64,000 nt of DNA, from NCBI RefSeq assembly GCF_030553305.1, contig NZ_JARRAH010000002.1:62001-126000 (forward strand). The letters run 5' to 3'. Shown in pieces: positions 1-64,000 of this stretch (the first letter of the stretch is position 1; each line of letters opens with the position of its first letter). The notes below the pieces were generated by a model, which made no database searches, was not told the DNA's origin, and worked only from the letters and a program-made list of their open reading frames with translations. Position numbers and translations under genes: made by a program. The stretch is from Halomarina ordinaria. GTDB lineage: Archaea; Halobacteriota; Halobacteria; Halobacteriales; Haloarculaceae.

Positions 1-358
1 TTTCGGTCGTCAGATCGCCGTCGACAGACGCTCGATGTAATCGTTGGTCCGTCCAACAGCGCCTTTTTATCCGAGACGACTCGCGATATCCTGCAGCAGC
101 CACACCGTCAACGTCCGACAATCCCTTGACAGCGCACCAATCATCGGTCGAACGGGAAGCACGGGTGCTTCCGTTCGTGATCGAACCGGAAGTGGGTCTG
201 TTCGGGATGCGCGTACCGCCAAACCCGTTCTGGTTCAGTCGTTGCGTACGTACGGGACGGACCGCTGAGAGGGGTTTCGAATAGAGAGACGCGGATGGAA
301 CCGTACGGATGCTCGGTGGTAACACTTAACGCGATATGGCTCCACTGGGGGAGCCAAT
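1..358. other. Leading non-coding stretch
   Basis: I see no gene here that I can support. Short open frames lack haloarchaeal codon bias. A stem-loop at 338-355 (arms GGCTCC and GGAGCC, 6-nt loop) lies just ahead of the ATG at 359 and includes a G-rich GGGGGAG stretch that could act as a Shine-Dalgarno site. Confidence 0.4.
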
Positions 359-1711
359 ATGACGTTAGCGACGGTTCGGAGATATCACCCGACTCGGACC
401 CCTCCCTCGAAGGAGGCGGCGGTCGTGGTAGGGGGAAGTATGGCCGGTCTCCTCACTGCCCGGGTCCTCGCGGACAGTTTGCGGGAGGTAACCGTGATCG
501 AGCGGGACCCAATTCCCCCCGAACCGATCACTCGCCGGGGCGTCCCCCAGGGCAGGCACGTCCACCTGTTGCTCGAGTCAGGGCGCGCTACCCTCGACGA
601 TCTGTTTCCGGGATTCGGCGAGGAGCTCGCGAGGGAAGGCGGGGTGATACTCGACGGCTCGCGCGACGTGATGCACTACCAGGAGGGCGACTATCTCGTC
701 GACGGGACTCGACAGTTCCCGTTGTATTTCGCCACCCGACCACTCTTCGAACACGTAGTTCGGCGACGCGTGGCCGACCTCGACGCGGTCACGTTCCGGT
801 CGCGGTGCCAGTGGACCGATTACCTCGTGGATGGATCCGCCACGACCGTGACGGGAGTCACCGTCGACGCAGCGGAGGGCGGCTCGGAGGAATTGGATGC
901 CGATCTGGTCGTCGATGCGACCGGTCGGACGTCCCGGACGCCGACGTGGCTACAGACGCACGACTACGACCCGCCGCAAACCGACGAAGTTCGCGTCGAT
1001 ATGGCCTACAGTACGGCGTACATCGAACGGCCCGCCAACGACCGAAAGATGGTCCTGGCGGCCCCATCACCCGAACTCGGTCGTGGCGGATCGACGTTTC
1101 CGGTCGAAGACGGTGGACGGCTCGTGACCCTGTTCGGACTGCACGGCGATCATCCGCCGACGGACGAGGACGGACTGATCGAGTTCGCGTCGTCCCTCCC
1201 CGTCCAGCGATTCGAACGGCTTCTCGATACGCGGACGTGGCTCTCCGAGGATATCGCACACTACCCGTTCCCGACCAGCATCCGCCGGCGCTACGAGGGC
1301 CTGGAGCGGTTTCCGGAGGGGTTACTCGTCGTCGGTGACGCCCTCGCCAGTTTCAATCCGATCTACGGTCAGGGGATGTCGGTCGCGGCCCTGGAGGCGC
1401 TGGTTCTGCATCGCACACTCGCGGACGGGAGCCGCGAGGATCTTGGGCTGCGCTTTTTCGACCGTGTCGAAGACATCGTCGACATCGCCTGGACGTTGTC
1501 CGTCGGCGGGGACTTCGTGTTCCCGCAAACCGAGGGCCCGAAGCCTCTCGGTACCGATCTGACCAACAGGTATATATCCCGCCTGTTGCGTGGGTCCCAC
1601 GACGACCAAGTGCTCCGGGAGGCGTTCGTCGAAGTGCTCATGATGGAGCGGCCCCCGACGACACTGTTCTCCCCTCACATCCTCTGGCGCGTCCTCAGGT
1701 CGAACACGTGA
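359..1711 (+). CDS. FAD-dependent oxidoreductase (aromatic-hydroxylase/halogenase superfamily)
   Basis: This 450-residue protein belongs to the FAD/NAD(P)-binding Rossmann flavoproteins related to PHBH-type hydroxylases, geranylgeranyl reductases and tryptophan halogenases. An N-terminal dinucleotide-binding motif VVVGGSMAG at about residues 22-30 is followed by a strand ending in VTVIERD, which should bind the adenosine ribose. A second FAD-contact motif, VVGDALASFNPIYGQGMS, lies near residue 322. There is no signal peptide or membrane segment, so it should be cytoplasmic. The start is the ATG at 359, eight bases after a G-rich stretch. It stands alone, with the ArsR gene about 300 bp downstream. 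The substrate cannot be read from the sequence. Confidence 0.85.
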   Translation: MTLATVRRYHPTRTPPSKEAAVVVGGSMAGLLTARVLADSLREVTVIERDPIPPEPITRRGVPQGRHVHLLLESGRATLDDLFPGFGEELAREGGVILDGSRDVMHYQEGDYLVDGTRQFPLYFATRPLFEHVVRRRVADLDAVTFRSRCQWTDYLVDGSATTVTGVTVDAAEGGSEELDADLVVDATGRTSRTPTWLQTHDYDPPQTDEVRVDMAYSTAYIERPANDRKMVLAAPSPELGRGGSTFPVEDGGRLVTLFGLHGDHPPTDEDGLIEFASSLPVQRFERLLDTRTWLSEDIAHYPFPTSIRRRYEGLERFPEGLLVVGDALASFNPIYGQGMSVAALEALVLHRTLADGSREDLGLRFFDRVEDIVDIAWTLSVGGDFVFPQTEGPKPLGTDLTNRYISRLLRGSHDDQVLREAFVEVLMMERPPTTLFSPHILWRVLRSNT

Positions 1712-1967
1712 GCGGGAATGCAACCACGTTCCGCGTACGCTTCGCCGTGTCACAGTGGACCGATAGAATGTCGAGTCAACAGGGTTGGTTCGGTGAATAC
1801 AGATTCCGTGTTCAGCCCGGATGTATCGACGACTACCGTAGAGGCCAGTGAAGGCAGGGAGCTCGGCTTCGTGAGAGACCTAGATGCCACCCGAACGCTG
1901 ACAATCGTGCCATCCTCGCTAACGTTGTCTCGTGCACACTGATAGCGAAATCGACGTGGCGACCCTA

Positions 1968-2021
1968 TTTAACTAGAAGGTTTAATACTTGGCGAGTCAT
2001 ACACTTAACTAGATGGTTGAA
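1968..2021 (+). promoter_or_regulatory. Repeated operator-like element at the ArsR promoter
   Basis: Two near-identical 14-mers, TTAACTAGAAGGTT (from 1969) and TTAACTAGATGGTT (from 2005), lie 36 bp apart. Each is roughly dyad-symmetric (TTAAC...GTT). The second overlaps the ATG at 2013. The position fits an autoregulatory site for the ArsR-type protein encoded immediately downstream. This is inferred from position and symmetry only. Confidence 0.55.
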
Positions 2022-2351
2022 CAACAGCCGGACGACCTGGATCTCGACGCGATTTTCCACGCGCTGGCCCACCCGGTCCGCCGGGGTCTCCTCGAACAGC
2101 TCGCTAACGATTCCAAGAGCGTTAGTGAGCTAGCCGACCCCTACGATGTCTCGTTGGCTGCCGTCTCGAAGCACCTTCGCGTGCTCGAGGACGCGGGCCT
2201 GCTCGATGTCGAGGCGGACGGGCGGGTTCGACGCTGTCATCTCGACGCTGCGCCGCTGAGCGAGGCGTTCGGGTGGCTCACCCGGTACCGCGTCCTCTGG
2301 GACGACCGGCTGACGGCGCTGGCCGACCATCTGGAGGACGAAGACCAATGA
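2013..2351 (+). CDS. ArsR-family winged-helix regulator
   Basis: A 112-residue protein with the ArsR pattern. Helix 1 contains HALAHPVRRGLLEQL (about residues 12-26). A helix-turn-helix follows at about 36-65 (SVSELADPYDVSLAAVSKHL), then a wing with GRVRRCHLD. The metal-binding ELCVC motif of classical metal sensors is absent, so it is probably a non-metal member of the kind paired with SRPBCC proteins. Its stop overlaps the ATG of the next gene (ATGA at 2348-2351), so the two are translationally coupled. A duplicated operator-like element covers its start and suggests autoregulation. Confidence 0.9.
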   Translation: MVEQQPDDLDLDAIFHALAHPVRRGLLEQLANDSKSVSELADPYDVSLAAVSKHLRVLEDAGLLDVEADGRVRRCHLDAAPLSEAFGWLTRYRVLWDDRLTALADHLEDEDQ

Positions 2352-2851
2352 CAGACACCGACCCAGACGACGGAGTACCGTCCGAGGAGTCCACGACGAC
2401 TGAGGAACGGAGCGTGACCGTCGATCGCGTGATCGCGGCCTCCCCCGAGCGAGTCTACGAGGCGTTCGTCGATCCCGACGAACTCGCCGCATGGCTCTCG
2501 CCGGAAGGCTTCTCCTGTGAAATCCACGAGTTCGACGCCACAGAAGGAGGAACCTTCCGCATATCGTTCAACGCCGAGGTCGAGGAACTAGAACCGCTTG
2601 CCCACACCTTCCACGGGACGTACGAAGAACTGGTTCCGGGAGAGCGGATCGTCTATACAGAGACGTTCGAATCCGATGACCCGGGAATGACCGGAGACAT
2701 GACAACTACAGTTACCTTGGACGCGGTTCCCGAGGGGACCAAGGTCACCGCTCGCCAGACAGGGATTCCCGATGCCATTCCGCCGGAGGACGCCGATGAG
2801 GGCTGGACCGACTCCCTCGGAAACCTCGCGGACATCGTCGAGAACGCGTAG
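2348..2851 (+). CDS. SRPBCC / AHSA1-type protein
   Basis: A 167-residue START-like (SRPBCC) protein of the AHSA1 type, a helix-grip fold that binds hydrophobic ligands. The diagnostic opening is VDRVIAASPERVYEAFVDPD followed by ELAAWLSPEGF. The end, GWTDSLGNLADIVE, matches the usual amphipathic C-terminal helix. The ATG at 2348 is preferred over an upstream in-frame ATG because it gives the usual short acidic N-terminus and overlaps the ArsR stop. The ArsR-AHSA1 pairing is common; the partner is assumed to be regulated by, or to feed back on, the ArsR protein. The ligand is unknown. Confidence 0.88.
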   Translation: MTDTDPDDGVPSEESTTTEERSVTVDRVIAASPERVYEAFVDPDELAAWLSPEGFSCEIHEFDATEGGTFRISFNAEVEELEPLAHTFHGTYEELVPGERIVYTETFESDDPGMTGDMTTTVTLDAVPEGTKVTARQTGIPDAIPPEDADEGWTDSLGNLADIVENA

Positions 2852-2888
2852 CCATAATCGAAACCGACGTCACGCGTCTGGCGATTCG

Positions 2889-3137
2889 ATGGGCGACTAC
2901 GCCGTCACAGGAGCGTTCCTCGGCCCCGAGGAGGACGTGGGCAGTGCCGTTCTCAAGACGGTCGAAGACGAGAAGCAAATCTCCGGGGGGAGTGGGGCCT
3001 ATCGCGGAGGTGCCCGAGGTGCCCGTCGGGGAGGTGGAGGCCCACAGACGCGTCGTCGTTGCACCACCGTGACCTCCCGAAGCTCACCGATGCAGGTGTC
3101 GTCGAGTTTGATCATACGATGAGCGACGAGCGATAGT
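2889..3137 (+). pseudogene. Decayed small gene with a DUF7344-like tail
   Basis: The segment opens with an ATG and an acidic reading frame (GPEEDVGSAVLKTVEDEK). After a change of frame it ends with LHHRDLPKLTDAGVVEFD, stop at 3135-3137. That ending resembles the winged-helix C-terminus of the haloarchaeal DUF7344 proteins, usually H-x-H-L-P-K-L-x-x-A-G-V-V-x-x-D. No single frame spans both parts. I read it as a frameshifted remnant, possibly a fusion of two fragments. The 370 bp from here to the next gene show nothing recognisable. Confidence 0.4.
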
Positions 3138-3513
3138 CGATATTGACTGACGACGGGGACTGTATTTCGCTGCCGTAGGAGGCGGTGCATCATGACCGAT
3201 GCTGCAGAGTAGGCACTGAGAGGAGCAGACTGATACAGGCACAACGACTCGACCCGCTGGTCCCCAGCCTCGAGGCCGGTCGTGTGACGGTTCACGAACG
3301 TGTCGTATGTGGAGGAACAATTTGCCGGTACTAAGGACCGCTGGTTACGGTCTTCTGGGAGTTCCGTTCGTCGTAAGAATCGCTCAGAAGCGATAACTGC
3401 TCTACTTCCGATTACAGTGGACAATCCGTCCGTCCACGACACAGGCAGAAATCCCACGAACGAAGACGTACATCATCGTTCACACGGTAGTGGTGGCGGG
3501 GCGCGTGATATCA

Positions 3514-5220
3514 ATGAACACAGTCGAACGATGGAAACAGGAGAAACATCCCCTCGATGTCATCGAAGACGTCTACGAGTACGCCGAGGGAGGGCTCTCT
3601 TTCGAGGAGATCGAAGACCGGGCCGGCGACGGCGAATGGGAGCGTCTGAAGTGGGCCGGCATGTACGCCCACGGTCGCCAGGACGACTACTTCATGCTTC
3701 GGACGAAGGTGCCCGGAGGACACCTTACTCCCGAGCAGACCGAGGTCATCGGCGAAGTGGCCGACGAGTACGCCACCGCGCCCGAGCAGTACGGCGGTGC
3801 AGAACAGAACGCTATCTGGGGGGACGCCTTCCTCGACATCACGACGCGCCAGGACATCCAGATGCACTGGATCGAGGTCGAGGACATGCCTGATATCTGG
3901 GAGCGCTACGACCAGGTCGACCTTACGACCGTCCAAGGCTGTGGTGACAGTGCACGCAACGTTCTCGGCTGTCCAGCCGCGGGACTCGACGAGCACGAGT
4001 GCTTCGACGCCCAACCCGTCGTCGACGCTGTCTCCGAGTTCTTCACCGAGAACCGGGAGTACGCGAACCTCCCGCGGAAGTTCAAGATGACCGTCACCGG
4101 CTGCCGGGAGGACTGTGCTCAGTCGCAGATCAACGACGTCGGGCTCGTACCGGCTCGTAAGACGGTCGACGGTGAGGATATCTACGGTTTCCACGCGCGC
4201 GTCGGCGGTGGACTCTCGGATGGGCCTCGCATGGCATCGAACCTAGACGTGTTCGTCCGCCCCGAAGACACCGTCGAGTTCTGCCGTGCGGTCGCCCAGA
4301 CGTTCAAGGAACTCGGCGACCGCCACAACCGTGGAGTCTGTCGGATGCGCTATCTCGTCCAGCAGATGGGGCCACAGAAGTTCGAGACGGCGGTTCGCGA
4401 CCGCTGTGACGTCGATCTGGTTGAGCGCGGGCGCGACCTCACGCGAGGATACCGTGGTGACCACATCGGCATCCACGAACAACGCGAGGACGGTCTCTAC
4501 TACGTCGGATTCAACGTCGTCGCTGGTCGCATGGGTGGTGATGAGTTCACCGAGGCGGCCAGGGCCGCCCGTGAGCACGGAACCGCCGACACCTCGATCC
4601 GGCTCGCCACGGACCAGAATTTCCTCATCACCCACGTTCCAGAGGACGACCTCCCCGCCCTGCTGAACGAACCGTTCGCGCGCACCTACGAACACGACCC
4701 GGGGCCGTTCGCCCGCGGTGCGGTCGGCTGTACTGGCTCGGAGTTCTGCAACTACGGCATCATCGAGACGAAAAAGCGCGTCTACCGCTGGGCCCGCGCC
4801 CTGGACCGTGGCATCGACGTGCCCGCCGACCTCGACGTGGTCCGGATGCACATGTCTGGGTGTTCGGCCTCCTGTGCTCAACCGCAGATCGCCGATATCG
4901 GTTTCCGTGGTGAGACCGTCAAAATCGACGATCCCGAGGGGACGACGAACGAGGAGGGCGACAACATCGTCGAGGGGATGGACCTCGGTCTGGGCGGTAG
5001 TCTCGGTCCGGACAACGAGTTCCTCGATTGGGTCGAACACGCCGTCCCGGCCCGCGCCGTCGTTCCCGCTCTCCAGCAGTTGTTCGACGTCTTCGCCGAG
5101 GAACGCGAGGCGGGCGAGCGCTTCTACGAGTGGACGCGACGAGTCAACAACGACCGGTTGCGGACGGTCATGCAACGAGCCGACGCGAACGTCTCCGGAG
5201 GTGTCCCCCATGGGGACTGA
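3514..5220 (+). CDS. nirA: Nitrite/sulfite reductase (siroheme, 4Fe-4S)
   Basis: A 568-residue assimilatory siroheme reductase with the usual two ferredoxin-like half-repeats. The first half has the TVQGCGDSARNVLGCPAAG block of nitrite/sulfite reductases. The second half carries the cofactor ligands in the order C-x5-C (Cys406 and Cys412, in GCTGSEFCNYG) and C-x3-C (Cys450 and Cys454, in SGCSASCAQPQ), which hold the coupled 4Fe-4S/siroheme centre. It should carry out six-electron reduction of nitrite to ammonia, or of sulfite to sulfide; the sequence alone does not settle which. ATG 3514 is preferred to an upstream GTG at 3490. The stop overlaps the next gene by 11 bp, implying that the F420-type protein is its electron partner. 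No nitrate reductase lies nearby. Confidence 0.9.
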   Translation: MNTVERWKQEKHPLDVIEDVYEYAEGGLSFEEIEDRAGDGEWERLKWAGMYAHGRQDDYFMLRTKVPGGHLTPEQTEVIGEVADEYATAPEQYGGAEQNAIWGDAFLDITTRQDIQMHWIEVEDMPDIWERYDQVDLTTVQGCGDSARNVLGCPAAGLDEHECFDAQPVVDAVSEFFTENREYANLPRKFKMTVTGCREDCAQSQINDVGLVPARKTVDGEDIYGFHARVGGGLSDGPRMASNLDVFVRPEDTVEFCRAVAQTFKELGDRHNRGVCRMRYLVQQMGPQKFETAVRDRCDVDLVERGRDLTRGYRGDHIGIHEQREDGLYYVGFNVVAGRMGGDEFTEAARAAREHGTADTSIRLATDQNFLITHVPEDDLPALLNEPFARTYEHDPGPFARGAVGCTGSEFCNYGIIETKKRVYRWARALDRGIDVPADLDVVRMHMSGCSASCAQPQIADIGFRGETVKIDDPEGTTNEEGDNIVEGMDLGLGGSLGPDNEFLDWVEHAVPARAVVPALQQLFDVFAEEREAGERFYEWTRRVNNDRLRTVMQRADANVSGGVPHGD

Positions 5221-6694
5221 CGAGACCAGCCACGGTCCCCTGCCTGGCGTGCCCGACGACGGCAGTTCCACCGGCGGTGACGCCTGCGGCTGTCCCGACG
5301 AGCGAGGATGCGGCTGTGAAAACCCAGCCGCAGCCGCCGATGGGGGCGTCCGTCCCAGCAACGTCGACAGTGAGGGCAATCTCACGGCGCTGACGTTCAC
5401 GACGCCCACCGAGGAGAAGAGCCAGGACGTCTCCGAGGGGCATCCGAACCGGCGCGTGCAGGTGCCCGAGGGCGTGGACCTCGACACGCCCGGCTACTCG
5501 ATTCGTCGCGAGATGAACGACATCGAAGAACCCGATGACAAGACGTGGTTCATGGAGCTCGACGCGGCGGTAATCGACGCGGACCGCTGCATCCAGTGTG
5601 GCACCTGTGTCGCCGCCTGCCCATCCGACTCCATCGGCATCGGCGAGGACGGCCTGCCCGAACTGGTCAAGATGTGTACAGGCTGTTCGCTCTGTTGGGA
5701 CTTCTGCCCGCGCGGGGGGCTTCGCTACGAGCGCCAGTGGAAGATAACCGGCGGTGAGGACAACGTCACGGGCGCCGGTGATCCCATCACGGAGTTTTCC
5801 GCGAAGGTCGACGAGGAATGGCGCGAGAACGCCCAGGACGGCGGCCTCGTGACGAGCGTCCTCCTCCACTTACTGGAGGCAGGGAAGATCGACGGCGCGC
5901 TCATCGCCACCGAGAGCGAAGACGAACCCTGGAAGGCCGAGAGTCTGCTCGCGACCACGCCCAGAGAGCTCGTCGAGAACGCGGGCAGCTTCTACAATCA
6001 GACGATGGCGCTGGGTTCCCTCGACGTCGACCAGTGGCGCGAGAAACTCCCCGAGAAGGACCCCGAAGAGCTCTCGTTGGCACTCGTCGGGACGCCCTGT
6101 GAGATCGAGGGCATCCGCGCGCTGCAGGATTTCGAGTGGGACTACGCCAGCCAGGAGGAGGGCGTCAGGGCCATCGACTACACCATCGCCCTGATGTGTA
6201 CGAAGAACTTCAACTACCATCGTCTCATCGGCGACCAGCTTCAGGAGAAACGTGGTATCGACCCCGAAAGCATCGGTAAGATGGACGTCCTGCACGGCAA
6301 CATGATCGTCTACGATAGGGAGGGAGAGACGGTTCTCAAGGAGGACATCGAGGAGTTCCACGGCGCGGCACTGAAAGGCTGCAACGAATGTGCGGACTTT
6401 ACCGGCTACTGTGCGGACCTGACGGTCGGCTCGGTCGGCTCGAGTGACGAGTACTCGAGCGTCATCGTCCGCACCGAACGGGGACTAGAGGCGTGGGAAC
6501 TCACCGAACCCGACCTCGACTACCACGATCTGGAGGACCGCTCGGCCATCGGCGGCCTCCAGTCGTGGGACAAAAAGAAGGCCTTCGAATCCCTCCAGCG
6601 ACCGTTCGACCCGGACGCGCCACGGTTCATCGAGTATACTGTTCACGCCGAGAGGTACGGGACCGAACTGAATCCACACGAGGCAGATCACTGA
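5210..6694 (+). CDS. F420H2 dehydrogenase/hydrogenase beta-type iron-sulfur flavoprotein (FrhB family)
   Basis: A 494-residue protein. The N-terminal region is Cys-rich (CGCPDERGCGC, about residues 25-37). A 2x4Fe-4S ferredoxin domain follows, with CIQCGTCVAACP from Cys127 and CTGCSLCWDFCP from Cys156. The rest is an FrhB/FdhB-type domain ending in GCNECADFTGYCADLTVGS. FrhB-type proteins bind FAD, 4Fe-4S and coenzyme F420 and oxidise F420H2. The 11-bp overlap with nirA suggests that it passes electrons from F420H2 (or ferredoxin) to the siroheme enzyme. The arrangement resembles a split version of the methanogen F420-dependent sulfite reductase Fsr, where such a domain is fused to the reductase. 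The electron-donor role is inferred. Confidence 0.85.
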   Translation: MGTDETSHGPLPGVPDDGSSTGGDACGCPDERGCGCENPAAAADGGVRPSNVDSEGNLTALTFTTPTEEKSQDVSEGHPNRRVQVPEGVDLDTPGYSIRREMNDIEEPDDKTWFMELDAAVIDADRCIQCGTCVAACPSDSIGIGEDGLPELVKMCTGCSLCWDFCPRGGLRYERQWKITGGEDNVTGAGDPITEFSAKVDEEWRENAQDGGLVTSVLLHLLEAGKIDGALIATESEDEPWKAESLLATTPRELVENAGSFYNQTMALGSLDVDQWREKLPEKDPEELSLALVGTPCEIEGIRALQDFEWDYASQEEGVRAIDYTIALMCTKNFNYHRLIGDQLQEKRGIDPESIGKMDVLHGNMIVYDREGETVLKEDIEEFHGAALKGCNECADFTGYCADLTVGSVGSSDEYSSVIVRTERGLEAWELTEPDLDYHDLEDRSAIGGLQSWDKKKAFESLQRPFDPDAPRFIEYTVHAERYGTELNPHEADH

Positions 6695-7396
6695 CGCCTG
6701 CATCCCGGTCCCGATACTTAGCTGAGGAGCAGCTTCACCGTATCAGAACCGAAGGCGCTGGGACTCCTTCCTCAGGCAGGGTCGCGAAGCCCTGAGCAGA
6801 GGGGTACGGTCCCCCATTCGATAGGTTGCGACGAGGTACCACCCCTAGATGTCCGTCTCTATTTCGTCCGGCATCTCACGGTTTTCCGGGCGCGTCGACG
6901 GTACACAGACCGTCACGGCAGATTGTCGCTTCCCGTAACGGGACGAGATTGGGTTGGTGAGTTGTTCGGGACATCGGTGTCTCTGGACTTGACGATTGGG
7001 GTGCTACTCGCAAGCTAATACAATCGAGTGTGTGACGCCGAACGGCGCAGGGCGCGCCTGCGAGCGTGTCGGGGCGTGAGGTTCCATGACTGGTTCAGAC
7101 ACATTCGATAATAGGGCACCCGATCACGAGCGGCTCGAAACCGAACTCCTCGCACAGGACCGGGATGCGGCCCGCCTCCGAACCGCCCGTGCCCCTCGCG
7201 GGCTAACATGCATGTGCCCTGGACGCCAGCATTGAGCGCGTTTTCGGTTGCGCCCCTCGCGGGCTTTCGCGTTCCAGCGCTTTGGGCCGTTCCGCGCGGC
7301 TTATCTCCGAGTCGGTGGTACTACTACGTGCTGGTCACCTCGCTGGCTCGTTCGGCCGACGAGGGCAGCGACCGGCACCGCTGGAGGTGGACACTC
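6695..7396. other. 700-bp intergenic stretch
   Basis: No convincing gene. A 49-codon frame at 7086-7235 (ATG, acidic start) is possible but unrecognised. The phrase GCCCCTCGCGGGCT occurs twice (about 7191 and 7252), which may hint at a small duplication. No tRNA or insertion-sequence end was seen. Confidence 0.3.
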
Positions 7397-7552
7397 ATGC
7401 TGGAATACTCCGCCGTCCGATGCGCCGAGTGTGGACACGTGTACAGTGCTCGAAAGCAGGACGGGCGATTCATCCTCTCGACGAGAGATGGGCAGTGTTC
7501 CTGTGGAGGGACAGCCTTCGAAGCGGTTGCAGGGGAGGTACGTGGAGACTGA
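7397..7552 (+). CDS. Small zinc-ribbon protein
   Basis: A 51-residue protein with one CxxC pair (RCAECGHVYSAR, about residues 9-12) and a second CxC pair (QCSCGG, about 34-36). Together these form a rubredoxin-like zinc ribbon. Such tiny zinc proteins are abundant in haloarchaea and usually lack a known function; they may bind nucleic acids or proteins. The ATG at 7397 is the only start that gives a compact domain. It has no operon partner. Confidence 0.55.
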   Translation: MLEYSAVRCAECGHVYSARKQDGRFILSTRDGQCSCGGTAFEAVAGEVRGD

Positions 7553-7804
7553 CGACAGCCTCCATCCCTCTTCCTGTGCGCGATACACACGCTCTGTAAC
7601 CAGTCGGGCGGTGGTGTTAATTTTCGAGTATTTCAACAGGGCTAGGGGTTATCGATCGGGGGTTTCTGCTCGCAGCCACGAAACTACGACCCTCGTCTGT
7701 CGCACCACCGTAGTCGCCATCGAGGTGAGGGATAGAGCCTGTCTGTTTCTCGGAACACGGGTAATCGGCCGAGACGTCACATCCCCGCCTCCTGCCTGAT
7801 TTTA
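7553..7804. other. Intergenic, left flank of the insertion sequence
   Basis: About 250 bp with no gene that I can support, ending at the 9-bp target duplication of the IS5-type element. Confidence 0.3.
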
Positions 7805-7813
7805 CTAATGTGG
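7805..7813 (+). repeat. Target-site duplication, left copy
   Basis: CTAATGTGG lies directly outside the left inverted repeat of the IS5-type element. The same 9 bp recur at 9270-9278 outside the right end. Confidence 0.85.
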
Positions 7814-7889
7814 GGCCTTGTTAAGACGCAGAGATACCGGTTGGTTCGTTCGGTAAGACTACGAATCATTCATTTACTCAATCTCCGAG

Positions 7890-8309
7890 TTAGCATTCCG
7901 TTTGAATGAACTCGACAGACATGTCTCTCAATACTCGGATAATCAGTCGTTGATGATAACAACCGGCTGGAGTCCATCTCGTATTAAATGGTCCCGCACT
8001 CTGTGACCCATTTTTAGATTCAACCTCTACTTCAACGTTGTAGGCCCCTGTTTCAACAATATTCGAATCACCACCGCGGGAATGCTGTGTCGGGAAAATC
8101 CGATACCGACTTTCGTATTCGACTTCGGCAGAAGAAAAAAAGCCGTCAGGAGAAGTAACTGTTGTCTCTACCCATACTTCTTCGTCTCGCTCATTTGCCC
8201 ACTCGATGTCGGCATACCCGGTCGAAAGCACGGACATTATTGTATAAACGCCTGCACCACCGACGACTCCTCCTCCAACTGAAAACAAGAGCTCTCTGCG
8301 CGTAGGCAT
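7890..8309 (-). CDS. Exported hypothetical protein, IS passenger
   Basis: A 139-residue protein, not recognised. It starts PTRRELLFSVGGGVVGGAGV: an arginine pair followed by a hydrophobic segment (about residues 7-28), which fits a Tat-type signal or a single N-terminal anchor. The remainder is beta-rich and acidic (IEWANERDEEVWVETTV and similar), like many haloarchaeal surface domains, and ends in a cysteine. It lies within the ends of the IS5-type element, in the same direction as and downstream of the transposase (62 bp), so it travels with it. A role as a host-benefit or immunity cargo is possible but unsupported. Confidence 0.6.
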   Translation of the reverse strand: MPTRRELLFSVGGGVVGGAGVYTIMSVLSTGYADIEWANERDEEVWVETTVTSPDGFFSSAEVEYESRYRIFPTQHSRGGDSNIVETGAYNVEVEVESKNGSQSAGPFNTRWTPAGCYHQRLIIRVLRDMSVEFIQTEC

Positions 8310-8371
8310 ACGTAAGGAAGAATGAACCGAAGAATCTACATATTTCTTCTGGTCTCTCTATCTAATCGTCA

Positions 8372-9196
8372 TTAGCGAGCAATCTCGACATTTCTCACAG
8401 CCGCTTTCAGAACGAGTTCACGGAATTGTCCAAACCACGTTCGAGCACGGAGAGTGCCGCCATACCGCTGCTTGAGTGCAAAGAAAACGGCCTCAACAAT
8501 TGACCGCCGATGATAGATATCATCGTCATGGCGGGCGTTGTGAGCCGTATCAAGTGGAGAGAACTCCCGGTGTTTGATCACTGGCCGAACGTCGGCCTCC
8601 CGAAGTTCTTCACGCAGATCGTCCCAGTCATACCCTTTGTCAGCGGTAACGGTCTGTAGTCGGTTGAGATTCCGCGTGAGTACCTGCCGCCCGACTTGTG
8701 TGTCGTGTGGTTGCTTCATCGAACAGTGAATATCCAATACGGTACTGGTTTCACAGTCTACCAATGCTATTGTCTTGACCGATCTGAAGGTATAGTCTGT
8801 CCGGTTGGCATAGTGACGGCTGGCCGAGTGGCGGTCGAAGCCAGTTGCGTCGATAGCCTGCACGTCTCCGGCATTACGAAGATCAGCAGAGAGTCGAAGA
8901 AGGGTTCGCCAGATTCCCATCTTGAGATGCTGCTTCCGTGCGCAGACACTGGTGAAGTCCGGTAGTTCGCTGGGTTCAAGATTCATTTTCTTGACGACCC
9001 CGTGCATCTCGTGGAGAACATCGAGAAGCCGTCGATATGGAAGATCAAGGTATTCACGGAGACCGTGGATGACAACGATAACCCAATCAGCGTAGCCGCC
9101 ATCACCCTTCTTGACCGCTGGTGCAGGATTGCCAGGGACAGCACGTTTCGATAGTGTTACGAGGCGATCTGTGAAGCGCGAGAGACGAGTGGGCAC
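8372..9196 (-). CDS. IS5-family transposase (DDE)
   Basis: A 274-residue DDE transposase, full length for the IS5 group. The first Asp is in AIDATGFD, the second in TADKGYD, and the catalytic Glu lies in YHRRSIVEAVFFALK. That last segment matches the IS4/IS5 signature Y-(2)-R-(3)-E-(6)-K exactly. The start is a GTG at 9196, 73 bp inside the right inverted repeat. No frameshift or stop is visible, so the element may be active. It cuts and pastes its own element through the 16-bp ends described for the IS. Confidence 0.92.
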   Translation of the reverse strand: MPTRLSRFTDRLVTLSKRAVPGNPAPAVKKGDGGYADWVIVVIHGLREYLDLPYRRLLDVLHEMHGVVKKMNLEPSELPDFTSVCARKQHLKMGIWRTLLRLSADLRNAGDVQAIDATGFDRHSASRHYANRTDYTFRSVKTIALVDCETSTVLDIHCSMKQPHDTQVGRQVLTRNLNRLQTVTADKGYDWDDLREELREADVRPVIKHREFSPLDTAHNARHDDDIYHRRSIVEAVFFALKQRYGGTLRARTWFGQFRELVLKAAVRNVEIAR

Positions 9197-9269
9197 ACAA
9201 ACCGGGTCTGTTTCAGCGGCCAGTTAGTTCATCGGAGTAAGGCAGTCTCGACAGCGGCTAAACAAGGCC

Positions 9270-9278
9270 CTAATGTGG
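9270..9278 (+). repeat. Target-site duplication, right copy
   Basis: CTAATGTGG, identical to 7805-7813, immediately outside the right inverted repeat of the IS5-type element. Confidence 0.85.
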
Positions 9279-9342
9279 TATCTCATTGCGACCAATCGAC
9301 TCTTCCGTCCCGTTTTTGTAGCTCCTGAAGCAGACGGAGCGC

Positions 9343-9816
9343 TCACATCCCGACCAGCTCCTCGAGTTCCGTGAGCAACGCCCCGCGATCACCGGCATGG
9401 ACCGTGACGACGGGGACTGGCGAGACGCGCACGACCTTTTCGGCAACGCTGCCCAACAGATACCGTTCGAACCCGGTCTTTCCACGGGTCCCCATCACAA
9501 TCATGTCAATGTCGTTCTCGACGACGTAAGCGATGATTGCGACTGCCGGATCGCCCCATCGAACTTCGCGAGTGACGTCGATCCCCCGGTTGACAGCACG
9601 TTCAGCGATCGCCTTCGTCGCGCTGTCGCCATCTCCTTCGAGTGCTTCTCGAACCCGTTCCCGAGTACCTTCAGGAATCGATGCATAGGCCGTTTCGTCG
9701 ACCACGTACAACACGTGAACCGTGGCCTCACAGAGCTCCGCGAGCGACAACGCGTGTTCCGTTACGCGCTTCATCCCGCCACTACCATCGGTCGGAACGA
9801 GGATGTCGTTGTACAT
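9343..9816 (-). CDS. Universal stress protein (UspA family)
   Basis: A 157-residue single-domain Usp. The N-terminal MYNDILVPTDGS block and the C-terminal ATP-binding loop G-x2-G-x9-G-S (GTRGKTGFERYLLGS, about residues 118-132) are both present, so it should be an ATP-binding, dimer-forming stress protein. It has a single ATG at 9816 and no membrane segment. It stands alone beside the IS. A second usp copy in this window, at 37.6 kb, is broken. Confidence 0.92.
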   Translation of the reverse strand: MYNDILVPTDGSGGMKRVTEHALSLAELCEATVHVLYVVDETAYASIPEGTRERVREALEGDGDSATKAIAERAVNRGIDVTREVRWGDPAVAIIAYVVENDIDMIVMGTRGKTGFERYLLGSVAEKVVRVSPVPVVTVHAGDRGALLTELEELVGM

Positions 9817-9839
9817 AAGAACGGTATAGACATACAGAG

Positions 9840-10010
9840 CTAATAATCTCGGTGGCGCAGCCAGAATACCTCCCTATCCAAGCAGACGAATCGGGAGAGT
9901 ATCCTCCAGCTTCTCACGTCGACGTATCGATTGTCGGGTTCGATACTCTCTCTTAGGCTCTCTTCGAACTCGTCCTCACCGTCGCCATCGTCTCCTTCCG
10001 AAACCGTCAT
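9840..10010 (-). CDS. Possible small acidic protein
   Basis: A possible 56-residue frame from the ATG at 10010. It opens with an acidic stretch (GDDGDGEDEFEESLRE), then YVDVRSWRILSRF. Composition is haloarchaeal but no family is recognised. It could be the end of a lost gene or spurious. Confidence 0.25.
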   Translation of the reverse strand: MTVSEGDDGDGEDEFEESLRESIEPDNRYVDVRSWRILSRFVCLDREVFWLRHRDY

Positions 10011-10040
10011 CGATACGACGACGTGTCGCGCCCGCGCCAC

Positions 10041-11121
10041 CAGGTGGTACGATCGTCAGAACCGCGAGCGAACGTCGTGAGTGAACGGACCAAGGAGACC
10101 CGAAGGGATGATCGAGTTACCAGCCAGCAGACGAGCTAGAGCGGAAGGGTAGGAGGGCCTCTCGTCGAATACGCGTGGGCCACCATTCTTTGCCATTAAT
10201 TCCTTCAATTTTTGAGAGCAAACAAAGAGTTTATTTCGAACGGTGTCGTATGATACGAACGAGGAGGTGCGAAGGCTGCCGTCTCGCATCCCACGAGACC
10301 ATGCTGCCCGGCGGACCCGACGGACGGCGTTCCAACCCGTCTGGCGCATGGCACACCGGTCACCCACCCTACCACCCTTCCGCCTCCTTTCTCGGTCCAC
10401 TTCACGCGCCTGATACCGTGCGTACCGTGGGGGCCAGTCGTTCGATTGGGTGAAGAGCGATGGACGGGATGGCACGGTTGGCCATCTCCCGACGAATACG
10501 TTGGCTCCTGGTAGCCACTGTCGATGTTAAAAAGCCAGGTGGGCCGGGGAACGGTGGTCTCCGCGTGACATCGTGGGGACGCCCTCTGACAGCGTGTTGG
10601 CCCGGCGTTAACGGCTAGTCGTTACCAGCGTGGCCTCACGTAGCAACGTTCCCTTTCGGGAATCCTGCAACCCGTTCATCGAACTACATTTACTTCACTG
10701 TTACGGTCATAGAAAATATCCGGGTCATCAACAGTACAATTTTATATGACTGGTATCGGGCGATGATTGAGACTTCGCACATGTCTCCGTTGAGGCAGCC
10801 CACCAAAAACAGCGTGAGGTCGTGGATACGCCACCTCGGCCGACACTAAGGGAGAAATCGTCAGCCTCCACTGGAACGGTTTGCATCGCAGGGTGCGGTT
10901 CGACGCGTTCTGGACGGTCGACAGCTGGGACGACACGAGGATGTAGCGGGTGAGGAATCCAGAACAGCCAGTGCGACGACTGATCGGTTCGTCACCCGAA
11001 TCCGGCGATTCGTCGGAGAGGACTCGGAGTGATAGTGTGATAGTTCCCGTCAGAGAAACTCGCGTCAAGCCTCGACACTGAATGCCCTTCTCCGATCGTC
11101 GCCGCAAGCAACCCGCCTCGA
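10041..11121. other. 1.1-kb gene-poor region
   Basis: No gene that I can support. A promoter-like TTTATATG sits near 10742 with only short frames after it. One of these (in-frame segment near 10850-10965 ending in VRFDAFWTVDSWDD) looks coding-like and may be debris of a lost gene. No tRNA, IS end or repeat array was seen. Confidence 0.35.
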
Positions 11122-11313
11122 TTAGTCGGTCGGGTCGACAGTCGCGTCGATCGCGGGGAGGTCACCGCGTTGCTCGGCCCGCATCACCCCCGCGACGAAC
11201 CGCCGGAGCTGGTCGGACAGCTCCGAGCGCGTGCCGTAGTCGGTGAGTGCGACTTCGTACTCGTAGGGGACGGCATCGAGTGTCGCACTCGCGACGCCGT
11301 GTTCGCGAAACAC
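11122..11313 (-). pseudogene. C-terminal fragment of a winged-helix regulator
   Basis: The frame encodes about 63 residues with strong third-position GC. YEYEVALTDYG followed by a helix (SDQLRRFVAGVMRAEQRG) resembles the end of HxlR/ArsR-type winged-helix regulators (usual pattern: Y-x-L-T-x-x-G). The DNA-recognition helices that should precede it are missing. A GTG at 11313 could start a short protein, but I favour a 5'-truncated gene. It lies head to head with the winged-helix gene at 11353. Confidence 0.4.
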
Positions 11314-11352
11314 CTGAAAGCGCGCTGGTGGTCGAGTGGGTTCGCCCTCGCC

Positions 11353-11676
11353 ATGCCCGAGATCGAACCCCGAGAGGACGGCTCCGATCTCGATATCGAC
11401 ACCGTCACGAACGCCCGCTTTCGGGAGGACAAACACGACTGCGTTCTCTATGCGCTCCGGGAGGAGGGGAAGTCGAGCGCGAGGGAGCTCGGCGAAACGC
11501 TCGGCCGAAGTGAGAACGGACTGCACTACCACCTCGACCGATTGGTGGACGCCGGGCTCGTCGTCAATCGCCGACAGTCCGTTCCGGGCCGCGACGGGTT
11601 GTACTCGTACTACGAACTGACCGGCCTTGGGGCGGACCTCATCGACGCCGAGCGAACGGCGTTCGGAGCGTATTGA
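11353..11676 (+). CDS. Winged-helix DNA-binding protein
   Basis: A 107-residue protein with an acidic lead followed by a winged helix: FREDKHDCVLYALREEGKS, then the recognition region GETLGRSENGLHYHLDRLVD and a wing with NRRQSVPGRDGLYSYYELT. It looks like the DNA-binding half of a haloarchaeal ArsR/MarR-like regulator without a separate sensor domain. ATG 11353 gives the compact domain; an upstream in-frame ATG at 11170 would run through the opposite-strand fragment. It lies 110 bp from the first origin box, so it may have moved with the replication module. Confidence 0.55.
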   Translation: MPEIEPREDGSDLDIDTVTNARFREDKHDCVLYALREEGKSSARELGETLGRSENGLHYHLDRLVDAGLVVNRRQSVPGRDGLYSYYELTGLGADLIDAERTAFGAY

Positions 11677-12171
11677 CCGGTCGATTCCTCCTCGTGTGAC
11701 CCCCACTGCCGTCAGGTTAGCTCCGCCGAAGCGTTCGCGACGGTCCACGTCCCCCGGAACAGTACACTGTGAGGGGTGCGAGGGGTACCCCCCTCGTTTC
11801 CGACGTTAGTGTCTGTTGAGTAGAACAACATATTTAGGTATCGATAATATTCGATACCCCCCTCGTTTCCGACGTTACAAGGACGAAGTCAGACGAGCGA
11901 GAGAAGCCTCGAAACGACATCACGGGATCATCGATAACCGATCGGGTTAGCACATCGTAGCGGTACGTCTCAATCAGCGAGCACCCTACTGAGACTTCGG
12001 AAACACGACAAGGTATCGGACATCTGTATCTACCACCCCCACCCCACGTTTCCGACGTTAGCAGCGAGAGGTCAGGGGGACATATCCTGAATACACTGGT
12101 TCGGCTTTATCTAGATATCTACATTAATACTAGGGGTTTATGCATGTTGTACGCTAACGGATTCCGTAGTG

Positions 12172-12213
12172 CGCTTCGCCTAGTTAGGTGAAGCGGTAAG
12201 TCGCTTCACTTAC
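12172..12213. repeat. Mutually exclusive hairpins inside origin 1
   Basis: Three overlapping dyads: 12172-12195 (CGCTTC-G-CCTA/TAGG-T-GAAGCG), 12188-12209 (GTGAAGCG/CGCTTCAC, 6-nt loop) and 12196-12213 (GTAAGT/ACTTAC). They share arms, so only some can form together. They lie between the AT-rich core and the right-hand ORB array. Confidence 0.6.
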
Positions 12214-12443
12214 AGTTGCTAACAGAGTCGAAGCTATTCACCGTGGTACGGTCGTCTCTGGGGGTCTCTCGGTAGTTCACCCAAGTGGTAATCAAGGGAA
12301 CCTCTGTTTCAAATGGAACGGATGGCTACCGTCGTGTGCGCTAACGTCGGAAACGAGGGGGGTGTGGGGGGCGGGTGGAGAGAGGACCTTCGCCGAACAC
12401 TATCAAACCTGTAGGTATGCTACTAACGTCGGAAACGTGGGGT

Positions 12444-12461
12444 GTCTGACGTGTGTCAGAC
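12444..12461. repeat. Palindrome beside an origin box, origin 1
   Basis: GTCTGAC-GTGT-GTCAGAC, a perfect 7-bp dyad, starts one base after the G-run of the ORB at 12423-12442. A near-identical palindrome sits in the same place beside a box of origin 2 (63206-63223). Confidence 0.7.
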
Positions 12462-12725
12462 TGCTTTGATACGTAACCAAGCTGTTCAGAGCGAGGTTTC
12501 TGTCGGATAATCACAGACCGACGACGCGTGACCGTGCATGCCATCGTCGAAACACGTCCGCGAGAGCCGAAACAGCCCTGAAACGTCGGAAAGAAGGGTC
12601 ACCGTGACTTGAACGCCTCCGCCGAAAATACACCCCCTGAACCGACTCGTCGGTGTTTACGTCGGAAATGTGGTGCCGCGCTAGTCCATAGACTTATGTG
12701 AGTCTCCTTCGCACGTGGAGACAGA

Positions 12726-13952
12726 ATGGCCGAAGATCCACTCGACCCTGAGAAACTCTTCTCCGTCCAGGACAAGATCTTCGCCAACCGGAACCTCCTC
12801 GAGACGAGTCACGTCCCGGAACCCGACCGCATCGTCGGTCGAGATAGAGAGATCACGACGCTCGCTGGTCACCTCGAGGACGCCCTTCTCGGATCGAGCC
12901 CCGAGAACGTCATCGTCTATGGGAAGACGGGGACCGGGAAGTCACTGGTTTCACGGTGGGTCTCGCAACGTATCGAAGAGAACGCCCCGGAGGAGGTCCG
13001 CATCGCGACGACCCGGATCGACTGTTCACAGGACACGACCGAAACCCAGGTCGCTTCATCGCTCGCACGAACGTTCAACGACATTGGTGAGACGGAGACG
13101 AACGTCCCACTCACCGGTCTCAGCGCGTCGAACTACTGGAAACTCCTCTGGGAGGTACTTGACCAGCGTTACGACGTCGCCATCGTCATCCTGGACGAGG
13201 CTGATTTGATGGCGACCGACAATCCGTTGATGCGTCTTTCGCGTGCGCGTGAGAACGGGGACACGAACACGCGAATCGGAGTGGTCGCCGTCTCGAACAA
13301 ACTGCAGTATCCGAACCGACTCGACGAGCGAATCGTCAGCTCCCTCCGCGCGAAGGAACTTCCGTTCCCGCCGTACGATGCTGACCAATTGACGGAAATT
13401 CTCGAGCGCCGTCGTGAGGCGTTTCGAGATGACGTTCTCTCTGAGGACGTCATTCCCCTGTGTTCCGCGTTCGCCGCCCAAGAACATGGCGACGCCCGGA
13501 AAGCGATCGATATTCTTCGCCACGCGGGGAAACTCGCGCACAAAGAAGAGGCTGACCAGGTCGTCGAACGTCACGTCCGGGAGGCCCGGCGACTGGCCGA
13601 ACGCGACCGCTTCATGGAGACGACGCGGACGGCGACCACACAGGCGAAAGCCGGTCTGCTCGCACTAGCTGTCCTCTCGCTCGAACACGACCAGTCCGTG
13701 TTCACTACCTCCGACATCTACGACCGGTACTTCGCGATCGCACACGAAATCGACCTCGACGCGTTGTCGATGCGTCGCTTCCGTGATATTCTCAAAGAGC
13801 AGGCCTTCCTCGGCCTCCTCGAATCAGAGAAAGAGAACGACGGGAAGGGAGGCGGAATCCACATCGACCATCGCCTTATGGACGACCCACAACTCGTGTA
13901 CGAGACGCTCATGGACGACGAACGACTCGCTGAGTGTTCCTTTGATTTCTAG
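12726..13952 (+). CDS. orc1: Orc1/Cdc6 replication initiator
   Basis: A 408-residue AAA+ initiator. Walker A GKTGTGKS lies at residues 66-73 and Walker B VILDEAD at about 154-160. A sensor-type segment (AVSNKLQYPNRLDERIVSS) follows, and the C-terminal third is a winged helix (about 300-400) that should contact the origin boxes. It would bind the ORB arrays directly upstream and load the replicative helicase. Length and domains are complete, so this is the likely active initiator. The ATG at 12726 follows the last degenerate ORB by about 50 bp, so initiator binding could also repress its own promoter. Confidence 0.96.
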   Translation: MAEDPLDPEKLFSVQDKIFANRNLLETSHVPEPDRIVGRDREITTLAGHLEDALLGSSPENVIVYGKTGTGKSLVSRWVSQRIEENAPEEVRIATTRIDCSQDTTETQVASSLARTFNDIGETETNVPLTGLSASNYWKLLWEVLDQRYDVAIVILDEADLMATDNPLMRLSRARENGDTNTRIGVVAVSNKLQYPNRLDERIVSSLRAKELPFPPYDADQLTEILERRREAFRDDVLSEDVIPLCSAFAAQEHGDARKAIDILRHAGKLAHKEEADQVVERHVREARRLAERDRFMETTRTATTQAKAGLLALAVLSLEHDQSVFTTSDIYDRYFAIAHEIDLDALSMRRFRDILKEQAFLGLLESEKENDGKGGGIHIDHRLMDDPQLVYETLMDDERLAECSFDF

Positions 13953-14045
13953 TCTCTCTGTTTTGAACAGGCACACTGTTGACCGATTATGAGTACCTCT
14001 TGACAAAATTCAGTCAGTCTACTCTTGGTGTAACAATTCTAAACC

Positions 14046-14795
14046 TTACACACCAATGCCACTGTCCTCATCATCTCCGCCTTCCCCCTCGTCTTCGCCA
14101 TCATCGGCCTCGTTGCCATCATCGTCAGCAGCGTCTTCGTTATCGGTATACACATCCACGTCCACAGAAATCGCTTCCATCAGCGTCTTAATGTTTTCCC
14201 GCTCTTGACGCCCCAGCTCACGCGGATACACACCGATAGACACCACCAGATCATCAGCCGTCTTGACAGCCTCTGTAACATGCAGATTTACTTCGACCTC
14301 TTGGCCGTCGAACTCGGCATCAGCAACAAACACTGACTCAGTCACCGATGAATCCATAATAGAGACCTCTTCATCTGTTTCATGTTGCGCATTCGAGAGA
14401 CCGTCATAATTACTCGCAACCAGTTCCACCAGTTCTTTCGTGGACTTGTCCTCGACTGGGTTCACTTGCTGACCAACAACGGAGATCTGCGGCGTGGACA
14501 ACACAATAAATACTGCAGCACGTTGGTCACCTAACGGCCCCATATCGACCGTTTTCTCGTGCTCGACCAGGTAGTTCGTGACGATGACATCTTCCGAGTA
14601 CCCCATCGCGCCGACTGATTCTTCGATAACTAGTTCTTCCGGCTCGCTTTGTTCGTATCCAGTCTCTCTTCGTGCTTCTTTCTCGACCCCGACGGCGGTT
14701 GCCGTGTGTTCATCAACACCGGCCACCCCGAGACAACCTGCTAGCCCAATCGCTCCGGCTGTTCCCAACCCGGCTATGAGTTCACGGCGGTTCAT
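14046..14795 (-). CDS. Secreted lipoprotein, DUF6517-like
   Basis: A 249-residue protein. The leader MNRRELIAGLGTAGAIGLAG is a twin-arginine signal ending in a lipobox (LAGC, Cys at about 21), so it is exported folded and lipid-anchored outside the cell. The body resembles the haloarchaeal DUF6517 family. The C-terminus is a low-complexity Asp/Glu/Gly tail (from about residue 222), suiting high salt but of unknown role. It stands alone, convergent with orc1. The tail is encoded by repeats of GAT/GAC/GAG-type codons and may vary in length between strains. Confidence 0.8.
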   Translation of the reverse strand: MNRRELIAGLGTAGAIGLAGCLGVAGVDEHTATAVGVEKEARRETGYEQSEPEELVIEESVGAMGYSEDVIVTNYLVEHEKTVDMGPLGDQRAAVFIVLSTPQISVVGQQVNPVEDKSTKELVELVASNYDGLSNAQHETDEEVSIMDSSVTESVFVADAEFDGQEVEVNLHVTEAVKTADDLVVSIGVYPRELGRQERENIKTLMEAISVDVDVYTDNEDAADDDGNEADDGEDEGEGGDDEDSGIGV

Positions 14796-14955
14796 TCATT
14801 TTTTCTTGTCTATTCAGAAAGCATGAATTTGTCGGATAGTACTGAACTGGTGACATATCTCGCGGAGGATGCCTATCACCAGGACATCCCGAACCGCCCC
14901 GAGGAGAGAGACGATGGATACGAGGTGGTGTCGAAACCGGCGGTATGATGACCGC

Positions 14956-15050
14956 GTAAAGTGGACTCGTTCGTACTACGTCGGTACGGCGGGAAGCGAC
15001 TCGAAGGGCGCTGTCGGACAGTACATTGCTGAACAGGAAGGTGGCGACGC

Positions 15051-15054
<4 letters not shown>
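14956..15054 (+). pseudogene. tnpA remnant (IS200-type Y1 transposase, C-terminus)
   Basis: The frame encodes [13 protein letters not shown] followed by AVGQYIAEQ. This is the C-terminal end of the HUH/Y1 transposase of haloarchaeal IS605 elements, including the helix bearing the catalytic tyrosine (Y in QYIAEQ). The HUH histidine motif and all upstream sequence are missing. The stop overlaps the tnpB ATG (ATGA), the usual coupling in these elements. Confidence 0.65.
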
Positions 15055-15811
<757 letters not shown>

Positions 15812-15814
<3 letters not shown>

Positions 15815-16717
15815 AACGTCTGGCGGGGTTCGTCCTTCGACCATCTTGCGGTTTTCAGTGACATCGGATCGGAGGTCAAGCCCGTAAACGACTATCAGCC
15901 CAAGTGCGAGTATCCACATGACGCCCGCCAAAATCCAGCTCAGCGCCGTGACGTTTTCGAACGGGAGTAACGTCCCCGCACTCCCCGAGCTAGCGTTGTA
16001 GCTGGCGTGGAGGATCATCGCCAGCAGAACGCTACCCTTGGTGCCACGGTACAGCCACGTGAACAGGATCGACAGTGCAAGGAGGCCGATCAGGTACGCC
16101 AGGAAATCACCACCAAATTGACTGGACCCCTCCACCATGAACAGCGGGAGGTGCCAGACCGCCCACACTGCACCGATAACGAGACTGGCAGACACTGCGT
16201 TGACGTGGTCGAGCAGGCGTGGCAGCGCGAACCCGCGCCAGCCAAGTTCCTCCTGCCCGCCCCCCACGAGGAATATGGGCACCATGCTCACTATGTGAAT
16301 CAACGGCAGCGCGTAGATCGGTATCTGTTGGAACACGTCCGACTCTCCGATTGGATTTCCGAGTGTTGCGTAGACCCCGGCCGAGGCTGCAACAACGACC
16401 ACTGGAATGCCGACCGCAGCGAGATACCACCGCACGCCGACGCGCCAGCGAAGAACCTGTCCGGCCCATGCACGAAGCGAATCGCCAGCGAGCCAGGTGA
16501 TGATCGCAGCGGCGGCTAACGGTCCGAAGCCACCGACGACAACGACGATTCCAGTCACGAATGCGTCGTAATTGACGATACCAACGGCTCCAGGCACCCA
16601 GAAGGCCCACGAGAGGGCCAGTGTCAGCACGAAGAAGGCTCCTACTTCGCGGCCAGCGACGAACGCGCCGACCGGCCCGAGTCGAGGTGGTTGAGATGTG
16701 TCTATTTGACTAGTCAC
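15812..16717 (-). CDS. CPBP-family intramembrane metalloprotease
   Basis: A 301-residue polytopic membrane protein with about eight hydrophobic segments. The CPBP (CAAX protease / bacteriocin-processing) motifs are present: EELGWRG with Glu156-Glu157, then WAVWHLPLF with the metal-binding His, and HASYNASSG near residue 240. It should cleave substrates inside the membrane; targets are unknown. The stop codon (TCA on the plus strand at 15812-15814) lies inside the terminal GGATGTCAA of the IS200/IS605 remnant. The last residues may therefore have been changed by that insertion. The C-terminal tail after the last helix is the only part affected. Confidence 0.9.
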
Positions 16718-17248
16718 GTTAGCTACACCATCGGAGTTGAAGTATATAGTACTAGAGGCAGAAGCGGGTCAACACTATCGATCTACGAACTATTCAGTCC
16801 AGTAACGGACAACGACTGGGAAAAAGCACGTGGAGTGACGCGAAAGTACTACGATCTCACTCGGGCGATCTGCACACCTACTGGTCAGATGATTCGCAGC
16901 ATCATTGTCGAAATGAATGGGCCGGGGCCGCGTCTAGACAAGGCCCATCTTCTGTATTCAGCGGGTGGATGGGAGATATGAATCCCTTCGGAAGGACCTG
17001 CAGAGTTATACATGCGCCATAACGCTACCAGCTGAATCACGGAGTAGACCGTGAAATACGATGTGTCTGTATGGTGTACGGAACACTGCTCAATACGAAC
17101 TGTCCCCTCATGGTCTGCCTTTCTTTCCAGCCTCGATGGCGAGCAGCGGCCACCTGAGACGTCCACCCAACACCGCTTCTGACACCGCCCGGTAGTGTTT
17201 CTCGCCCCCTGAGGGGTGCGGGGGTGCTCGTGCGCATCCTCGCGTGTG
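16718..17248. other. 530-bp stretch with a solo IS end
   Basis: No gene that I can support. It contains a lone copy of the terminal repeat of the IS5-type element at 16930-16945; the rest is unassigned. Confidence 0.35.
16930..16945 (+). repeat. Solo terminal repeat related to the IS5-type element
   Basis: GCGTCTAGACAAGGCC matches the right end (GCGGCTAAACAAGGCC) and the reversed left end (GCGTCTTAACAAGGCC) of the element at 7814-9269 at 14 of 16 positions each. No partner end or transposase lies nearby. It may be a scar of a deleted copy or a chance match. Confidence 0.4.
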
Positions 17249-17431
17249 ATGAACGAGATAGAACGATTTCATGAGTCGAACAGTGAGGCGACCATCACCG
17301 GACCGCATCCGGAGTACGACTGCCACGGCCGGTCGACCGGTGTAGTGTATTATCGGTGTGCAGGATGTGACATCGAAGCGTGTCGGCGCGCAGACGTTCG
17401 CGAGCACTGCCAGTGTGGTGATCTACGGTGA
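17249..17431 (+). CDS. Small Cys-rich protein, accessory-element type
   Basis: A 60-residue protein with YRCAGCDIEACRRADVREHC ending CQCG. The five cysteines and one histidine suggest a zinc knuckle. It is of a type common on haloarchaeal plasmids and integrated elements next to SWIM-finger genes; its function is unknown. Its stop overlaps the GTG of the SWIM gene (GTGA at 17428-17431), so the two form an operon. Confidence 0.6.
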   Translation: MNEIERFHESNSEATITGPHPEYDCHGRSTGVVYYRCAGCDIEACRRADVREHCQCGDLR

Positions 17432-17922
17432 GCGTCGACAGTTCGGGTCCGCCATTGGCGATGACCTCCCGGCGAGACGTCCGGGCGTTGAGCGAACTCC
17501 TCGCCGTGTACGAGTTCGCGTCAGGAATGTACTGGGTCTACAGTGAGGACGGAACGGAGTACACTGTCGAAGCTGAGACGGGATCGTGTACCTGTCCGGA
17601 CGCCCGATTCAACGACCCTGCCGGCGGATGCAAACACGCTCGCCGAGTCGCCCTGTGGCGCGGTGATGAACGGATCCCCGAGTGGGTGAATCTAGAGGCG
17701 GTCGACTCACTACTCGTCGAGCATCTCGGACTCGAGGAGAACGGCGGACAGCGTAGCGTCGACTCAAAGGCTGTGCGGGTGAGTGCCGATGACCGAGTCG
17801 GACGGATTGACGCCCGCTCAGCGGCTCGGAACGTCGGATCCTGGAATGCTCAGGGCAGGCATTGTGACGGTTTACGAACTCGAGACGCTGTACGCCTGTG
17901 TCGCCTACGAGAACCAGCATGA
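17428..17922 (+). CDS. SWIM zinc-finger protein
   Basis: A 164-residue protein. The SWIM signature CxCxnCxH is clear: CTCPDARFNDPAGGCKHARR (about residues 56-75), preceded by the usual YTVEAETGS strand. SWIM fingers bind DNA or proteins. Start GTG 17428 overlaps the previous stop; ATG 17461 is an alternative. The family part ends near residue 110 (EHLGLEENGG). The remaining ~50 residues (Arg/Ala-rich, overlapping the next gene by 134 bp) look like out-of-frame read-through, so the true C-terminus was probably altered by a frameshift near 17760. Confidence 0.65.
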   Translation: MSVDSSGPPLAMTSRRDVRALSELLAVYEFASGMYWVYSEDGTEYTVEAETGSCTCPDARFNDPAGGCKHARRVALWRGDERIPEWVNLEAVDSLLVEHLGLEENGGQRSVDSKAVRVSADDRVGRIDARSAARNVGSWNAQGRHCDGLRTRDAVRLCRLREPA

Positions 17923-17992
17923 ACAGCGTGTGCCGGTGCTGCGACGACTCGCAAGGCGAGCAAGTGAAGTTCGTGAGGGCAAGGAGAAGTGA
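17789..17992 (+). CDS. Small hypothetical protein of the SWIM gene cluster
   Basis: A 67-residue protein not recognised beyond its recurrent haloarchaeal type: SDPGMLRAGIVTVYELETLY, then ACVAYENQHEQRVPVL and a basic end. It has a compact mixed alpha/beta composition without cysteine pairs or membrane segments. ATG 17789 overlaps the tail of the SWIM frame. Its place directly after a SWIM gene suggests that they work together, probably as part of an old plasmid or provirus module. Confidence 0.5.
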   Translation: MTESDGLTPAQRLGTSDPGMLRAGIVTVYELETLYACVAYENQHEQRVPVLRRLARRASEVREGKEK

Positions 17993-18001
17993 CCGGTCGT
18001 C

Positions 18002-18337
18002 GTGGTGTGTATCGACGCCTCAGTGGGTGAGGCGTTACGAGATGATCGACTCACCACTGACATCGAGTTTCAGACTGCCTTCGGTGAGTCTGGGGAGTTA
18101 GAGATCACCGAGACGAGCGTCGAGCCCGCGCTCGAGGACTTCGGCGTCGAGGTCGACCCTCGCGAACGTGAGCGACGATTAGCCCAACCAGTCGCTAGCG
18201 GGTTCGGTATTGACGACCGACCCGAAGTGGCTAGCCAAACCAAGAGCGAACAGTCCCGGTTGGTCACCGAAGAAAACGAGAACCAACGAACGTTGAGCGG
18301 CGAACCGGCACGTGACCCGTGTCTCTATGAAGAGTGA
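18002..18337 (+). CDS. Acidic hypothetical protein
   Basis: A 111-residue acidic protein without recognised domain. VEPALEDFGVEVDPRERERR followed by LAQPVASGFGIDD has the composition of the C-terminal part of a larger haloarchaeal protein, perhaps a replication- or element-associated one. The start is a GTG (18002), 9 bp after the previous stop. The 165 bp that follow are non-coding. Confidence 0.45.
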   Translation: MVCIDASVGEALRDDRLTTDIEFQTAFGESGELEITETSVEPALEDFGVEVDPRERERRLAQPVASGFGIDDRPEVASQTKSEQSRLVTEENENQRTLSGEPARDPCLYEE

Positions 18338-18503
18338 GTGACGTCTGAGCCCCCTAATAACGTTGAAACGATATCTTCCCCTCCAAGCAGCTCTAAGAAC
18401 TCGGCGAACGTCACTCGTCATGGCGTTTCACTACTGTCTGAGATACAGCCGCAATCTGGATGGTATCCGTTAGAACTTTTTACTCACTTAACGTAGAGGC
18501 ACT

Positions 18504-19010
18504 ATGGGTCATCTGGACGATATCACGCTTCGTGAGCTCCACGATGCACTGGAACGGGTCGAGGGCAAGAAGCCGACACAGCGGGTACTGGCGGCAATCG
18601 CCTACAAGCGTGGAATTTCGCAGACGGAACTCGCTGAATGGCACAACGTCCAGCGCAAGACTATTTACAGTTGGCTCTGCCGGCTGGATCCCGATTCGAT
18701 CGCACAGTCCGCGACCGACGCTTACCGGCCCGGAAGGCCACGAAAGCTCTCCCCCGATCAGCAACGTCGGTTGAAGCGGACCCTACGCGTTCCTCCCACA
18801 GACGTCGGACTCGACGCGCAGACGTGGACACCGACGCTCGTCCAGACACATCTCCAGGCGGAGTTCGGAGTCGAGTATTCCCTACCCAGCTGTCGCCGAC
18901 TTATGCGAGAAGCGGGGCTCTCCTACCAGGAACTCCATCGGTCAGTCACCGGAGGTACGGACGAAAGTCGAGACGGCGTACCCTCGAAGACGAGCAGGAT
19001 ATGGCGGTAG
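18504..19010 (+). pseudogene. IS630-type transposase, N-terminal remnant
   Basis: A 168-residue frame. The N-terminal helix-turn-helix (LAAIAYKRGISQTELAEWHN, then RKTIYSWLCRL) and second winged helix (VDYSLPSC-type, here EYSLPSCRRLMREAGLSYQ) match the DNA-binding half of haloarchaeal IS630 transposases. After SYQ the frame departs into Arg/Ser-rich sequence and stops. The DDE half that should follow (about 180 residues) is absent downstream in any frame. No clear ends or TA duplication were found. It is a dead remnant. Confidence 0.75.
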
Positions 19011-19460
19011 ACAACGATATATCGGAAGTTATATAGTTCGTCCGAATATCGTTCGTAGATTCACAACTCGTCGACGCTTCGCTATCCAAACCGTGGTCTG
19101 CTCAAATTATTTCTGGAACTGAATACTGGCCGAACAACGAGACGCTATATTGTGTATTTACTTTTAATGCTTATGTGAACACCTGCACAAGATCGCCTGT
19201 TCGATTTCCAACTCATCGTCGTTCGAATGCCTCGTGTGCACCTCGTTTGCCCCATGACCGTCCTCCGGCGAACTCGCGAAGAACAGTCTAACTAGTCCAA
19301 GAAACGATAATCCGTTCGTCAGAGCCACCACACAAGCTAATACTCGTGAGAGTGACGGTGACGATATGCGGACGCTCGCAAGGACGGAGAGAGTGGTGAC
19401 TCGTCCGTTCCCCGGTCACTGGAGGACGACGCGACGCGAAGGCAACCGGGGTGAGCGTTC
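19011..19460. other. 450-bp intergenic stretch before the MFS gene
   Basis: AT-rich debris following the IS630 remnant, then the presumed promoter region of the MFS gene. No gene seen. Confidence 0.35.
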
Positions 19461-20723
19461 GTGTCAGTGTTGAACCGACTGTTCGGGAGCGACTCGTCTA
19501 TCGTTCACGACCGAGCGTTTCAGGTCCTTCTCTTCGTGAACCTCAGTCCACCGCTTGGGGCTGCACTTGTGTCACCACTACTGGATACCCTGACGGGGAA
19601 GTACGGCGTCACGGAGGCGCAGATCGGTCTCGTGATGACAGCGTTTACAGCCCCGAGTATCGTCCTCATTCCAGTCATCGGAGTACTCGCCGACCGTTAC
19701 GGTCGGAAAAGCGTCATGCTCTGTGGTCTCCTGTTGTTCGGAATTGGTGGGACCGCGCTCGCGTTCACGACGGATTTCCGTACTGTCCTGTTCCTTCGGT
19801 TCGTCCAAGGGATTGGGTTCGGTGGGCTGACACCGATTATTGTCGCCAGTATCGGTGACTTCTACGAAGGAGAGGCAGAGGCGACAGCACAGGGAATCCG
19901 GTTCGCGAGTTCTGGCCTCACGCTACTCCTGTTCCCGTTCCTTGGTGGGGTGCTCGTGGCGCTCGCCTGGAACGCCCCGTTCGTCGTCTATGCGTTGCCG
20001 TTCCCCGCAGCAGTGCTTCTGTACCACTACTTCGAGGAGCCACTGGACGTACGCACGGAACGGCGGGCTATGACTGGAATCGACGACCTACTGGCGTTCA
20101 TTCGGCATCGTCGTGCCGCCGCGCTATTGCTCGGTCGCAGTATCCCGAACTTCGTCTACCTCTCGTTTCTCACGTACAATTCGTTTATCGTCGTCCGGGG
20201 TGGAGGCGGCACTCCTGAACAGGCGGGGCTTCTCGTTGCAGTGACGAGCATCGCGCACGCACTTACGGCGACTCAAGCTGGGCGAGTAACGGCACACTTC
20301 GCCTCGCGTTTCTACCCCCTAACGGGCGCATCGATCGCGCTGGGTGGCGGCCTTGCCCTATTGGGAGCCGCACCGAACTTCGCCACCGTTGTCTTCGCAG
20401 GGGTCGCGGTAGGTGCAGGGTTCGGCCTTTCACTCTCGCTCTATCGAAGTATCTTGACGGGCATCGCCCCTCCGGAAATCCGCGGGGGAATCGTGAGCAC
20501 CGGGTCGTCGCTTGGGCGAGTCACCTCGACGCTTGCTCCGCTCGCGCTTGGAACGGTCGTTGGACTCTGGCGACCGGTCCTCGGCTTTACCCCCGCCGTC
20601 CGAGGAGCTGTCATCGTCGCCGGCGTTGCCAGTGCTCTCTGTGGGGTCATCTCGCTCGTCGTCGCGTATCGAGCGCCCCCACTTGCGACGGAACGAACCG
20701 AACCTGTCTCCGGTGATGACTGA
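19461..20723 (+). CDS. MFS transporter
   Basis: A 420-residue carrier of the major facilitator superfamily with about 12 membrane segments. The signature loop between TM2 and TM3 reads GVLADRYGRKSVML (about residues 74-87), and the central loop has the usual basic stretch (EPLDVRTERRA). The family includes drug/H+ antiporters and sugar or acid carriers; this one resembles the YdhP/EmrD-like drug group, but location next to a catabolic region leaves import or export of an organic acid open. The GTG at 19461 is the only start that keeps a short cytoplasmic N-terminus. It converges with the CoA-transferase gene. Confidence 0.85.
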   Translation: MSVLNRLFGSDSSIVHDRAFQVLLFVNLSPPLGAALVSPLLDTLTGKYGVTEAQIGLVMTAFTAPSIVLIPVIGVLADRYGRKSVMLCGLLLFGIGGTALAFTTDFRTVLFLRFVQGIGFGGLTPIIVASIGDFYEGEAEATAQGIRFASSGLTLLLFPFLGGVLVALAWNAPFVVYALPFPAAVLLYHYFEEPLDVRTERRAMTGIDDLLAFIRHRRAAALLLGRSIPNFVYLSFLTYNSFIVVRGGGGTPEQAGLLVAVTSIAHALTATQAGRVTAHFASRFYPLTGASIALGGGLALLGAAPNFATVVFAGVAVGAGFGLSLSLYRSILTGIAPPEIRGGIVSTGSSLGRVTSTLAPLALGTVVGLWRPVLGFTPAVRGAVIVAGVASALCGVISLVVAYRAPPLATERTEPVSGDD

Positions 20724-20762
20724 CTGTCGGCTATCGGTACCCACAGAATCAACCCTCGTGAC

Positions 20763-21944
20763 TCACCCTCCCAGCCCCGCTAGTTCCTCGGGAGTGAGAA
20801 CCGATCCGAGGACAGCATCAGTGTGTTCCCCGAGGCTGGGCGGCGTCCGGTTGAGGTCGGTCCGGAGCGACGAGAACAGGAGGGGGACGGTGACCAGTGT
20901 CAGTTCAGTATCGCCCACCGTCTCCGTCGTCGTGTATGGTGCCGATAAGAGGTGCTCGTCTTCGAACACCTCGGTGGTATCCCGGACGGGGGCGCCAGGG
21001 ACGCCGTGTTGCCGGAACCGCGCGAACCACTCGTCGGCAGAGTTGCGCGCGAACAGCGGTTCGAGGATCTCTTGGAGTGTCTCCCGGTTCGCCACTCGGT
21101 CGGTGTTCGACGCGAATCGCGGGTCGTCCCTGAGGTCCGGACGGTCAATGGCGTCGCAGAACGACTGCCACGACCCTTCACTCCCGATAGCGACGGCGAA
21201 CCACCCATCGGCCGTCTGGAACGTCCGGTAGGGGGCGAGCGTCGGATGAACAGTCCCCGTTCTGGGATAGGGGGAATCCGTCGCGAAAGTGTAGCCCGCC
21301 CGCTCGGTCAGCCACGACGCGAGCCCCCCGTACATCGGCGCCTCTACGTACTGCCCCCCAACCTCGTCTCTGGCCGAGAGGGCGGCGAGCACGCCGATGA
21401 CAGCGTACATCCCCGCGCAGATGTCCCCGATAGGAAGTCCCGGGCGGAGCGGCGGGCCGTCCGCAGTGCCAGTGACGCTCATGCTCCCGCTCAACGCCTG
21501 GACCACCATGTCGAACGCCGGCAGGTCTCGGTACGTCCCACTCGCGAACCCGGAGATGGAACAGTACACCAGGTCCGGATTTGCCGCCGAGAGCGCGTCG
21601 TAGCCCAACCCCCAGCGTTCCATCGTGTTCGGGCGGTAGTTCTCGATGATGACGTCGGCGGTGGATGCGAGGCGTTCGAACGCCGCCGTTCCCGGCGGCG
21701 TCGAGAGATCGAGGGTGACGCTCTTCTTCCCGCCGTTCAGTGACGCGAAGTACGCGGTCGTGTCGGTCCCTTCGAGCGTCGGCTGGACGGCGCGCGTTAG
21801 GTCGCCACGACCGGGGTGTTCTATCTTGATGATCTCCGCGCCGAGGTCTCCCAGGATGAGGGTCGCGAAGGGGCCCGAGAGCATCTGCGTGCAGTCGATG
21901 ATACGCGTGCCGGCTAGCGGCGTCGGGCGCTCGGTGGTCAGCAT
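20763..21944 (-). CDS. Class III CoA-transferase (CaiB/BaiF)
   Basis: A 393-residue family III CoA-transferase. The N-terminal PLAGTRIIDCTQMLSGPFAT and GDLGAEIIKIEHP blocks are typical. The likely catalytic Asp is in LPIGDICAGM, where the family uses an Asp to form the acyl anhydride. It moves CoA from a donor such as succinyl-CoA to an organic acid. ATG 21944 is preferred over an upstream GTG at 21983. It is divergent (about 100 bp) from the dehydratase-like gene at 22048, so the two may share a control region and act in sequence, CoA activation followed by dehydration or hydroxylation. The donor and acceptor acids cannot be told from sequence. Confidence 0.9.
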   Translation of the reverse strand: MLTTERPTPLAGTRIIDCTQMLSGPFATLILGDLGAEIIKIEHPGRGDLTRAVQPTLEGTDTTAYFASLNGGKKSVTLDLSTPPGTAAFERLASTADVIIENYRPNTMERWGLGYDALSAANPDLVYCSISGFASGTYRDLPAFDMVVQALSGSMSVTGTADGPPLRPGLPIGDICAGMYAVIGVLAALSARDEVGGQYVEAPMYGGLASWLTERAGYTFATDSPYPRTGTVHPTLAPYRTFQTADGWFAVAIGSEGSWQSFCDAIDRPDLRDDPRFASNTDRVANRETLQEILEPLFARNSADEWFARFRQHGVPGAPVRDTTEVFEDEHLLSAPYTTTETVGDTELTLVTVPLLFSSLRTDLNRTPPSLGEHTDAVLGSVLTPEELAGLGG

Positions 21945-22047
21945 CGGTCGGAGTACGGTAGAGTCACTGTTAACTTTTGGCACGTATGGTACCGACGCGA
22001 CGAACGCCGTCTCAGCACTTATGTTGCCTGGTACGGTCGTTGTTCAC

Positions 22048-23532
22048 ATGGCACTCAGAACGAGCGACGAGTTCGTCGACGGACTGTCGGACGGTCGGGA
22101 GGTCTACTACGGCGGAGCGCGAGTCGAGGACGTCACGACGCATCCAGTCCTCTCGACTTCGGTCGAACACGCCGCCTCGGAGTTCGACGCGCAGTTCGAC
22201 GCCCCTGACGTGTTCGTCACCGAACGTGATGGAGAGCGCTTCTCCCGGTACTTCGAACCGGTCGAGGACCAAGGCACACTCGAGCGACGGCGGCGTCTCG
22301 TCCGTGAGAGCACCTGCCAGTCCGACGGGGTGTTCAACTGCATCCGAGCTATCGGTAGCGACGGGTTGCACGCGCTTGCGGCCGTTCTCCCGGCCGTAGA
22401 CGAGCGACAGGGGACTGCGTACACTACGCGTCTACGCTCGCAACTCGAGCGGGTTCGTCGGGCGGACCTGGGAGTGGCCGTTGCGATGACCGACGCGAAG
22501 GGTGATCGGAGCAAACGGCCGTCGGAGCAGACGGTTGCCGACACGTATGTCAGGGTTGTCGAACGCCGTCCGGACGGTATCGTGATTCGGGGTGCGAAAG
22601 TCCACACGTCTCACGGGCCGGTGAGCGACGAACTACTCGTCCTCCCCGGACGGGGACTCGCAGCGGACGAAGAGGACTTCGCCGTCGCCTGTCTCGTTCC
22701 TTGCGAAGCGTCGGGACTTCGGTTCGTCTGTCGCCGGAGTTGGGGGGACGTCGACGCACGGGACGCACCGGTGAGCAGTCGTCGGGACGAGATCGAATCG
22801 GTGACGCTCTTCGACGATGTCTTCGTCCCCGCAGAGCGGGTCTTCCTCGATGGGTACCCGAACGCCGCGGGAGAGGTGGTTGAGGCGTTCGCGACCTACC
22901 ACCGGTTCACCGCGCTCTGCTACCGCCCGGAGTTCGTCGACCTCCTCCTTGGCGTCGTAGAGTTACTCGCCGAGTCGAACGGTCTCTCGGACGCACGGGG
23001 CGTCCGCCGGGCGCGGACGGACCTCATCGAGTACATCGAGACGGTGCGAGGACTAGCGGTTGCGGCGGCCGCAACACCGGCGATTCGTAATGGTCGGTAC
23101 CTTCCGAACCCGACCTACTGCAACGTCGGGAAGCACCGATTTGCGAGCGAGTACCACGACGTCTGCCGGACGGTCCAGGATATTGCGGGAGGCCTCGCGG
23201 TCACCGTCCCGCCCGTGGCAGCGTTCGACGACGATACTGTTGGCGAGACGCTCACGGACGTCCTTGGTGGCTCTGACGGGTGGGACGGTCGGAGACGTCG
23301 GGCACTGTTCGCGCTCGTGAGCGACCTCACCGTCAGCCGGTTCGCCGGTTGGCAAGAGGTCCTCAGCCTCCACGGGGAAGGGTCGCTCGCTGCCCAGCGA
23401 CGGTCGATGCACGCTGCCTACGACCGCGCCGCGGCCACCGACCGGGCCAGGGTACTCCTCGACCGCGCCGTCGGGACGGAGAACAACACGCCAGGTGGGG
23501 GGTCGGAGGCCCCGTCACGCAACAACCGTTAA
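22048..23532 (+). CDS. 4-hydroxybutyryl-CoA dehydratase / HpaB-family flavoprotein
   Basis: A 494-residue protein of the acyl-CoA-dehydrogenase-like flavoproteins that includes 4-hydroxyphenylacetate 3-monooxygenase (HpaB) and 4-hydroxybutyryl-CoA dehydratase (AbfD). The N-terminus (RTSDEFVDGLSDGREVYYGG) and the later NVGKHRFASEYHD...QDIAGG block match the family. Two cysteines near residues 91 and 98 (TCQSDGVFNCIRAIG) lie in the region where AbfD holds its 4Fe-4S cluster, but the spacing differs from AbfD, so cluster binding is uncertain. With a neighbouring CoA-transferase, hydratases and a CMD protein, a CoA-ester substrate is likelier than a free phenol. ATG 22048 gives the usual start. 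Confidence 0.8.
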   Translation: MALRTSDEFVDGLSDGREVYYGGARVEDVTTHPVLSTSVEHAASEFDAQFDAPDVFVTERDGERFSRYFEPVEDQGTLERRRRLVRESTCQSDGVFNCIRAIGSDGLHALAAVLPAVDERQGTAYTTRLRSQLERVRRADLGVAVAMTDAKGDRSKRPSEQTVADTYVRVVERRPDGIVIRGAKVHTSHGPVSDELLVLPGRGLAADEEDFAVACLVPCEASGLRFVCRRSWGDVDARDAPVSSRRDEIESVTLFDDVFVPAERVFLDGYPNAAGEVVEAFATYHRFTALCYRPEFVDLLLGVVELLAESNGLSDARGVRRARTDLIEYIETVRGLAVAAAATPAIRNGRYLPNPTYCNVGKHRFASEYHDVCRTVQDIAGGLAVTVPPVAAFDDDTVGETLTDVLGGSDGWDGRRRRALFALVSDLTVSRFAGWQEVLSLHGEGSLAAQRRSMHAAYDRAAATDRARVLLDRAVGTENNTPGGGSEAPSRNNR

Positions 23533-23559
23533 CACGTAGTGCGCCGACTCTCGGCCGAC

Positions 23560-24057
23560 ATGGCACGGATCACGCTCCCTACTCGAGAGGACCTCCCCGA
23601 AGAGTACCGCTATCTACTCGGCGAGGACGCACTCGGCGACCTCGACTTGCTGCGAGCGATGGGCACCAACCCGCGGATACTCCAGACGTACATGCGCCAC
23701 GGCACCGCGCTGTGGCGCGAGGCAGGGCTCTCCGTCCGGCAGGTCGAACTGGCCATCCTGACGATCGCCCGGACGCTCGAATCGACCTACGAGTGGTTCC
23801 AGCACGTCGACATCGCCCGCGACGTGGATCTCACTGACGAGGAGATACGCGCCGTCGGTGGCCGCGACGATGGGCCGTTCGACGACAACGAGCGCACGCT
23901 TCTTCGCTACGCCCGAGTGGCGGCGAACGACGATGTCTCGACCGACGTTCACGGTTCACTCGTTGCCGCCTTCAACGAGGTCACGGTCGCCGGAACCGCG
24001 GCGCTCGTCGCGCACTACGTCGCGACCGGTCGATTCGTCTCCGTCCTCGCCGTCTAA
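23560..24057 (+). CDS. Carboxymuconolactone decarboxylase-family protein
   Basis: A 165-residue all-helical CMD/AhpD-like protein. RVELAILTIAR-type core (here SVRQVELAILTIARTLESTY) is followed by EWFQHVDIARDVDLTDEEI. The CxxC pair of AhpD peroxidases is absent, the first position being Glu-Ser, so peroxidase activity is unlikely. The gene follows the dehydratase-like gene by 27 bp and is probably co-transcribed. CMD-fold proteins in such operons act as lactone decarboxylases or have no assigned activity. Confidence 0.85.
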   Translation: MARITLPTREDLPEEYRYLLGEDALGDLDLLRAMGTNPRILQTYMRHGTALWREAGLSVRQVELAILTIARTLESTYEWFQHVDIARDVDLTDEEIRAVGGRDDGPFDDNERTLLRYARVAANDDVSTDVHGSLVAAFNEVTVAGTAALVAHYVATGRFVSVLAV

Positions 24058-24138
24058 CCGGAGGTGACGCCCTATCGGTGGGACCTCTCACAGAAGGATT
24101 GCCGAGGAGTGACCGACACCCCGTACGCGCCCCCTTCT

Positions 24139-24963
24139 TCAGTACCGCCATTCGGGGTCGCGCCCTGCGAGGAACGCGTCGATACCCTCGTCCTTCTCGC
24201 CGGAAGCGAACAGCGTCGTGAAGAGCTCCCGTTCGTACTCAAGTCCGGTGTCGAGGGGTGTCTGGTAACTCGCTCGAATCGCCCGTTTGGCCGTCCGCAA
24301 CGCGAGCGCACTCTTCGTCGAGAGCGCCGTCGCGATGTCAGTAACCCGCTCGTCGAGCGCGTCGTCGTCGTCGCACATCTCGTCGACCAGACCGATATCC
24401 ACCGCCTCGGGGGCATCAATGTGTTCGCCGGTCAGTATCAGCCGCGACGCTCGACCCGCGCCGACGAGGCGCGGGAGTCGCTGCGTCCCGCCACCACCCG
24501 GGAAAATCCCGAGGTTGATTTCGGGGAGACCGAGCGTTGCCTCGCGGTGGGCGATGCGGATGTCGCTGGCCATCGCGAGTTCGCAACCGCCGCCGAGCGC
24601 GTACCCCGTGATGCGTGCGACGACCGGTACGGGGAGTTCCGCGATTCGCCGGTAGATGGGCACGTCTTCTAGAGCAGCACGCTGTTCGAGCGCGTCTCTA
24701 TCGCGCATATCACGGACATCTCCGCCCGCGGCGAATGCGCCGGCCGCCGCCGAACCGGTGAGTACCACACCCTTGAGCCCGTCAGCGGTTGCCAGCGCGT
24801 CGCAGACGTCACAGAGTTCCTGCCGAAGCGCCACGTTGAGGGCGTTGCGCCGGTCAGGACGATCGAGTTCGACCGTGACGACATCCGGTGCGTACTCGTC
24901 GGAGGTGACGGCGAGGAGGCTCGTCGCGTCGTCGACCGCAGCCATTCTATCTCGGTCGTCCAT
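24139..24963 (-). CDS. Enoyl-CoA hydratase
   Basis: A 274-residue crotonase with both catalytic glutamates: Glu128 in ALGGGCELAMASD and Glu148 in GLPEINLGIFPGGGGTQ, with the correct 20-residue spacing. The oxyanion-hole block FAAGGDVRDM is present. It should hydrate 2-enoyl-CoA esters to 3-hydroxyacyl-CoA. It is the last gene of a minus-strand run that begins with the MaoC pair. ATG 24963 lies 29 bp after the stop of the second crotonase-like gene. Confidence 0.93.
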   Translation of the reverse strand: MDDRDRMAAVDDATSLLAVTSDEYAPDVVTVELDRPDRRNALNVALRQELCDVCDALATADGLKGVVLTGSAAAGAFAAGGDVRDMRDRDALEQRAALEDVPIYRRIAELPVPVVARITGYALGGGCELAMASDIRIAHREATLGLPEINLGIFPGGGGTQRLPRLVGAGRASRLILTGEHIDAPEAVDIGLVDEMCDDDDALDERVTDIATALSTKSALALRTAKRAIRASYQTPLDTGLEYERELFTTLFASGEKDEGIDAFLAGRDPEWRY

Positions 24964-24992
24964 CGGTCGTGTCCGGGCGCAGGCGGTCGGGT

Positions 24993-25769
24993 TCAGTACT
25001 CACGGTCGAAGTCGGGCGCTCGCTTCTCATTGAATGCCGCGACAGCCTCGTGATGTTCGGCGTCGTTCACGCAGAGCCACTGGTACTCGATGGCCCGCTC
25101 GGAGTAGTCCTCGTAGCTCTGTTCGGAGTCGATGAGCGCTTTCGTGTGCTGGACGGCTGTCGCAGGCAAGTCACGGACCTCCTCTGCGAACCCGTGGGCC
25201 GCCCCGAGCGGGTCGTCTGTCACCTCAACGGCCAGGCCCAAGTCGACGGCGTCTTCCGGGGTGATGTCCTTCCCCGTGAGGAGGTACTCACGAGCCTTCG
25301 CCTCGCCGATGAGCCGGGGGAGCAACCACCCCCCGCCGTCGCCGGGGATGAGGCCGATTCTGACGAAGCCCTCGCGGAGAAGGGCGTCCGGGGAGAGATA
25401 GCGGACATCGGTCGCGAGCGCGAAGTCGCAGCCCGCGCCCACTGCGGGACCGTCGACGGCCGCCGCGGTCGGCTTCGCGGTCGTGCGGAGCTGTCGGACG
25501 ACGTTCTGGACGCTCCAGAGGTAACCGGCGTAGTCTTCCTTCGTCATCTGTGTCCAGTCGGGCATGCTCCGCACGTCGGCGCCGGAGCAGAACCCGTCGC
25601 CCGCTCCCGTTAGAACGATGGCGTACACGGCGTCGTCTTCCCGCGCGTCGCGAATCGCTTCATTGAGATGGAATATCGTGTCTCTCGTGAACGCGTTGTG
25701 GACGTCCGGGCGATTCATCGTGATGGTCGCGATGCCGCCGTCGACTTCGTACAGGACATCGTCCGTCAT
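24993..25769 (-). CDS. Crotonase-fold protein without the canonical Glu pair
   Basis: A 258-residue crotonase. FCSGADVRSM marks the oxyanion hole and GAGCDFALATDVR the CoA-binding turn. At the two positions where hydratases have Glu it has Asp115 and Phe135, followed by VRIGLIPGDGGGW. The latter block is typical of PaaG-like or ring-cleavage/isomerase members. It is therefore more likely an isomerase, dehalogenase-like or hydrolytic member than a simple hydratase. It sits in a minus-strand operon between a true hydratase and the MaoC pair. Confidence 0.85.
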   Translation of the reverse strand: MTDDVLYEVDGGIATITMNRPDVHNAFTRDTIFHLNEAIRDAREDDAVYAIVLTGAGDGFCSGADVRSMPDWTQMTKEDYAGYLWSVQNVVRQLRTTAKPTAAAVDGPAVGAGCDFALATDVRYLSPDALLREGFVRIGLIPGDGGGWLLPRLIGEAKAREYLLTGKDITPEDAVDLGLAVEVTDDPLGAAHGFAEEVRDLPATAVQHTKALIDSEQSYEDYSERAIEYQWLCVNDAEHHEAVAAFNEKRAPDFDREY

Positions 25770-25856
25770 CGCTCGCTCCTCGCGTCGGCCGCAGTCATCG
25801 CTTCAGTAATGATCGTCATGCTCTCACGTCACAAGGTGATGCGGTGGCGCCCTACT

Positions 25857-26315
25857 TCAATCCATCGGGCTTTTTGCTGTCGGATAGATCGAGGTCGCGG
25901 TTCCGGTGAGTACCACTCCCTCGCCGTCCGAGCGGACCGAGAACTCTATGTCGACGGTCGTTCTGTCATCGCTCCGATCCACTGCTGCGACCGACCCGTC
26001 GACGGTCAAGCTGTCGCCCGGCCACACCTGGGCGGCGAACCGCGTCGAGAACGAGGTGAGCACTCCGACCCCGACCCAGTCGACGACGAAGCGTGAGGCG
26101 ACACCCGCGGTGAACATCCCCTGGGCGAAGACGCTCGGGTAGCCCGCCTCGCGGGCGAACGGTTCGTCGTAGTGTACGGGGTTGAAGTCGCCGCTCGCCC
26201 CCGCGTAGCGAACGAAGTCTTCGCGAGACAGGTCTTCGACTTCGACGGTCGGGCCCCCATCGCCGACCGCCACGGTCGCCGGGTCGAGCGTCGACCCGCC
26301 GGTGATCTCAGTCAT
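25857..26315 (-). CDS. MaoC-family hydratase subunit (catalytic)
   Basis: A 152-residue single hot-dog domain. The hydratase-2 motif YAGASGDFNPVHYDEPFAR supplies the catalytic Asp and His (about residues 42 and 47), followed by GMFTAGVASR. It likely forms a heterodimer with the preceding gene product, as in split MaoC hydratases (HadAB-type or mesaconyl/itaconyl-CoA-type). Start ATG 26315 overlaps the end of the partner gene, so the pair is coupled. The reaction is R-specific (de)hydration of a 3-hydroxyacyl-CoA or branched dicarboxyl-CoA. Confidence 0.9.
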   Translation of the reverse strand: MTEITGGSTLDPATVAVGDGGPTVEVEDLSREDFVRYAGASGDFNPVHYDEPFAREAGYPSVFAQGMFTAGVASRFVVDWVGVGVLTSFSTRFAAQVWPGDSLTVDGSVAAVDRSDDRTTVDIEFSVRSDGEGVVLTGTATSIYPTAKSPMD

Positions 26316-26847
26316 CCCGGCCCACCGCACTCTGGTCGTTCGTGTCTCGGTCGTCCGTTATCGCTCCCTCTGTTTCGATGCGCGTGTTCTCGACCCGAGC
26401 GACGCGCGTCCCGTCGGCGGCGGTGAACGTTGTCTCGAATACAGCGAACGTCATCGTTCCCCCGCGGCTCCCCATCCGCTGGTAGACGTCCGCGAGCGTC
26501 GTCTTCCCGGACAGCGTGTCGCCGACGAACACCGGCTGGTCGTACTCGTAGCGCTGCTGTCCGTGAATCGTGTGACGCGGGTCGAGGCCGAGGTCGAACC
26601 CGAAGTCGATGCCGACGCCCTCTGGTCGGTAGCGCTGGAAGTACCAAGTCCGGAGAAACGTCGGGGGGGCAGGAACGTGGTCGAGCCCCGCATCGCGGGC
26701 GGTGTCGGGGTCGCGGTAGAGTGGGTTCGGATCGTGAATCGCCGCCGCGAACTCCTGAACCTTCCCCGGTTCCACCGTCAGGTCCTCGACGGTCGTCTTC
26801 GTCTCGCCGATACGCGCTTTCAGGTCAGCTAGTGGATACGACGGCAT
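26308..26847 (-). CDS. MaoC-like dehydratase partner subunit (FAS1-type N domain)
   Basis: A 179-residue hot-dog protein of the MaoC_dehydrat_N/FAS1-dehydratase type. In the motif region it reads IHDPNPLYRD, with Tyr at the place of the catalytic His, so it is expected to be the structural, CoA-binding partner of the catalytic subunit encoded just downstream with an 8-bp overlap. It has the usual VPAPPTFLRTWYF block. First gene of the minus-strand run 26847-24139. Confidence 0.88.
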   Translation of the reverse strand: MPSYPLADLKARIGETKTTVEDLTVEPGKVQEFAAAIHDPNPLYRDPDTARDAGLDHVPAPPTFLRTWYFQRYRPEGVGIDFGFDLGLDPRHTIHGQQRYEYDQPVFVGDTLSGKTTLADVYQRMGSRGGTMTFAVFETTFTAADGTRVARVENTRIETEGAITDDRDTNDQSAVGRDD

Positions 26848-26898
26848 GGGTCGACGCGCTACCGATGGAGAGGAGCGATAAATAGCTATGCCCCCGGT

Positions 26899-28116
26899 TC
26901 AGAACCCTTCCGTCCCCTCCAGTCGGTGTTCTTCGACGACCTCGTCGTCGAGTTCGATGCCGAGCCCCGGTCCTTCCGGAACCTCGATGTAGCCGCCCCG
27001 AATGAGTGGGTCCTCCTCCGTCACCAGGTCGTCCCACCAGTCGACTTCGAGGGCGTGGAATTCGAGCACGTCGAAGTTCGGGATGGCTGCGCCGAGGTGG
27101 ACACAGGCCATCGTTCCGACCGGGCTACAGACGTTGTGGGGGGAGACGGGAATGTAGTTCTCCTCTGCGCGATCTGCGATACGAACCGTCTCGCCCAGAC
27201 CGCCAACCGTCGTCGGATCCGGCGTCGCTACGTCGATGCCATGCTCGTAGAGCAACTCCGAGAGTTCGTGGACGCGAAAGCGGTTCTCGCCCGTCGCGAC
27301 GGGGGTGCGCGTCGCCTGCGTCACCTCCTTTTGAGCGTCCATGTTCTCCGGTGGAATGAGGTCCTCGAGCCACATCAGCTTGAACTCCTCCAGTTCGTAC
27401 GCCAAGCGCTTCGCGCTCTCGACGGTGTAGTCCCAGTGGCAGTCGAAGGCGAGGTCCACCTCGGGACCGAGTTCGTCACGAACGGCGGCAACGATCTCGC
27501 GCTTGCGTTCTATCGCAGCATTGCTCAGCCGACCGTTGAACGGGTCAGGATCGTTGTCCATCGCGAAATCCAGGTCGAACTTCAGTGCCGTGTACCCGAG
27601 GTCTCGTACCCGCGCTGCTTCCGCGGCGTACGCTTCGGGACTGTACGCCGCGGAGTCGGCGTAACTCGTGTAACCGTCCTCGACGGCGTACGCCTCACCG
27701 GCGTGACAGTCACAGTACATCCGTACCCGGTCGCGGTACTTCCCGCCGAGCAGTTGGTACACTGGCAAATCGAGGATTTTCCCCGCAGCGTCCCAGAGCG
27801 CTATCTCGATACCCGAGGCTGCTGTGACGACCTTACCGGTCGTCCCGCCGTGCCCGGACATCTCCTGGAGGATGCGCCGAAAGAGCCGCTGGACATCGAG
27901 GGGGTTCTCGCCGACGAGGAAGCGGTTCGTGTACTCGATAATCTCGGGGGTCCCCCCGCCGCGGTAGGACTCGCCGATACCGGTCACGCCGGCATCGGTC
28001 TCGACTTCGATGAGGTTCCATTCGAAATTCCCCTCGACCACGCAACACCGGATGTTCGTGATCGCTACGTCTCGGTCTGCCGTTCGGTTCGCCGTCTGGT
28101 TGGAGAAGTCTTTCAT
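26899..28116 (-). CDS. Mandelate racemase/muconate lactonizing enzyme family protein (sugar-acid dehydratase type)
   Basis: A 405-residue enolase-superfamily enzyme. The metal ligands can be placed at Asp225 (FDCHWD), Glu251 (WLEDL) and Glu277 (ATGENR), and the C-terminal-half base is His327 in SPHNVC. The N-terminal-half base motif is K-x-D (Lys179 in LKFDLD) rather than the K-x-K of racemases, a variant seen in acid-sugar dehydratases. It abstracts the alpha proton of a carboxylate and likely dehydrates or epimerises a hydroxy acid. ATG 28116 is chosen because the upstream frame is Arg-rich and overlaps the next gene. It is downstream of a second family member. Confidence 0.9.
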   Translation of the reverse strand: MKDFSNQTANRTADRDVAITNIRCCVVEGNFEWNLIEVETDAGVTGIGESYRGGGTPEIIEYTNRFLVGENPLDVQRLFRRILQEMSGHGGTTGKVVTAASGIEIALWDAAGKILDLPVYQLLGGKYRDRVRMYCDCHAGEAYAVEDGYTSYADSAAYSPEAYAAEAARVRDLGYTALKFDLDFAMDNDPDPFNGRLSNAAIERKREIVAAVRDELGPEVDLAFDCHWDYTVESAKRLAYELEEFKLMWLEDLIPPENMDAQKEVTQATRTPVATGENRFRVHELSELLYEHGIDVATPDPTTVGGLGETVRIADRAEENYIPVSPHNVCSPVGTMACVHLGAAIPNFDVLEFHALEVDWWDDLVTEEDPLIRGGYIEVPEGPGLGIELDDEVVEEHRLEGTEGF

Positions 28117-28225
28117 TGGTAATCGTCTTCGTCGTCGGTCGATCGCACGATACGTCGGTTCGCGTCGCATACGGGGGCGAACGGACGAACCCCGAACGGC
28201 CCGGCCGCCCACGAGTCCGCACGCA

Positions 28226-29338
28226 TCACGGCGCCCCACGGAAGCGCTCGACGGCGCGTTCGTCGAGTTCGACACCGTGTCCCGGTCGGTCGGGAACGGA
28301 GAGGAACCCCTCGTCGTCCGGCGTCAGCGGGTTCGCCACGAGGTCGTCGAACAGTTTCACCTCCATGTCCCGATAGAAGTACTCGACCCAGAGACCGTTC
28401 TCGACTGCCGCGACGAGTGAAGCGTGGAGGTTCCAGTTGTAGTGCGGGGCGATCGGTACGTCGTACGCGGCGGCATGGTGAGCTATCTTGAGCCACTCGG
28501 TGATGCCACCGCAGACCGTCGCGTCGGGCTGGAGTATCTCCGCCGCCCCCCGGTCGTAGAGCTGTGTGAACCGGTACCGCGGGCCCTCCAGTTCGCCTGT
28601 CGCGACCGGGTAGTCGATAGCCCCGTTGACGGCCGCCATCAGGTCGACCTTGTCTATCATCACCGGTTCCTCGATGAAGTAGGGGTCGTAGGGGTCGAAA
28701 GCCCTGCAGGCGCGGATGGCCTCCGTCGCGGTGGACCACGCACCGTTCGCGTCGAGCAGGAGCGTCCGGTCGTGGCCGATCTCGTCGCGGACCGCCGCGA
28801 CGCGTTCGACCTCGTCGGCTACCGACAGCCGGCCGACCTTCATCTTCACGACGTCGTGACCCTGCTCGACGTAGCGGGCGACCTCGTCACGGAGTGCCCC
28901 GTGACATTTCTCGTCGCGGTAGTACCCTCCGCTGGCATACGACGGGACGCGATCCGCGTATCCGCCGAGGAGTTTCCAGAGCGGTTGACCGACAGCCTTC
29001 GCCTTGAGGTCCCAGAGCGCGATGTCGACGGTGGAGATGGCGCGTAGCAGGAGTCCCGCGCGGCCGATCTGGACCGTTCCGTCGAACATCTCGCGCCACA
29101 GTCGCTCGGTGTCGCGGGGGTCCTCGCCGACGAGCATCGGTCTCAACAGGGATTCGACCGCGCGAGAGACGAGGTCCGCCCCCTCGTAGCCGAGCGAGTA
29201 GCCGACACCCTCGGTGCCGTCGACCGCCCTGACGTACGTTATCGCGTGGTCGCGGTACTCTATCGTCCGATTCGAAAAGGAGACCGGTTCTGCGAGCGGA
29301 AGCGTCACCGGAAAGGACTCTACCGATTCGATCTCCAT
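28226..29338 (-). CDS. Mandelate racemase/muconate lactonizing enzyme family protein (K-x-K type)
   Basis: A 370-residue enolase-superfamily enzyme with a complete mandelate-racemase-type site: Lys165-x-Lys167 (VKMKVG), metal ligands Asp196 (LDANGAW), Glu223 (FIEEPV) and Glu249 (ATGELEG), plus Asp272 and His299 (APHYNW) as the second base. It could racemise, cycloisomerise or dehydrate an alpha-hydroxy acid or muconate-type diacid. It starts at ATG 29338 and is divergent from the LarA-like gene (108-bp spacer). With the paralogue downstream it gives two stereochemically different proton-abstraction enzymes in one operon. Confidence 0.92.
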   Translation of the reverse strand: MEIESVESFPVTLPLAEPVSFSNRTIEYRDHAITYVRAVDGTEGVGYSLGYEGADLVSRAVESLLRPMLVGEDPRDTERLWREMFDGTVQIGRAGLLLRAISTVDIALWDLKAKAVGQPLWKLLGGYADRVPSYASGGYYRDEKCHGALRDEVARYVEQGHDVVKMKVGRLSVADEVERVAAVRDEIGHDRTLLLDANGAWSTATEAIRACRAFDPYDPYFIEEPVMIDKVDLMAAVNGAIDYPVATGELEGPRYRFTQLYDRGAAEILQPDATVCGGITEWLKIAHHAAAYDVPIAPHYNWNLHASLVAAVENGLWVEYFYRDMEVKLFDDLVANPLTPDDEGFLSVPDRPGHGVELDERAVERFRGAP

Positions 29339-29352
29339 GGCATGTAGGCACA

Positions 29353-29363
29353 TCACATTGTGA
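29353..29363. promoter_or_regulatory. Palindrome in the divergent promoter region
   Basis: TCACATTGTGA, a perfect 11-bp dyad, followed by GTGAAATAGTTTTCCAC, lies between the two divergently transcribed genes. It may be an operator, for example for one of the IclR proteins encoded 9-11 kb downstream. Confidence 0.3.
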
Positions 29364-29446
29364 AATAGTTTTCCACGTCGGCAGGTATCGGACGGGTCGC
29401 AAAGAGAGGCGACAAGAGATATGTGCGACGGTCTGTCACCGTGCCT

Positions 29447-30751
29447 ATGGACTTTCCGACCCGCGAGGCGGTCGACGAGCTGCTACCGGAGCGCACACTC
29501 CCACCGATGGCTGACGTCAGGTATCGGCCGCCGTCCGAGGCGCTCGAGGACGTCGCCGGAGCGGCCACCGCGGCCGTCGGCGATCTCCCACTCAGGACGC
29601 TGTCGGCGGGTGATCACGTCGCGGTGGGGGTCGGAAGTCGCGGAATTGCATCGCTTCCCGCTATCGTGAGCGCCATCGTGGAGGAACTCCAAGAGCGCGA
29701 CCTGAACCCGACCATCGTACCGGCGATGGGGAGTCACGGAGGGGCGACCGCGGCCGGTCAGCGCGAGGTACTCGGGGCGCTCGGAATCACGGAACCCGCG
29801 ATGGGGTGTCCCATCGACGCGCGTATGGACACCGAGCGCGTCGGAGTGGTGACCGTCAACGGCGTCGAGATACCCGTCCACGTCTCGACGGCCGCTCGTG
29901 AAGCCGACGGATGCGTCGTCGTCAACCGCGTCAAGCCCCACACGAACTACACCGGAGACATCGAGAGCGGTTTGTGTAAGATGTCTGTCGTCGGTCTCGG
30001 AAAACAGCGCGGAGCAAACGCCTTCCACGAGACCGCGCTGTCTGTCGGTTACGTTGAGACCCTCCGGACCGCCTTCAGCGCCGTTCGGACCGCTCTCCCA
30101 TTGCTCGGTGGCGTCGCCGTCGTCGAGGACTTCTACGAGGAAATCGCTGTCGTCGAGGGCATCCCCGCCGCGGCGCTCCCTGACGCCGAGAAACCGCTGC
30201 TCGAACGAGCCCGATCGCTGATGGCGACCCTCCCGACGGACCGAATCGATCTGCTGGTCATCGATGAAATCGGCAAGGATATCTCAGGGTCTGGGATGGA
30301 CACGAACGTCGTCGGCCGATACCGCGTTCTCAACACCGAAGACCCCACTCTCCCCGACGTGAAACTCATCTACGTTCGAGGACTCTCGCGAGCGACGAAG
30401 CACAACGGAATGGGTATCGGTCTAGCCGACTTGACGCGGCGGAGCGTGGTCGACGATATCGACATCACGAAGACGTACACCAACGCACTGACGAGCGGGT
30501 CGCTCGCCAAGGTACACCTCCCGCTGGTGTTACCGGACGACGAGTCGGCCATCGCAGCGGCGTTGGGGGCGCTCGGAACGGTCGACGACGAGACGGCCCG
30601 GGTCGTCTGGATAGAGAATACCTCGGAGCTATCACGGCTCCGGCTCTCGCCGGCGCTCGTCGACGAACTCGCCGACCGAATCGAGGTGGAATCCGTCGTC
30701 AATCCGACCTTCGTGAACGGCGAAGTCCAGTTCGATAGGCGTGCCGAGTAA
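29447..30751 (+). CDS. LarA-like nickel-pincer racemase family (DUF2088)
   Basis: A 434-residue protein of the lactate-racemase-domain (LarA/DUF2088) family. MGSHGGAT (about residue 96) and VKPHTNYTGDIESGL (about residue 165) mark the region where LarA holds its active-site histidine and the nickel-pincer cofactor lysine. LarA-type enzymes racemise or epimerise alpha-hydroxy acids. No LarB/LarC/LarE cofactor-synthesis genes are in this window. ATG 29447 is preferred over upstream GTG starts. It lies next to two enolase-superfamily enzymes, so three potential hydroxy-acid-stereochemistry enzymes are clustered. Cofactor content cannot be judged from sequence. Confidence 0.82.
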   Translation: MDFPTREAVDELLPERTLPPMADVRYRPPSEALEDVAGAATAAVGDLPLRTLSAGDHVAVGVGSRGIASLPAIVSAIVEELQERDLNPTIVPAMGSHGGATAAGQREVLGALGITEPAMGCPIDARMDTERVGVVTVNGVEIPVHVSTAAREADGCVVVNRVKPHTNYTGDIESGLCKMSVVGLGKQRGANAFHETALSVGYVETLRTAFSAVRTALPLLGGVAVVEDFYEEIAVVEGIPAAALPDAEKPLLERARSLMATLPTDRIDLLVIDEIGKDISGSGMDTNVVGRYRVLNTEDPTLPDVKLIYVRGLSRATKHNGMGIGLADLTRRSVVDDIDITKTYTNALTSGSLAKVHLPLVLPDDESAIAAALGALGTVDDETARVVWIENTSELSRLRLSPALVDELADRIEVESVVNPTFVNGEVQFDRRAE

Positions 30752-30772
30752 CTCGGCATCGCCTGAAAAGGC

Positions 30773-30780
30773 ATATATAC
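30773..30780 (+). promoter_or_regulatory. TATA box of the TAXI gene
   Basis: ATATATAC about 25 nt ahead of the ATG at 30802, the spacing expected of a leaderless haloarchaeal transcript. Confidence 0.6.
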
Positions 30781-30801
30781 AAGGTAATGATATGGTATGT
30801 C

Positions 30802-31932
30802 ATGGCTGACAGAGCCAGCGGTAGGACAGTGGATCGACGGACAGTACTACGAACGCTCGGCGTCGGCGGTATCGCAGGAGTCGCGGGGTGTCTCGGCGGG
30901 TCGAACGGTGGAAACAGGAGCGATGGTGATGGCAACGGTAGCGGCAACGGGAACGATAGTGGCGGTGGCGGAAGCGGACAGTATAACTGGGTTATCGGGA
31001 CGAGCAGCGACGGTACGACGGCTCACACTTCCGGCGTTGCGTTTTCGGAGGTTGTCAACGAACACAGCGATATGATAGAGATGAGCGCCCAGACGAGCGG
31101 TGGGACCGGTGCCAGTCTGGCGCTCATGGCTCAAGGAGAAAACGAGGCGGGTACCATCACTACAGTCCTCGTCGACCGGGCAAACCGGGGGGTTGCTCCC
31201 TTCGAGGACGTCGAGGCCACTATCACACAGACGTTCTCGTACCTCACGCTCGACTTCCACCTGATGAAGCGCGAGGAGGCTGGACTCGACGACGTCGAGA
31301 CGGTCGACGATATCCCCCCTGATACGCCGATGTCGTGGGGACAACGCCAAGGGACGAACTTCGAGGTTGCTGTCGAGGCGATGCAGCTCTCGGGAATCGA
31401 TAACCCCACAGAGCACTTCACGGACCTCCGCGACATCGCTGTCGCGGACCAGGCCGAAGCGCTACGTGAGGGGCGCGTCGACATTATCATGCCATATACC
31501 GCGAACCTCACGAGCAAACTGGGCTGGGTCCAAGAACTCGACTCGACGGTCGACATCGAGCCGGTCAACTTCACCTTCTCCGAGGAGGAACTCCAGAACA
31601 GCAGTCTCCCGGTCGCGTACGGCGAGATATCACCCGATGTGTGGAACCAAGAGGTCTCCAAGCCCGCAACGGCACTCGTCACCGGGTATCTCGTCGGATT
31701 CCCTGCTGACACCGACGAGGAAGCGGTCTACGAGTTCACGAAGACCATCCTCGACAACTCCTCCGAGGTCAACGAGTACGCGGAGTACCTCGAGAAACTC
31801 AGTCCCGAGTTTGCCCTGGAGTGGCTGCTGAAGAGCGAGAACGGCCCGATTCACCCGGGGGCGGAGCGATATTACAAGGAAAACGACCTCTGGACCGACG
31901 ACCTCGTCTCGCTCGACGACTACGAGAGCTGA
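30802..31932 (+). CDS. TAXI-family TRAP transporter solute-binding lipoprotein
   Basis: A 376-residue substrate-binding protein. The leader has an RRTVLRTLGVGG Tat-type signal ending in a lipobox (VAGC), then a Ser/Gly/Asn-rich linker (about residues 35-60). The domain begins at NWVIGTSSDGTTAHTSGVAF and is the TAXI form of TRAP receptors, which deliver organic acids to a membrane permease driven by an ion gradient. It acts outside the cell, anchored by lipid. The matching fused permease is 1.35 kb downstream on the same strand, separated by the minus-strand acyl-CoA dehydrogenase gene, an unusual split. A good TATA box lies 25 nt upstream. Confidence 0.9.
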   Translation: MADRASGRTVDRRTVLRTLGVGGIAGVAGCLGGSNGGNRSDGDGNGSGNGNDSGGGGSGQYNWVIGTSSDGTTAHTSGVAFSEVVNEHSDMIEMSAQTSGGTGASLALMAQGENEAGTITTVLVDRANRGVAPFEDVEATITQTFSYLTLDFHLMKREEAGLDDVETVDDIPPDTPMSWGQRQGTNFEVAVEAMQLSGIDNPTEHFTDLRDIAVADQAEALREGRVDIIMPYTANLTSKLGWVQELDSTVDIEPVNFTFSEEELQNSSLPVAYGEISPDVWNQEVSKPATALVTGYLVGFPADTDEEAVYEFTKTILDNSSEVNEYAEYLEKLSPEFALEWLLKSENGPIHPGAERYYKENDLWTDDLVSLDDYES

Positions 31933-31990
31933 ACCACCGTCCGGTGGCCTCGCGGCTTATTATCTGAGAAAGAGACCGCGCGGAAGTAGT

Positions 31991-33136
31991 CTATCGGTCG
32001 AGTATCGACGGAATCCCCTTTTCTTTCAGCGTCCGAGCAATAGTGTTCTTTTGTATCTCGTCGGTACCCGCAGCGATCCGTCGACCGCGTACTAGGCGAA
32101 AGAGATACTCGAGTGGATGGCCCTTCTGGTAGGCACGCGCCCCGACTGTTTGTACAGCTTCGCTCGCGACGCGCTCGACCATCTGCGAGGAGTAGAGTTT
32201 CGCCATCGAAGTCGCCAGGCGGTCCGGGGGTGTACCGGCGTTAGCTGCCCGCACTCCCTCTCGATAGGCGATAGCCGTCGAGACCTCGATTTCGGTGAGC
32301 ATATCGGCGAACTTCCACTCCATACCCTGAAAGTCGGCGATAGGCTGACCGAACTGCTCGCGCTCGGCGGCGTAGTCGAGAGCGTGGTCGAGTGCACAGG
32401 TCGCCCACGAGTTCGCGACGACAGCGCTACCCAGGCGCTCCCAGTTGAGCGCCTTCAATTGTTGTTTAAACCCTTCACGACCTCGAGTGAGGACATTCTC
32501 CTCCGGAATCTCGACATCGTCGATGGTGAAGTGTGTCTGCGTGTAGTTGACCATGTTTCGGTAATGTTTCTCGATATCGACCCCCGGCGCGTCGAAGTCG
32601 AGGACGAGCGACCCGAGGCCCTCGGGGAACTTCGCCCAGACGACCGCAGCGTCCGACGACGGGACTCCCCCGACCCATATCTTCTCGCCGTTCAGGACTA
32701 ACGTTCCGTCGTCGGACTCGGAGACGGTCGTTTTCATCGATCCGACGTCTGACCCTGCGTCGGGTTCGGAGATGGCGATGGCGATGTGGCTTCGACCTTC
32801 GGCGATCTGTGGGAGGTACGTCTCCTTCGCAACCTCGCTTCCGAACATCTCGATGGCGCGGGGACCGACCATCTGTTGGGTGTAAACGAACCAAGCAGTG
32901 TCCGGGCAGACCCGCCCGACGGCTTCCACCGCCAACATGGCCTCGAACTCGCCGTAGCCCTGGCCGCCGTACTCCGGCGCGAAGTTCGCACACAGCAAGT
33001 CCGCCTCGGCGAGTGCTCGAAGGTTCGCCCACGGAGTCTCGCCGTTCCACGAGAACGCACGCCCTCGCATCTCCGCCTCGACGACGTCCTGTACCGATTC
33101 GACGTACTGTCGCTGTTCGGCCGATAACGTTGACAT
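31991..33136 (-). CDS. Acyl-CoA dehydrogenase
   Basis: A 381-residue flavoprotein with all three acyl-CoA dehydrogenase domains. AIAISEPDAGSDVGSMKTT binds FAD/substrate. GTDEIQKNTIA near the C-terminus aligns with the loop that holds the catalytic Glu in many members. It oxidises an acyl-CoA to the 2-enoyl-CoA, passing electrons to ETF. It is monocistronic and sits between the two TRAP genes on the opposite strand. Start ATG 33136 is preferred over an ATG 9 bp upstream. Confidence 0.92.
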   Translation of the reverse strand: MSTLSAEQRQYVESVQDVVEAEMRGRAFSWNGETPWANLRALAEADLLCANFAPEYGGQGYGEFEAMLAVEAVGRVCPDTAWFVYTQQMVGPRAIEMFGSEVAKETYLPQIAEGRSHIAIAISEPDAGSDVGSMKTTVSESDDGTLVLNGEKIWVGGVPSSDAAVVWAKFPEGLGSLVLDFDAPGVDIEKHYRNMVNYTQTHFTIDDVEIPEENVLTRGREGFKQQLKALNWERLGSAVVANSWATCALDHALDYAAEREQFGQPIADFQGMEWKFADMLTEIEVSTAIAYREGVRAANAGTPPDRLATSMAKLYSSQMVERVASEAVQTVGARAYQKGHPLEYLFRLVRGRRIAAGTDEIQKNTIARTLKEKGIPSILDR

Positions 33137-33250
33137 CACCTCCATCGAGGCGAATTACCCTAATAAATCATTTCCCCGACGGAATCCCGAGAGTTATACT
33201 TCTGTGAGACTCACAACGAATATCGAATTGTCAGATACTATTCCTGAAGG

Positions 33251-33258
33251 TATATATG
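33251..33258 (+). promoter_or_regulatory. TATA box of the TRAP permease gene
   Basis: TATATATG about 29 nt ahead of the ATG at 33287, followed by a TGTAGCTACA palindrome at about 33260-33269. Confidence 0.55.
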
Positions 33259-33286
33259 TTGTAGCTACATCGTGATATCATAGCCC

Positions 33287-35401
33287 ATGAGTGAGTTACT
33301 TACACGTCCTCTTCGGGGGAAGCCACTACTGCGGATAAAGTACCTGCTGTTGCTCGTCATCGGGGTCGTCGCGACGGCGTACCACCTCTGGTACGCTAGG
33401 TCGTACCCGTTCTCGATCGGCCTCCACATGGTCATCCACCTGGGGTTGCTTGCCACACTAACGAGTATCCTCGTGTTCGACCCCGACTTTCGCGAGGCCG
33501 ACAACCTGCTGGCGAAAATCGACAACGCGGTGGTCATCCCCGTTGAGTTTCTGGTGTCCATCGGCCTCACGTACTACCTCTGGTCGAACTACCAGCGACT
33601 CGCGTTCGAGAGTCTGGGCATCTATACCGACACCGACATCCTCGTCGGCGGGGTTCTGATACTTCTGGTACTCGACCTCTCGAGGCGAACGTTCGGGTGG
33701 GTGCTCACGGGAATCGCGATTTTTGGGCTGGTGTACGCCCTCTATGGGCAATTCTTCCCCGGAATCCTCCAGCATCAGGGGGTCTCTTTCGAGCGACTCA
33801 TCACGGCGAATACCGTCGAACTCGCCGGTATTTACGGACAGATCCTCCGGGTCGGGTCGACGTACATCGTGATTTTCATCATCTTCGCTGGGTTTCTGGA
33901 GGCCTACGGAGCGCTCAGCTACTTCATCGACCTCGGGGCACGCGCTGGTCGGAACATTCGGTCGGGTGTCACCCAGACTGCGGTTATCGCCAGTCTCGGA
34001 ATGGCATCGGTCAATGGGAGCGCGGCGGCCAACTCTGCGACGACCGGGGCGTTCACGATTCCGCTGATGAAACGCGAAGGAATCCGCTCTGAAACCGCTG
34101 CTGCCATCGAGTCGGTGGCCTCTTCGGGGGGACAGGTGATGCCACCGATTATGGGGGCGGCTGCGTTCATCATGGCCGAGATCACCGGGACGGGTTACCT
34201 CGGCATCGTTCAGATAGGACTGCTTCCGGCGTTGCTTTTCTACGGGACGATTGTCGTCGCGGTCCATCTCATCACGCTGAAAGAAGGTGCCGGGAAGACG
34301 GATCTGGTCTCCGACGCGGAGACGAAGTCGGGGACATCGGTCCTCATCGACACGCGAACGCCCGAGGACCCGACGGACGTCAACGATATCGCGATCGGGA
34401 CCACGGATGAGGAACTCGCCGCCCAGCTCGACCCCGAGGGGTCGCTCCCGCTCTGGAAACAACTCGTCAAGAGCTCGTTCCTGTGGGTGCCAGTCGGGGT
34501 GCTCATCTACACGCTCGTCTGGCTCCGATATGGCGCCCTCCTCGCGGGGTTCTACGCGACAATCTCGACGGTTCCCGTGGCATTCGTCCAACGCCTCGTC
34601 CTGAGCGATGAGGAACTCAAGACGACGGTCACCGGGTTCGTCGCCGACACGCTGGACGCGTGTCGCATCGGTATCGAGAACACGGCGCCGATCACGATGG
34701 CACTAGCGGTAATGGGCCTCTTTGTTGGCATCCTCAACCTGACCGGATTCACGCAGGTGTTCGCATCGACACTTGTTGACCTCGCCGGTGGGGTTCTGAT
34801 TTTACTCGCGATTTTCGCGATGTTCGCTGCAATCCTCTTCGGACTGGGAATGCCGACAGTGGCGGCGTACATCGTCGCTGTCCTGCTCATCGCCCCTGCG
34901 CTGGTCAACGTGGGCGTTCCTCTCGAGACCGCCCACTTTTTCGTGTTCTACTTCGCCATTCTCTCGGCACTCACGCCACCCGTCGCCATCGCCTGCATTG
35001 TCACGACACGGATCGCGAACGCGAACTTCTGGCAGGTCTGCTACAAGGCGGTCCTGCTCGGTCTCCCGCTGTTCGTCCTCCCGTATGTCTTCCTCGTGAA
35101 CCCGACGCTCCTCTACTGGGAGTTCCCGATGACACTCGTCACGTTCTTTGTCCTCTACCTCGGTCTGGCGGCTATTTCCGTTGCCGTCATCAACTACATC
35201 GACGGGCCACTCCTGCTGCCGGTCCGGGTCGGGATGGTCATCGTGGCACTGGTCGCTCTATTCGCCAACGCGTTCGCCGGTGCCTATGCTGAAGCTGTCC
35301 AAGTCGTCGCCGCACTTCTCCTGTTGTCAGTCTTTGCTTGGAAAACGCGAATCTACGCGGTGTTACTCGCTCGATTTACCAGCACCGATCTCGGCAGCTA
35401 A
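33287..35401 (+). CDS. TRAP transporter fused permease (DctQ-DctM type)
   Basis: A 704-residue membrane protein of the TAXI-type TRAP systems, with the small 4-TM and large 12-TM permease parts fused. FVDSLG-like DctM core is visible as SVNGSAAANSATTGAFTIPL (about residues 243-262) and ASSGGQVMPPIMGAAAFIMA. A hydrophilic loop at about residues 335-385 separates two hydrophobic halves. It imports an organic acid with an ion gradient, using the TAXI lipoprotein encoded upstream. It likely feeds the acyl-CoA synthetase encoded 60 bp downstream. Confidence 0.93.
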   Translation: MSELLTRPLRGKPLLRIKYLLLLVIGVVATAYHLWYARSYPFSIGLHMVIHLGLLATLTSILVFDPDFREADNLLAKIDNAVVIPVEFLVSIGLTYYLWSNYQRLAFESLGIYTDTDILVGGVLILLVLDLSRRTFGWVLTGIAIFGLVYALYGQFFPGILQHQGVSFERLITANTVELAGIYGQILRVGSTYIVIFIIFAGFLEAYGALSYFIDLGARAGRNIRSGVTQTAVIASLGMASVNGSAAANSATTGAFTIPLMKREGIRSETAAAIESVASSGGQVMPPIMGAAAFIMAEITGTGYLGIVQIGLLPALLFYGTIVVAVHLITLKEGAGKTDLVSDAETKSGTSVLIDTRTPEDPTDVNDIAIGTTDEELAAQLDPEGSLPLWKQLVKSSFLWVPVGVLIYTLVWLRYGALLAGFYATISTVPVAFVQRLVLSDEELKTTVTGFVADTLDACRIGIENTAPITMALAVMGLFVGILNLTGFTQVFASTLVDLAGGVLILLAIFAMFAAILFGLGMPTVAAYIVAVLLIAPALVNVGVPLETAHFFVFYFAILSALTPPVAIACIVTTRIANANFWQVCYKAVLLGLPLFVLPYVFLVNPTLLYWEFPMTLVTFFVLYLGLAAISVAVINYIDGPLLLPVRVGMVIVALVALFANAFAGAYAEAVQVVAALLLLSVFAWKTRIYAVLLARFTSTDLGS

Positions 35402-35461
35402 ATCACATCTACGTCACGTACTCCGATAGTTTTACGATATTATGTGTTGCAGAGACATACC

Positions 35462-37561
35462 ATGGGATTCGACTTCGATCCCGACAGTATCGCGATAGTC
35501 GGTGCGTCGTCCGACCTGACGCGAATTTCGGGATTGCCACTTCACTATCTGGAGAAGCACGGATACGCGGGGACGGTCTACCCGGTGAATCCGAACCACG
35601 ATGAAATCGCCGGGAGGCAGTGTTACCCGTCAATAGAGACCGTTCCGGAGCCTCCGGATCTGGCGATGGTGATGCTACCCGCCTCGCTGGTCGTCGACAT
35701 AGTCACTGATTGTCTCGCTATCGGTGTCGAAAACGTCGTCATCGTCAGTTCGGGGTTCTCCGAGACCGGCACAGCGCAGGGGAAAGCGTGGGAAGAAGAG
35801 CTTGAACGGCTGGCTGCCGAGCACGACGCGTTCATCGTCGGACCGAATAGCCAAGGTATGATAAATTTCGTGACGGACGTTACCGCCTGTTTCACGCCGG
35901 CGCTCAAGCGTGACGAACTTCTCACCGGTCCTGTGAGTTTCGTCACGCAGAGCGGGGCGTTCGGCGGAGCGCTCACGACGCTCCTCCAAGAGGCGGGCAT
36001 CGGCCTCAACAAATGGATCGCGACCGGGAACGAGGCGGCCGTCGGGGCACTTGAGTTCGTCGACCAACTTGCGCACGACGAGACGACCGACGTCGTCGTC
36101 GGCTACGTTGAGGGGTTCGAGGACGCCCGACAGCTCATCGAACTCAAGCGTACCGACGCGGGCATCGACCTCCCGTTCGTCGTCCTGAAGGTCGGAACGT
36201 CGGAGCGTGGGCGTGCTGCCGCCAGCTCACACACCGGGAAGATAGCAGGAGAATCGGCGGTCTACGAGGCCGTGCTCCGTGAGCACGGCGTCATCGCCGT
36301 CGACGACATCGACATCCTCGTAGCGGTCACGAGACTACTGATGGAAACCAGCGTCGAGTCGCTACCCCGTGGTCGACTCGGCGTCATCTCGACGTCCGGT
36401 GGCGCAGGTGTCTACATCGCCGACCGCGCGGACGACCTAGGTCTCGACCTCGCGACCCTCGCTACTCGAACCCGAGAACGCATCGGACGTCACTTGCCGG
36501 AGTATGGGTCGGCGACGAACCCAGTCGACACCACGGCGGCAGTCCTGAATTCGACGGCCGCGTTCGAGGAGTGTCTGACAGCGCTCCTTGAGGACGACGG
36601 GGTCGATACGCTGCTGTTCCAGCTCACGAACGTCAGCGGCGAACGTGCGGCGAAACTCGCAGACACGGTTTGTCGAGTGAAAGGCGAGTATGAGAAACCC
36701 GTGATGGTCTGCTGGACAGGCGGCGTCGAGAAGACGGGAGGCATCGAGAGATATCGTGCGGCCGGCATTCCGGTCTTCGAGAACCCCGCTCGATGTCTGG
36801 AGTCTACCGCCGCTGTCGGGACGTTCGTCGCGGCCCGACCCGCACTCCGCGCCAGTAAGGACTCCCCCGCTCGGGTTTCCATTCCGTCGCTCGACTATGA
36901 CCGTCCGAAGAAACTGACCGAGGTCGACGCGAAGGAGGTGCTCGCCGACTACGGCATCGAGACGCCAACTGAGCGATACGTGACGAGTGTCGACGAAGCG
37001 GTCACAGCGGCTGGTTCGATTGGCTATCCGGTGGTAGTGAAGATCGTCTCGGCTGCCGTTGACCACAAGAACAGAATCGGCGGCGTCAGGCTCGGAGTCG
37101 AAGACGCTGACGCGGTTCGGGAGGCGGCCACCGAACTCCTCGACATCGGGAGGACGGTCGACGAAAACGTCGGTCTCACGATTCAACGGCAGATCGAGTT
37201 CGAACACGAACTCGGCCTCGGACTGACGATAGATGACGACTTCGGCCCCGTCCTTATGCTTGGGCGTGGCGGGACGGAGATAGAGACTATTGACGACGTC
37301 ACCTTCCGGACCGTCCCTGTCTCGACAGCGCAAGCCGAGCGTATGCTCGAGGAATTGACGACGGTACCGGTAGAGTCGTTCACCGACAAACAGCGCTCGT
37401 CGGTCATAGATGCGGTGACCGGGGTCTCGGAGCTGTTCCTGGACAACCGGTGGATAACCGAAGCGGACGTCAACCCGCTGGTCGTCACCGCCGACGGCAC
37501 TGTTGCTGTCGACGCCCTCGTGACCGGTTACGAACCTGAGGCCGCCGGCGGAGGAGGGTGA
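35462..37561 (+). CDS. ADP-forming acyl-CoA synthetase (acetate-CoA ligase type)
   Basis: A 699-residue single-chain ADP-forming ligase. Domain order: CoA-binding Rossmann domain (GFDFDPDSIAIVGASSDLTR at the N-terminus), ligase-CoA domain with the phosphorylated histidine (His257 in SSHTGKIAGES), and C-terminal ATP-grasp domain (GYPVVVKIVSA, then VNPLVV). It converts an acid, ATP and CoA to acyl-CoA, ADP and phosphate. In archaea it is often reversible and can make ATP, but its place next to a TRAP importer argues for activation of an imported acid. ATG 35462 is preferred. The chain length of the acid is not predictable. Confidence 0.92.
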   Translation: MGFDFDPDSIAIVGASSDLTRISGLPLHYLEKHGYAGTVYPVNPNHDEIAGRQCYPSIETVPEPPDLAMVMLPASLVVDIVTDCLAIGVENVVIVSSGFSETGTAQGKAWEEELERLAAEHDAFIVGPNSQGMINFVTDVTACFTPALKRDELLTGPVSFVTQSGAFGGALTTLLQEAGIGLNKWIATGNEAAVGALEFVDQLAHDETTDVVVGYVEGFEDARQLIELKRTDAGIDLPFVVLKVGTSERGRAAASSHTGKIAGESAVYEAVLREHGVIAVDDIDILVAVTRLLMETSVESLPRGRLGVISTSGGAGVYIADRADDLGLDLATLATRTRERIGRHLPEYGSATNPVDTTAAVLNSTAAFEECLTALLEDDGVDTLLFQLTNVSGERAAKLADTVCRVKGEYEKPVMVCWTGGVEKTGGIERYRAAGIPVFENPARCLESTAAVGTFVAARPALRASKDSPARVSIPSLDYDRPKKLTEVDAKEVLADYGIETPTERYVTSVDEAVTAAGSIGYPVVVKIVSAAVDHKNRIGGVRLGVEDADAVREAATELLDIGRTVDENVGLTIQRQIEFEHELGLGLTIDDDFGPVLMLGRGGTEIETIDDVTFRTVPVSTAQAERMLEELTTVPVESFTDKQRSSVIDAVTGVSELFLDNRWITEADVNPLVVTADGTVAVDALVTGYEPEAAGGGG

Positions 37562-37577
37562 GACCGAAGTGTAACAC

Positions 37578-37998
37578 GTGTTGATACCGCTCGCCGTCCC
37601 CGCCGAGCGGACCGATCAAGGAGTCGAGGCCGTTGAGGCTCTTGTGACGAAGGGCTGTTGGGTCGGGGTTACGCTGCTCGACGTCTTCGAGGAGCTCGAG
37701 GTAACTGAGGCAGGATTCCGGGTGGCCGCTGCGGAACTGTACGATCCCGGTAACCACTCTAGAACTGTGGCGACTGCTACCGAGTGTGAACGCAGGCGAA
37801 CGGTATCGAGATGAGGACCCGCCGTGAACACTGGATCCGGTCGAGCGTATCGTCGCTGTCGTGGACGAGGTCGGAGCGGATAACATCATGATGAGTGGAC
37901 GAAAGCGGAGGCCCATCCCCAAGGCGCGCCTCGGAAGTACTACCCGGCGAGTGCTGCGGGATGCAGACCGACCAGTTACGGCCTGCCTTGGTGAGTAG
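37578..37998 (+). pseudogene. Frameshifted universal stress protein gene
   Basis: The first frame gives a Usp N-terminus (LIPLAVPAERTDQGVEAVEA, then VTLLDVFEELEVTE). The C-terminal half continues in another frame from about 37830 (ERIVAVVDEVGADNIMMSGR, then DADRPVTACLGE, stop 37996-37998). There is a TGA and a frame change around 37805-37835. Both halves together match haloarchaeal UspA proteins of about 140 residues. It is therefore a broken gene with little other decay, so loss may be recent. It separates the acyl-CoA synthetase from the IclR gene. Confidence 0.75.
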
Positions 37999-38008
37999 AC
38001 GAATCGAA

Positions 38009-38809
38009 CTACTCGACCACGACGCTATCGGTCTGCTCCTGATTGCTGTAGGCGAGCTTCAGTTCGAGCGCATTGGCCGACCCGAGCAACAGGTCGGGGA
38101 CTGTCTCCCGGAACAGTTCGCCCTTCATCCGGTGTGACGGGGCGGAGACACAGAGCGCACCCAGGACGGCGCCGTCCGCTCCCGTAACGGGGACGCCGAC
38201 GGCGTTGAGACCGTAGATGTGCTCTTCTTGGTTGAACGCCACCCCTCGCTCGCGAACCCGCTCGAGTTCCTCGTGGTACGCTTCCCGATCCGTAATGGTG
38301 TGTTCCGTCTGCTCCGGCAAGCCCCACTGGTCGAGAATCTCGTCCACACGTGACCGCGTGTAGCCGGAGAGGATGGCCTTCCCCGCCGACGAACAATGAA
38401 GACGGATCTGTCGTCCGACTTCGAGACCGGCGCGAACGGCTTTTTGCCCCGTTTCTAAGTAAAGGTACACGCCCAGCCCGTGGTCTTCGACGACGAACTG
38501 GGCGCGCTCACCGGTCTCCTCGGCCACTTCGCGAACGTAGTCTTTCGCCTGGCGAAAGGCAGGGTCACGGGTTCGAGCGACCTCGCCGAGGCGGGCAAAC
38601 CGGAGCCCAATCTGGTATTTCTGCCCACAGCGAGAGACATAGCGGAGCGAGTGGAGCGTGTCCAAATGGCGGTGAGCCGTACTCTCTGGCATGTCGAGTT
38701 CGGAAGCAATGGTGGAGAGGCGACAGGGCCCGTTCTCTTGCAGAACATGGATAATCTCGAAACTCGTCGCAGTTGTCTGAATCCCCGCCCTAGTGTTTGG
38801 TTCTGGCAT
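38009..38809 (-). CDS. IclR-family transcriptional regulator (first)
   Basis: A 266-residue regulator. The N-terminal winged helix (SFEIIHVLQENGPCRLSTIA, then MPESTAHRHLDTL) binds DNA; the GAF-like IclR effector domain spans about residues 85-255 and ends APSHRMKGELFRETVPDLL. IclR proteins sense aromatic or short organic acids and usually control adjacent catabolic operons. ATG 38809 gives the normal length. It is placed at the end of the first catabolic region, which it probably controls. The effector is unknown. Confidence 0.93.
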   Translation of the reverse strand: MPEPNTRAGIQTTATSFEIIHVLQENGPCRLSTIASELDMPESTAHRHLDTLHSLRYVSRCGQKYQIGLRFARLGEVARTRDPAFRQAKDYVREVAEETGERAQFVVEDHGLGVYLYLETGQKAVRAGLEVGRQIRLHCSSAGKAILSGYTRSRVDEILDQWGLPEQTEHTITDREAYHEELERVRERGVAFNQEEHIYGLNAVGVPVTGADGAVLGALCVSAPSHRMKGELFRETVPDLLLGSANALELKLAYSNQEQTDSVVVE

Positions 38810-39809
38810 ATGTGAGCGTACCACTCATCTACCATAGTGTTTTCTACTCAGTGGAATCGTGACGAATCCCCTCAATTACATCTCCTATAGGTGTCTGATG
38901 CCACTCGACATGGGTAGAATCCATAAGACAAAACTTCGTCTATCGTATTGGCTTCCATCACACAGAACTGGAGCGAAATAGTGCGTCTGAGTAGCCGAAG
39001 ACTGACTACAATAATGAATATGTAACAGCGGAAGATAGAAATACGCTCGACCAACGCGTTTCAGTTGGAGCTGAATTTGTATAGGCGGACATTGATTTCC
39101 ATATGACGGAATTTATACGTCAATCTCCGTCGCGCCTCTGGCACCACACCTAACGTTCCCTCAAAATCGAAACACCTCCACCACTATATAACAAAACTAC
39201 AGTTGTTATATAAAGTTTAGCCACCGTATTCAGTTACACTGCAGGACAGTCTATCTATAGTGAATAATCAATCCTACACCTCTCTCCGTAAAATTATATC
39301 GAGAAAATATGTACAGGTGTTGAACAATACCGAATTATTTCAAAGGTTAAAATTTTATATGATACAGGCCAAGAAATTCCCAATCCCCTGTTCCACGGCA
39401 TCTGAGTCACGCGTATCCCTCGCAGAGTGGATTCACGACGAAGGGTTCTGTTCCCTACAAATAACTGATACCGTCACGGGATTGAGACACAAAAACCCCT
39501 CATAGAGTACCTTGACGAGATATTCCATGATCATCTGCGGACGGAGCAGCGCTACAGGTATTTGATGATTACTTCACCCTGTACTTATCACGCCTAACAC
39601 TTCCGATTGGCGACACTCCAAGTAATGAGCAAGGCGACGAACCAAAGTCTAACAAAAATAGGAATATTATTTCGAAGCGGCATCATTCGATATATACGAA
39701 CAGATGTTCGTACACTTATGAGAAATCTCGGTCCTTTGACGGCCCACAGCAGATAGAGAGGACCTACGCAAGCCACTTCGTGGATCACAACGTCCACTGG
39801 GAGGGCGTC
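38810..39809. other. AT-rich, gene-poor kilobase
   Basis: This stretch is conspicuously AT-rich compared with its flanks. A frame from about 39260 (MNNQSYTSLRKIIS...AEWIHDEGFCSLQITD) would need one frameshift near 39480 to continue into PLIEYLDEIFHDHLRTEQRY, stop near 39597. That may be a decayed foreign gene of about 110 residues. No IS end or repeat was identified. It separates two IclR genes of different sequence. Confidence 0.4.
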
Positions 39810-40586
39810 TCAGGAATACGTTACCTTGAGCCCGATGACGCGCGCAGAGCGCTGGACCAGTTTCGGAATCTCTTCGCGGTACCAGTCGCCATTGATACGG
39901 GTGGTCGGTCCCGAGATACTGATCGCCCCGATGACACGCCCCTCGTCGGTGAGAATGGGTGCACCCACGGCTCGCATCCCGACGGTCCGCTCCTCGTCAT
40001 TGAACGCGAACCCGCGGTCACGGATCGTCTTTAGTTCTGTTTTCAGCGTTTCGTAGTCGGTGATCGTCGACTCAGTGTCGTCAGTTAGATCAATGGCTTC
40101 AAGCAATTCAGAGCGCTTGTCTTCGTCGAGGAAGGCGAGGTAGCTCTTGCCGACGGCAGTAGCATGGAGCGCTACCATCGTACCGATGTACGAGTCGGTC
40201 CGGACCGCCTGCTCAGTCTTCGCCTGGTAGATATAGATTCCTCGTCCCTCCTCTTCGACCATCACTTGTCCACGCTCGCCAACGGAGTCGATAAGTGAGT
40301 CTACCTCGGCCTTTGCCACCTCGTACAATCCCGTCCGTGCGCGTGCTCGGTCACCGAGGCCGAGGAACCGTAGTCCGACGTAGTACGTGTCGTCTGCCCC
40401 TTTCGTGACGTACCCGAGCTCTCTGAGCGTCGTTAGGTGTTTGTGGACGTTACTTTTCGAACGGCCAAGTGCTGTAGCAAGGTCCGAAACGCCGGCTCCA
40501 CCCATCTCAGAGAGCTGTTCGAGTATTGCGAACGTCGTTTCGACCGCACTTACTGTGCCAGCCGATGAGTCGGTTTTTTTCGGCAT
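39810..40586 (-). CDS. IclR-family transcriptional regulator (second)
   Basis: A 258-residue IclR protein. The winged helix (TTFAILEQLSEMGGAGVSDL, then GRSKSNVHKHLTTL) is followed by the effector domain with AVRTDSYIGTMVALHATAVG and a final ISGPTTRINGDWYREE. It differs clearly from the first IclR of this window. ATG 40586 is preferred. It is encoded just beyond the end of the MmgE/PrpD gene, on the same strand, so it likely controls the second catabolic region. Confidence 0.93.
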   Translation of the reverse strand: MPKKTDSSAGTVSAVETTFAILEQLSEMGGAGVSDLATALGRSKSNVHKHLTTLRELGYVTKGADDTYYVGLRFLGLGDRARARTGLYEVAKAEVDSLIDSVGERGQVMVEEEGRGIYIYQAKTEQAVRTDSYIGTMVALHATAVGKSYLAFLDEDKRSELLEAIDLTDDTESTITDYETLKTELKTIRDRGFAFNDEERTVGMRAVGAPILTDEGRVIGAISISGPTTRINGDWYREEIPKLVQRSARVIGLKVTYS

Positions 40587-40651
40587 TGGGGGACTTTCAC
40601 CGACTGCCAATAAAGGGATGTCGCTTCGTTCGCTATCTTAGAACATGTGTT

Positions 40652-42031
40652 CTATCGACTGGCGAGCGCGGCAGCAACACTCCTCGCCGAACGTCCACGG
40701 ATATTCGTGAGTGCGTGGAACCCGCCATCAACTCGGGACTCGGGGAGTCCCCACGCGAGCAGTGCCTGGAGGCGCTCGTCGAACGCCTCGTCGTCAACGG
40801 GGTCTCGGAAGTCGCCACGTGGGTAGGCTCGTTTGGCCGAGTGTCGGCGGCCGTCGGTGAGTTCGACGGTCACACGCGCCCCCCAGTCGTCGGGGAACGA
40901 CACCTCGAACTCGTCGTCGACACGCACCTCAACGCGGTCGGCGAGCGCTCGGACCGACGGCTCGGCGATCCGCTCTGGGTCGAAGTGCTCAAGCGTCACC
41001 TCGCCGCTTCGGAGGTAGCGAGCTAGCACGTACGGGATGGAGAACTTCGCACCGGTGAGCGTCTCGGGATTGCGGCGAGCCATGTCCACAGCGTTCGCGT
41101 ACGTCTCGACGACGATTCGGTCAACGTCGTCCGGAGCAACGGATGTCGGGAGACTTATATCGCGAAGCGCGTCGAGCGGTGGGTGGGTGTACCGACACGA
41201 GGGGTACGGCTTGAAGTAGTTGTATGTCACCTCCCAACGCACACCTAGATCAGCGAACCGGTCGGTCAGCCAGCCGGGCTCGTCCTCGTCGAACGGGTCG
41301 TACACTGCACGGACGGCCGATTCTGACCCAGTCATCCCCGCCAGTGCCTGCTGCGCGAGCAAGACCCCAACCGCTGCGCTCGCCCCGGCGGTGAGGTTCC
41401 GCGACGGCGGGCCCGCAGCGTATGGGTCGTCCATCGACACTACTGCCCGGTTGGCCGCGAGCCTGAACGCCTCCCTGACCGCAGCCTCGTCGCCGCCCGC
41501 GGCGAGGACACCCGCCAGTGCGGGGCCGACGACCGTCCACGTGGCGTGGGGGTTGCGGACCAGCCAGGGTACCGCATCGTTGATGCGCGCCTTCATCCGG
41601 AATATCGCCTCCTCGAGGCGGGCGCACACCTCGTAGGCCTTCACGCACGCTTTGACGAAGCGCGCACCGCTCGCATCAGCCGTCTCCGCCATCGCCAGCC
41701 CACCGGTGACGATACCAGACCCCACGTGACCGCCCGTATTGTGGCCCTCCTCAACCTCTTGGACGATGGCCGCGGTTCCGTTGAGCGAGGCCGCCTGCGC
41801 TGGGGCGGTGGTCCGATCAGTGCCGAGTACCGTAGCTGTTCCCGGCGGCAGGTCTACCGCCGTCCATGTCTCGCAGTACGGCGGGGCTGCGCTCCCTGCG
41901 ACGGTCGCCGCGAGGACGTCGGCCACCGTCCGGCCCCCGTGGTCGAGCACGCGTTCGGGAGGCGATGTTTCGAGGAACGTGAACACCGATGCCTCCCAGT
42001 CGGCGACGGGTTCGGGGAGTGCTCGGGTCAT
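40652..42031 (-). CDS. MmgE/PrpD family protein (first copy)
   Basis: A 459-residue MmgE/PrpD-fold protein. The family contains 2-methylcitrate dehydratase, cis-aconitate decarboxylase and iminodisuccinate epimerase, all acting on small polycarboxylates. Family blocks are visible: NGTAAIVQEVEEGHNTGGHV (about residue 84), then FKPYPSCRYTHPPLDAL (about residue 277). The start overlaps the stop of the flavoprotein gene by 4 bp (ATGA). A paralogous flavoprotein-PrpD pair occurs at 47.5-50.3 kb in the same order. The substrate is probably a di- or tricarboxylate; the reaction type is open. Confidence 0.88.
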   Translation of the reverse strand: MTRALPEPVADWEASVFTFLETSPPERVLDHGGRTVADVLAATVAGSAAPPYCETWTAVDLPPGTATVLGTDRTTAPAQAASLNGTAAIVQEVEEGHNTGGHVGSGIVTGGLAMAETADASGARFVKACVKAYEVCARLEEAIFRMKARINDAVPWLVRNPHATWTVVGPALAGVLAAGGDEAAVREAFRLAANRAVVSMDDPYAAGPPSRNLTAGASAAVGVLLAQQALAGMTGSESAVRAVYDPFDEDEPGWLTDRFADLGVRWEVTYNYFKPYPSCRYTHPPLDALRDISLPTSVAPDDVDRIVVETYANAVDMARRNPETLTGAKFSIPYVLARYLRSGEVTLEHFDPERIAEPSVRALADRVEVRVDDEFEVSFPDDWGARVTVELTDGRRHSAKRAYPRGDFRDPVDDEAFDERLQALLAWGLPESRVDGGFHALTNIRGRSARSVAAALASR

Positions 42032-43458
42032 AGCGTCTCCGAAACGTGGATGCCCGCCAGTCGGCCGTAGCCGAGCGCGGTCGTCAATCCATTCCCGCTT
42101 AGGTAGCCGCTGGGGCCGTGGCCGCTGATACCCGCGGCCGCGCCACCGCCTGCGTAAAGGTTCTCTACGACGCTTCCGTCGGTCCGAACGACCCGGGCGT
42201 GCTCGTCGACGGTCAGCCCGCCTTGTGTGTGGAATAACGCACCCGTTATTTTCGCACCGTAGAACGGTGCCTCCAACGTTGAACGGCCGTCGGTGCGGCC
42301 GACCTCGTCAGGGTCGCCCGCCATGACCGCCTCGTTGTACCGCTCGACAGCCACGGCTGTCCGCTCCGGGTCACAGCCGAGTTCCTCTGCTAACGATGCA
42401 ACGTCACCAGCGCTAGCGTACGCGCCGAGCCTCGCGGCTTCGTCGAAGTCGTCGAACTCCCCCTCCAGTCGCTCAAAAATGTCGGCGTCGAATACTTCGT
42501 ACCCGAGTCCATCTGGCTGTTCCAGGACATCGACGGCGAACGCCGAGTATCCCTTCGTCTCGTCGCCAAAGCGCCGTCCCTCCTCGTTGACGAGGATGCC
42601 GCCGTTCATCACGACGGCGTACGTCGACAGCGACCCGGTCTGATGGGCGACGGTCGCGTGGGCCTGGTAGGCATCCATACACGACAGTTCGCCGCCCAGT
42701 TGCGCACCCCAGCGGATACCATCACCAGTGTTGCCGTCCGAGCCGAAGTACAGCGCGTCGGCGATCTCTTCACAGTGGTTCTTCACCATCCGACGGTTGC
42801 CGGCGAATCCGTCCGTGGCGAGGATTACCGCGTCGGCCTTGATAGCCTCAGTGTGGCGCTTTCCAGCGATAGCCCCTACCACCGACCCGTCGTCGGCGAC
42901 GAGTTTCCGGAGAGGGCTGTTGGTGAGGAGTTCGATGTTCTCCGTCGCCTCGGCGCGTTCAACGAGCTGTGTAATGAGGTTGTCCCCGTTCCGTCCCGGC
43001 GGTGCGTGCATCCGGTACTCCGAGTGTTTCGGGTACTTGAAGTCATCTACGAGGTGGAGGTCGATGTTCCAATCATCAACAAGCCAATGGATGAGCGATG
43101 CGCTCTCTCGACACAGGTGGAGTACGCGGTTCTCGTCTGTGGTATATCCATTCTTCTCGAGGATATCTCGAGCCATGTCCTCGGGCCGTTCCTCGATACT
43201 GGCTGCCCGCTGAAAACGGGTTCCAGCGGCAGGAATCATTCCCGTCGACAGTGATGTGTTCCCTCCAAAAGAGTCCGACTTCTCGACGACAGTCACGGTC
43301 AGTTCGTCGTTCTCGGCTGCGGCGAGGCCGGCGACGAGACCGGTCCCTCCACCGCCACCGATGAGTACGTCCGTTTCTACGACCCAGTCAACCTCGTCAG
43401 CCGATATTATCTCCGCGTCGGCTCCTTCGATAGTTGGCATATCGTCAAATGATGCCAT
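42028..43458 (-). CDS. FAD-dependent dehydrogenase, fumarate-reductase flavoprotein type (first copy)
   Basis: A 476-residue flavoprotein of the succinate dehydrogenase/fumarate reductase/3-ketosteroid dehydrogenase superfamily. The FAD motif VLIGGGGGTGLVAGLAAA lies at about residue 32, GGNTSLSTGMIPAAG follows, and the C-terminal FAD block VVENLYAGGGAAAGISGHG is near residue 440. It should insert or reduce a C=C bond next to a carboxylate. It has no signal peptide, so it is cytoplasmic. First gene of a two-gene minus-strand operon with PrpD copy 1; divergent from the SnoaL-like gene. Confidence 0.9.
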   Translation of the reverse strand: MASFDDMPTIEGADAEIISADEVDWVVETDVLIGGGGGTGLVAGLAAAENDELTVTVVEKSDSFGGNTSLSTGMIPAAGTRFQRAASIEERPEDMARDILEKNGYTTDENRVLHLCRESASLIHWLVDDWNIDLHLVDDFKYPKHSEYRMHAPPGRNGDNLITQLVERAEATENIELLTNSPLRKLVADDGSVVGAIAGKRHTEAIKADAVILATDGFAGNRRMVKNHCEEIADALYFGSDGNTGDGIRWGAQLGGELSCMDAYQAHATVAHQTGSLSTYAVVMNGGILVNEEGRRFGDETKGYSAFAVDVLEQPDGLGYEVFDADIFERLEGEFDDFDEAARLGAYASAGDVASLAEELGCDPERTAVAVERYNEAVMAGDPDEVGRTDGRSTLEAPFYGAKITGALFHTQGGLTVDEHARVVRTDGSVVENLYAGGGAAAGISGHGPSGYLSGNGLTTALGYGRLAGIHVSETL

Positions 43459-43566
43459 ACGACAAACAGAGACGGAGAGATGGTAAAACTACCTCAACGC
43501 GAGGAGCTCTCGACCGACATAATACCTATAGAACTCTTTAAAACCGCTCCGGTGAACCTATCGCGC

Positions 43567-43941
43567 ATGGCGTCGAACCCGCGCGCGGTGGTTGAGGAAC
43601 TGTTCGACCGGATGGCAGACGAAGAGTGTCGGGAGACGGTCGGTGAACTGTTCGCCGAAGACGCAGTCATCCAGTTCCCCGGGGAGCGCTTCGAGGGTGC
43701 TGACGCAGCGGAGGAGATGCTCACGTGGCTTGACGCACAGTACGAGTGGGCGAGAAAAGAGTTCGACCGCTGGATCGTGACGGGTAGCGACGTGGTCTGT
43801 CTCGGTACCCTCTATGGAATCGACAGTGGTGGACAATCGTTCGAGGACGTTCGATACGTCGATGTCTACGAGGTTGTCGATGCTCGAATCGAACGAATGG
43901 ACATCTACAACGACCTCGCGCTCGGGGGTATCGCCGAGTAA
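43567..43941 (+). CDS. SnoaL/NTF2-like small protein
   Basis: A 124-residue alpha+beta cone-fold protein. ELFDRMADEECRETVGELFA followed by DAVIQFPGERFEG and the ending VDVYEVVDARIERMDIYNDL are typical of the SnoaL/NTF2-like family, which includes small isomerases, dehydratases and ligand-binding proteins. ATG 43567 is about 30 nt after a TTTAAAA TATA-like box. It lies alone between the first flavoprotein gene and the ABC permeases. The function is unassigned. Confidence 0.85.
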   Translation: MASNPRAVVEELFDRMADEECRETVGELFAEDAVIQFPGERFEGADAAEEMLTWLDAQYEWARKEFDRWIVTGSDVVCLGTLYGIDSGGQSFEDVRYVDVYEVVDARIERMDIYNDLALGGIAE

Positions 43942-43983
43942 TCAGCTTACACAACAGTGGGTTCGGAGGGTGTGGGTGTGTAC

Positions 43984-45096
43984 TCAGTCGTCGTCAGACG
44001 GTCGCTCCTCACCACTCATCGACTCCCGATTGACCTCATCGGATTCGCCCCACCCGAGTCGATCACCGAGTGAGATGACACCGTTCGGGAGCAACAACGC
44101 GATCAGTACGAGTGCGATCCCGTAGACAACTGTATCGAGCCCGGGAATATCGGGGAACGAGACCCGAAGGGCCTCGCTCAATGGGAACACGAGGAACGAG
44201 CCGATGATGGTGCCTGGAACCGACCCGACACCACCAATCACCGATGGCAGCAGTATCTCTACGTTGCGAGTCAGACCAAAAACGGTCGACGGTCGGATGA
44301 TCTCTACGTACATACTCCAGAACGCGCCACACCACGCCGTAAAGAACGCCGAAGTACCGATCGCGAACATCTTGTACCTGAAGGGGGAGATGCCAAGGCT
44401 GGCGGCTGCGTCCTCGTTTTCTCGGATAGCGAAGAGATAGTACCCGATCTGGGATCGCTTGATTAGCCACGCCACGACTGTAACGACCAGGAGGAACGAC
44501 AGGATGAGATAGTAGTAGGAATTGGGCTCACGGAACTGCATCGCGACAAGGCCGAACTCCGCCCCGTAGTCCCCCGGGAACGGTCGGTAGATGCCGACCG
44601 CCGCACCGAACTCCTCCATATTCCGGACGACAACCTGCAGGAGGAGGGCGATGGCGAACGTCGCTAGCGCGAAGTAGTGACCTCGCAAGTCGTACCGGAA
44701 ATTCAGAAAGCCGACCGCGAGTCCAATGACCCCGGCGACCAGGGCACCGACCAGTAACCCGATCCAGGGATTGATCCCGAACGCGACGCTGAGCTTGCTG
44801 GTGACGTACGCTCCAACCCCGAAGAACGCGGCGTGTCCGAACGAGAAGTAGCCGGTGTAGCCCGACATGATGTTCCATGCCTGACCGGCGGTCGCGTAAA
44901 CAAGCGTCACAATCAGGACATTGACACTCAGGAAGGCACCGAGACTGAACCCGAGGATGGAGACACCGAGGAGCTGTGGTAACGCCGCCAGAAAGGCGAA
45001 TCCGACGACTAGCTTTACCGTCGCTCCGTAGGGGGTACCGTTCAAACGGCTGTACGTGTCCCGGGCTCGAGCGAACGATGCTCGGTCCGACGTCAT
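43984..45096 (-). CDS. livM: Branched-chain amino-acid-type ABC permease (LivM)
   Basis: A 370-residue membrane permease of the HAAT family with about 9-10 hydrophobic segments and the LivM hallmark GQAWNIMSGYTGYFSFGHAAFFG (as separate blocks AGQAWNIMSGYTG and FSFGHAAFFG). The C-terminus is hydrophilic and acidic. It pairs with LivH, whose stop overlaps its start by 4 bp. Liv-type systems also move amides, urea and heterocyclic or aromatic acids, so the substrate need not be an amino acid. Confidence 0.93.
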   Translation of the reverse strand: MTSDRASFARARDTYSRLNGTPYGATVKLVVGFAFLAALPQLLGVSILGFSLGAFLSVNVLIVTLVYATAGQAWNIMSGYTGYFSFGHAAFFGVGAYVTSKLSVAFGINPWIGLLVGALVAGVIGLAVGFLNFRYDLRGHYFALATFAIALLLQVVVRNMEEFGAAVGIYRPFPGDYGAEFGLVAMQFREPNSYYYLILSFLLVVTVVAWLIKRSQIGYYLFAIRENEDAAASLGISPFRYKMFAIGTSAFFTAWCGAFWSMYVEIIRPSTVFGLTRNVEILLPSVIGGVGSVPGTIIGSFLVFPLSEALRVSFPDIPGLDTVVYGIALVLIALLLPNGVISLGDRLGWGESDEVNRESMSGEERPSDDD

Positions 45097-46031
45097 CGTG
45101 AGACCTCCTCCGCCCCGAACAGACCGGTCGGTTTGACGTACAACAACACGACGAACATCCCGAAGATAACGATCTCGTATACTGTTCCCGGGAGGTAGTA
45201 GCTCCCGTACACCTCTATGAGCCCGATGACGAGTCCCCCGACGAGCGCACCAGGGAACGAGCCGAGACCGCCCAAGACTACGATGACGAACGCCTTCACG
45301 AGGTAGGTCTCACCAGCAAATGGGTCGACTGGTGAGAACAGAACGATGGCCCCACCGCCAAGACCGGCCAACGCAGCCCCCAGTCCGAAGGTTAGATGAT
45401 CGATTCGAGGAACGTTGATACCCATGTACCACGCAGCGTCGCGGTTGTCTGCGGTCGCGCGGAGCGCCCGTCCGAGTTTCGTGTAATAGAGGAAGGCCCA
45501 GCACGCAACGATCGACAGGAGGGCGATGACGAGGGCGTATAGCTGTGCTCTGGGGATACTCGCCCCGAGGACCTGATAGTTACCGAGCTGGATCCCCAGC
45601 GAGCGAGAATCGGCGCCGAACGCGATTTCCAGTAGCGCAATGATGATGAACGAGATGCCGAGCGTGACGATGAACTGATTTTCCTCGGGTTTCTCGATAA
45701 TCGGCTCGATCGTTAGCACGCTCAACGCGACCCCGAGGACGAACAGTAACACGACGCTGACGATAATCGTGAGGAATGGAGACACTCCAAACGTCGACGA
45801 AACCCACCACGAGGAGAACATACCGAGGACGAGGAACGAGCCGTGGGCGAAGTTCACGATATCCATCACACCGAAGATCATCGTGAGTCCCAGTGCGGCC
45901 AGGGCATAGATTCCCCCCAACAGGAGCCCGAACACTAACAGCTGAAGTAAGACGGGGTTGAGACCTATCAAATCACCGAATAATTCTCGAAGCGGCTCAA
46001 GCACCCCGCTCTGTACGGCAAGATGTAACAT
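45093..46031 (-). CDS. livH: Branched-chain amino-acid-type ABC permease (LivH)
   Basis: A 312-residue membrane permease with about 8 hydrophobic segments and the LivH motif GGIYALAALGLTMIFGVMDI (about residue 38). It forms the heterodimeric channel with LivM; both genes are coupled by a 4-bp overlap. The binding-protein gene lies 55 bp upstream on the same strand, so livK-livH-livM form one operon. Confidence 0.93.
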   Translation of the reverse strand: MLHLAVQSGVLEPLRELFGDLIGLNPVLLQLLVFGLLLGGIYALAALGLTMIFGVMDIVNFAHGSFLVLGMFSSWWVSSTFGVSPFLTIIVSVVLLFVLGVALSVLTIEPIIEKPEENQFIVTLGISFIIIALLEIAFGADSRSLGIQLGNYQVLGASIPRAQLYALVIALLSIVACWAFLYYTKLGRALRATADNRDAAWYMGINVPRIDHLTFGLGAALAGLGGGAIVLFSPVDPFAGETYLVKAFVIVVLGGLGSFPGALVGGLVIGLIEVYGSYYLPGTVYEIVIFGMFVVLLYVKPTGLFGAEEVSR

Positions 46032-46086
46032 ACCTCGGTGAAGGGGTATCTGTTACTTAATAGTTGCTCAACGGCGGGCCGTCAAC

Positions 46087-47379
46087 TCAGAACTGCGGAC
46101 TTGTCTGTGCGTACTCTTCCGGGAACACGACGTTCGCTTCCTGGTCCTGAACTTGGTGCATCGGGGCGAGACCGTTCTCGTTTTCTCCATCGTCTTGGAA
46201 CGTAATCGGCCCCATCGCAGCCGGGTGGTCTTCGACAGTAATGTTCTGGAGTGCACTCTGGATGTCACCCGGATCGGTCGAGCCAGCCTCTTCGATTGCG
46301 TTCGCAATGACGATAGTGCTAGCGTAACTCATCGAGGTGTGAATCACCTGTAACGGGTCACCGAACTCCTCCTCGTAGTCAGTGAAGATGGTCTCGGTCC
46401 AGTCGAGCGTGTGATCGAAGTCGTAGTTGTTCCCGAACCCACCCTCGACGAACTCCCCGATTTCCGAGATGACCTGTTCGGAGGTGAACGTCGGGGTCGA
46501 ACAGCCCGTGAGCAGCGATGGCCTGTAGTCAACGTTCTGCAGACTGTTTGCAAGCATGATACCACCGTTTCCGTAGCCGACGAACACGATAGCGTCGGGA
46601 TCGTTTTCTCTGGCCCTCGTGGCTTCGGTGTCGAGGTTCGACTGGTCAGCGGAGTAGGCGTCGGCGAACGCTATCTCCACATCGTTGTCCGGAAGTGCAC
46701 TCTGGAGTGTCTCGTTGATAGACTGGCCGAACGCCGTGTCGAGGTAGACGATTCCGGCAGTGTCCATCGTCTGGTCGTTCGAGCGCGCGACTTCAGGCAT
46801 GAACTCTGCGTAGTTCTGCGCGAACCCCGTTGCGTTGGGAGAGACACGGTAGACGTACTCTAGCTGGTTCTCTTGAAGAATCCGGTTAGCGACGGAAACG
46901 TCGATGAGGTGGGGGACTTGCTCGCGCTCGGCGATCTGAGCTGCAGACAGGGTCACCGGAGAGGAGTAACAGCCAGTGATAGCGACCGCTCCGGCTTCGA
47001 TGAGTTGTTGTTCGACTTCGCCCCCGAGCTCCTGAGTCCCCTCGTTATCGCCCCGCTCGACGGTGAGTGTTGCACCGTCGAGACTGGGGATACCTCCGTC
47101 GTCGAATCCCGGGACGACACCCCCCTGGTTGATGTGGGTCACGGCCAATTCGACGGCGCGCGCCATCGCACTTCCTGCCCTCGATAGATCCCCCGACAGT
47201 GGGTGGTTCGCCCCGATGACGATTTCGTCCGAGCTACTCGAGGAACCCCCACCGTTGCTTCCGTTCGTGGAATTGTCCCCTCCGCCAGCACAACCCGCTA
47301 GCCCGACGAGACTACCGGCACCGACCGTTGCGATGAACCGACGTCTACTGGTTTCCGTGAAATTGCTATCGCTTGCCAT
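46087..47379 (-). CDS. livK: ABC substrate-binding lipoprotein (LivK type)
   Basis: A 430-residue receptor of the periplasmic-binding fold type I. The leader has a twin-arginine signal (SRRRFIATVGAGSLVG) ending in a lipobox (LAGC, about residue 29), then a Ser/Gly/Asn-rich linker. The binding domain starts at EIVIGANHPLSGDLSRAG. It should capture a small molecule outside the cell and deliver it to LivHM. ATG 47379 is about 31 nt from a TATA box read on the minus strand at 47410-47419. Two FAD/PrpD gene pairs lie on either side of the operon, so the ligand is likely their substrate or its precursor. Confidence 0.92.
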   Translation of the reverse strand: MASDSNFTETSRRRFIATVGAGSLVGLAGCAGGGDNSTNGSNGGGSSSSSDEIVIGANHPLSGDLSRAGSAMARAVELAVTHINQGGVVPGFDDGGIPSLDGATLTVERGDNEGTQELGGEVEQQLIEAGAVAITGCYSSPVTLSAAQIAEREQVPHLIDVSVANRILQENQLEYVYRVSPNATGFAQNYAEFMPEVARSNDQTMDTAGIVYLDTAFGQSINETLQSALPDNDVEIAFADAYSADQSNLDTEATRARENDPDAIVFVGYGNGGIMLANSLQNVDYRPSLLTGCSTPTFTSEQVISEIGEFVEGGFGNNYDFDHTLDWTETIFTDYEEEFGDPLQVIHTSMSYASTIVIANAIEEAGSTDPGDIQSALQNITVEDHPAAMGPITFQDDGENENGLAPMHQVQDQEANVVFPEEYAQTSPQF

Positions 47380-47409
47380 GGATTGCTGTGTCACGACCTT
47401 AGTCGGATA

Positions 47410-47419
47410 CTATATAAAA
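47410..47419. promoter_or_regulatory. TATA box in the livK/flavoprotein divergent region
   Basis: CTATATAAAA (read TTTTATATAG on the minus strand) is about 31 nt ahead of the livK start at 47379 and about 72 nt ahead of the plus-strand flavoprotein start at 47491. Confidence 0.6.
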
Positions 47420-47490
47420 CTTGGTTTACAGAGAGTGCCACGACGGGTGTCGGTACCAACGCTTATGAGAACGTGTGGCAAGATGTGACT

Positions 47491-48990
47491 ATGTTCGTTC
47501 GTAATGTCGACCCAGAATTGGTCGACTGGGAATCGGAGACGGACTTCATCATCGTCGGTGGGGGAGGATGTGGCTTATCAGCCGCAGCGACCGCCGCTGC
47601 TCACTGTGATGTAACACTTCTCGAGAAAGCCGACCGGGTCGGCGGGAAAGCGCGTGTCGCCACCGGGCAAATCTGTGGAGTCGGCTCGTCACTCCAACAC
47701 GAACTCGGTATCGACGATAGCGCGGAGGCGTTCTACGAGGACCTCCTAGTCCAGCAGACCGAGACATCCGCTGAGCGCTACACCCTCAACCACGACCTCG
47801 TCACGACCGTTGCCGGCCGTTCGGGAGAGACGCTCGACTGGCTTATGTCAGAGGTCGGTGCGGGCCTGACGCTCCACACCGGCCGGTTCGAGATGGCTGG
47901 CCATCGCGTCCATCGGACGCACTATCCCGTCCGCGCCGACGGAGTTATTCCACGAGCAGGCCAGCCAGTCACCGATGCACTCCATGAAACTGCTCTCGAC
48001 CGCGATGTCGATATCAGAACCGAATTCCCCTGCGACCAACTAGTGCTCGACGAGGAGACGGGACAGATTATCGGTGTCGCCTCCAAAGAGAATCCGAGCG
48101 CTGTCCCGCGTCGTCAGTCAACAATCATGATACGGGCTGAGCACGTCCTGCTGGCCTGTGATGGGTTCGCAGCTAATCCAGAACTGGTCGCCGAGCGCCT
48201 CCCGGAGATCGCCGACCTGGACTACTGGGGGACCCGCGAGAACACGGGGGATGCGCTCCGCATCGCCGAGGAACTCGGTCTTCGCCTCGACGAACCGTTG
48301 TACGACATGCACGGCCCGTTTACCGTCCCGGAGGGCGTCTACCTCCCGAACGAACTCGTCAAGGCCGGCTCTATCATCGTCAACGAGGACGCAGAACGCT
48401 TCATGGACTGCGGGAACGTCCCCTACCGGATGATGGACATGCACATCCTCGACCAGGAGAGCTCGACCGGGTACCTCGTCCTCGACGAGTCTATCGTCGA
48501 CTTGTTCATTGATGAACCGCTCACGACCCACCAGTTCTCGTTCCTGCTCGACGAGGACTGTTTCGACGTTTCGGACTCGGTGGCGGCGGTCGCTGACCGC
48601 TACGGTCTCGACGCCAACGACCTCGCCCGCACTATCGAGTCGGTCAACCGAGCCGCCCGCGACGACGACGCCGAGGTCCCTTATGGCCGGGCGTACCCCC
48701 ACAATCTCGCGCCGCCGTTCTACACGGCAAAGATACGGCCGATGTACGTCAAGGCGCGACAGGGCATCGTAGTCGACGAGCGGATGCGGGTCGTCCGGGA
48801 GGACGGGTCGGTCATCGAGAACCTTTACGCGGGGGGAAACGCCTCCGAGAGTCTGGAGGCCGGAGACCCCAACGTCTACATCCCGGGGATGGACCTCATG
48901 ACGGCGCTCACCGAGGGTCACTTAGTCGGCGAGTTCGTTGGCAAATCGGTCGCCGGGGCTGCAGGCGAGGACACGGAGGGACGGGCGTGA
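47491..48990 (+). CDS. FAD-dependent dehydrogenase, fumarate-reductase flavoprotein type (second copy)
   Basis: A 499-residue homologue of the flavoprotein at 42028-43458. FAD motif FIIVGGGGCGLSAAATAAA lies at about residue 18, VGGKARVATGQICGVG follows, and VIENLYAGGNASESLEAGD is near the C-terminus. It likely oxidises or reduces a carboxylate with a neighbouring C-C bond. The stop overlaps the GTG of the MmgE/PrpD gene (GTGA). The gene order and overlap mirror the first copy, pointing to duplication of the whole pair. ATG 47491 is preferred. Confidence 0.9.
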   Translation: MFVRNVDPELVDWESETDFIIVGGGGCGLSAAATAAAHCDVTLLEKADRVGGKARVATGQICGVGSSLQHELGIDDSAEAFYEDLLVQQTETSAERYTLNHDLVTTVAGRSGETLDWLMSEVGAGLTLHTGRFEMAGHRVHRTHYPVRADGVIPRAGQPVTDALHETALDRDVDIRTEFPCDQLVLDEETGQIIGVASKENPSAVPRRQSTIMIRAEHVLLACDGFAANPELVAERLPEIADLDYWGTRENTGDALRIAEELGLRLDEPLYDMHGPFTVPEGVYLPNELVKAGSIIVNEDAERFMDCGNVPYRMMDMHILDQESSTGYLVLDESIVDLFIDEPLTTHQFSFLLDEDCFDVSDSVAAVADRYGLDANDLARTIESVNRAARDDDAEVPYGRAYPHNLAPPFYTAKIRPMYVKARQGIVVDERMRVVREDGSVIENLYAGGNASESLEAGDPNVYIPGMDLMTALTEGHLVGEFVGKSVAGAAGEDTEGRA

Positions 48991-50321
48991 GTGCCGAGAC
49001 GGACCTCGCGACGTTCGCGGCCGACCTCACATGGGCGGACATCCCCGAGACCGTCCGTTCGCACGCCTGCCTCGTACTCGCCGATACCGTAGCAGCGACG
49101 GTCGGCGGGTCTACCGACCCCGACGTCCGAGGTTTCGTCGGGGAGGCCTGCGAGCGCACGCCCGGCCGAGCGACCGTCATCGGTCACGGCGCGACCACGT
49201 CGCGGTACCTCGCGGCGTTCGCCAACGGTGCCGCGGGGACGGTGCTCGAACTCGACGAGGGCCATAAGTTCGCTGCGGGCCACCCGGCGATACACGTCCT
49301 CCCGGCGCTGCTCGCCGACGCCGAGGTCGATGCCGGGAGCGGCCGTGACCTGCTCGTCGCGTTCGTCGTGGGCTACGAGGCCGCCGCCCGGGCCGGACGC
49401 GCGTGCTACCCGCTCGCGGCGGGCTACCACCCACACGGTGTCTGGGGACCGGTCGGCGCCGCCGTCGGCGTCGCCGTCCACCGCGGATACGACGCCGAGG
49501 ATATCCGGACAGCAGCGCGCATCGCCGCCAAGGATGCCCAGCACACGCTGATGGCGGCGGCGACCGAGGGTGCGACCGTCCGCCAGGCGTTCGCCGGCGG
49601 TGCGAACCTCTCGGGGCTCCTTGCCGCCGACCTCGCTGCTGCGGGGTTCTCCGGTGTCGAGGACGGGGTCGCCAGACACCTCGATCTCGCCGCTGACGGC
49701 GAGGTCGACCGCGAGGCGCTCGGTGCCGAATTGGGCGAGCGCTGGGACGTCACGCTCGGATATTTCAAACGCCACGCAGCCTGTCGCTACACTCACCCCA
49801 CCATCGATGCGGTCGAGGCCCTCCTCGACGATGGCCTCGACCCGGCAACCGTCGAGCGTGTCCGTGTCGAGACGTACCCGACGGCGGCCGGTCTCACCGA
49901 GACTCACCCACGCAACGCGCTCCAGGCGAAGTTCTCCGTCCCGTTCGCCGTCGCTACCAGACTCGTCCACAGCACCGCCGGCAAGGCGGCGTTCGTCGAC
50001 GACGCCATCGACGACGCGGCGCTAGCGCTCGCCGACCGGGTCGAGGTGGTCGCCACCGACGAGATGCGCGATAGACTCCCCGACCGGCGGTCCGCGCGGG
50101 TCACGATGAGAACGACCGACGGCACCTCGGTCACGGAGGAGGTGGTCCACGCGGCCGGCGGAGCCGAGCGACCGTACGACGAGGCGGCTATCCACGAGAA
50201 GTTCGATGCCCTCGTCCGGCCGGTGCTCGGCGACACGCGAAGAGACACGCTGTGGGCCGCGACGCGCGAGGGGCCGGCCGACCCGCAGTCGCTCTGTGCC
50301 CTGCTCCGGGCGGACGACTGA
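48987..50321 (+). CDS. MmgE/PrpD family protein (second copy)
   Basis: A 444-residue homologue of the first MmgE/PrpD protein. Conserved blocks occur in the same order: NGAAGTVLELDEGHKFAAGH (about residue 75), AAGYHPHGVWGPVGAA, then FKRHAACRYTHPTIDAVEAL (about residue 258). The start is a GTG overlapping the flavoprotein stop. The aligned EGH and CRYTHP segments probably form the active site. Family chemistry is dehydration, decarboxylation or epimerisation of polycarboxylates. It is convergent with livF. Confidence 0.88.
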   Translation: MSAETDLATFAADLTWADIPETVRSHACLVLADTVAATVGGSTDPDVRGFVGEACERTPGRATVIGHGATTSRYLAAFANGAAGTVLELDEGHKFAAGHPAIHVLPALLADAEVDAGSGRDLLVAFVVGYEAAARAGRACYPLAAGYHPHGVWGPVGAAVGVAVHRGYDAEDIRTAARIAAKDAQHTLMAAATEGATVRQAFAGGANLSGLLAADLAAAGFSGVEDGVARHLDLAADGEVDREALGAELGERWDVTLGYFKRHAACRYTHPTIDAVEALLDDGLDPATVERVRVETYPTAAGLTETHPRNALQAKFSVPFAVATRLVHSTAGKAAFVDDAIDDAALALADRVEVVATDEMRDRLPDRRSARVTMRTTDGTSVTEEVVHAAGGAERPYDEAAIHEKFDALVRPVLGDTRRDTLWAATREGPADPQSLCALLRADD

Positions 50322-50374
50322 CCGACAGGAGACGACGAACCGAACGCGAGGCGACAACCGCCGGTCGCGGTGCC

Positions 50375-51139
50375 TCAGTTGATGCCGAGGTACAGTTCGA
50401 TGAGTTCGTCCTCCTCGGCGAGGTCAGCGGGCGGACCGTCGAACTGCGTACGCCCCTGTGCGAGAATATAGACGTGGTCTGCGACCCGCAGCGCGGTCTT
50501 GACGTTCTGCTCGACCAGCACGACCTGGACGCCGCTGTCGACGAGTGTCTGGACCTGGTCCATCACGTCGTCTACTAGCGCCGGCGCGAGGCCTGCCGAT
50601 GGTTCGTCGAGGAGGAAGACATCCGCGCCAGAGACCATCGCGCGGGCGAAACTCAGCATCATCTGCTGGCCCCCCGAGAGCGCGCGGGCTTGTGCCGCCG
50701 TCTTGTCGCTGAGCACGGGGAACGCATCGAGCGCATCGTCTATGCGCCGCCGTACGACGTCGTCGTCGTCGACCGAGTGGCCCCCAAGCAGGAGATTCTC
50801 CCGGACCGTCATCGTCGGGAACAGCCCCCCGTCCTGTGGGACGGTGATGATACCAGCGTCGACCATGTCGCTGGCGTTGGCGTCGGTCAAGTCACGATCG
50901 CCCATCCGCTTGCGCCCGCTCCAGAGGGGGAGTTTGCCGCCCATAGCCTTGATGAGTGTCGACTTCCCCGATCCGTTGGGACCGAAGATACAGGTGACCC
51001 CCTCGTGGCTCCGCGCCGACACGCCGTGGATGATCTCGTGGTTCCCATACCCCGTCACCACGTCCTCGACGACGAGTCGGTCGGCCCGCGGGGACACGGC
51101 GTCGCCGTCGTCGGCCGTCGGGTCCGGGTCGACGCTCAT
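50375..51139 (-). CDS. livF: ABC transporter ATPase (LivF type)
   Basis: A 254-residue ATPase. Walker A GPNGSGKST lies at about residue 53, the signature ALSGGQQMM near residue 150 and Walker B VFLLDEPSAGLAP follows. It has the short form typical of LivF. The start overlaps the stop of livG by 4 bp. It powers the LivHM permease encoded 4-6 kb away. The physical gap between livK-H-M and livG-F is filled by the second flavoprotein-PrpD pair. Confidence 0.92.
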   Translation of the reverse strand: MSVDPDPTADDGDAVSPRADRLVVEDVVTGYGNHEIIHGVSARSHEGVTCIFGPNGSGKSTLIKAMGGKLPLWSGRKRMGDRDLTDANASDMVDAGIITVPQDGGLFPTMTVRENLLLGGHSVDDDDVVRRRIDDALDAFPVLSDKTAAQARALSGGQQMMLSFARAMVSGADVFLLDEPSAGLAPALVDDVMDQVQTLVDSGVQVVLVEQNVKTALRVADHVYILAQGRTQFDGPPADLAEEDELIELYLGIN

Positions 51140-51876
51140 CCGAGCACCTCCTCGATATCGCTCTCGGCGCCGAGGTACGCATCACGGACCCGCGACTCCG
51201 CGGTCACCTCGTCGAACGTCCCCTCTGCGATGATGCGCCCCTGATCGAAGACGCTGACCGTGTCCGCAAACTCCCTGATGAGGTCCATGTCGTGTTCAAC
51301 GATGACGAACGTCGTCCCACGGTCGTTCATCGCGAGCAGTCGGTCGAGGATGCGCTTCTGGAGGGCGGGGTTGACGCCCGCAGTCGGTTCGTCGAGGAGG
51401 ATGCACTTCGGGTCGAGCATGAGCAGGCGCGCCAGTTCGAGGAGTTTCTGTTGTCCGCCGCTCATCTCGCTGGCCTCGTCGTCCGCGAGGTGGGCGATGT
51501 CGAGGAACTCCAGTATCTCGCCGGCGCGTTCGCGCTTCTCGGAGCGGACCCGAAGTCCCTTCGAGTGGACCGCGAGAAGGTTCTCTCGGACGGTCAGACT
51601 CTCGAACGGCGAGACGATCTGGAACGTCCGTGCTAGTCCCTTGCGCGCGATCTCGTGGGAGGCGAGCCGCGTTACGTCTTCGCCGTCGAACGTCACCGTC
51701 CCCCCGTCTGGCTGGTAGAATCCGGTGACCGTGTTGAAGAACGTCGACTTTCCACTGCCGTTCGGCCCGATGATGCCCCGCACTTCGCCGTCCTTGACGG
51801 AGAGGGAGATACCGTCGTTCGCGACGAGCGCGCCGAACGTCTTGCGCAATCCGTCGGTCTCAAGAAGCGGTGCCAT
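51136..51876 (-). CDS. livG: ABC transporter ATPase (LivG type)
   Basis: A 246-residue ATPase. Walker A is in GIIGPNGSGKSTFFNTVTGF (about residue 34), the signature EMSGGQQKLLELARLLM follows, Walker B is CILLDEPTAGVNP and the H-loop is FVIVEHDMD. The C-terminal GRIIAEGTFDEVTA is typical of LivG. ATG 51876 is the natural start; the frame upstream has no family similarity. It forms an operon with livF. Confidence 0.93.
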   Translation of the reverse strand: MAPLLETDGLRKTFGALVANDGISLSVKDGEVRGIIGPNGSGKSTFFNTVTGFYQPDGGTVTFDGEDVTRLASHEIARKGLARTFQIVSPFESLTVRENLLAVHSKGLRVRSEKRERAGEILEFLDIAHLADDEASEMSGGQQKLLELARLLMLDPKCILLDEPTAGVNPALQKRILDRLLAMNDRGTTFVIVEHDMDLIREFADTVSVFDQGRIIAEGTFDEVTAESRVRDAYLGAESDIEEVLG

Positions 51877-52054
51877 TGACCAGGGTGATGCAAGGTACCA
51901 ACTTAAGCGTTGGTACACAGTTGCACGCACAGTCACTTCGCCTGGGGCGCGATTCACTCGACAGTGGAGAATCCCCTAACGATGCACAACGCATCCGCCT
52001 GCAGGCACTCCGCCGTGGCGAAACACACAACGTGTCTTACTGCGATGTGGTGGC

Positions 52055-52828
52055 ATGGATCAGCTTCTGGGCGACCGGACGGCAGTCGTCACCGGCGCGA
52101 CCAGCGGAATCGGGCGAGCCATCGCGCGACGGTTCGCCGCTCACGGCGCGGACGTCGTCGTCGCGGACCTGCGCGAACAGCCTCGTGAAGGGGGTGCGCC
52201 GACACACGAGCGTATCGCCGACGAGACCGACCGGCGGGCGCGGTTCGTCGAGTGCGACGTCCGCGACCCGACCGCCTTGGAGCAGGCGGTGGCGGCCGCC
52301 GACGGTTTCGGTGGTGTGGACGTGATGGTGAATAATGCGGGCGTCTTCCGCGCTGAATCATTCCTGACCGCCGACGAGGCGGAATTCGACCGCGTGTTCG
52401 AGACGAACGTGAAGGGGACGTACTTCGGATCGCAGGCAGCCGCCCGGCGGATGGTCAATCGGGGTGGCGGGAGCATTGTCAACCTCTCGTCGACCGCGGG
52501 GCTGTACGGCGTGGGCGACTACGTCGCGTACTCGGCGTCGAAGGGCGCGGTGCGACTCATGACCTACGCACTGGCCGACGCGCTCGGGTCCGACGGCGTC
52601 CGGGCGAACGTCGTCCACCCCGGCGTCGTTGAGACGGCGATGACCCGCGAGGACAGTCGAGTCGTGGGCACCGACGCGGGCGAGGCGTTCAGAGACCGCA
52701 TCCCGCTCGGCGCGTTCGGCCGGCCCGAAGACGTCGCCGATGCGGCGCTGTACCTCGCGAGCGACCTTGCACGCTACGTCACGGGGGAGTCACTGGTCGT
52801 CGACGGCGGCATCCACTCGACAGGGTGA
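52055..52828 (+). CDS. Short-chain dehydrogenase/reductase
   Basis: A 257-residue classical SDR. The cofactor motif TGATSGIG lies at about residue 13, NNAG (VMVNNAGVF) near 91, catalytic Ser in NLSSTAGLYG, and Tyr-x3-Lys in YSASKGA (about residue 155). It should oxidise or reduce a hydroxyl/keto group with NAD(P). It is divergent from livG and precedes the catabolic run starting at 53229. The substrate is unknown; a hydroxy-acyl intermediate of this pathway is plausible. Confidence 0.9.
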   Translation: MDQLLGDRTAVVTGATSGIGRAIARRFAAHGADVVVADLREQPREGGAPTHERIADETDRRARFVECDVRDPTALEQAVAAADGFGGVDVMVNNAGVFRAESFLTADEAEFDRVFETNVKGTYFGSQAAARRMVNRGGGSIVNLSSTAGLYGVGDYVAYSASKGAVRLMTYALADALGSDGVRANVVHPGVVETAMTREDSRVVGTDAGEAFRDRIPLGAFGRPEDVADAALYLASDLARYVTGESLVVDGGIHSTG

Positions 52829-52900
52829 GTCCGTGTCGACGTTCTCACCGGTAGCTCCTCTTGAATGAACAGTGTCCGCGCGGTGCCGTTGCGGTGGACC

Positions 52901-53079
52901 CATCAGACCTGGAAGCAGGGAATCTCCCGCGAAGTCTAGCTCTCGGTCGCTTGCCGGTAGCGTCACATCCGCAACAACCTCGACGACAGTGCCGTCGTCG
53001 CAGGCGACTTCACTCTGCATCGTCCACCCTCGGTGACGCGGGCGTTCAGAACGGCCAGGTCTACGGTAGCGTGAGGCAT
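52901..53079 (-). pseudogene. 5' fragment of a decayed amidohydrolase gene
   Basis: From the ATG at 53079 the minus strand reads MPHATVDLAVLNARVTEGGR. After a frame change it continues CDDGTVVEVVADVTLPASDR and FAGDSLLPGLM. This is the beta-sandwich start of dihydroorotase/hydantoinase-type amidohydrolases up to the point where the HxH metal motif should follow. The rest is absent. It lies 2 kb from the intact cyclic amidohydrolase, so it may be debris of a second copy or of an earlier pathway. The remaining 150 bp to the next gene are non-coding. Confidence 0.6.
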
Positions 53080-53228
53080 GTATCGGAGTGCGGGGGTCGC
53101 TCGCAAAAGTGTAGCGGGGGCGCGACAGCTTTACCACCCCGTGAAGTGCACTCGTATGACATGGACTGGACGGCACGACCGAACCGTGAGAGGCGACCGA
53201 CGAACGCGGCGGCTTTCCGGAGGCCGGC

Positions 53229-54233
53229 GTGACGACCGACGAAAATCGGACGGGGGTATTGTTCGCCCTGCGTGACGACCCAGCGCTGGCGGCGCGGGCG
53301 GAGGCGCTCGGCTACGACTCCGTGTGGGCGGCCGAGGGTCAGGGGATGACCGCGTTCGGGAAACTGGAGCGCTGGGCAGTCTACACCGATGAGATTCGTC
53401 TGGCGACGGGTATCGTCAACGTGTTCTCGCGGACGCCCGCGGCGGTGGCAGCCGCGACGGCGACGCTCGATCGGCACTCGGGCGAGCGAGCCGTCCTGGG
53501 CTTAGGGGTCGCTCACCCGGGCGTCGTCGAGACGTTCCACGGCGTGGAGTTCGACCGACCGCTCGCCCGAATGCACGAGTACGTCGAACTCGTCCGACGG
53601 TACCTCCGTGGGGAGGCGGCGGGGTTCGACGGTGAGTTCTATACCCCCGAGCGGACGAGTTTCTGGGCGGCGTTCGAACCCGAACGGGCGTCGGTCCCCA
53701 TCTATAACGGGGCGCTCGGCCCGGCGAACGTCCGGCTGACCGGCGAGGTTGCCGACGGCTGGCTGCCGAACCTCTACCCCCACGGGCGCTTCGAGGAGGC
53801 GATGGGATGGCTCGCCGAGGGGGTGGACCGTGCTGACCGCGACCTTGAGGACATCGACGTGGCGATGTACGTGTTGACGTCGGTCCACGAGGACCCGTCC
53901 GTCGCATACGAGGCGGCGGCCTACCACGTGGCGTACTACCTCCGGGACGTCCCCGGCTACTACGGCCGGGTCGCCGAGGAGGCGGGATACGGGGCGGCGG
54001 TCGAGGCCGCCTGTGACGCCGAGACCACCGAGGAAGCCGCACGGCGTCTCCCCGAGACGTTCCTCGACGTCGTCGGCCTGGTGGGCACGCCAACATCGGT
54101 GCGCGAGCGACTCGAGGCCATCCGTGAGATGGGTGTCGACCTGCCCGTCGTTCGCGCGCCGGCGGGGACCGACGAGGCATGGGTCGAGCGGACGCTGGAG
54201 GCGTGCGCGCCGGGCGAGGCGAACACGCAGTAG
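53229..54233 (+). CDS. LLM-class flavin/F420-dependent oxidoreductase
   Basis: A 334-residue TIM-barrel oxidoreductase of the luciferase-like monooxygenase class. LAARAEALGYDSVWAAEG (about residue 22), then LATGIVNVFSRTPAAVAAA and LGLGVAHPGVVE are typical of its F420-dependent branch (Mer/Fgd/ADH-like). In haloarchaea these enzymes use F420 to oxidise alcohols or reduce C=C and C=N bonds. The GTG at 53229 is the preferred start. It heads a plus-strand run that continues through the amidase, amidohydrolase and aconitase-like genes. Its step may be reduction of an imide or ring double bond; this is inference. Confidence 0.88.
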   Translation: MTTDENRTGVLFALRDDPALAARAEALGYDSVWAAEGQGMTAFGKLERWAVYTDEIRLATGIVNVFSRTPAAVAAATATLDRHSGERAVLGLGVAHPGVVETFHGVEFDRPLARMHEYVELVRRYLRGEAAGFDGEFYTPERTSFWAAFEPERASVPIYNGALGPANVRLTGEVADGWLPNLYPHGRFEEAMGWLAEGVDRADRDLEDIDVAMYVLTSVHEDPSVAYEAAAYHVAYYLRDVPGYYGRVAEEAGYGAAVEAACDAETTEEAARRLPETFLDVVGLVGTPTSVRERLEAIREMGVDLPVVRAPAGTDEAWVERTLEACAPGEANTQ

Positions 54234-54304
54234 CGTTCGACCCCCCTGGTGCGCAGGTGACGAAATTTTATACCGGTGGCCACCCCAGCCGTGTGTGAGA
54301 GATA

Positions 54305-54973
54305 ATGACAGAGCGCATCTGGGAAGATCTGCTTTCCGAACGTGACAAGCAGGTCATCACAGCAGCCGGCTACGACAAGGAGGGTGCTTCCTCGTGGGAG
54401 TCCCGCGGCCTCGGGGAGAATCCGCTGGTCCTAGTCATCGACATGCAACGCCTTATCGTCGGCGACGACATCCCCATCCTCGAGGCAGTCGAGGAGTATC
54501 GGACAGCAATGGGCGAGGTCGCGTGGAGCGCCATCGACCACATCGAACCGTTTCTGGCGTTCGCCAGGGACCGGGGGCTGCGGGTGGTATACAGCCGGGT
54601 CGTCCCGTCGAGTTACGACGACCCCAACCACCCGGATCTCGACATCGTCGACCCAGTCGCTCCCGAGGCCGACGAGACAGTTATCGACAAGACATACGCA
54701 AGCGTCTTCTTCGACACCGAACTCGACGACCTGCTGCGTGATGGCGACCACGACTCGCTCATCGTCGTCGGCAACTCCACGAGCGGCTGCGTCCGTGCGA
54801 CGGTCGTCGACGCGACCCAGTATGGTTACGGCGTCGTTCTGCCTCAGGAGTGCCTGTTCGACCGTATCGAGGCTTCGCACAAGGTCGGCCTGCTGGATAT
54901 GTGGATGAAATACGCCGAGGTGCTAGAGACCGCCGAGGTCCGTGACTACGTCGACAGCCTGGTGTCCGCATGA
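54305..54973 (+). CDS. Isochorismatase-fold amidase (N-carbamoylsarcosine amidase type)
   Basis: A 222-residue cysteine hydrolase. The catalytic triad can be placed: Asp46 (VLVIDMQ), Lys129 (IDKTYASVFF) and Cys162 (GNSTSGCVRAT), the last following the usual cis-peptide region. The family hydrolyses N-carbamoyl amino acids, nicotinamide, maleamate and other half-amides. Its stop overlaps the ATG of the cyclic amidohydrolase (ATGA at 54970-54973). In cyclic-imide and hydantoin pathways such a pair performs ring opening followed by hydrolysis of the resulting half-amide or carbamoyl acid. Confidence 0.9.
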   Translation: MTERIWEDLLSERDKQVITAAGYDKEGASSWESRGLGENPLVLVIDMQRLIVGDDIPILEAVEEYRTAMGEVAWSAIDHIEPFLAFARDRGLRVVYSRVVPSSYDDPNHPDLDIVDPVAPEADETVIDKTYASVFFDTELDDLLRDGDHDSLIVVGNSTSGCVRATVVDATQYGYGVVLPQECLFDRIEASHKVGLLDMWMKYAEVLETAEVRDYVDSLVSA

Positions 54974-56361
54974 GCCACGACCTCGTCATTACCGGCGGCA
55001 CCGTCGTCACGCCCGAACACGGTACGTTCGAGGCCGACGTGGCCGCGACCGACGGCGTCGTCAGTGCCGTCGCGCGGCCGGGGAGCCTCAACGCCGACCG
55101 TGAGATAGACGCCACGGGTAACTACGTCCTCCCGGGTGCCATCGACCCCCACACCCACCACGGGATCTACCGGACGCTGGCAGAGGACGCCGAGAGCGAG
55201 TCGCGGTCGGACCTCGTCGGCGGCGTCACCACCATCGGGAACTACTTCCGGCGTCCCGGCTCCTACGCGGAGATAATGGACGACTACTTCGCACAGGCCG
55301 AACCCAACTACTACCACGACTACTTCTTCTCGCTGGGCTTGCTCTCGTTCGAGCACGTCGAGGAGATACCGCATATCGTCGAGGACCTAGGCATCACCTC
55401 GTTCAAGTGGTACATGAACTACAAGTATGCCGCCGAGGAGAAGTTCGGCGTCGACTGTCAGATGCTCGACGACTTCGGCGACACGTTCGTCCGGTCGCTC
55501 GCAAAGCAGGACGTCCCGACGACGCTCGGCTATCACTCCGAGAACGTCGAGATAACGAACTCGCTGGGCGACAACCCGTACTTGGAGGTCGAACGCGACG
55601 AGGACCAAGAGTACCGCGACTACGACGCCCTCGTCAAGCAGTTCCCGGACTACGCGGAGGCCCAGAGCATGATTGCGGGGGCCGCGCTGGCGCGCCAGCA
55701 CGGTTATGGCGAGAACTTCTACGCCGTCCACGTCTCCTCGGGGCGGACCGCCGACGAACTCGCCACGCTCAAGGCAGCGGGCTGGGGGTTGACCGGCGAG
55801 ACCTGCACCCACTACTTGACGCTCACCAGCGAGGAGGCCGACGAGCGCCACAACGTCAATCCGCCAGTCCGCTCGGCGACCGACCGCGAGACACTTTGGA
55901 GGCGGGTCGCCGACGGCACAATCTCCTGTATCGGTACCGACCACTGCTGCAACATGGCCGACGAGAAGATCGGTGATGACGTCCCCGACAGCCTTCCAGG
56001 GTTCCCGAGCACGGCAACGATGCTCCCGCTCGTCCTTTCGGAGGGGGTCGACCGCGGGCGTATCTCGCTGGAACGGGCCGTCGAGGTGACCTCGACGAAC
56101 ACGGCGAAGGCGTTCGATCTCTACCCGAAGAAAGGCACCGTCCGCGTCGGCAGCGACGCCGACCTCGTGGTCGTCGACCTCAAGGAGACGAAGACGGTCA
56201 CACCCGAATTACTGAAGAGTGCCGCCGACTACTCGCCGTACGACGGCCGCGAGGTGACGGGATGGCCGACTCATACCGTTGTGAAGGGCCAGGTGGCCTA
56301 CGAACGTGGCGAGGTCGTCGGCGACCCCGGCCACGGCACGCACATTGACCGCCCCATCTGA
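54970..56361 (+). CDS. Cyclic amidohydrolase (dihydropyrimidinase/hydantoinase/imidase type)
   Basis: A 463-residue amidohydrolase with a complete binuclear metal site: His61-x-His63 (DPHTHHG), Lys146 (SFKWYMNY, likely carboxylated), His189 (GYHSENVE), His254 (YAVHVSSGRT) and Asp324 (GTDHCC). It belongs to the D-hydantoinase/dihydropyrimidinase group, whose members also open succinimide- and maleimide-type rings. The 4-bp overlap with the isochorismatase-fold amidase indicates consecutive steps. Downstream genes handle CoA esters and hydration, so the ring carbon skeleton probably ends as a dicarboxylate. Hydantoins or dihydropyrimidines are alternatives. Confidence 0.92.
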   Translation: MSHDLVITGGTVVTPEHGTFEADVAATDGVVSAVARPGSLNADREIDATGNYVLPGAIDPHTHHGIYRTLAEDAESESRSDLVGGVTTIGNYFRRPGSYAEIMDDYFAQAEPNYYHDYFFSLGLLSFEHVEEIPHIVEDLGITSFKWYMNYKYAAEEKFGVDCQMLDDFGDTFVRSLAKQDVPTTLGYHSENVEITNSLGDNPYLEVERDEDQEYRDYDALVKQFPDYAEAQSMIAGAALARQHGYGENFYAVHVSSGRTADELATLKAAGWGLTGETCTHYLTLTSEEADERHNVNPPVRSATDRETLWRRVADGTISCIGTDHCCNMADEKIGDDVPDSLPGFPSTATMLPLVLSEGVDRGRISLERAVEVTSTNTAKAFDLYPKKGTVRVGSDADLVVVDLKETKTVTPELLKSAADYSPYDGREVTGWPTHTVVKGQVAYERGEVVGDPGHGTHIDRPI

Positions 56362-56482
56362 CGATCGATCACGATAACGAGACATCAACGACCACGACAT
56401 CAATCATGTACGCCACGACACACACGCGACCGATCGACCGCGAGGCCCGTCTCCTGGGCCGCTACCGACTGCCGGAGGCCAC

Positions 56483-57709
56483 ATGAACGGCCTCGAGACG
56501 ACGATGGACGACGAGTCGGCGGGCCCACTCACGGGCCTGACGGTCGTCGAGGCGGGGACGATGATATCGGCCGGGACCGCCGGCCGGTTTCTCGCCGACT
56601 TCGGGGCTACGGTCATCAAGGTCGAACACCCCGAAACGGGCGACCACCTGCGCCAGTTCGGTCCACAGAAGGAGGGGACCGGTCTCTGGTGGAAGTACCT
56701 CGGGCGGAACAAGCAATCGGTCACACTGAACCTCGGCATCGAGGACGGCCAGGTCGTCTTTGAGGACCTCGTCTCGGAGGCCGACGTGCTCATCGAGAAC
56801 TTCCGACCGGGGACGCTCGAACGTTGGAACCTCGGTTACGACCGTCTTTCGGAGCTAAATCCGGGGCTCGTCATGTGCCGGCTCTCGGGGTTCGGGCAGA
56901 CCGGGCCGTACGCCGAGCGCCCCGGGTTCGGCACGCTCGCTGAGGCGATGAGCGGGTTCGCCTACCTCAATGGCTACTCCGACCGGGAGCCGCTGTTGCC
57001 ACCGACGGGGCTTGCCGACGGCATCGCCGCGCTGTTCTCGACGTTTGCGGTCATGTTCGCGCTCTACCACCGCGACGTCCACGGCGGCAGTGGCCAGTAT
57101 ATCGACACGAGTCTCACCGAGCCCATCTTCTCGCTGCTCGGTCCACAGCCACTACGCTACGACCAGCTCGACACGATCGAGAAGCGCTCGGGCAACCGCT
57201 CGACGTCCTCGGCCCCGCGGAACGTCTACCGCACTGGCGACGACCGCTACGTCGCCATCTCTGCGAGCGCCCAGCCGACGGCGATGCGCGTGTTCGACGC
57301 TATCGACCGGCCGGACCTGAAAGACGACGAGCGGTTCGTGGACAACGAGCGTCGACTGGAGAACGTCGACGAACTCGACGGCCTCATCCAGGAGTGGATG
57401 GATGAGCATAGCCGCGAGGAGGTGCTAGCGGCGTTCAACGACGCCGACGCGACTATCGCACCCATCTACAACGTCGAGGACATCTTTCATGACGAGCAGT
57501 ACCGCGCCCGGGACGCCGTCGTCACCGTTGAGGACGACGACCTCGGGCCGGCGCGGGTTCAGAACGCGTTTCCCCTGTTCAGCGAGACTCCCGGAGAAGT
57601 CTGCCATCTCGGGCCGGGACTCGGCAAGCACAACGAGGCGGTGTACGGCGGCGTGTTGGGGTACGACGAGGAGACTCTCGCGTCATTAGCCGAGGAGGGG
57701 GCGATCTGA
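56483..57709 (+). CDS. Class III CoA-transferase (CaiB/BaiF), second copy
   Basis: A 408-residue family III CoA-transferase. PLTGLTVVEAGTMISAGTAG and FLADFGATVIKVEHPETGD open the protein, RLSGFGQTGPYAERPGFGTL lies near residue 133. The catalytic Asp is probably in PTGLADGIAALF. Related enzymes activate citramalate, mesaconate, malate or other hydroxy acids with succinyl-CoA or acetyl-CoA. It is 121 bp after the amidohydrolase and abuts the lyase gene (stop 57709, next GTG 57710). A substituted malate is the expected acceptor in the context of the following genes. Confidence 0.9.
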   Translation: MNGLETTMDDESAGPLTGLTVVEAGTMISAGTAGRFLADFGATVIKVEHPETGDHLRQFGPQKEGTGLWWKYLGRNKQSVTLNLGIEDGQVVFEDLVSEADVLIENFRPGTLERWNLGYDRLSELNPGLVMCRLSGFGQTGPYAERPGFGTLAEAMSGFAYLNGYSDREPLLPPTGLADGIAALFSTFAVMFALYHRDVHGGSGQYIDTSLTEPIFSLLGPQPLRYDQLDTIEKRSGNRSTSSAPRNVYRTGDDRYVAISASAQPTAMRVFDAIDRPDLKDDERFVDNERRLENVDELDGLIQEWMDEHSREEVLAAFNDADATIAPIYNVEDIFHDEQYRARDAVVTVEDDDLGPARVQNAFPLFSETPGEVCHLGPGLGKHNEAVYGGVLGYDEETLASLAEEGAI

Positions 57710-58657
57710 GTGGCGCTTGACTTCCCCGAGGACGTCGCACTCGTCGAGATGCTCCCGCGCGACGGGTTCCAGCGCCTCGACGAGTTCGTCCCAACCGACG
57801 AGAAGGTCGAGATGATCGACCGCCTGTCGTCGACCGGCGTCGACGAAATCGAGTTCACGTCGTTCACCCACCCGAAGGCCGTCCCGACACTCCGTGACGC
57901 CGACGAGGTGGCCGCCCGCATCGACCGAAACCCCGACGTGAGCTACCGAGCGCTGGTGCCGAACGCGGTCGGCATGGAGCGTGCGCTCGATGTTGATGTT
58001 GATAAAGTGAACGCACTCGTTACCGTCAGCGAGAGCTACAGCCGGAAGAACCAGAACATGACCGTCGAGGAGATTCTCGACGAGGTACGCACCATCGTCG
58101 ACCTCGCCGATGGGACAGACGTCGCGGTCGAGGCCGGCGTCGGCACTAGCTTCTACTGTCCCTACGAGGGGCGCATCGCTCCCGAGGCGACGCTGGAGGT
58201 CGTCGAGGCGGCGGTCGAGGCCGGCGTCGACGAGGTGACGCTGGCGACGACGATGGGACTGGCCGACCCGAGACAGGTGACCGACCTGTTCACCACGGCG
58301 ATGGAGCGCTGGCCGGACATGGAGTACGGCCTGCATCTTCACAACACGAACGGGATGAGCCTCGCGAACACGCTCGCTGCGATGCTTGTCGGCGTCGACC
58401 GGTTCGACAGTTCCGTCTGTGGCCTCGGTGGCGGCGTCGTCCTCCCCGAGGGGATGACCGGGGTCGGCAACACGCCGACCGAGGACCTTGTCCGGATGCT
58501 CGCGGCAATGGGTGTCGAGACGAACGCGGACCCAGATCGAGTGGAGGCGGTGGCCCGCCACGTCAGCGAGGCGCTGGGGCTTGGCGCGACGAGCCACGTC
58601 CTCATGGGCGGCACCGTCGACCGGGTGCTGGAGACGGTCGAGGAGGCAAACAATTGA
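57710..58657 (+). CDS. HMG-CoA lyase-like acyl-CoA lyase
   Basis: A 315-residue TIM-barrel lyase of the HMGL/DRE family. Arg17-Asp18 (LPRDGF) and the metal-binding His209-x-His211 (LHLHNTNG) are in place, and GVGTSFYCPYEGRI resembles HMG-CoA lyase. The lyase signature GLGGCP is changed to GLGGGV: the mobile-loop cysteine of HMG-CoA lyase is replaced by Gly245. This suggests a different 3-hydroxy-acyl-CoA or malyl-CoA-type substrate. It presumably splits the CoA ester made by the preceding CoA-transferase. The start is a GTG directly after the previous stop. Confidence 0.85.
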   Translation: MALDFPEDVALVEMLPRDGFQRLDEFVPTDEKVEMIDRLSSTGVDEIEFTSFTHPKAVPTLRDADEVAARIDRNPDVSYRALVPNAVGMERALDVDVDKVNALVTVSESYSRKNQNMTVEEILDEVRTIVDLADGTDVAVEAGVGTSFYCPYEGRIAPEATLEVVEAAVEAGVDEVTLATTMGLADPRQVTDLFTTAMERWPDMEYGLHLHNTNGMSLANTLAAMLVGVDRFDSSVCGLGGGVVLPEGMTGVGNTPTEDLVRMLAAMGVETNADPDRVEAVARHVSEALGLGATSHVLMGGTVDRVLETVEEANN

Positions 58658-58718
58658 TGTCGTTTCGTACACAACGGCCACTGTTGGCCGGGCAGCAAGC
58701 GGTCACACGGATTCGACC

Positions 58719-60044
58719 ATGACTGGAAAGACATTCGCGGAGAAACAGCTCTCGGGGAAGTCCGGGCGGGACGTCCACGCCGGCGACTATGTCGAGGCGG
58801 AGATAGACGTGGCGATGGCCCACGACATCACGGGACCGCTCGCCTTCCAGACGTTCGACGAGGTGACCGGCAGTGACGGGGCACTGTTCGCGCCCGACCG
58901 AACCGTCTTCACCATCGATCACCACGCGCCAGCAGACGGCGTCCAAGCGGCGAACAACCACAACGCACTCCGGGAGTTCGCCGCCGAGCACGGCGCCCAC
59001 CAGTATGACGTCGGCGACGGCATCTGCCATCAGGTGCTCGTCGAGGAGGGCCACGTCGGCCCAGGCGACCTCGTCGTCGGTGCGGATTCTCACTCGACGA
59101 CGTACGGAGGCCTCGGCGCGTTCGGCACGGGCGTCGGCTCGACCGACCTCGGGACGGCGATGGCGACTGGCGACCTCTGGTTTCGCGTCCCCGAGACCCG
59201 GCGGTTCGAGGTCGAGGGTGACCTCCCAGAGGCCGTCTACGCCAAAGACCTCGTCCTGAAGTTCATTGGTGACGTCGGCTTCGCAGGGTGTACCTACATG
59301 GCCGCGGAGTACGCCGGGAGCACCGTCGCGGCCCTACCCCTCCACGAGCGGTTCGTGCTGGCGAATATGGCCATCGAGATGGGCGGGAAGGCGGGTATCG
59401 TTGAGCCCGACGAGCGAACCGCACGATATCTCGAGGCGCAGACGGGGCGCGCTCCAAGTACTGATGTCGACGACCCCGCGCTGCACGCCGACCCGGACGC
59501 CGAGTATGTGGACGTCCACACCTACCGGGCCGAGGAGATTGCGCCGCAAGTGTCGACGCCCTCGAACCCCGAGAACGCAGTCGACGTGGGGAAGGTAGAG
59601 GGGACCGAGATAGATCAGCTGTTCGTCGGAACGTGCACGAACGGCCGCTTCGAGGACATGCAGGTCGTCGCCGACGTCCTCGAAGGCGAGGAGATCGCAC
59701 CGAACGTGCGGATGGTCGTCGTTCCCGCTTCGGGGGCTGTCTACCAGCAGATGCTCGAGACAGGCGTGCTGACGACGTTCGTCGACGCCGGCGCAGTCGT
59801 CCAGAGCGCGGGATGTGGTCCCTGCGCGGGCTACCACCAAGGCGTCCTCGGCGACAGCGACGTCTGTCTGGCAACGGCGAACCGTAACTTCCCCGGACGA
59901 GAGGGGTCGATGAAGTCGTCGGTGTACCTAGCGAGTCCGGCGACGGTCGGCGCGTCGGCGCTCTACGGGGAAATCACCGACCCACGGCGTGTCGACACCT
60001 CGCGGTATGACGATGTCGCGCTAGCGAAGGGGGCCCGCTCATGA
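58719..60044 (+). CDS. Aconitase-family hydratase, large subunit (LeuC type)
   Basis: A 441-residue large subunit of a two-part aconitase-superfamily hydratase. The 4Fe-4S ligands are Cys306 (GTCTNGR), Cys366 and Cys369 (AGCGPCAGY). VGADSHSTTYGGLGAFGTGV is typical. The superfamily branch includes 3-isopropylmalate dehydratase, maleate hydratase, dimethylmaleate hydratase and homoaconitase. There is no isopropylmalate synthase or dehydrogenase here, so a leucine-biosynthetic role is unlikely. It is coupled to the small subunit by an ATGA overlap. Hydration of a maleate-type diacid would link the amidase and the CoA-transferase steps. Confidence 0.9.
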   Translation: MTGKTFAEKQLSGKSGRDVHAGDYVEAEIDVAMAHDITGPLAFQTFDEVTGSDGALFAPDRTVFTIDHHAPADGVQAANNHNALREFAAEHGAHQYDVGDGICHQVLVEEGHVGPGDLVVGADSHSTTYGGLGAFGTGVGSTDLGTAMATGDLWFRVPETRRFEVEGDLPEAVYAKDLVLKFIGDVGFAGCTYMAAEYAGSTVAALPLHERFVLANMAIEMGGKAGIVEPDERTARYLEAQTGRAPSTDVDDPALHADPDAEYVDVHTYRAEEIAPQVSTPSNPENAVDVGKVEGTEIDQLFVGTCTNGRFEDMQVVADVLEGEEIAPNVRMVVVPASGAVYQQMLETGVLTTFVDAGAVVQSAGCGPCAGYHQGVLGDSDVCLATANRNFPGREGSMKSSVYLASPATVGASALYGEITDPRRVDTSRYDDVALAKGARS

Positions 60045-60559
60045 GCACGGGTGATGACCCGGACCCCGCGACGCCGGCGCGCGCGTGGGTATTCGGCGAT
60101 GACATCGATACCGACCAGATCATCCCTTCGCGGTTCATCGTCTCCAGCGACCCCGAGGAGATCGCACAGCACACGTTCGAGGACCTTCGCCCCGAGTTCT
60201 CCGAGTCGGTGCGTGCCGGCGAGTTCGTCGTCGGCGGGGAGAACTTCGGTAGCGGTTCGTCGCGCGAGCAGGCCCCACTCTCGCTGCTCGGTGCCGGTGT
60301 GGCGGGCGTCGTCGCCCAGTCGTTCGCCCGCATCTTCTTCCGGAACGCAATCAATCTCGGCTTGCCGGTGCTCATCAGCCCGGAAGCCGGACGCATTCGC
60401 GATGGCGACGAGATACACATGGAACTCGACACCGGCACCATCGTCAACCACACGCGCGACGAGCGTTACGAGGCCGAACCGCTCCCTGAGTTCCTCCAGT
60501 CGATCGTCGAACGAGGGGGACTGAAACCTTACACGAAGGCCAAACTCAACGAGCAGTAA
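60041..60559 (+). CDS. Aconitase-family hydratase, small subunit (LeuD type)
   Basis: A 172-residue swivel-domain subunit. ARAWVFGDDIDTDQIIPSRF, then GGENFGSGSSREQAPLSLLG (about residue 65; GSSRE is the substrate-binding serine/arginine loop), and FARIFFRNAINLGLPVL are standard. It forms the heterodimer with the LeuC-type subunit. It is the last gene of the run that starts at 53229. Confidence 0.92.
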   Translation: MSTGDDPDPATPARAWVFGDDIDTDQIIPSRFIVSSDPEEIAQHTFEDLRPEFSESVRAGEFVVGGENFGSGSSREQAPLSLLGAGVAGVVAQSFARIFFRNAINLGLPVLISPEAGRIRDGDEIHMELDTGTIVNHTRDERYEAEPLPEFLQSIVERGGLKPYTKAKLNEQ

Positions 60560-60698
60560 CCGTCGAGTATCCCGGGGCCATATCGGCCAATACTTATCAC
60601 GGCCCTTGCGTAACTGGTAAAACGTGCGACTACAACACACGATAGAGTCTTGGCTTGGTGTTCTCGACTCCAGACGAGGGTGTGAAGGGAGGAACTGA

Positions 60699-61466
60699 AT
60701 GGAGATTGATCTCTCTGGTCGGACCGCGGTCGTTACCGGAGCGAGCGCTGGTATCGGACGAGCCATTGCCACGTCGTTGGCGGAGGCTGGTGGAAACGTC
60801 GTTGTCGCCGATATCGAACGAAGCACCCCACCAGATGCCGACCGAACCACCGTCGAACACATTCGGGCGATATCCGGTGAGGCCCACTTCATTGAGGTCG
60901 ACGTTGCCGATGGAGAGAGCGTTGCAGCGATGATTCGGACGGCGGTCGACCGCTATGGAGGACTGGACGTTCTTGTAAATAATGCGGGAATCTCACACAA
61001 GGGAACGATCGAGGAGACTGCCCCGACAGAGTGGCAGCGGGTGATCGATGTTAACCTCACCGGAGTATACAATGGGGTCCATCACGCTGTCGAATACCTC
61101 CGAAAGAGCCCGGCACCACGCATCCTCAATATCGCCTCACAGCTCGCCTTCGTCGCTCAGCCTCGAAAGCCGGCGTACATCGCCTCAAAAGGTGGAGTCG
61201 TCTCGCTCACGAAGTCGCTCGCACTCGACTACGCCCACGTACCGATCCTGGTCAATGCAATCTGTCCTGGTGTCGTTGAGACCGAATTGACACGTGAGGT
61301 ACTAGCAGATGAGCAACGGCGAAGGGAACTGGAGTCTTGGACGTCACTCCCATATCTCGGTCAGCCCGAGGATATCGGTAGCATGGCGACGTTCCTCGCA
61401 TCGGACTACGCCCGATTCGTCACGGGACAGCAATTCATCGTAGATGGTGGATACGTAATCAAGTGA
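60699..61466 (+). CDS. Short-chain dehydrogenase/reductase, second copy
   Basis: A 255-residue classical SDR: TGASAGIG at about residue 12, LVNNAGISHKG near 92, catalytic Ser in NIASQLAF, YIASKGG (Tyr-x3-Lys) and C-terminal GQQFIVDGGYVIK. It probably oxidises or reduces a hydroxy/keto group. It lies 140 bp after the small hydratase subunit in the same direction. Codon use is less GC-rich than in the upstream run, so it may have joined the region separately. Confidence 0.9.
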   Translation: MEIDLSGRTAVVTGASAGIGRAIATSLAEAGGNVVVADIERSTPPDADRTTVEHIRAISGEAHFIEVDVADGESVAAMIRTAVDRYGGLDVLVNNAGISHKGTIEETAPTEWQRVIDVNLTGVYNGVHHAVEYLRKSPAPRILNIASQLAFVAQPRKPAYIASKGGVVSLTKSLALDYAHVPILVNAICPGVVETELTREVLADEQRRRELESWTSLPYLGQPEDIGSMATFLASDYARFVTGQQFIVDGGYVIK

Positions 61467-62289
61467 TGAATTATAGTGGTGAAACGCTCGTCACGCGTAT
61501 CCGATGTCGTCCATAGCTCTGTTTCATTCGAACGTCAGCCCATACCCCAGGTCCGGAGCTGCGCTTCGACCTCGTCGAGATGACCGAGTCCGGCGAGGAC
61601 GAGCGCCTCGCGGAGGTCGGTCAGCGAGACGTTGTCGTAGAACAGGTTTTCGAGGTCGTGGAGCGCGTCGGGCGTTCTTTTGAACCCGATCGGGACGGCT
61701 GCGAGCACCCGACGTTGACGTCGAGTTGCTCTTCGAGCCACGCACCCAGCGCGCCGTTAACGAAGCGATAAACGTCTCGCTACTTCGAAGGTGGTCGCTA
61801 CGAGGTGCAGTCCACATCCAAGAATCGGTATGAAATCGACGTCATCAAGGAGTCGTATACCAGTCCCGACAGACAGCAACGAACAGGGAAGTTGCGACCA
61901 CACCCCGTATAGCAGGGCTGTGATGCGTGGTTTCGACCGAACCGACGACTGGATTCAGCTTGGATGCCGTCCTGAGCGGACGAGATGTGTTGCTGAAACG
62001 ATTACTTCATCACTCACTCGGGAGTCTGGTCAGCGCCGCCGCTCATTATCGAGGCAGTCGGCGCGCTGCTGGTCGGTCAGCCGATCCCAGTCGCCTTCTT
62101 CAGCAGCGTGAGCAAGTCGTCGTCGGTCACCATCGACGAGTGGTCGTACCCGCCGGTTGCCTCAATCAGAGACCCATCTCAGAGCAGCGTATGCATCGAG
62201 AGTCCTAGTCGCAACTTGTGACGAACACCAGAGGGTGACTGCAAGCATATGCGTCAGGTGGATCACGAAATCAAACGGGGTCGAGTCCC
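61467..62289. other. Decayed plasmid-gene region
   Basis: Fragments of at least two genes but no intact one. On the minus strand (61535-61741) a frame ends LFYDNVSLTDLREALVLAGL...VEAQLRTWGMG and continues upstream, after a frame change, as RDVYRFVNGALGAWLEEQL, which I do not recognise. On the plus strand 61778-61912 holds a SWIM-like remnant. The rest is non-coding. Confidence 0.45.
61778..61912 (+). pseudogene. Degenerate SWIM zinc-finger fragment
   Basis: RYFEGGRYEVQSTSKNRYEI then DVIKESYTSPDRQQRTGK matches the strand and finger entry of haloarchaeal SWIM proteins (usual CTCPDWQQRE), with both cysteines replaced (Tyr, Ser) and the C-x-H half lost to a frameshift. It is a dead fragment. Confidence 0.5.
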
Positions 62290-62547
62290 TCAACCAGATG
62301 GCCGACTCCTCTCAGCGTAGGAGTCACCCCCGGAGTACTCCACCGGACTGACTGTTTCGCCATCGCGGCGAACTCGCTCGAACTTGGCCAGATACGTGAC
62401 CCGATTGCAAACCTCGTCGGTACCCAGCTCCAATTCGGCGACTAGTTCGTCGATGGTCACCGCCTTATCGAGTGTCTGGAGCACTTCGAGCCCACGATAG
62501 TATCGTGTCGTCAGCTCCTGGACGCGGTCCTCGATCAGCGTGGACAA
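62290..62547 (-). CDS. Small winged-helix-like protein
   Basis: An 85-residue protein. VLQTLDKAVTIDELVAELEL, then GTDEVCNRVTYLAKFERVRR has the pattern of a helix-turn-helix with recognition helix and short wing, as in many plasmid-borne haloarchaeal regulators. A TATATA sequence at 62583-62588 is about 36 nt ahead of the ATG (minus strand). It is divergent from the 112-aa gene. Its target is unknown; it is a candidate binder of the TTAACCAAC palindromes nearby. Confidence 0.5.
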   Translation of the reverse strand: MSTLIEDRVQELTTRYYRGLEVLQTLDKAVTIDELVAELELGTDEVCNRVTYLAKFERVRRDGETVSPVEYSGGDSYAERSRPSG

Positions 62548-62646
62548 CCAAGGCTTCGTTCGCGAGATTAGTACGAAACTTGTATATAGAAAAGAATCGA
62601 GCAGGATTACAATCAGTGGAACACTGACGGGAGACCTGGCGCTATC

Positions 62647-62687
62647 TTAACCAACAAAACTATGTTTTTGGCGTCCTCGTTGGTTAA
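62647..62687. promoter_or_regulatory. Inverted repeat upstream of the 112-aa gene
   Basis: TTAACCAAC (62647-62655) and GTTGGTTAA (62679-62687) form a perfect 9-bp inverted repeat with a 23-bp centre, 17 bp before the ATG at 62704. A third, contiguous copy (TTGGTTATTAACCAAC, 63148-63163) lies just after the gene. It is an operator or iteron candidate. Confidence 0.55.
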
Positions 62688-62703
62688 CACGGGTTGAGTC
62701 AAG

Positions 62704-63042
62704 ATGTCCTACGAACCACCAACGTCACCAGCGGACCTCCCGACCGACATCATCGACACACTTGACGACTACTCACCCGAACTCCTGCGTCATGTCGCCA
62801 CCTACGCTAATGAACTCACAGAATATCGTGAGCGAGAGGCACGACTAGCGGAACGCGAAGAAAACGAGAAAGTCGAAGAGCGCCCAGAGAACCTTCCGGA
62901 TGACGTCCCATCGAAGGCGACGATTACGGTGAAAGAAATCAACGACAATCGCTACTACTACTGGCAGTGGAGAGATCGCGAGAAAATAAAATCGAAGTAC
63001 ATGGGGCCAGTCGATTCGGGTAATTCGTCCTCGTTTAGGTAG
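62704..63042 (+). CDS. Plasmid-type hypothetical protein with basic C-terminal domain
   Basis: A 112-residue protein. The N-terminal half is a helical, highly charged segment (about residues 30-62: ELTEYREREARLAEREENEK), perhaps a coiled coil. The C-terminal half (SKATITVKEINDNRYYYWQW then RDREKIKSKYMGPV) is a compact beta-type domain like those of small haloarchaeal plasmid proteins. It sits between a palindromic repeat pair and origin 2, so a role in replicon maintenance, partition or regulation is possible. No family function is known to me. Confidence 0.65.
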   Translation: MSYEPPTSPADLPTDIIDTLDDYSPELLRHVATYANELTEYREREARLAEREENEKVEERPENLPDDVPSKATITVKEINDNRYYYWQWRDREKIKSKYMGPVDSGNSSSFR

Positions 63043-63147
63043 GTGGGACTGAAAGACGGTCGTTTTACTGGAAATAGCGGTGTAGTGGCTGGTAATATTG
63101 GTCTCGGTGGTTCGTCGATCTCGAGCGGGAATCGGTTCTCCTCACGA

Positions 63148-63163
63148 TTGGTTATTAACCAAC
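63148..63163. repeat. Palindrome TTGGTTA-T-TAACCAA
   Basis: A perfect 7-bp dyad with a 1-bp centre, containing the same TTAACCAAC half-site as the repeat at 62647-62687, located inside origin 2. Confidence 0.55.
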
Positions 63164-63205
63164 GGGGAACTGATTCCACGTCGCGTAGGTTAACTTACCC
63201 CGTAT

Positions 63206-63223
63206 GTCTGACAAGTGTCAGAC
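63206..63223. repeat. Palindrome beside an origin box, origin 2
   Basis: GTCTGACAAGTGTCAGAC, a perfect 8-bp dyad with a 2-bp centre. It abuts the CCCC end of the box at 63223-63240, the same relative position as the GTCTGAC/GTCAGAC palindrome of origin 1. Confidence 0.7.
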
Positions 63224-63469
63224 CCCACTATTTCCGCTAATACACTTATATGATGAAAGTTGACGGTTACACCTACTCACTCTCCCCCCCACTATTTCCA
63301 GTAAAACCAGGGACGAAGGCCTCCCGGACTCTGTTGTTGCTTCCTTTCACCAAAATTCATTCCCGAAAGCAACAGCACTATAGCTCTCCTACGGGCTAAC
63401 TCAATTGCTATCGTTATAAACTTTCCTCTAGTTTAGAGTTCTTTTCTCGCTAGGTGGTTATCTCTCGTA

Positions 63470-63907
63470 GTGCTTTTTACGACCGACCACGTCGAACGCG
63501 CTCAAGAGAAGCTTGAGGCACAGCAGAGCATGGACATCATGCGGGACCTCACCGAACACGAACAACACACACTCTATGCGCTTACCACGCTCGCTGCCGA
63601 GGACGCTACCCCTGCCCGGTCGCGGATCGTTTATCAACGCTACAAGGAACTCTGTGAATTCCAGGGTCGGGAGCCCCGTACAGCCCGCCGGATGCGCAGC
63701 TTTCTCTCCGACTTCGAGATTCTCAATCAAACGCTCTCGTACATGGAACACCGCGGTCAAGCCGGTGGAACGTACCGCGAACATGAACTCAATCGCGACA
63801 TCGCGACTGTCGTCGACGCCCTACAGACGATTATCAGCGAATACGGTGCTCATCGGAGTATTATCGAGTACCTCCCTGACTCTGGTGAAGAGTTCGCTGC
63901 GATGTAG
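63470..63907 (+). pseudogene. Orc1/Cdc6 C-terminal fragment
   Basis: A 145-residue frame that matches only the end of an Orc1/Cdc6 protein: DHVERAQEKLEAQQSMDIMR (last helix of the AAA+ lid) and the winged helix (HTLYALTTLAAEDATPARS, then REPRTARRMRSFLSDFEILN). The Walker motifs and the whole ATPase core are missing; a TAG lies just before the GTG at 63470. It is not close to the C-terminus of the intact orc1, so it comes from a different initiator lineage. It may be a dead relic, or a short DNA-binding protein that still recognises origin 2. Confidence 0.8.
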
Positions 63908-64000
63908 CGCAGAGGTACGTCTTATTCGTCACCATAATCGCCGAGTTCTTCGCATGTTATTCCGACCGATTTCTGTAGTCGCTCGTTGAATCATCTTCGA
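63908..64000. other. Window end
   Basis: A short minus-strand frame ending at about 63923 (FNERLQKSVGITCEELGDYG) looks coding-like and may be the 3' end of a gene that has a stop just upstream in this window. Too short to assign. Confidence 0.25.

Follow-up and report, generated by a model that had tools for sequence, protein, structure and literature searches.

When Eubacterium barkeri degrades nicotinate anaerobically, the 2,3-dimethylmaleate branch employs dimethylmaleate hydratase (DmdAB) and dimethylmalate lyase, and LeuCD-type enzymes have cis-dicarboxylates as substrates. HyuAB together with a CSHase-type enzyme is the pattern of the creatinine/N-methylhydantoin pathway, in which we know of no role for LeuCD, an FAD enzyme, or a PrpB-like lyase. 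The itaconate/methylsuccinate pathway comprises Ict, Ich, Ccl, and an MmgE/PrpD isomerase, and known MmgE/PrpD substrates all share a C4-dicarboxylate core (PMC12290011). In Aspergillus, imide and maleamate hydrolysis are assigned to HxnM and HxnN (PMC9304392). A literature search for a cluster as analysed here, for imide hydrolysis, and for maleimide degradation, in which subscription journals were mostly uncovered, returned no description of the cluster, which is apparently undescribed so far.

The window, i.e., the whole stretch of 64,000 nucleotides that was analysed, lies on a 247-kb contig of Halomarina ordinaria. A preliminary description had singled out a seven-gene run on the + strand (53229-60559) and read it as a pathway from a cyclic imide to C–C cleavage. 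All seven open reading frames were intact at these positions, and Pfam and NCBIfam searches confirmed the family of each protein, though none reached a curated equivalog cut-off. While the run itself stood, its boundary was too narrow: an IclR-type regulator, two MmgE/PrpD proteins (PrpD1 and PrpD2), the flavoprotein FADred1, an NTF2-like protein, and a liv-type ABC transporter also belong to the island, which covers about 38.0–61.5 kb of the window and recurs in other haloarchaea (Table 1). FADred1 had been missed, although it is a core member. The genes for the isochorismatase-fold enzyme (ICH) and the cyclic amidohydrolase (AMH) overlap by 4 bp, as do those for LeuC and LeuD; the probable start of LeuC is near 58719 (MTGKTF...) rather than at the open-frame start, 58488. 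In other copies, the NTF2/SnoaL-like gene is located directly upstream of the LLM gene. The second KstD-like FAD oxidoreductase had no counterpart in the other island copies compared.

Table 1. Features of the island in the window, with positions and strands.
Feature	Position	Strand	Remark
IclR-type regulator	39810..40610	-	47-61% identity; neighbour of PrpD1 or FADred1 in almost every copy
MmgE/PrpD family protein 1 (PrpD1)	40652..42031	-	conserved in most copies
FADred1, fumarate reductase/KstD superfamily flavoprotein	42028..43458	-	core gene
NTF2/SnoaL-like protein	43480..43941	+	orthologues at 50-61% identity, beside LLM in most copies
Branched-chain-amino-acid-type ABC importer	43984..47394	-	conserved in most copies
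LivM	43984-45096	-	part of ABC importer
LivH	45093-46031	-	part of ABC importer
ABC substrate-binding protein	46087-47394	-	part of ABC importer
Second FAD oxidoreductase, KstD-like	47494..48990	+	this position only in the window
MmgE/PrpD family protein 2 (PrpD2)	48987..50321	+	Pfam MmgE_PrpD_N/_C; conserved
ABC ATPase LivF	50375-51139	-	conserved-island comparison
ABC ATPase LivG	51136-51957	-	conserved-island comparison
Accessory oxidoreductase of the LLM class (F420 or FMN type)	53229..54233	+	PF00296, E 9e-61
Putative isochorismatase-fold half-amide hydrolase (ICH)	54305..54973	+	PF00857
Hydantoinase/dihydroorotase-fold cyclic amidohydrolase (AMH), putative imidase	54970..56361	+	D-hydantoinase relatives
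Class III CoA-transferase (CaiB)	56483..57709	+	PF02515, E 4e-114
HMGL-like lyase	57710..58657	+	directly abuts CaiB
LeuC-type hydratase large subunit	58719..60044	+	start revised
LeuD/DmdB-type hydratase small subunit	60041..60559	+	TIGR02087 above cut-off
SDR family dehydrogenase, possibly accessory	60699..61466	+	SDRs in some copies only

Across 243 genomes searched, orthologues of AMH and HMGL (16 genomes each), LeuC (15 genomes; threshold ≥ 70% identity), and FADred1 (15 genomes, i.e., 14 of the 15 LeuC-positive ones and G015) were confined to the same few genomes, and a sharp gap separated LeuC orthologues from the next LeuC tier (≤ 49% identity). Each of the 15 genomes with a LeuC orthologue also carried AMH, located beside LeuC in every case (hypergeometric probability of the co-occurrence 5e-23, on the assumption, which does not hold, that genomes are independent). 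The expected co-occurrence of the run in other haloarchaea was thus borne out, and the run is more than a chance arrangement. The same block was present in 15 haloarchaeal genomes and on six named plasmids, with clusters in cultivable Haloferax (among them Haloferax gibbonsii LR2-5 and H. lucentense), Halorubrum, and Natrinema. The minimal copy (L040) consists of IclR-FADred1-ICH-AMH-CaiB-HMGL-LeuC-LeuD; the F420-type oxidoreductase, previously counted as a pathway member, is present in the window but absent from this copy and is regarded as accessory. In Halomarina BND7, AMH-ICH is paired with CaiB and a citramalyl-CoA-lyase-like gene.

The sequences show which genes the island contains, how they are conserved, that they form distinct clades with recognisable catalytic residues, and that bacteria exchange enzymes of like chemistry; from this, we infer every reaction, the reaction order, and the imide substrate of the following scheme. 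Judged by its sequence, the island more likely than not encodes the uptake of a cyclic imide with a five-membered ring and its degradation via a C4-diacid to C–C cleavage. The substrate would be a maleimide or succinimide that is probably either unsubstituted or substituted with a hydrophobic group; AMH, of the hydantoinase fold, would open the ring to a half-amide, which the isochorismatase-fold enzyme would hydrolyse to the C4-diacid and ammonia. FADred1 would introduce a double bond at the stage of either the ring or the diacid, and hydration of the cis double bond by LeuCD would yield a malate-type acid. Once the class III CoA-transferase had formed the CoA ester of this acid, the HMGL-like enzyme would cut a C–C bond to yield an acyl-CoA and a 2-oxoacid, with the MmgE/PrpD proteins interconverting stereoisomers.

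The metal ligands and catalytic residues of AMH (HxH, K, H, H, D) were all present and invariant across orthologues. Its score was 265, compared with a dihydropyrimidinase/D-hydantoinase equivalog cut-off of 393, and it formed its own clade (100/100) apart from an XDH-linked, dihydropyrimidinase-like group; with this clade and the gene content, pyrimidine breakdown is disfavoured as the main role. In ICH, D46, K129, C162, and R187 were invariant in 22 sequences, and the Asp-Lys-Cys triad and carboxylate-binding Arg of the maleamate/N-carbamoylsarcosine amidase type were present. Its closest solved relatives were 4l07 and 3ot4, which we take to be maleamate amidases, and N-carbamoylsarcosine amidases, which were nearly as close. 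A ureide ring of the hydantoin or dihydropyrimidine type is an unlikely substrate, for which AMH would produce an N-carbamoyl acid, ICH would be the carbamoylase, and the carbon skeleton, deaminated elsewhere, would be processed by the other enzymes. Among named families, hydantoinase is closest to AMH, the N-carbamoylsarcosine amidases among the ICH relatives fit a carbamoylase, hydantoins are also substrates of HyuAB and of hydantoinase folds, and the HyuAB/CSHase pattern of the creatinine pathway counts in the same direction. Moreover, amidohydrolases 60-62% identical to AMH adjoin urocanate-hydratase-like genes, a setting in which the substrate is likely a (thio)hydantoin; these hut-linked clusters, however, lack the isochorismatase. 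The conserved block showed neither an aminotransferase nor an ammonia-lyase, and the substrate ranges of LeuCD-type enzymes (cis-dicarboxylates) and of MmgE/PrpD proteins (C4-dicarboxylate core) also argue against a ureide.

The system is not restricted to haloarchaea: many marine and soil bacteria, commonly roseobacters and other alphaproteobacteria, carry counterparts with partly different enzymes. At least 578 FADred1 relatives were found, and bacterial FADred1 relatives lie in matching clusters with swapped parts. Across clusters, the ring opener is of the hydantoinase fold, the PuuE/imidase fold, or HyuAB, and the C–C lyase is HMGL with a CoA-transferase, a citramalyl-CoA-lyase-like enzyme with a CoA-transferase, or a PrpB-like enzyme usually without one, while isochorismatase and LeuCD are usually kept. 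In 65 bacterial FADred1-relative loci of ≥ 15 kb, HyuA was found in 91%, isochorismatase and PrpB-like lyase in 88% each, and LeuC in 80%, compared with the roughly 2–3% that genome-wide counts of the isochorismatase, HyuB, and aconitase families would predict for a 21-kb stretch; a liv-type ABC importer also occurred in 35% of bacterial loci. A CoA-transferase was present in only 5 of the 65 loci, which are mainly of the PrpB-like type, and goes with CoA-ester lyases, either HMGL or a CitE-type enzyme nearest RipC/Ccl. The PrpB-like lyases belong to the ICL/PEP-mutase family with its K[KR]CGH lyase motif. Variovorax and B. plantarii have LeuC, FAD enzyme, and lyase in common at 64-75% identity, whereas the ring opener is HyuAB in the former and of PuuE type in the latter; the HyuAB form also occurs in a Sulfitobacter strain. 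This exchange of enzymes of like chemistry supports the order imide, half-amide, cis-diacid, malate-type acid, C–C cleavage; the order of the preliminary reading is thereby backed, its imide is a proposed substrate, and its core gene set was revised. An undescribed alkyl-succinimide/maleimide catabolism in both Bacteria and Archaea, with interchangeable ring openers and lyases around a distinct flavoprotein subfamily, is a tentative and rather doubtful extension.

It is quite improbable that the block combines two separate functions, with AMH and the amidase scavenging nitrogen and the CoA-transferase, HMGL, and LeuCD forming a pathway of their own for a free acid, e.g., citraconate. CaiB-HMGL-LeuC-LeuD occurs alone on Cupriavidus necator pBB2, CaiB-LeuCD-HMGL is found in Peribacillus, and the halves lie about 33 kb apart in Halomarina BND7, but they are adjacent in 15/15 LeuC-orthologue genomes, bacteria likewise link corresponding halves built from different enzymes, and modules may be portable yet form one pathway here.

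As the putative hydratase of the imide pathway, the focal LeuC formed its own clade apart from the genome's leucine-type LeuC (both 100/100) in a tree computed without DmdAB and HbzIJ maleate hydratase sequences, and scored below the LEU2 and leuC equivalog cut-offs and above subfamily cut-offs only. The separate leucine-pathway LeuC is encoded on the main contig and groups with bacterial-type LeuC. That LeuCD is the leucine-pathway isomerase in an incidental neighbourhood, as the public annotation (3-isopropylmalate dehydratase) and the LeuD loop would have it, is hardly credible given this second LeuC, the separate clades, and the strict co-occurrence with AMH; leucine-pathway and aconitase roles were rejected. 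The LeuD specificity loop, SRF(I/L)V(S/L), is of one type in 20/20 orthologues and carries Val as in isopropylmalate isomerase, in contrast to the Arg of homoaconitase (YLRT loop), which was absent from all 20; this argues for a substrate side group that is hydrophobic or absent. Hematinic acid is a maleimide bearing a propionate arm, and its product would resemble homoaconitate; it was set aside as a substrate because the loop has Val in place of the homoaconitase Arg. A leucine-type LeuCD, a pyrimidine-type AMH, and missing co-occurrence had been named in the preliminary description as speaking against its reading; this combination was not found, as co-occurrence is conserved and the LeuC and AMH clades are separate.

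In FADred1, FccA residues R402 and R544 are replaced by Tyr in 20/20 orthologues, with H365 and H504 kept; six bacterial relatives also have Tyr at both Arg positions, and two of them at H365. Both arginines that serve flavocytochrome c fumarate reductase as proton donor (R402) and clamp (R544) are thus missing, and a plain fumarate-reductase role was rejected. FADred1 probably desaturates the ring or the diacid as a putative C=C dehydrogenase, its place in the reaction order being uncertain because both dicarboxylate-clamping Arg are missing. The nearest NCBIfam of CaiB is succinate-glutarate CoA-transferase (score below cut-off), and activation of a malate-type acid is its putative role. The assignment of the adjoining enzyme as HMG-CoA-lyase-like held for the family (score above the subfamily HMM cut-off; Arg, Asp, and HxH metal site present) and failed for the catalytic Cys of the signature loop, which was absent in 20/20 orthologues (loop GLGGGVVLP), making the lyase step the weakest of the pathway. 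The closest solved relative of PrpD1 is iminodisuccinate epimerase (2hp3, E 3e-22); PrpD1 and PrpD2 keep the conserved GH-motif His and a single Lys, with the other epimerase His/Lys positions changed. The MmgE/PrpD proteins tie the island to C4-dicarboxylates and may epimerise the ring or the diacid; PrpD1 is a putative epimerase, or another enzyme, acting on a substituted succinate.

Public labels such as 3-isopropylmalate dehydratase and hydroxymethylglutaryl-CoA lyase appear wrong in this context, and once the pathway is named, numerous annotations could be revised. The exchange of ring openers and lyases represents a natural experiment in rebuilding a pathway from different enzyme families. 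As pure speculation, the natural substrates could be alkylmaleimides from chlorophyll and haem breakdown; if true, this would fill a gap in how carbon and nitrogen from tetrapyrroles are recycled.

Compared by description, the island resembles the dimethylmaleate branch of Eubacterium barkeri in a LeuCD-type hydratase acting on a cis-diacid before C–C cleavage, and the bacterial counterparts also in their ICL/PEP-mutase-family lyase (K[KR]CGH motif); unlike that branch, the haloarchaeal form has a CoA-transferase and an HMGL-like lyase, and the nicotinate hydroxylase, enamidase, and mutase genes of the nicotinate pathway are absent from the block. With the itaconate/methylsuccinate pathway, it shares a CoA-transferase, a CoA-ester lyase, and MmgE/PrpD around a C4-diacid core, and the Ccl-like lyase has a counterpart in the Halomarina and Rhodococcus variants; that pathway, however, is without ring opening or amidase and uses a CoA-ester hydratase and an acyl-CoA dehydrogenase in contrast to LeuCD and FADred1. 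As in the creatinine/N-methylhydantoin pathway, HyuAB adjoins an isochorismatase-fold amidase in bacterial counterparts. Ring opening followed by half-amide hydrolysis is common to the island, to imidase with the maleamate amidase NicF/Ami, and to HxnM/HxnN of Aspergillus, and HxnM is related to the fold family that includes the PuuE-like ring openers of B. plantarii; unlike in those systems, the haloarchaeal ring opener is of the hydantoinase fold, and genes for hydration and C–C cleavage follow.

The seven genes singled out in the preliminary description were recovered as intact open reading frames on a single strand with their coordinates confirmed, and its family assignments were upheld by Pfam and NCBIfam profile matches for an LLM (F420- or FMN-type) oxidoreductase, an isochorismatase, an amidohydrolase, a class III CoA-transferase (CaiB), an HMG-CoA-lyase-like enzyme (HMGL) and the hydratase subunits LeuC and LeuD. 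None of the seven reached a curated NCBIfam equivalog cut-off, and broad subfamily cut-offs were reached only by HMGL, LeuC and LeuD. The contig (247,471 bases) belongs to a 3.6-Mb genome, whose further contig of 2.78 Mb encodes a second LeuC and an aconitase.

Features and their coordinates, by window or compared locus
Location	Coordinates	Strand	Content
Window	12726-13952		Orc1/Cdc6-like ORF (by eye), fitting the contig as plasmid or secondary replicon
Window	20763-37561		Second catabolic stretch (by eye, from translations): CaiB, two enoyl-CoA hydratases, two enolase-superfamily proteins, LarA-like protein, TAXI-TRAP transporter, acyl-CoA dehydrogenase, ADP-forming acyl-CoA synthetase
Window	42028-43458	-	FADred1, fumarate-reductase-family flavoprotein
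Window	53229-60559	+	Seven-gene run
Window	about 58719	+	Most likely LeuC start
L039; L056	20501-21391; 2684-3568		PrpB-like lyase (KQCGH/KRCGH), adjoining LeuD in some haloarchaeal copies; the lyase type standing in for HMGL in bacteria
L041; L042	13283-16392; 13286-16389		Amidohydrolases 60-62% identical to the window copy, directly after a urocanate-hydratase-like gene; ammonia-lyase nearby; trimethylamine methyltransferase genes nearby in L041
L037; L137 (Halomarina sp. BND7)	1-16401; 7691-11817		Three isochorismatase-amidohydrolase pairs on one plasmid, differing in their neighbours: CaiB and a citramalyl-CoA-lyase-like gene accompany one pair, AtuA/DUF4387, LLM and an ADP-forming synthetase another
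L138 (Natrinema zhouii); L144 (genome G150)	8798-10927; 8483-10960		Second CaiB-HMGL pair

When every cluster protein was located in 15 genomes and in eight named plasmid loci, the recurring block comprised IclR, two MmgE/PrpD proteins, a liv-type ABC importer, FADred1, an NTF2-like protein and the seven genes; the proposed unit thus recurs in other haloarchaea, but the conserved unit exceeds it. NTF2 and LLM are not adjacent in the window; between them lie the importer, PrpD2 and a second FAD enzyme. The smallest copy (N. zhouii, adjoined by a TRAP transporter) holds IclR, FADred1, isochorismatase, amidohydrolase, CaiB, HMGL and LeuCD, which we take as the core; LLM is absent there and is not counted as a core member.

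Orthologue searches of a single set of 243 genomes from the order found the amidohydrolase in 16 (at least 70% identity), LeuC in 15 (at least 70%), HMGL in 16 (at least 66%) and FADred1 in 15 (at least 58%). In all 15 LeuC genomes the amidohydrolase and HMGL were present at the same place; FADred1 was present in 14 of these genomes, not being found in G202, where the block lies on a 31-kb contig. For the overlap of LeuC and amidohydrolase genomes the hypergeometric value is 5e-23, a guide only, as independent genomes are assumed. The block was absent from same-genus and nearly all same-family genomes of this sample, which fits gain by horizontal transfer.

In trees whose deep branches were weak, LeuC formed a clade of its own (100/100), apart from the genome's other LeuC, which grouped with bacterial-type LeuC (100/100). 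The amidohydrolase fell within a 100/100 clade also holding amidohydrolases beside urocanate-hydratase-like genes, and 37%-identical haloarchaeal relatives, one xanthine-dehydrogenase-linked, fell outside the focal clade. The L041 and L042 loci are possibly a haloarchaeal ergothioneine- or hercynine-type degradation cluster.

Bacterial FADred1 relatives (36-44% identity) had neighbourhoods of the same logic with different enzymes: in Burkholderia plantarii, a pair of PuuE-fold proteins together with isochorismatase, LeuCD, the FAD enzyme and a PrpB-like lyase; in Azospirillum and Sulfitobacter, HyuAB replacing the PuuE-fold proteins; and in Rhodococcus, CaiB with a citramalyl-CoA-lyase-like gene and an amidohydrolase of hydantoinase fold. 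In Methylobacterium nodulans and Variovorax SRS16 the FAD enzyme is surrounded by an amidohydrolase, an isochorismatase, a pair of MmgE/PrpD proteins and a liv importer. LeuC, FAD enzyme and lyase are 64-75% identical between Variovorax PDNC026 and B. plantarii, but the ring opener of the Variovorax cluster is HyuAB, so ring openers were swapped within otherwise alike clusters. A contig scan gave at least 578 FADred1 relatives; in the 65 loci of at least 15 kb among the best 80, HyuA occurred in about 91%, isochorismatase in 88%, PrpB-like lyase in 88%, LeuC in 80% and CaiB in 8%; these counts are not independent, since the loci are related to each other and were the best matches to a Sulfitobacter query. 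For the isochorismatase, HyuB and aconitase families, whole-genome counts in six of these organisms give an expectation of about 2-3% per 21 kb.

Ring openers come from three unrelated families, each adjoining an isochorismatase-fold enzyme; the hydratase slot is filled by different LeuC lineages, or AcnA in Shinella; and the CoA-transferase accompanies CoA-ester lyases (HMGL, CitE-type) and is mostly missing with lyases of the ICL/PEP-mutase family, whose known lyases cleave free acids. Each feature fits one pathway, and combined they point to the step order put forward previously, in which an imide ring would be opened to a half-amide, converted to a cis-diacid and then a malate-type acid, and finally cleaved at a C-C bond. 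The main rival, a ureide (hydantoin or dihydropyrimidine) ring as substrate, appears unlikely beside this imide route. A literature search, largely outside subscription journals, found no description of the cluster. The MmgE/PrpD proteins are plausibly epimerases, as known substrates of the family share a C4-dicarboxylate core and a methylsuccinate isomerase belongs to it (PMC12290011); among solved structures, that of iminodisuccinate epimerase is the closest.

Residue comparison found all six metal ligands in the amidohydrolase, the iron-sulphur-site Cys motifs in LeuC, and in the isochorismatase the triad and an Arg aligned with the carboxylate-binding one of N-carbamoylsarcosine amidase. 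HMGL keeps R-D and HxH and lacks the signature-loop Cys, which bacterial CaiB-HMGL partners keep. The HMGLs of the L138 and L144 pairs are 68-69% identical to it, with no LeuCD or amidohydrolase orthologue nearby; that of L138 has the same Cys-less loop, with UGSC-family and TTT-transporter genes nearby. Whereas homoaconitase has Arg in its specificity loop, LeuD (SRF(I/L)VS) has Val at this position, making a distal carboxylate on the LeuCD substrate unlikely. FADred1 has Tyr at both positions where fumarate reductase has Arg, which suggests a substrate other than a free dicarboxylate; FADred1 may instead desaturate the ring, which would set the cis geometry required by LeuCD.
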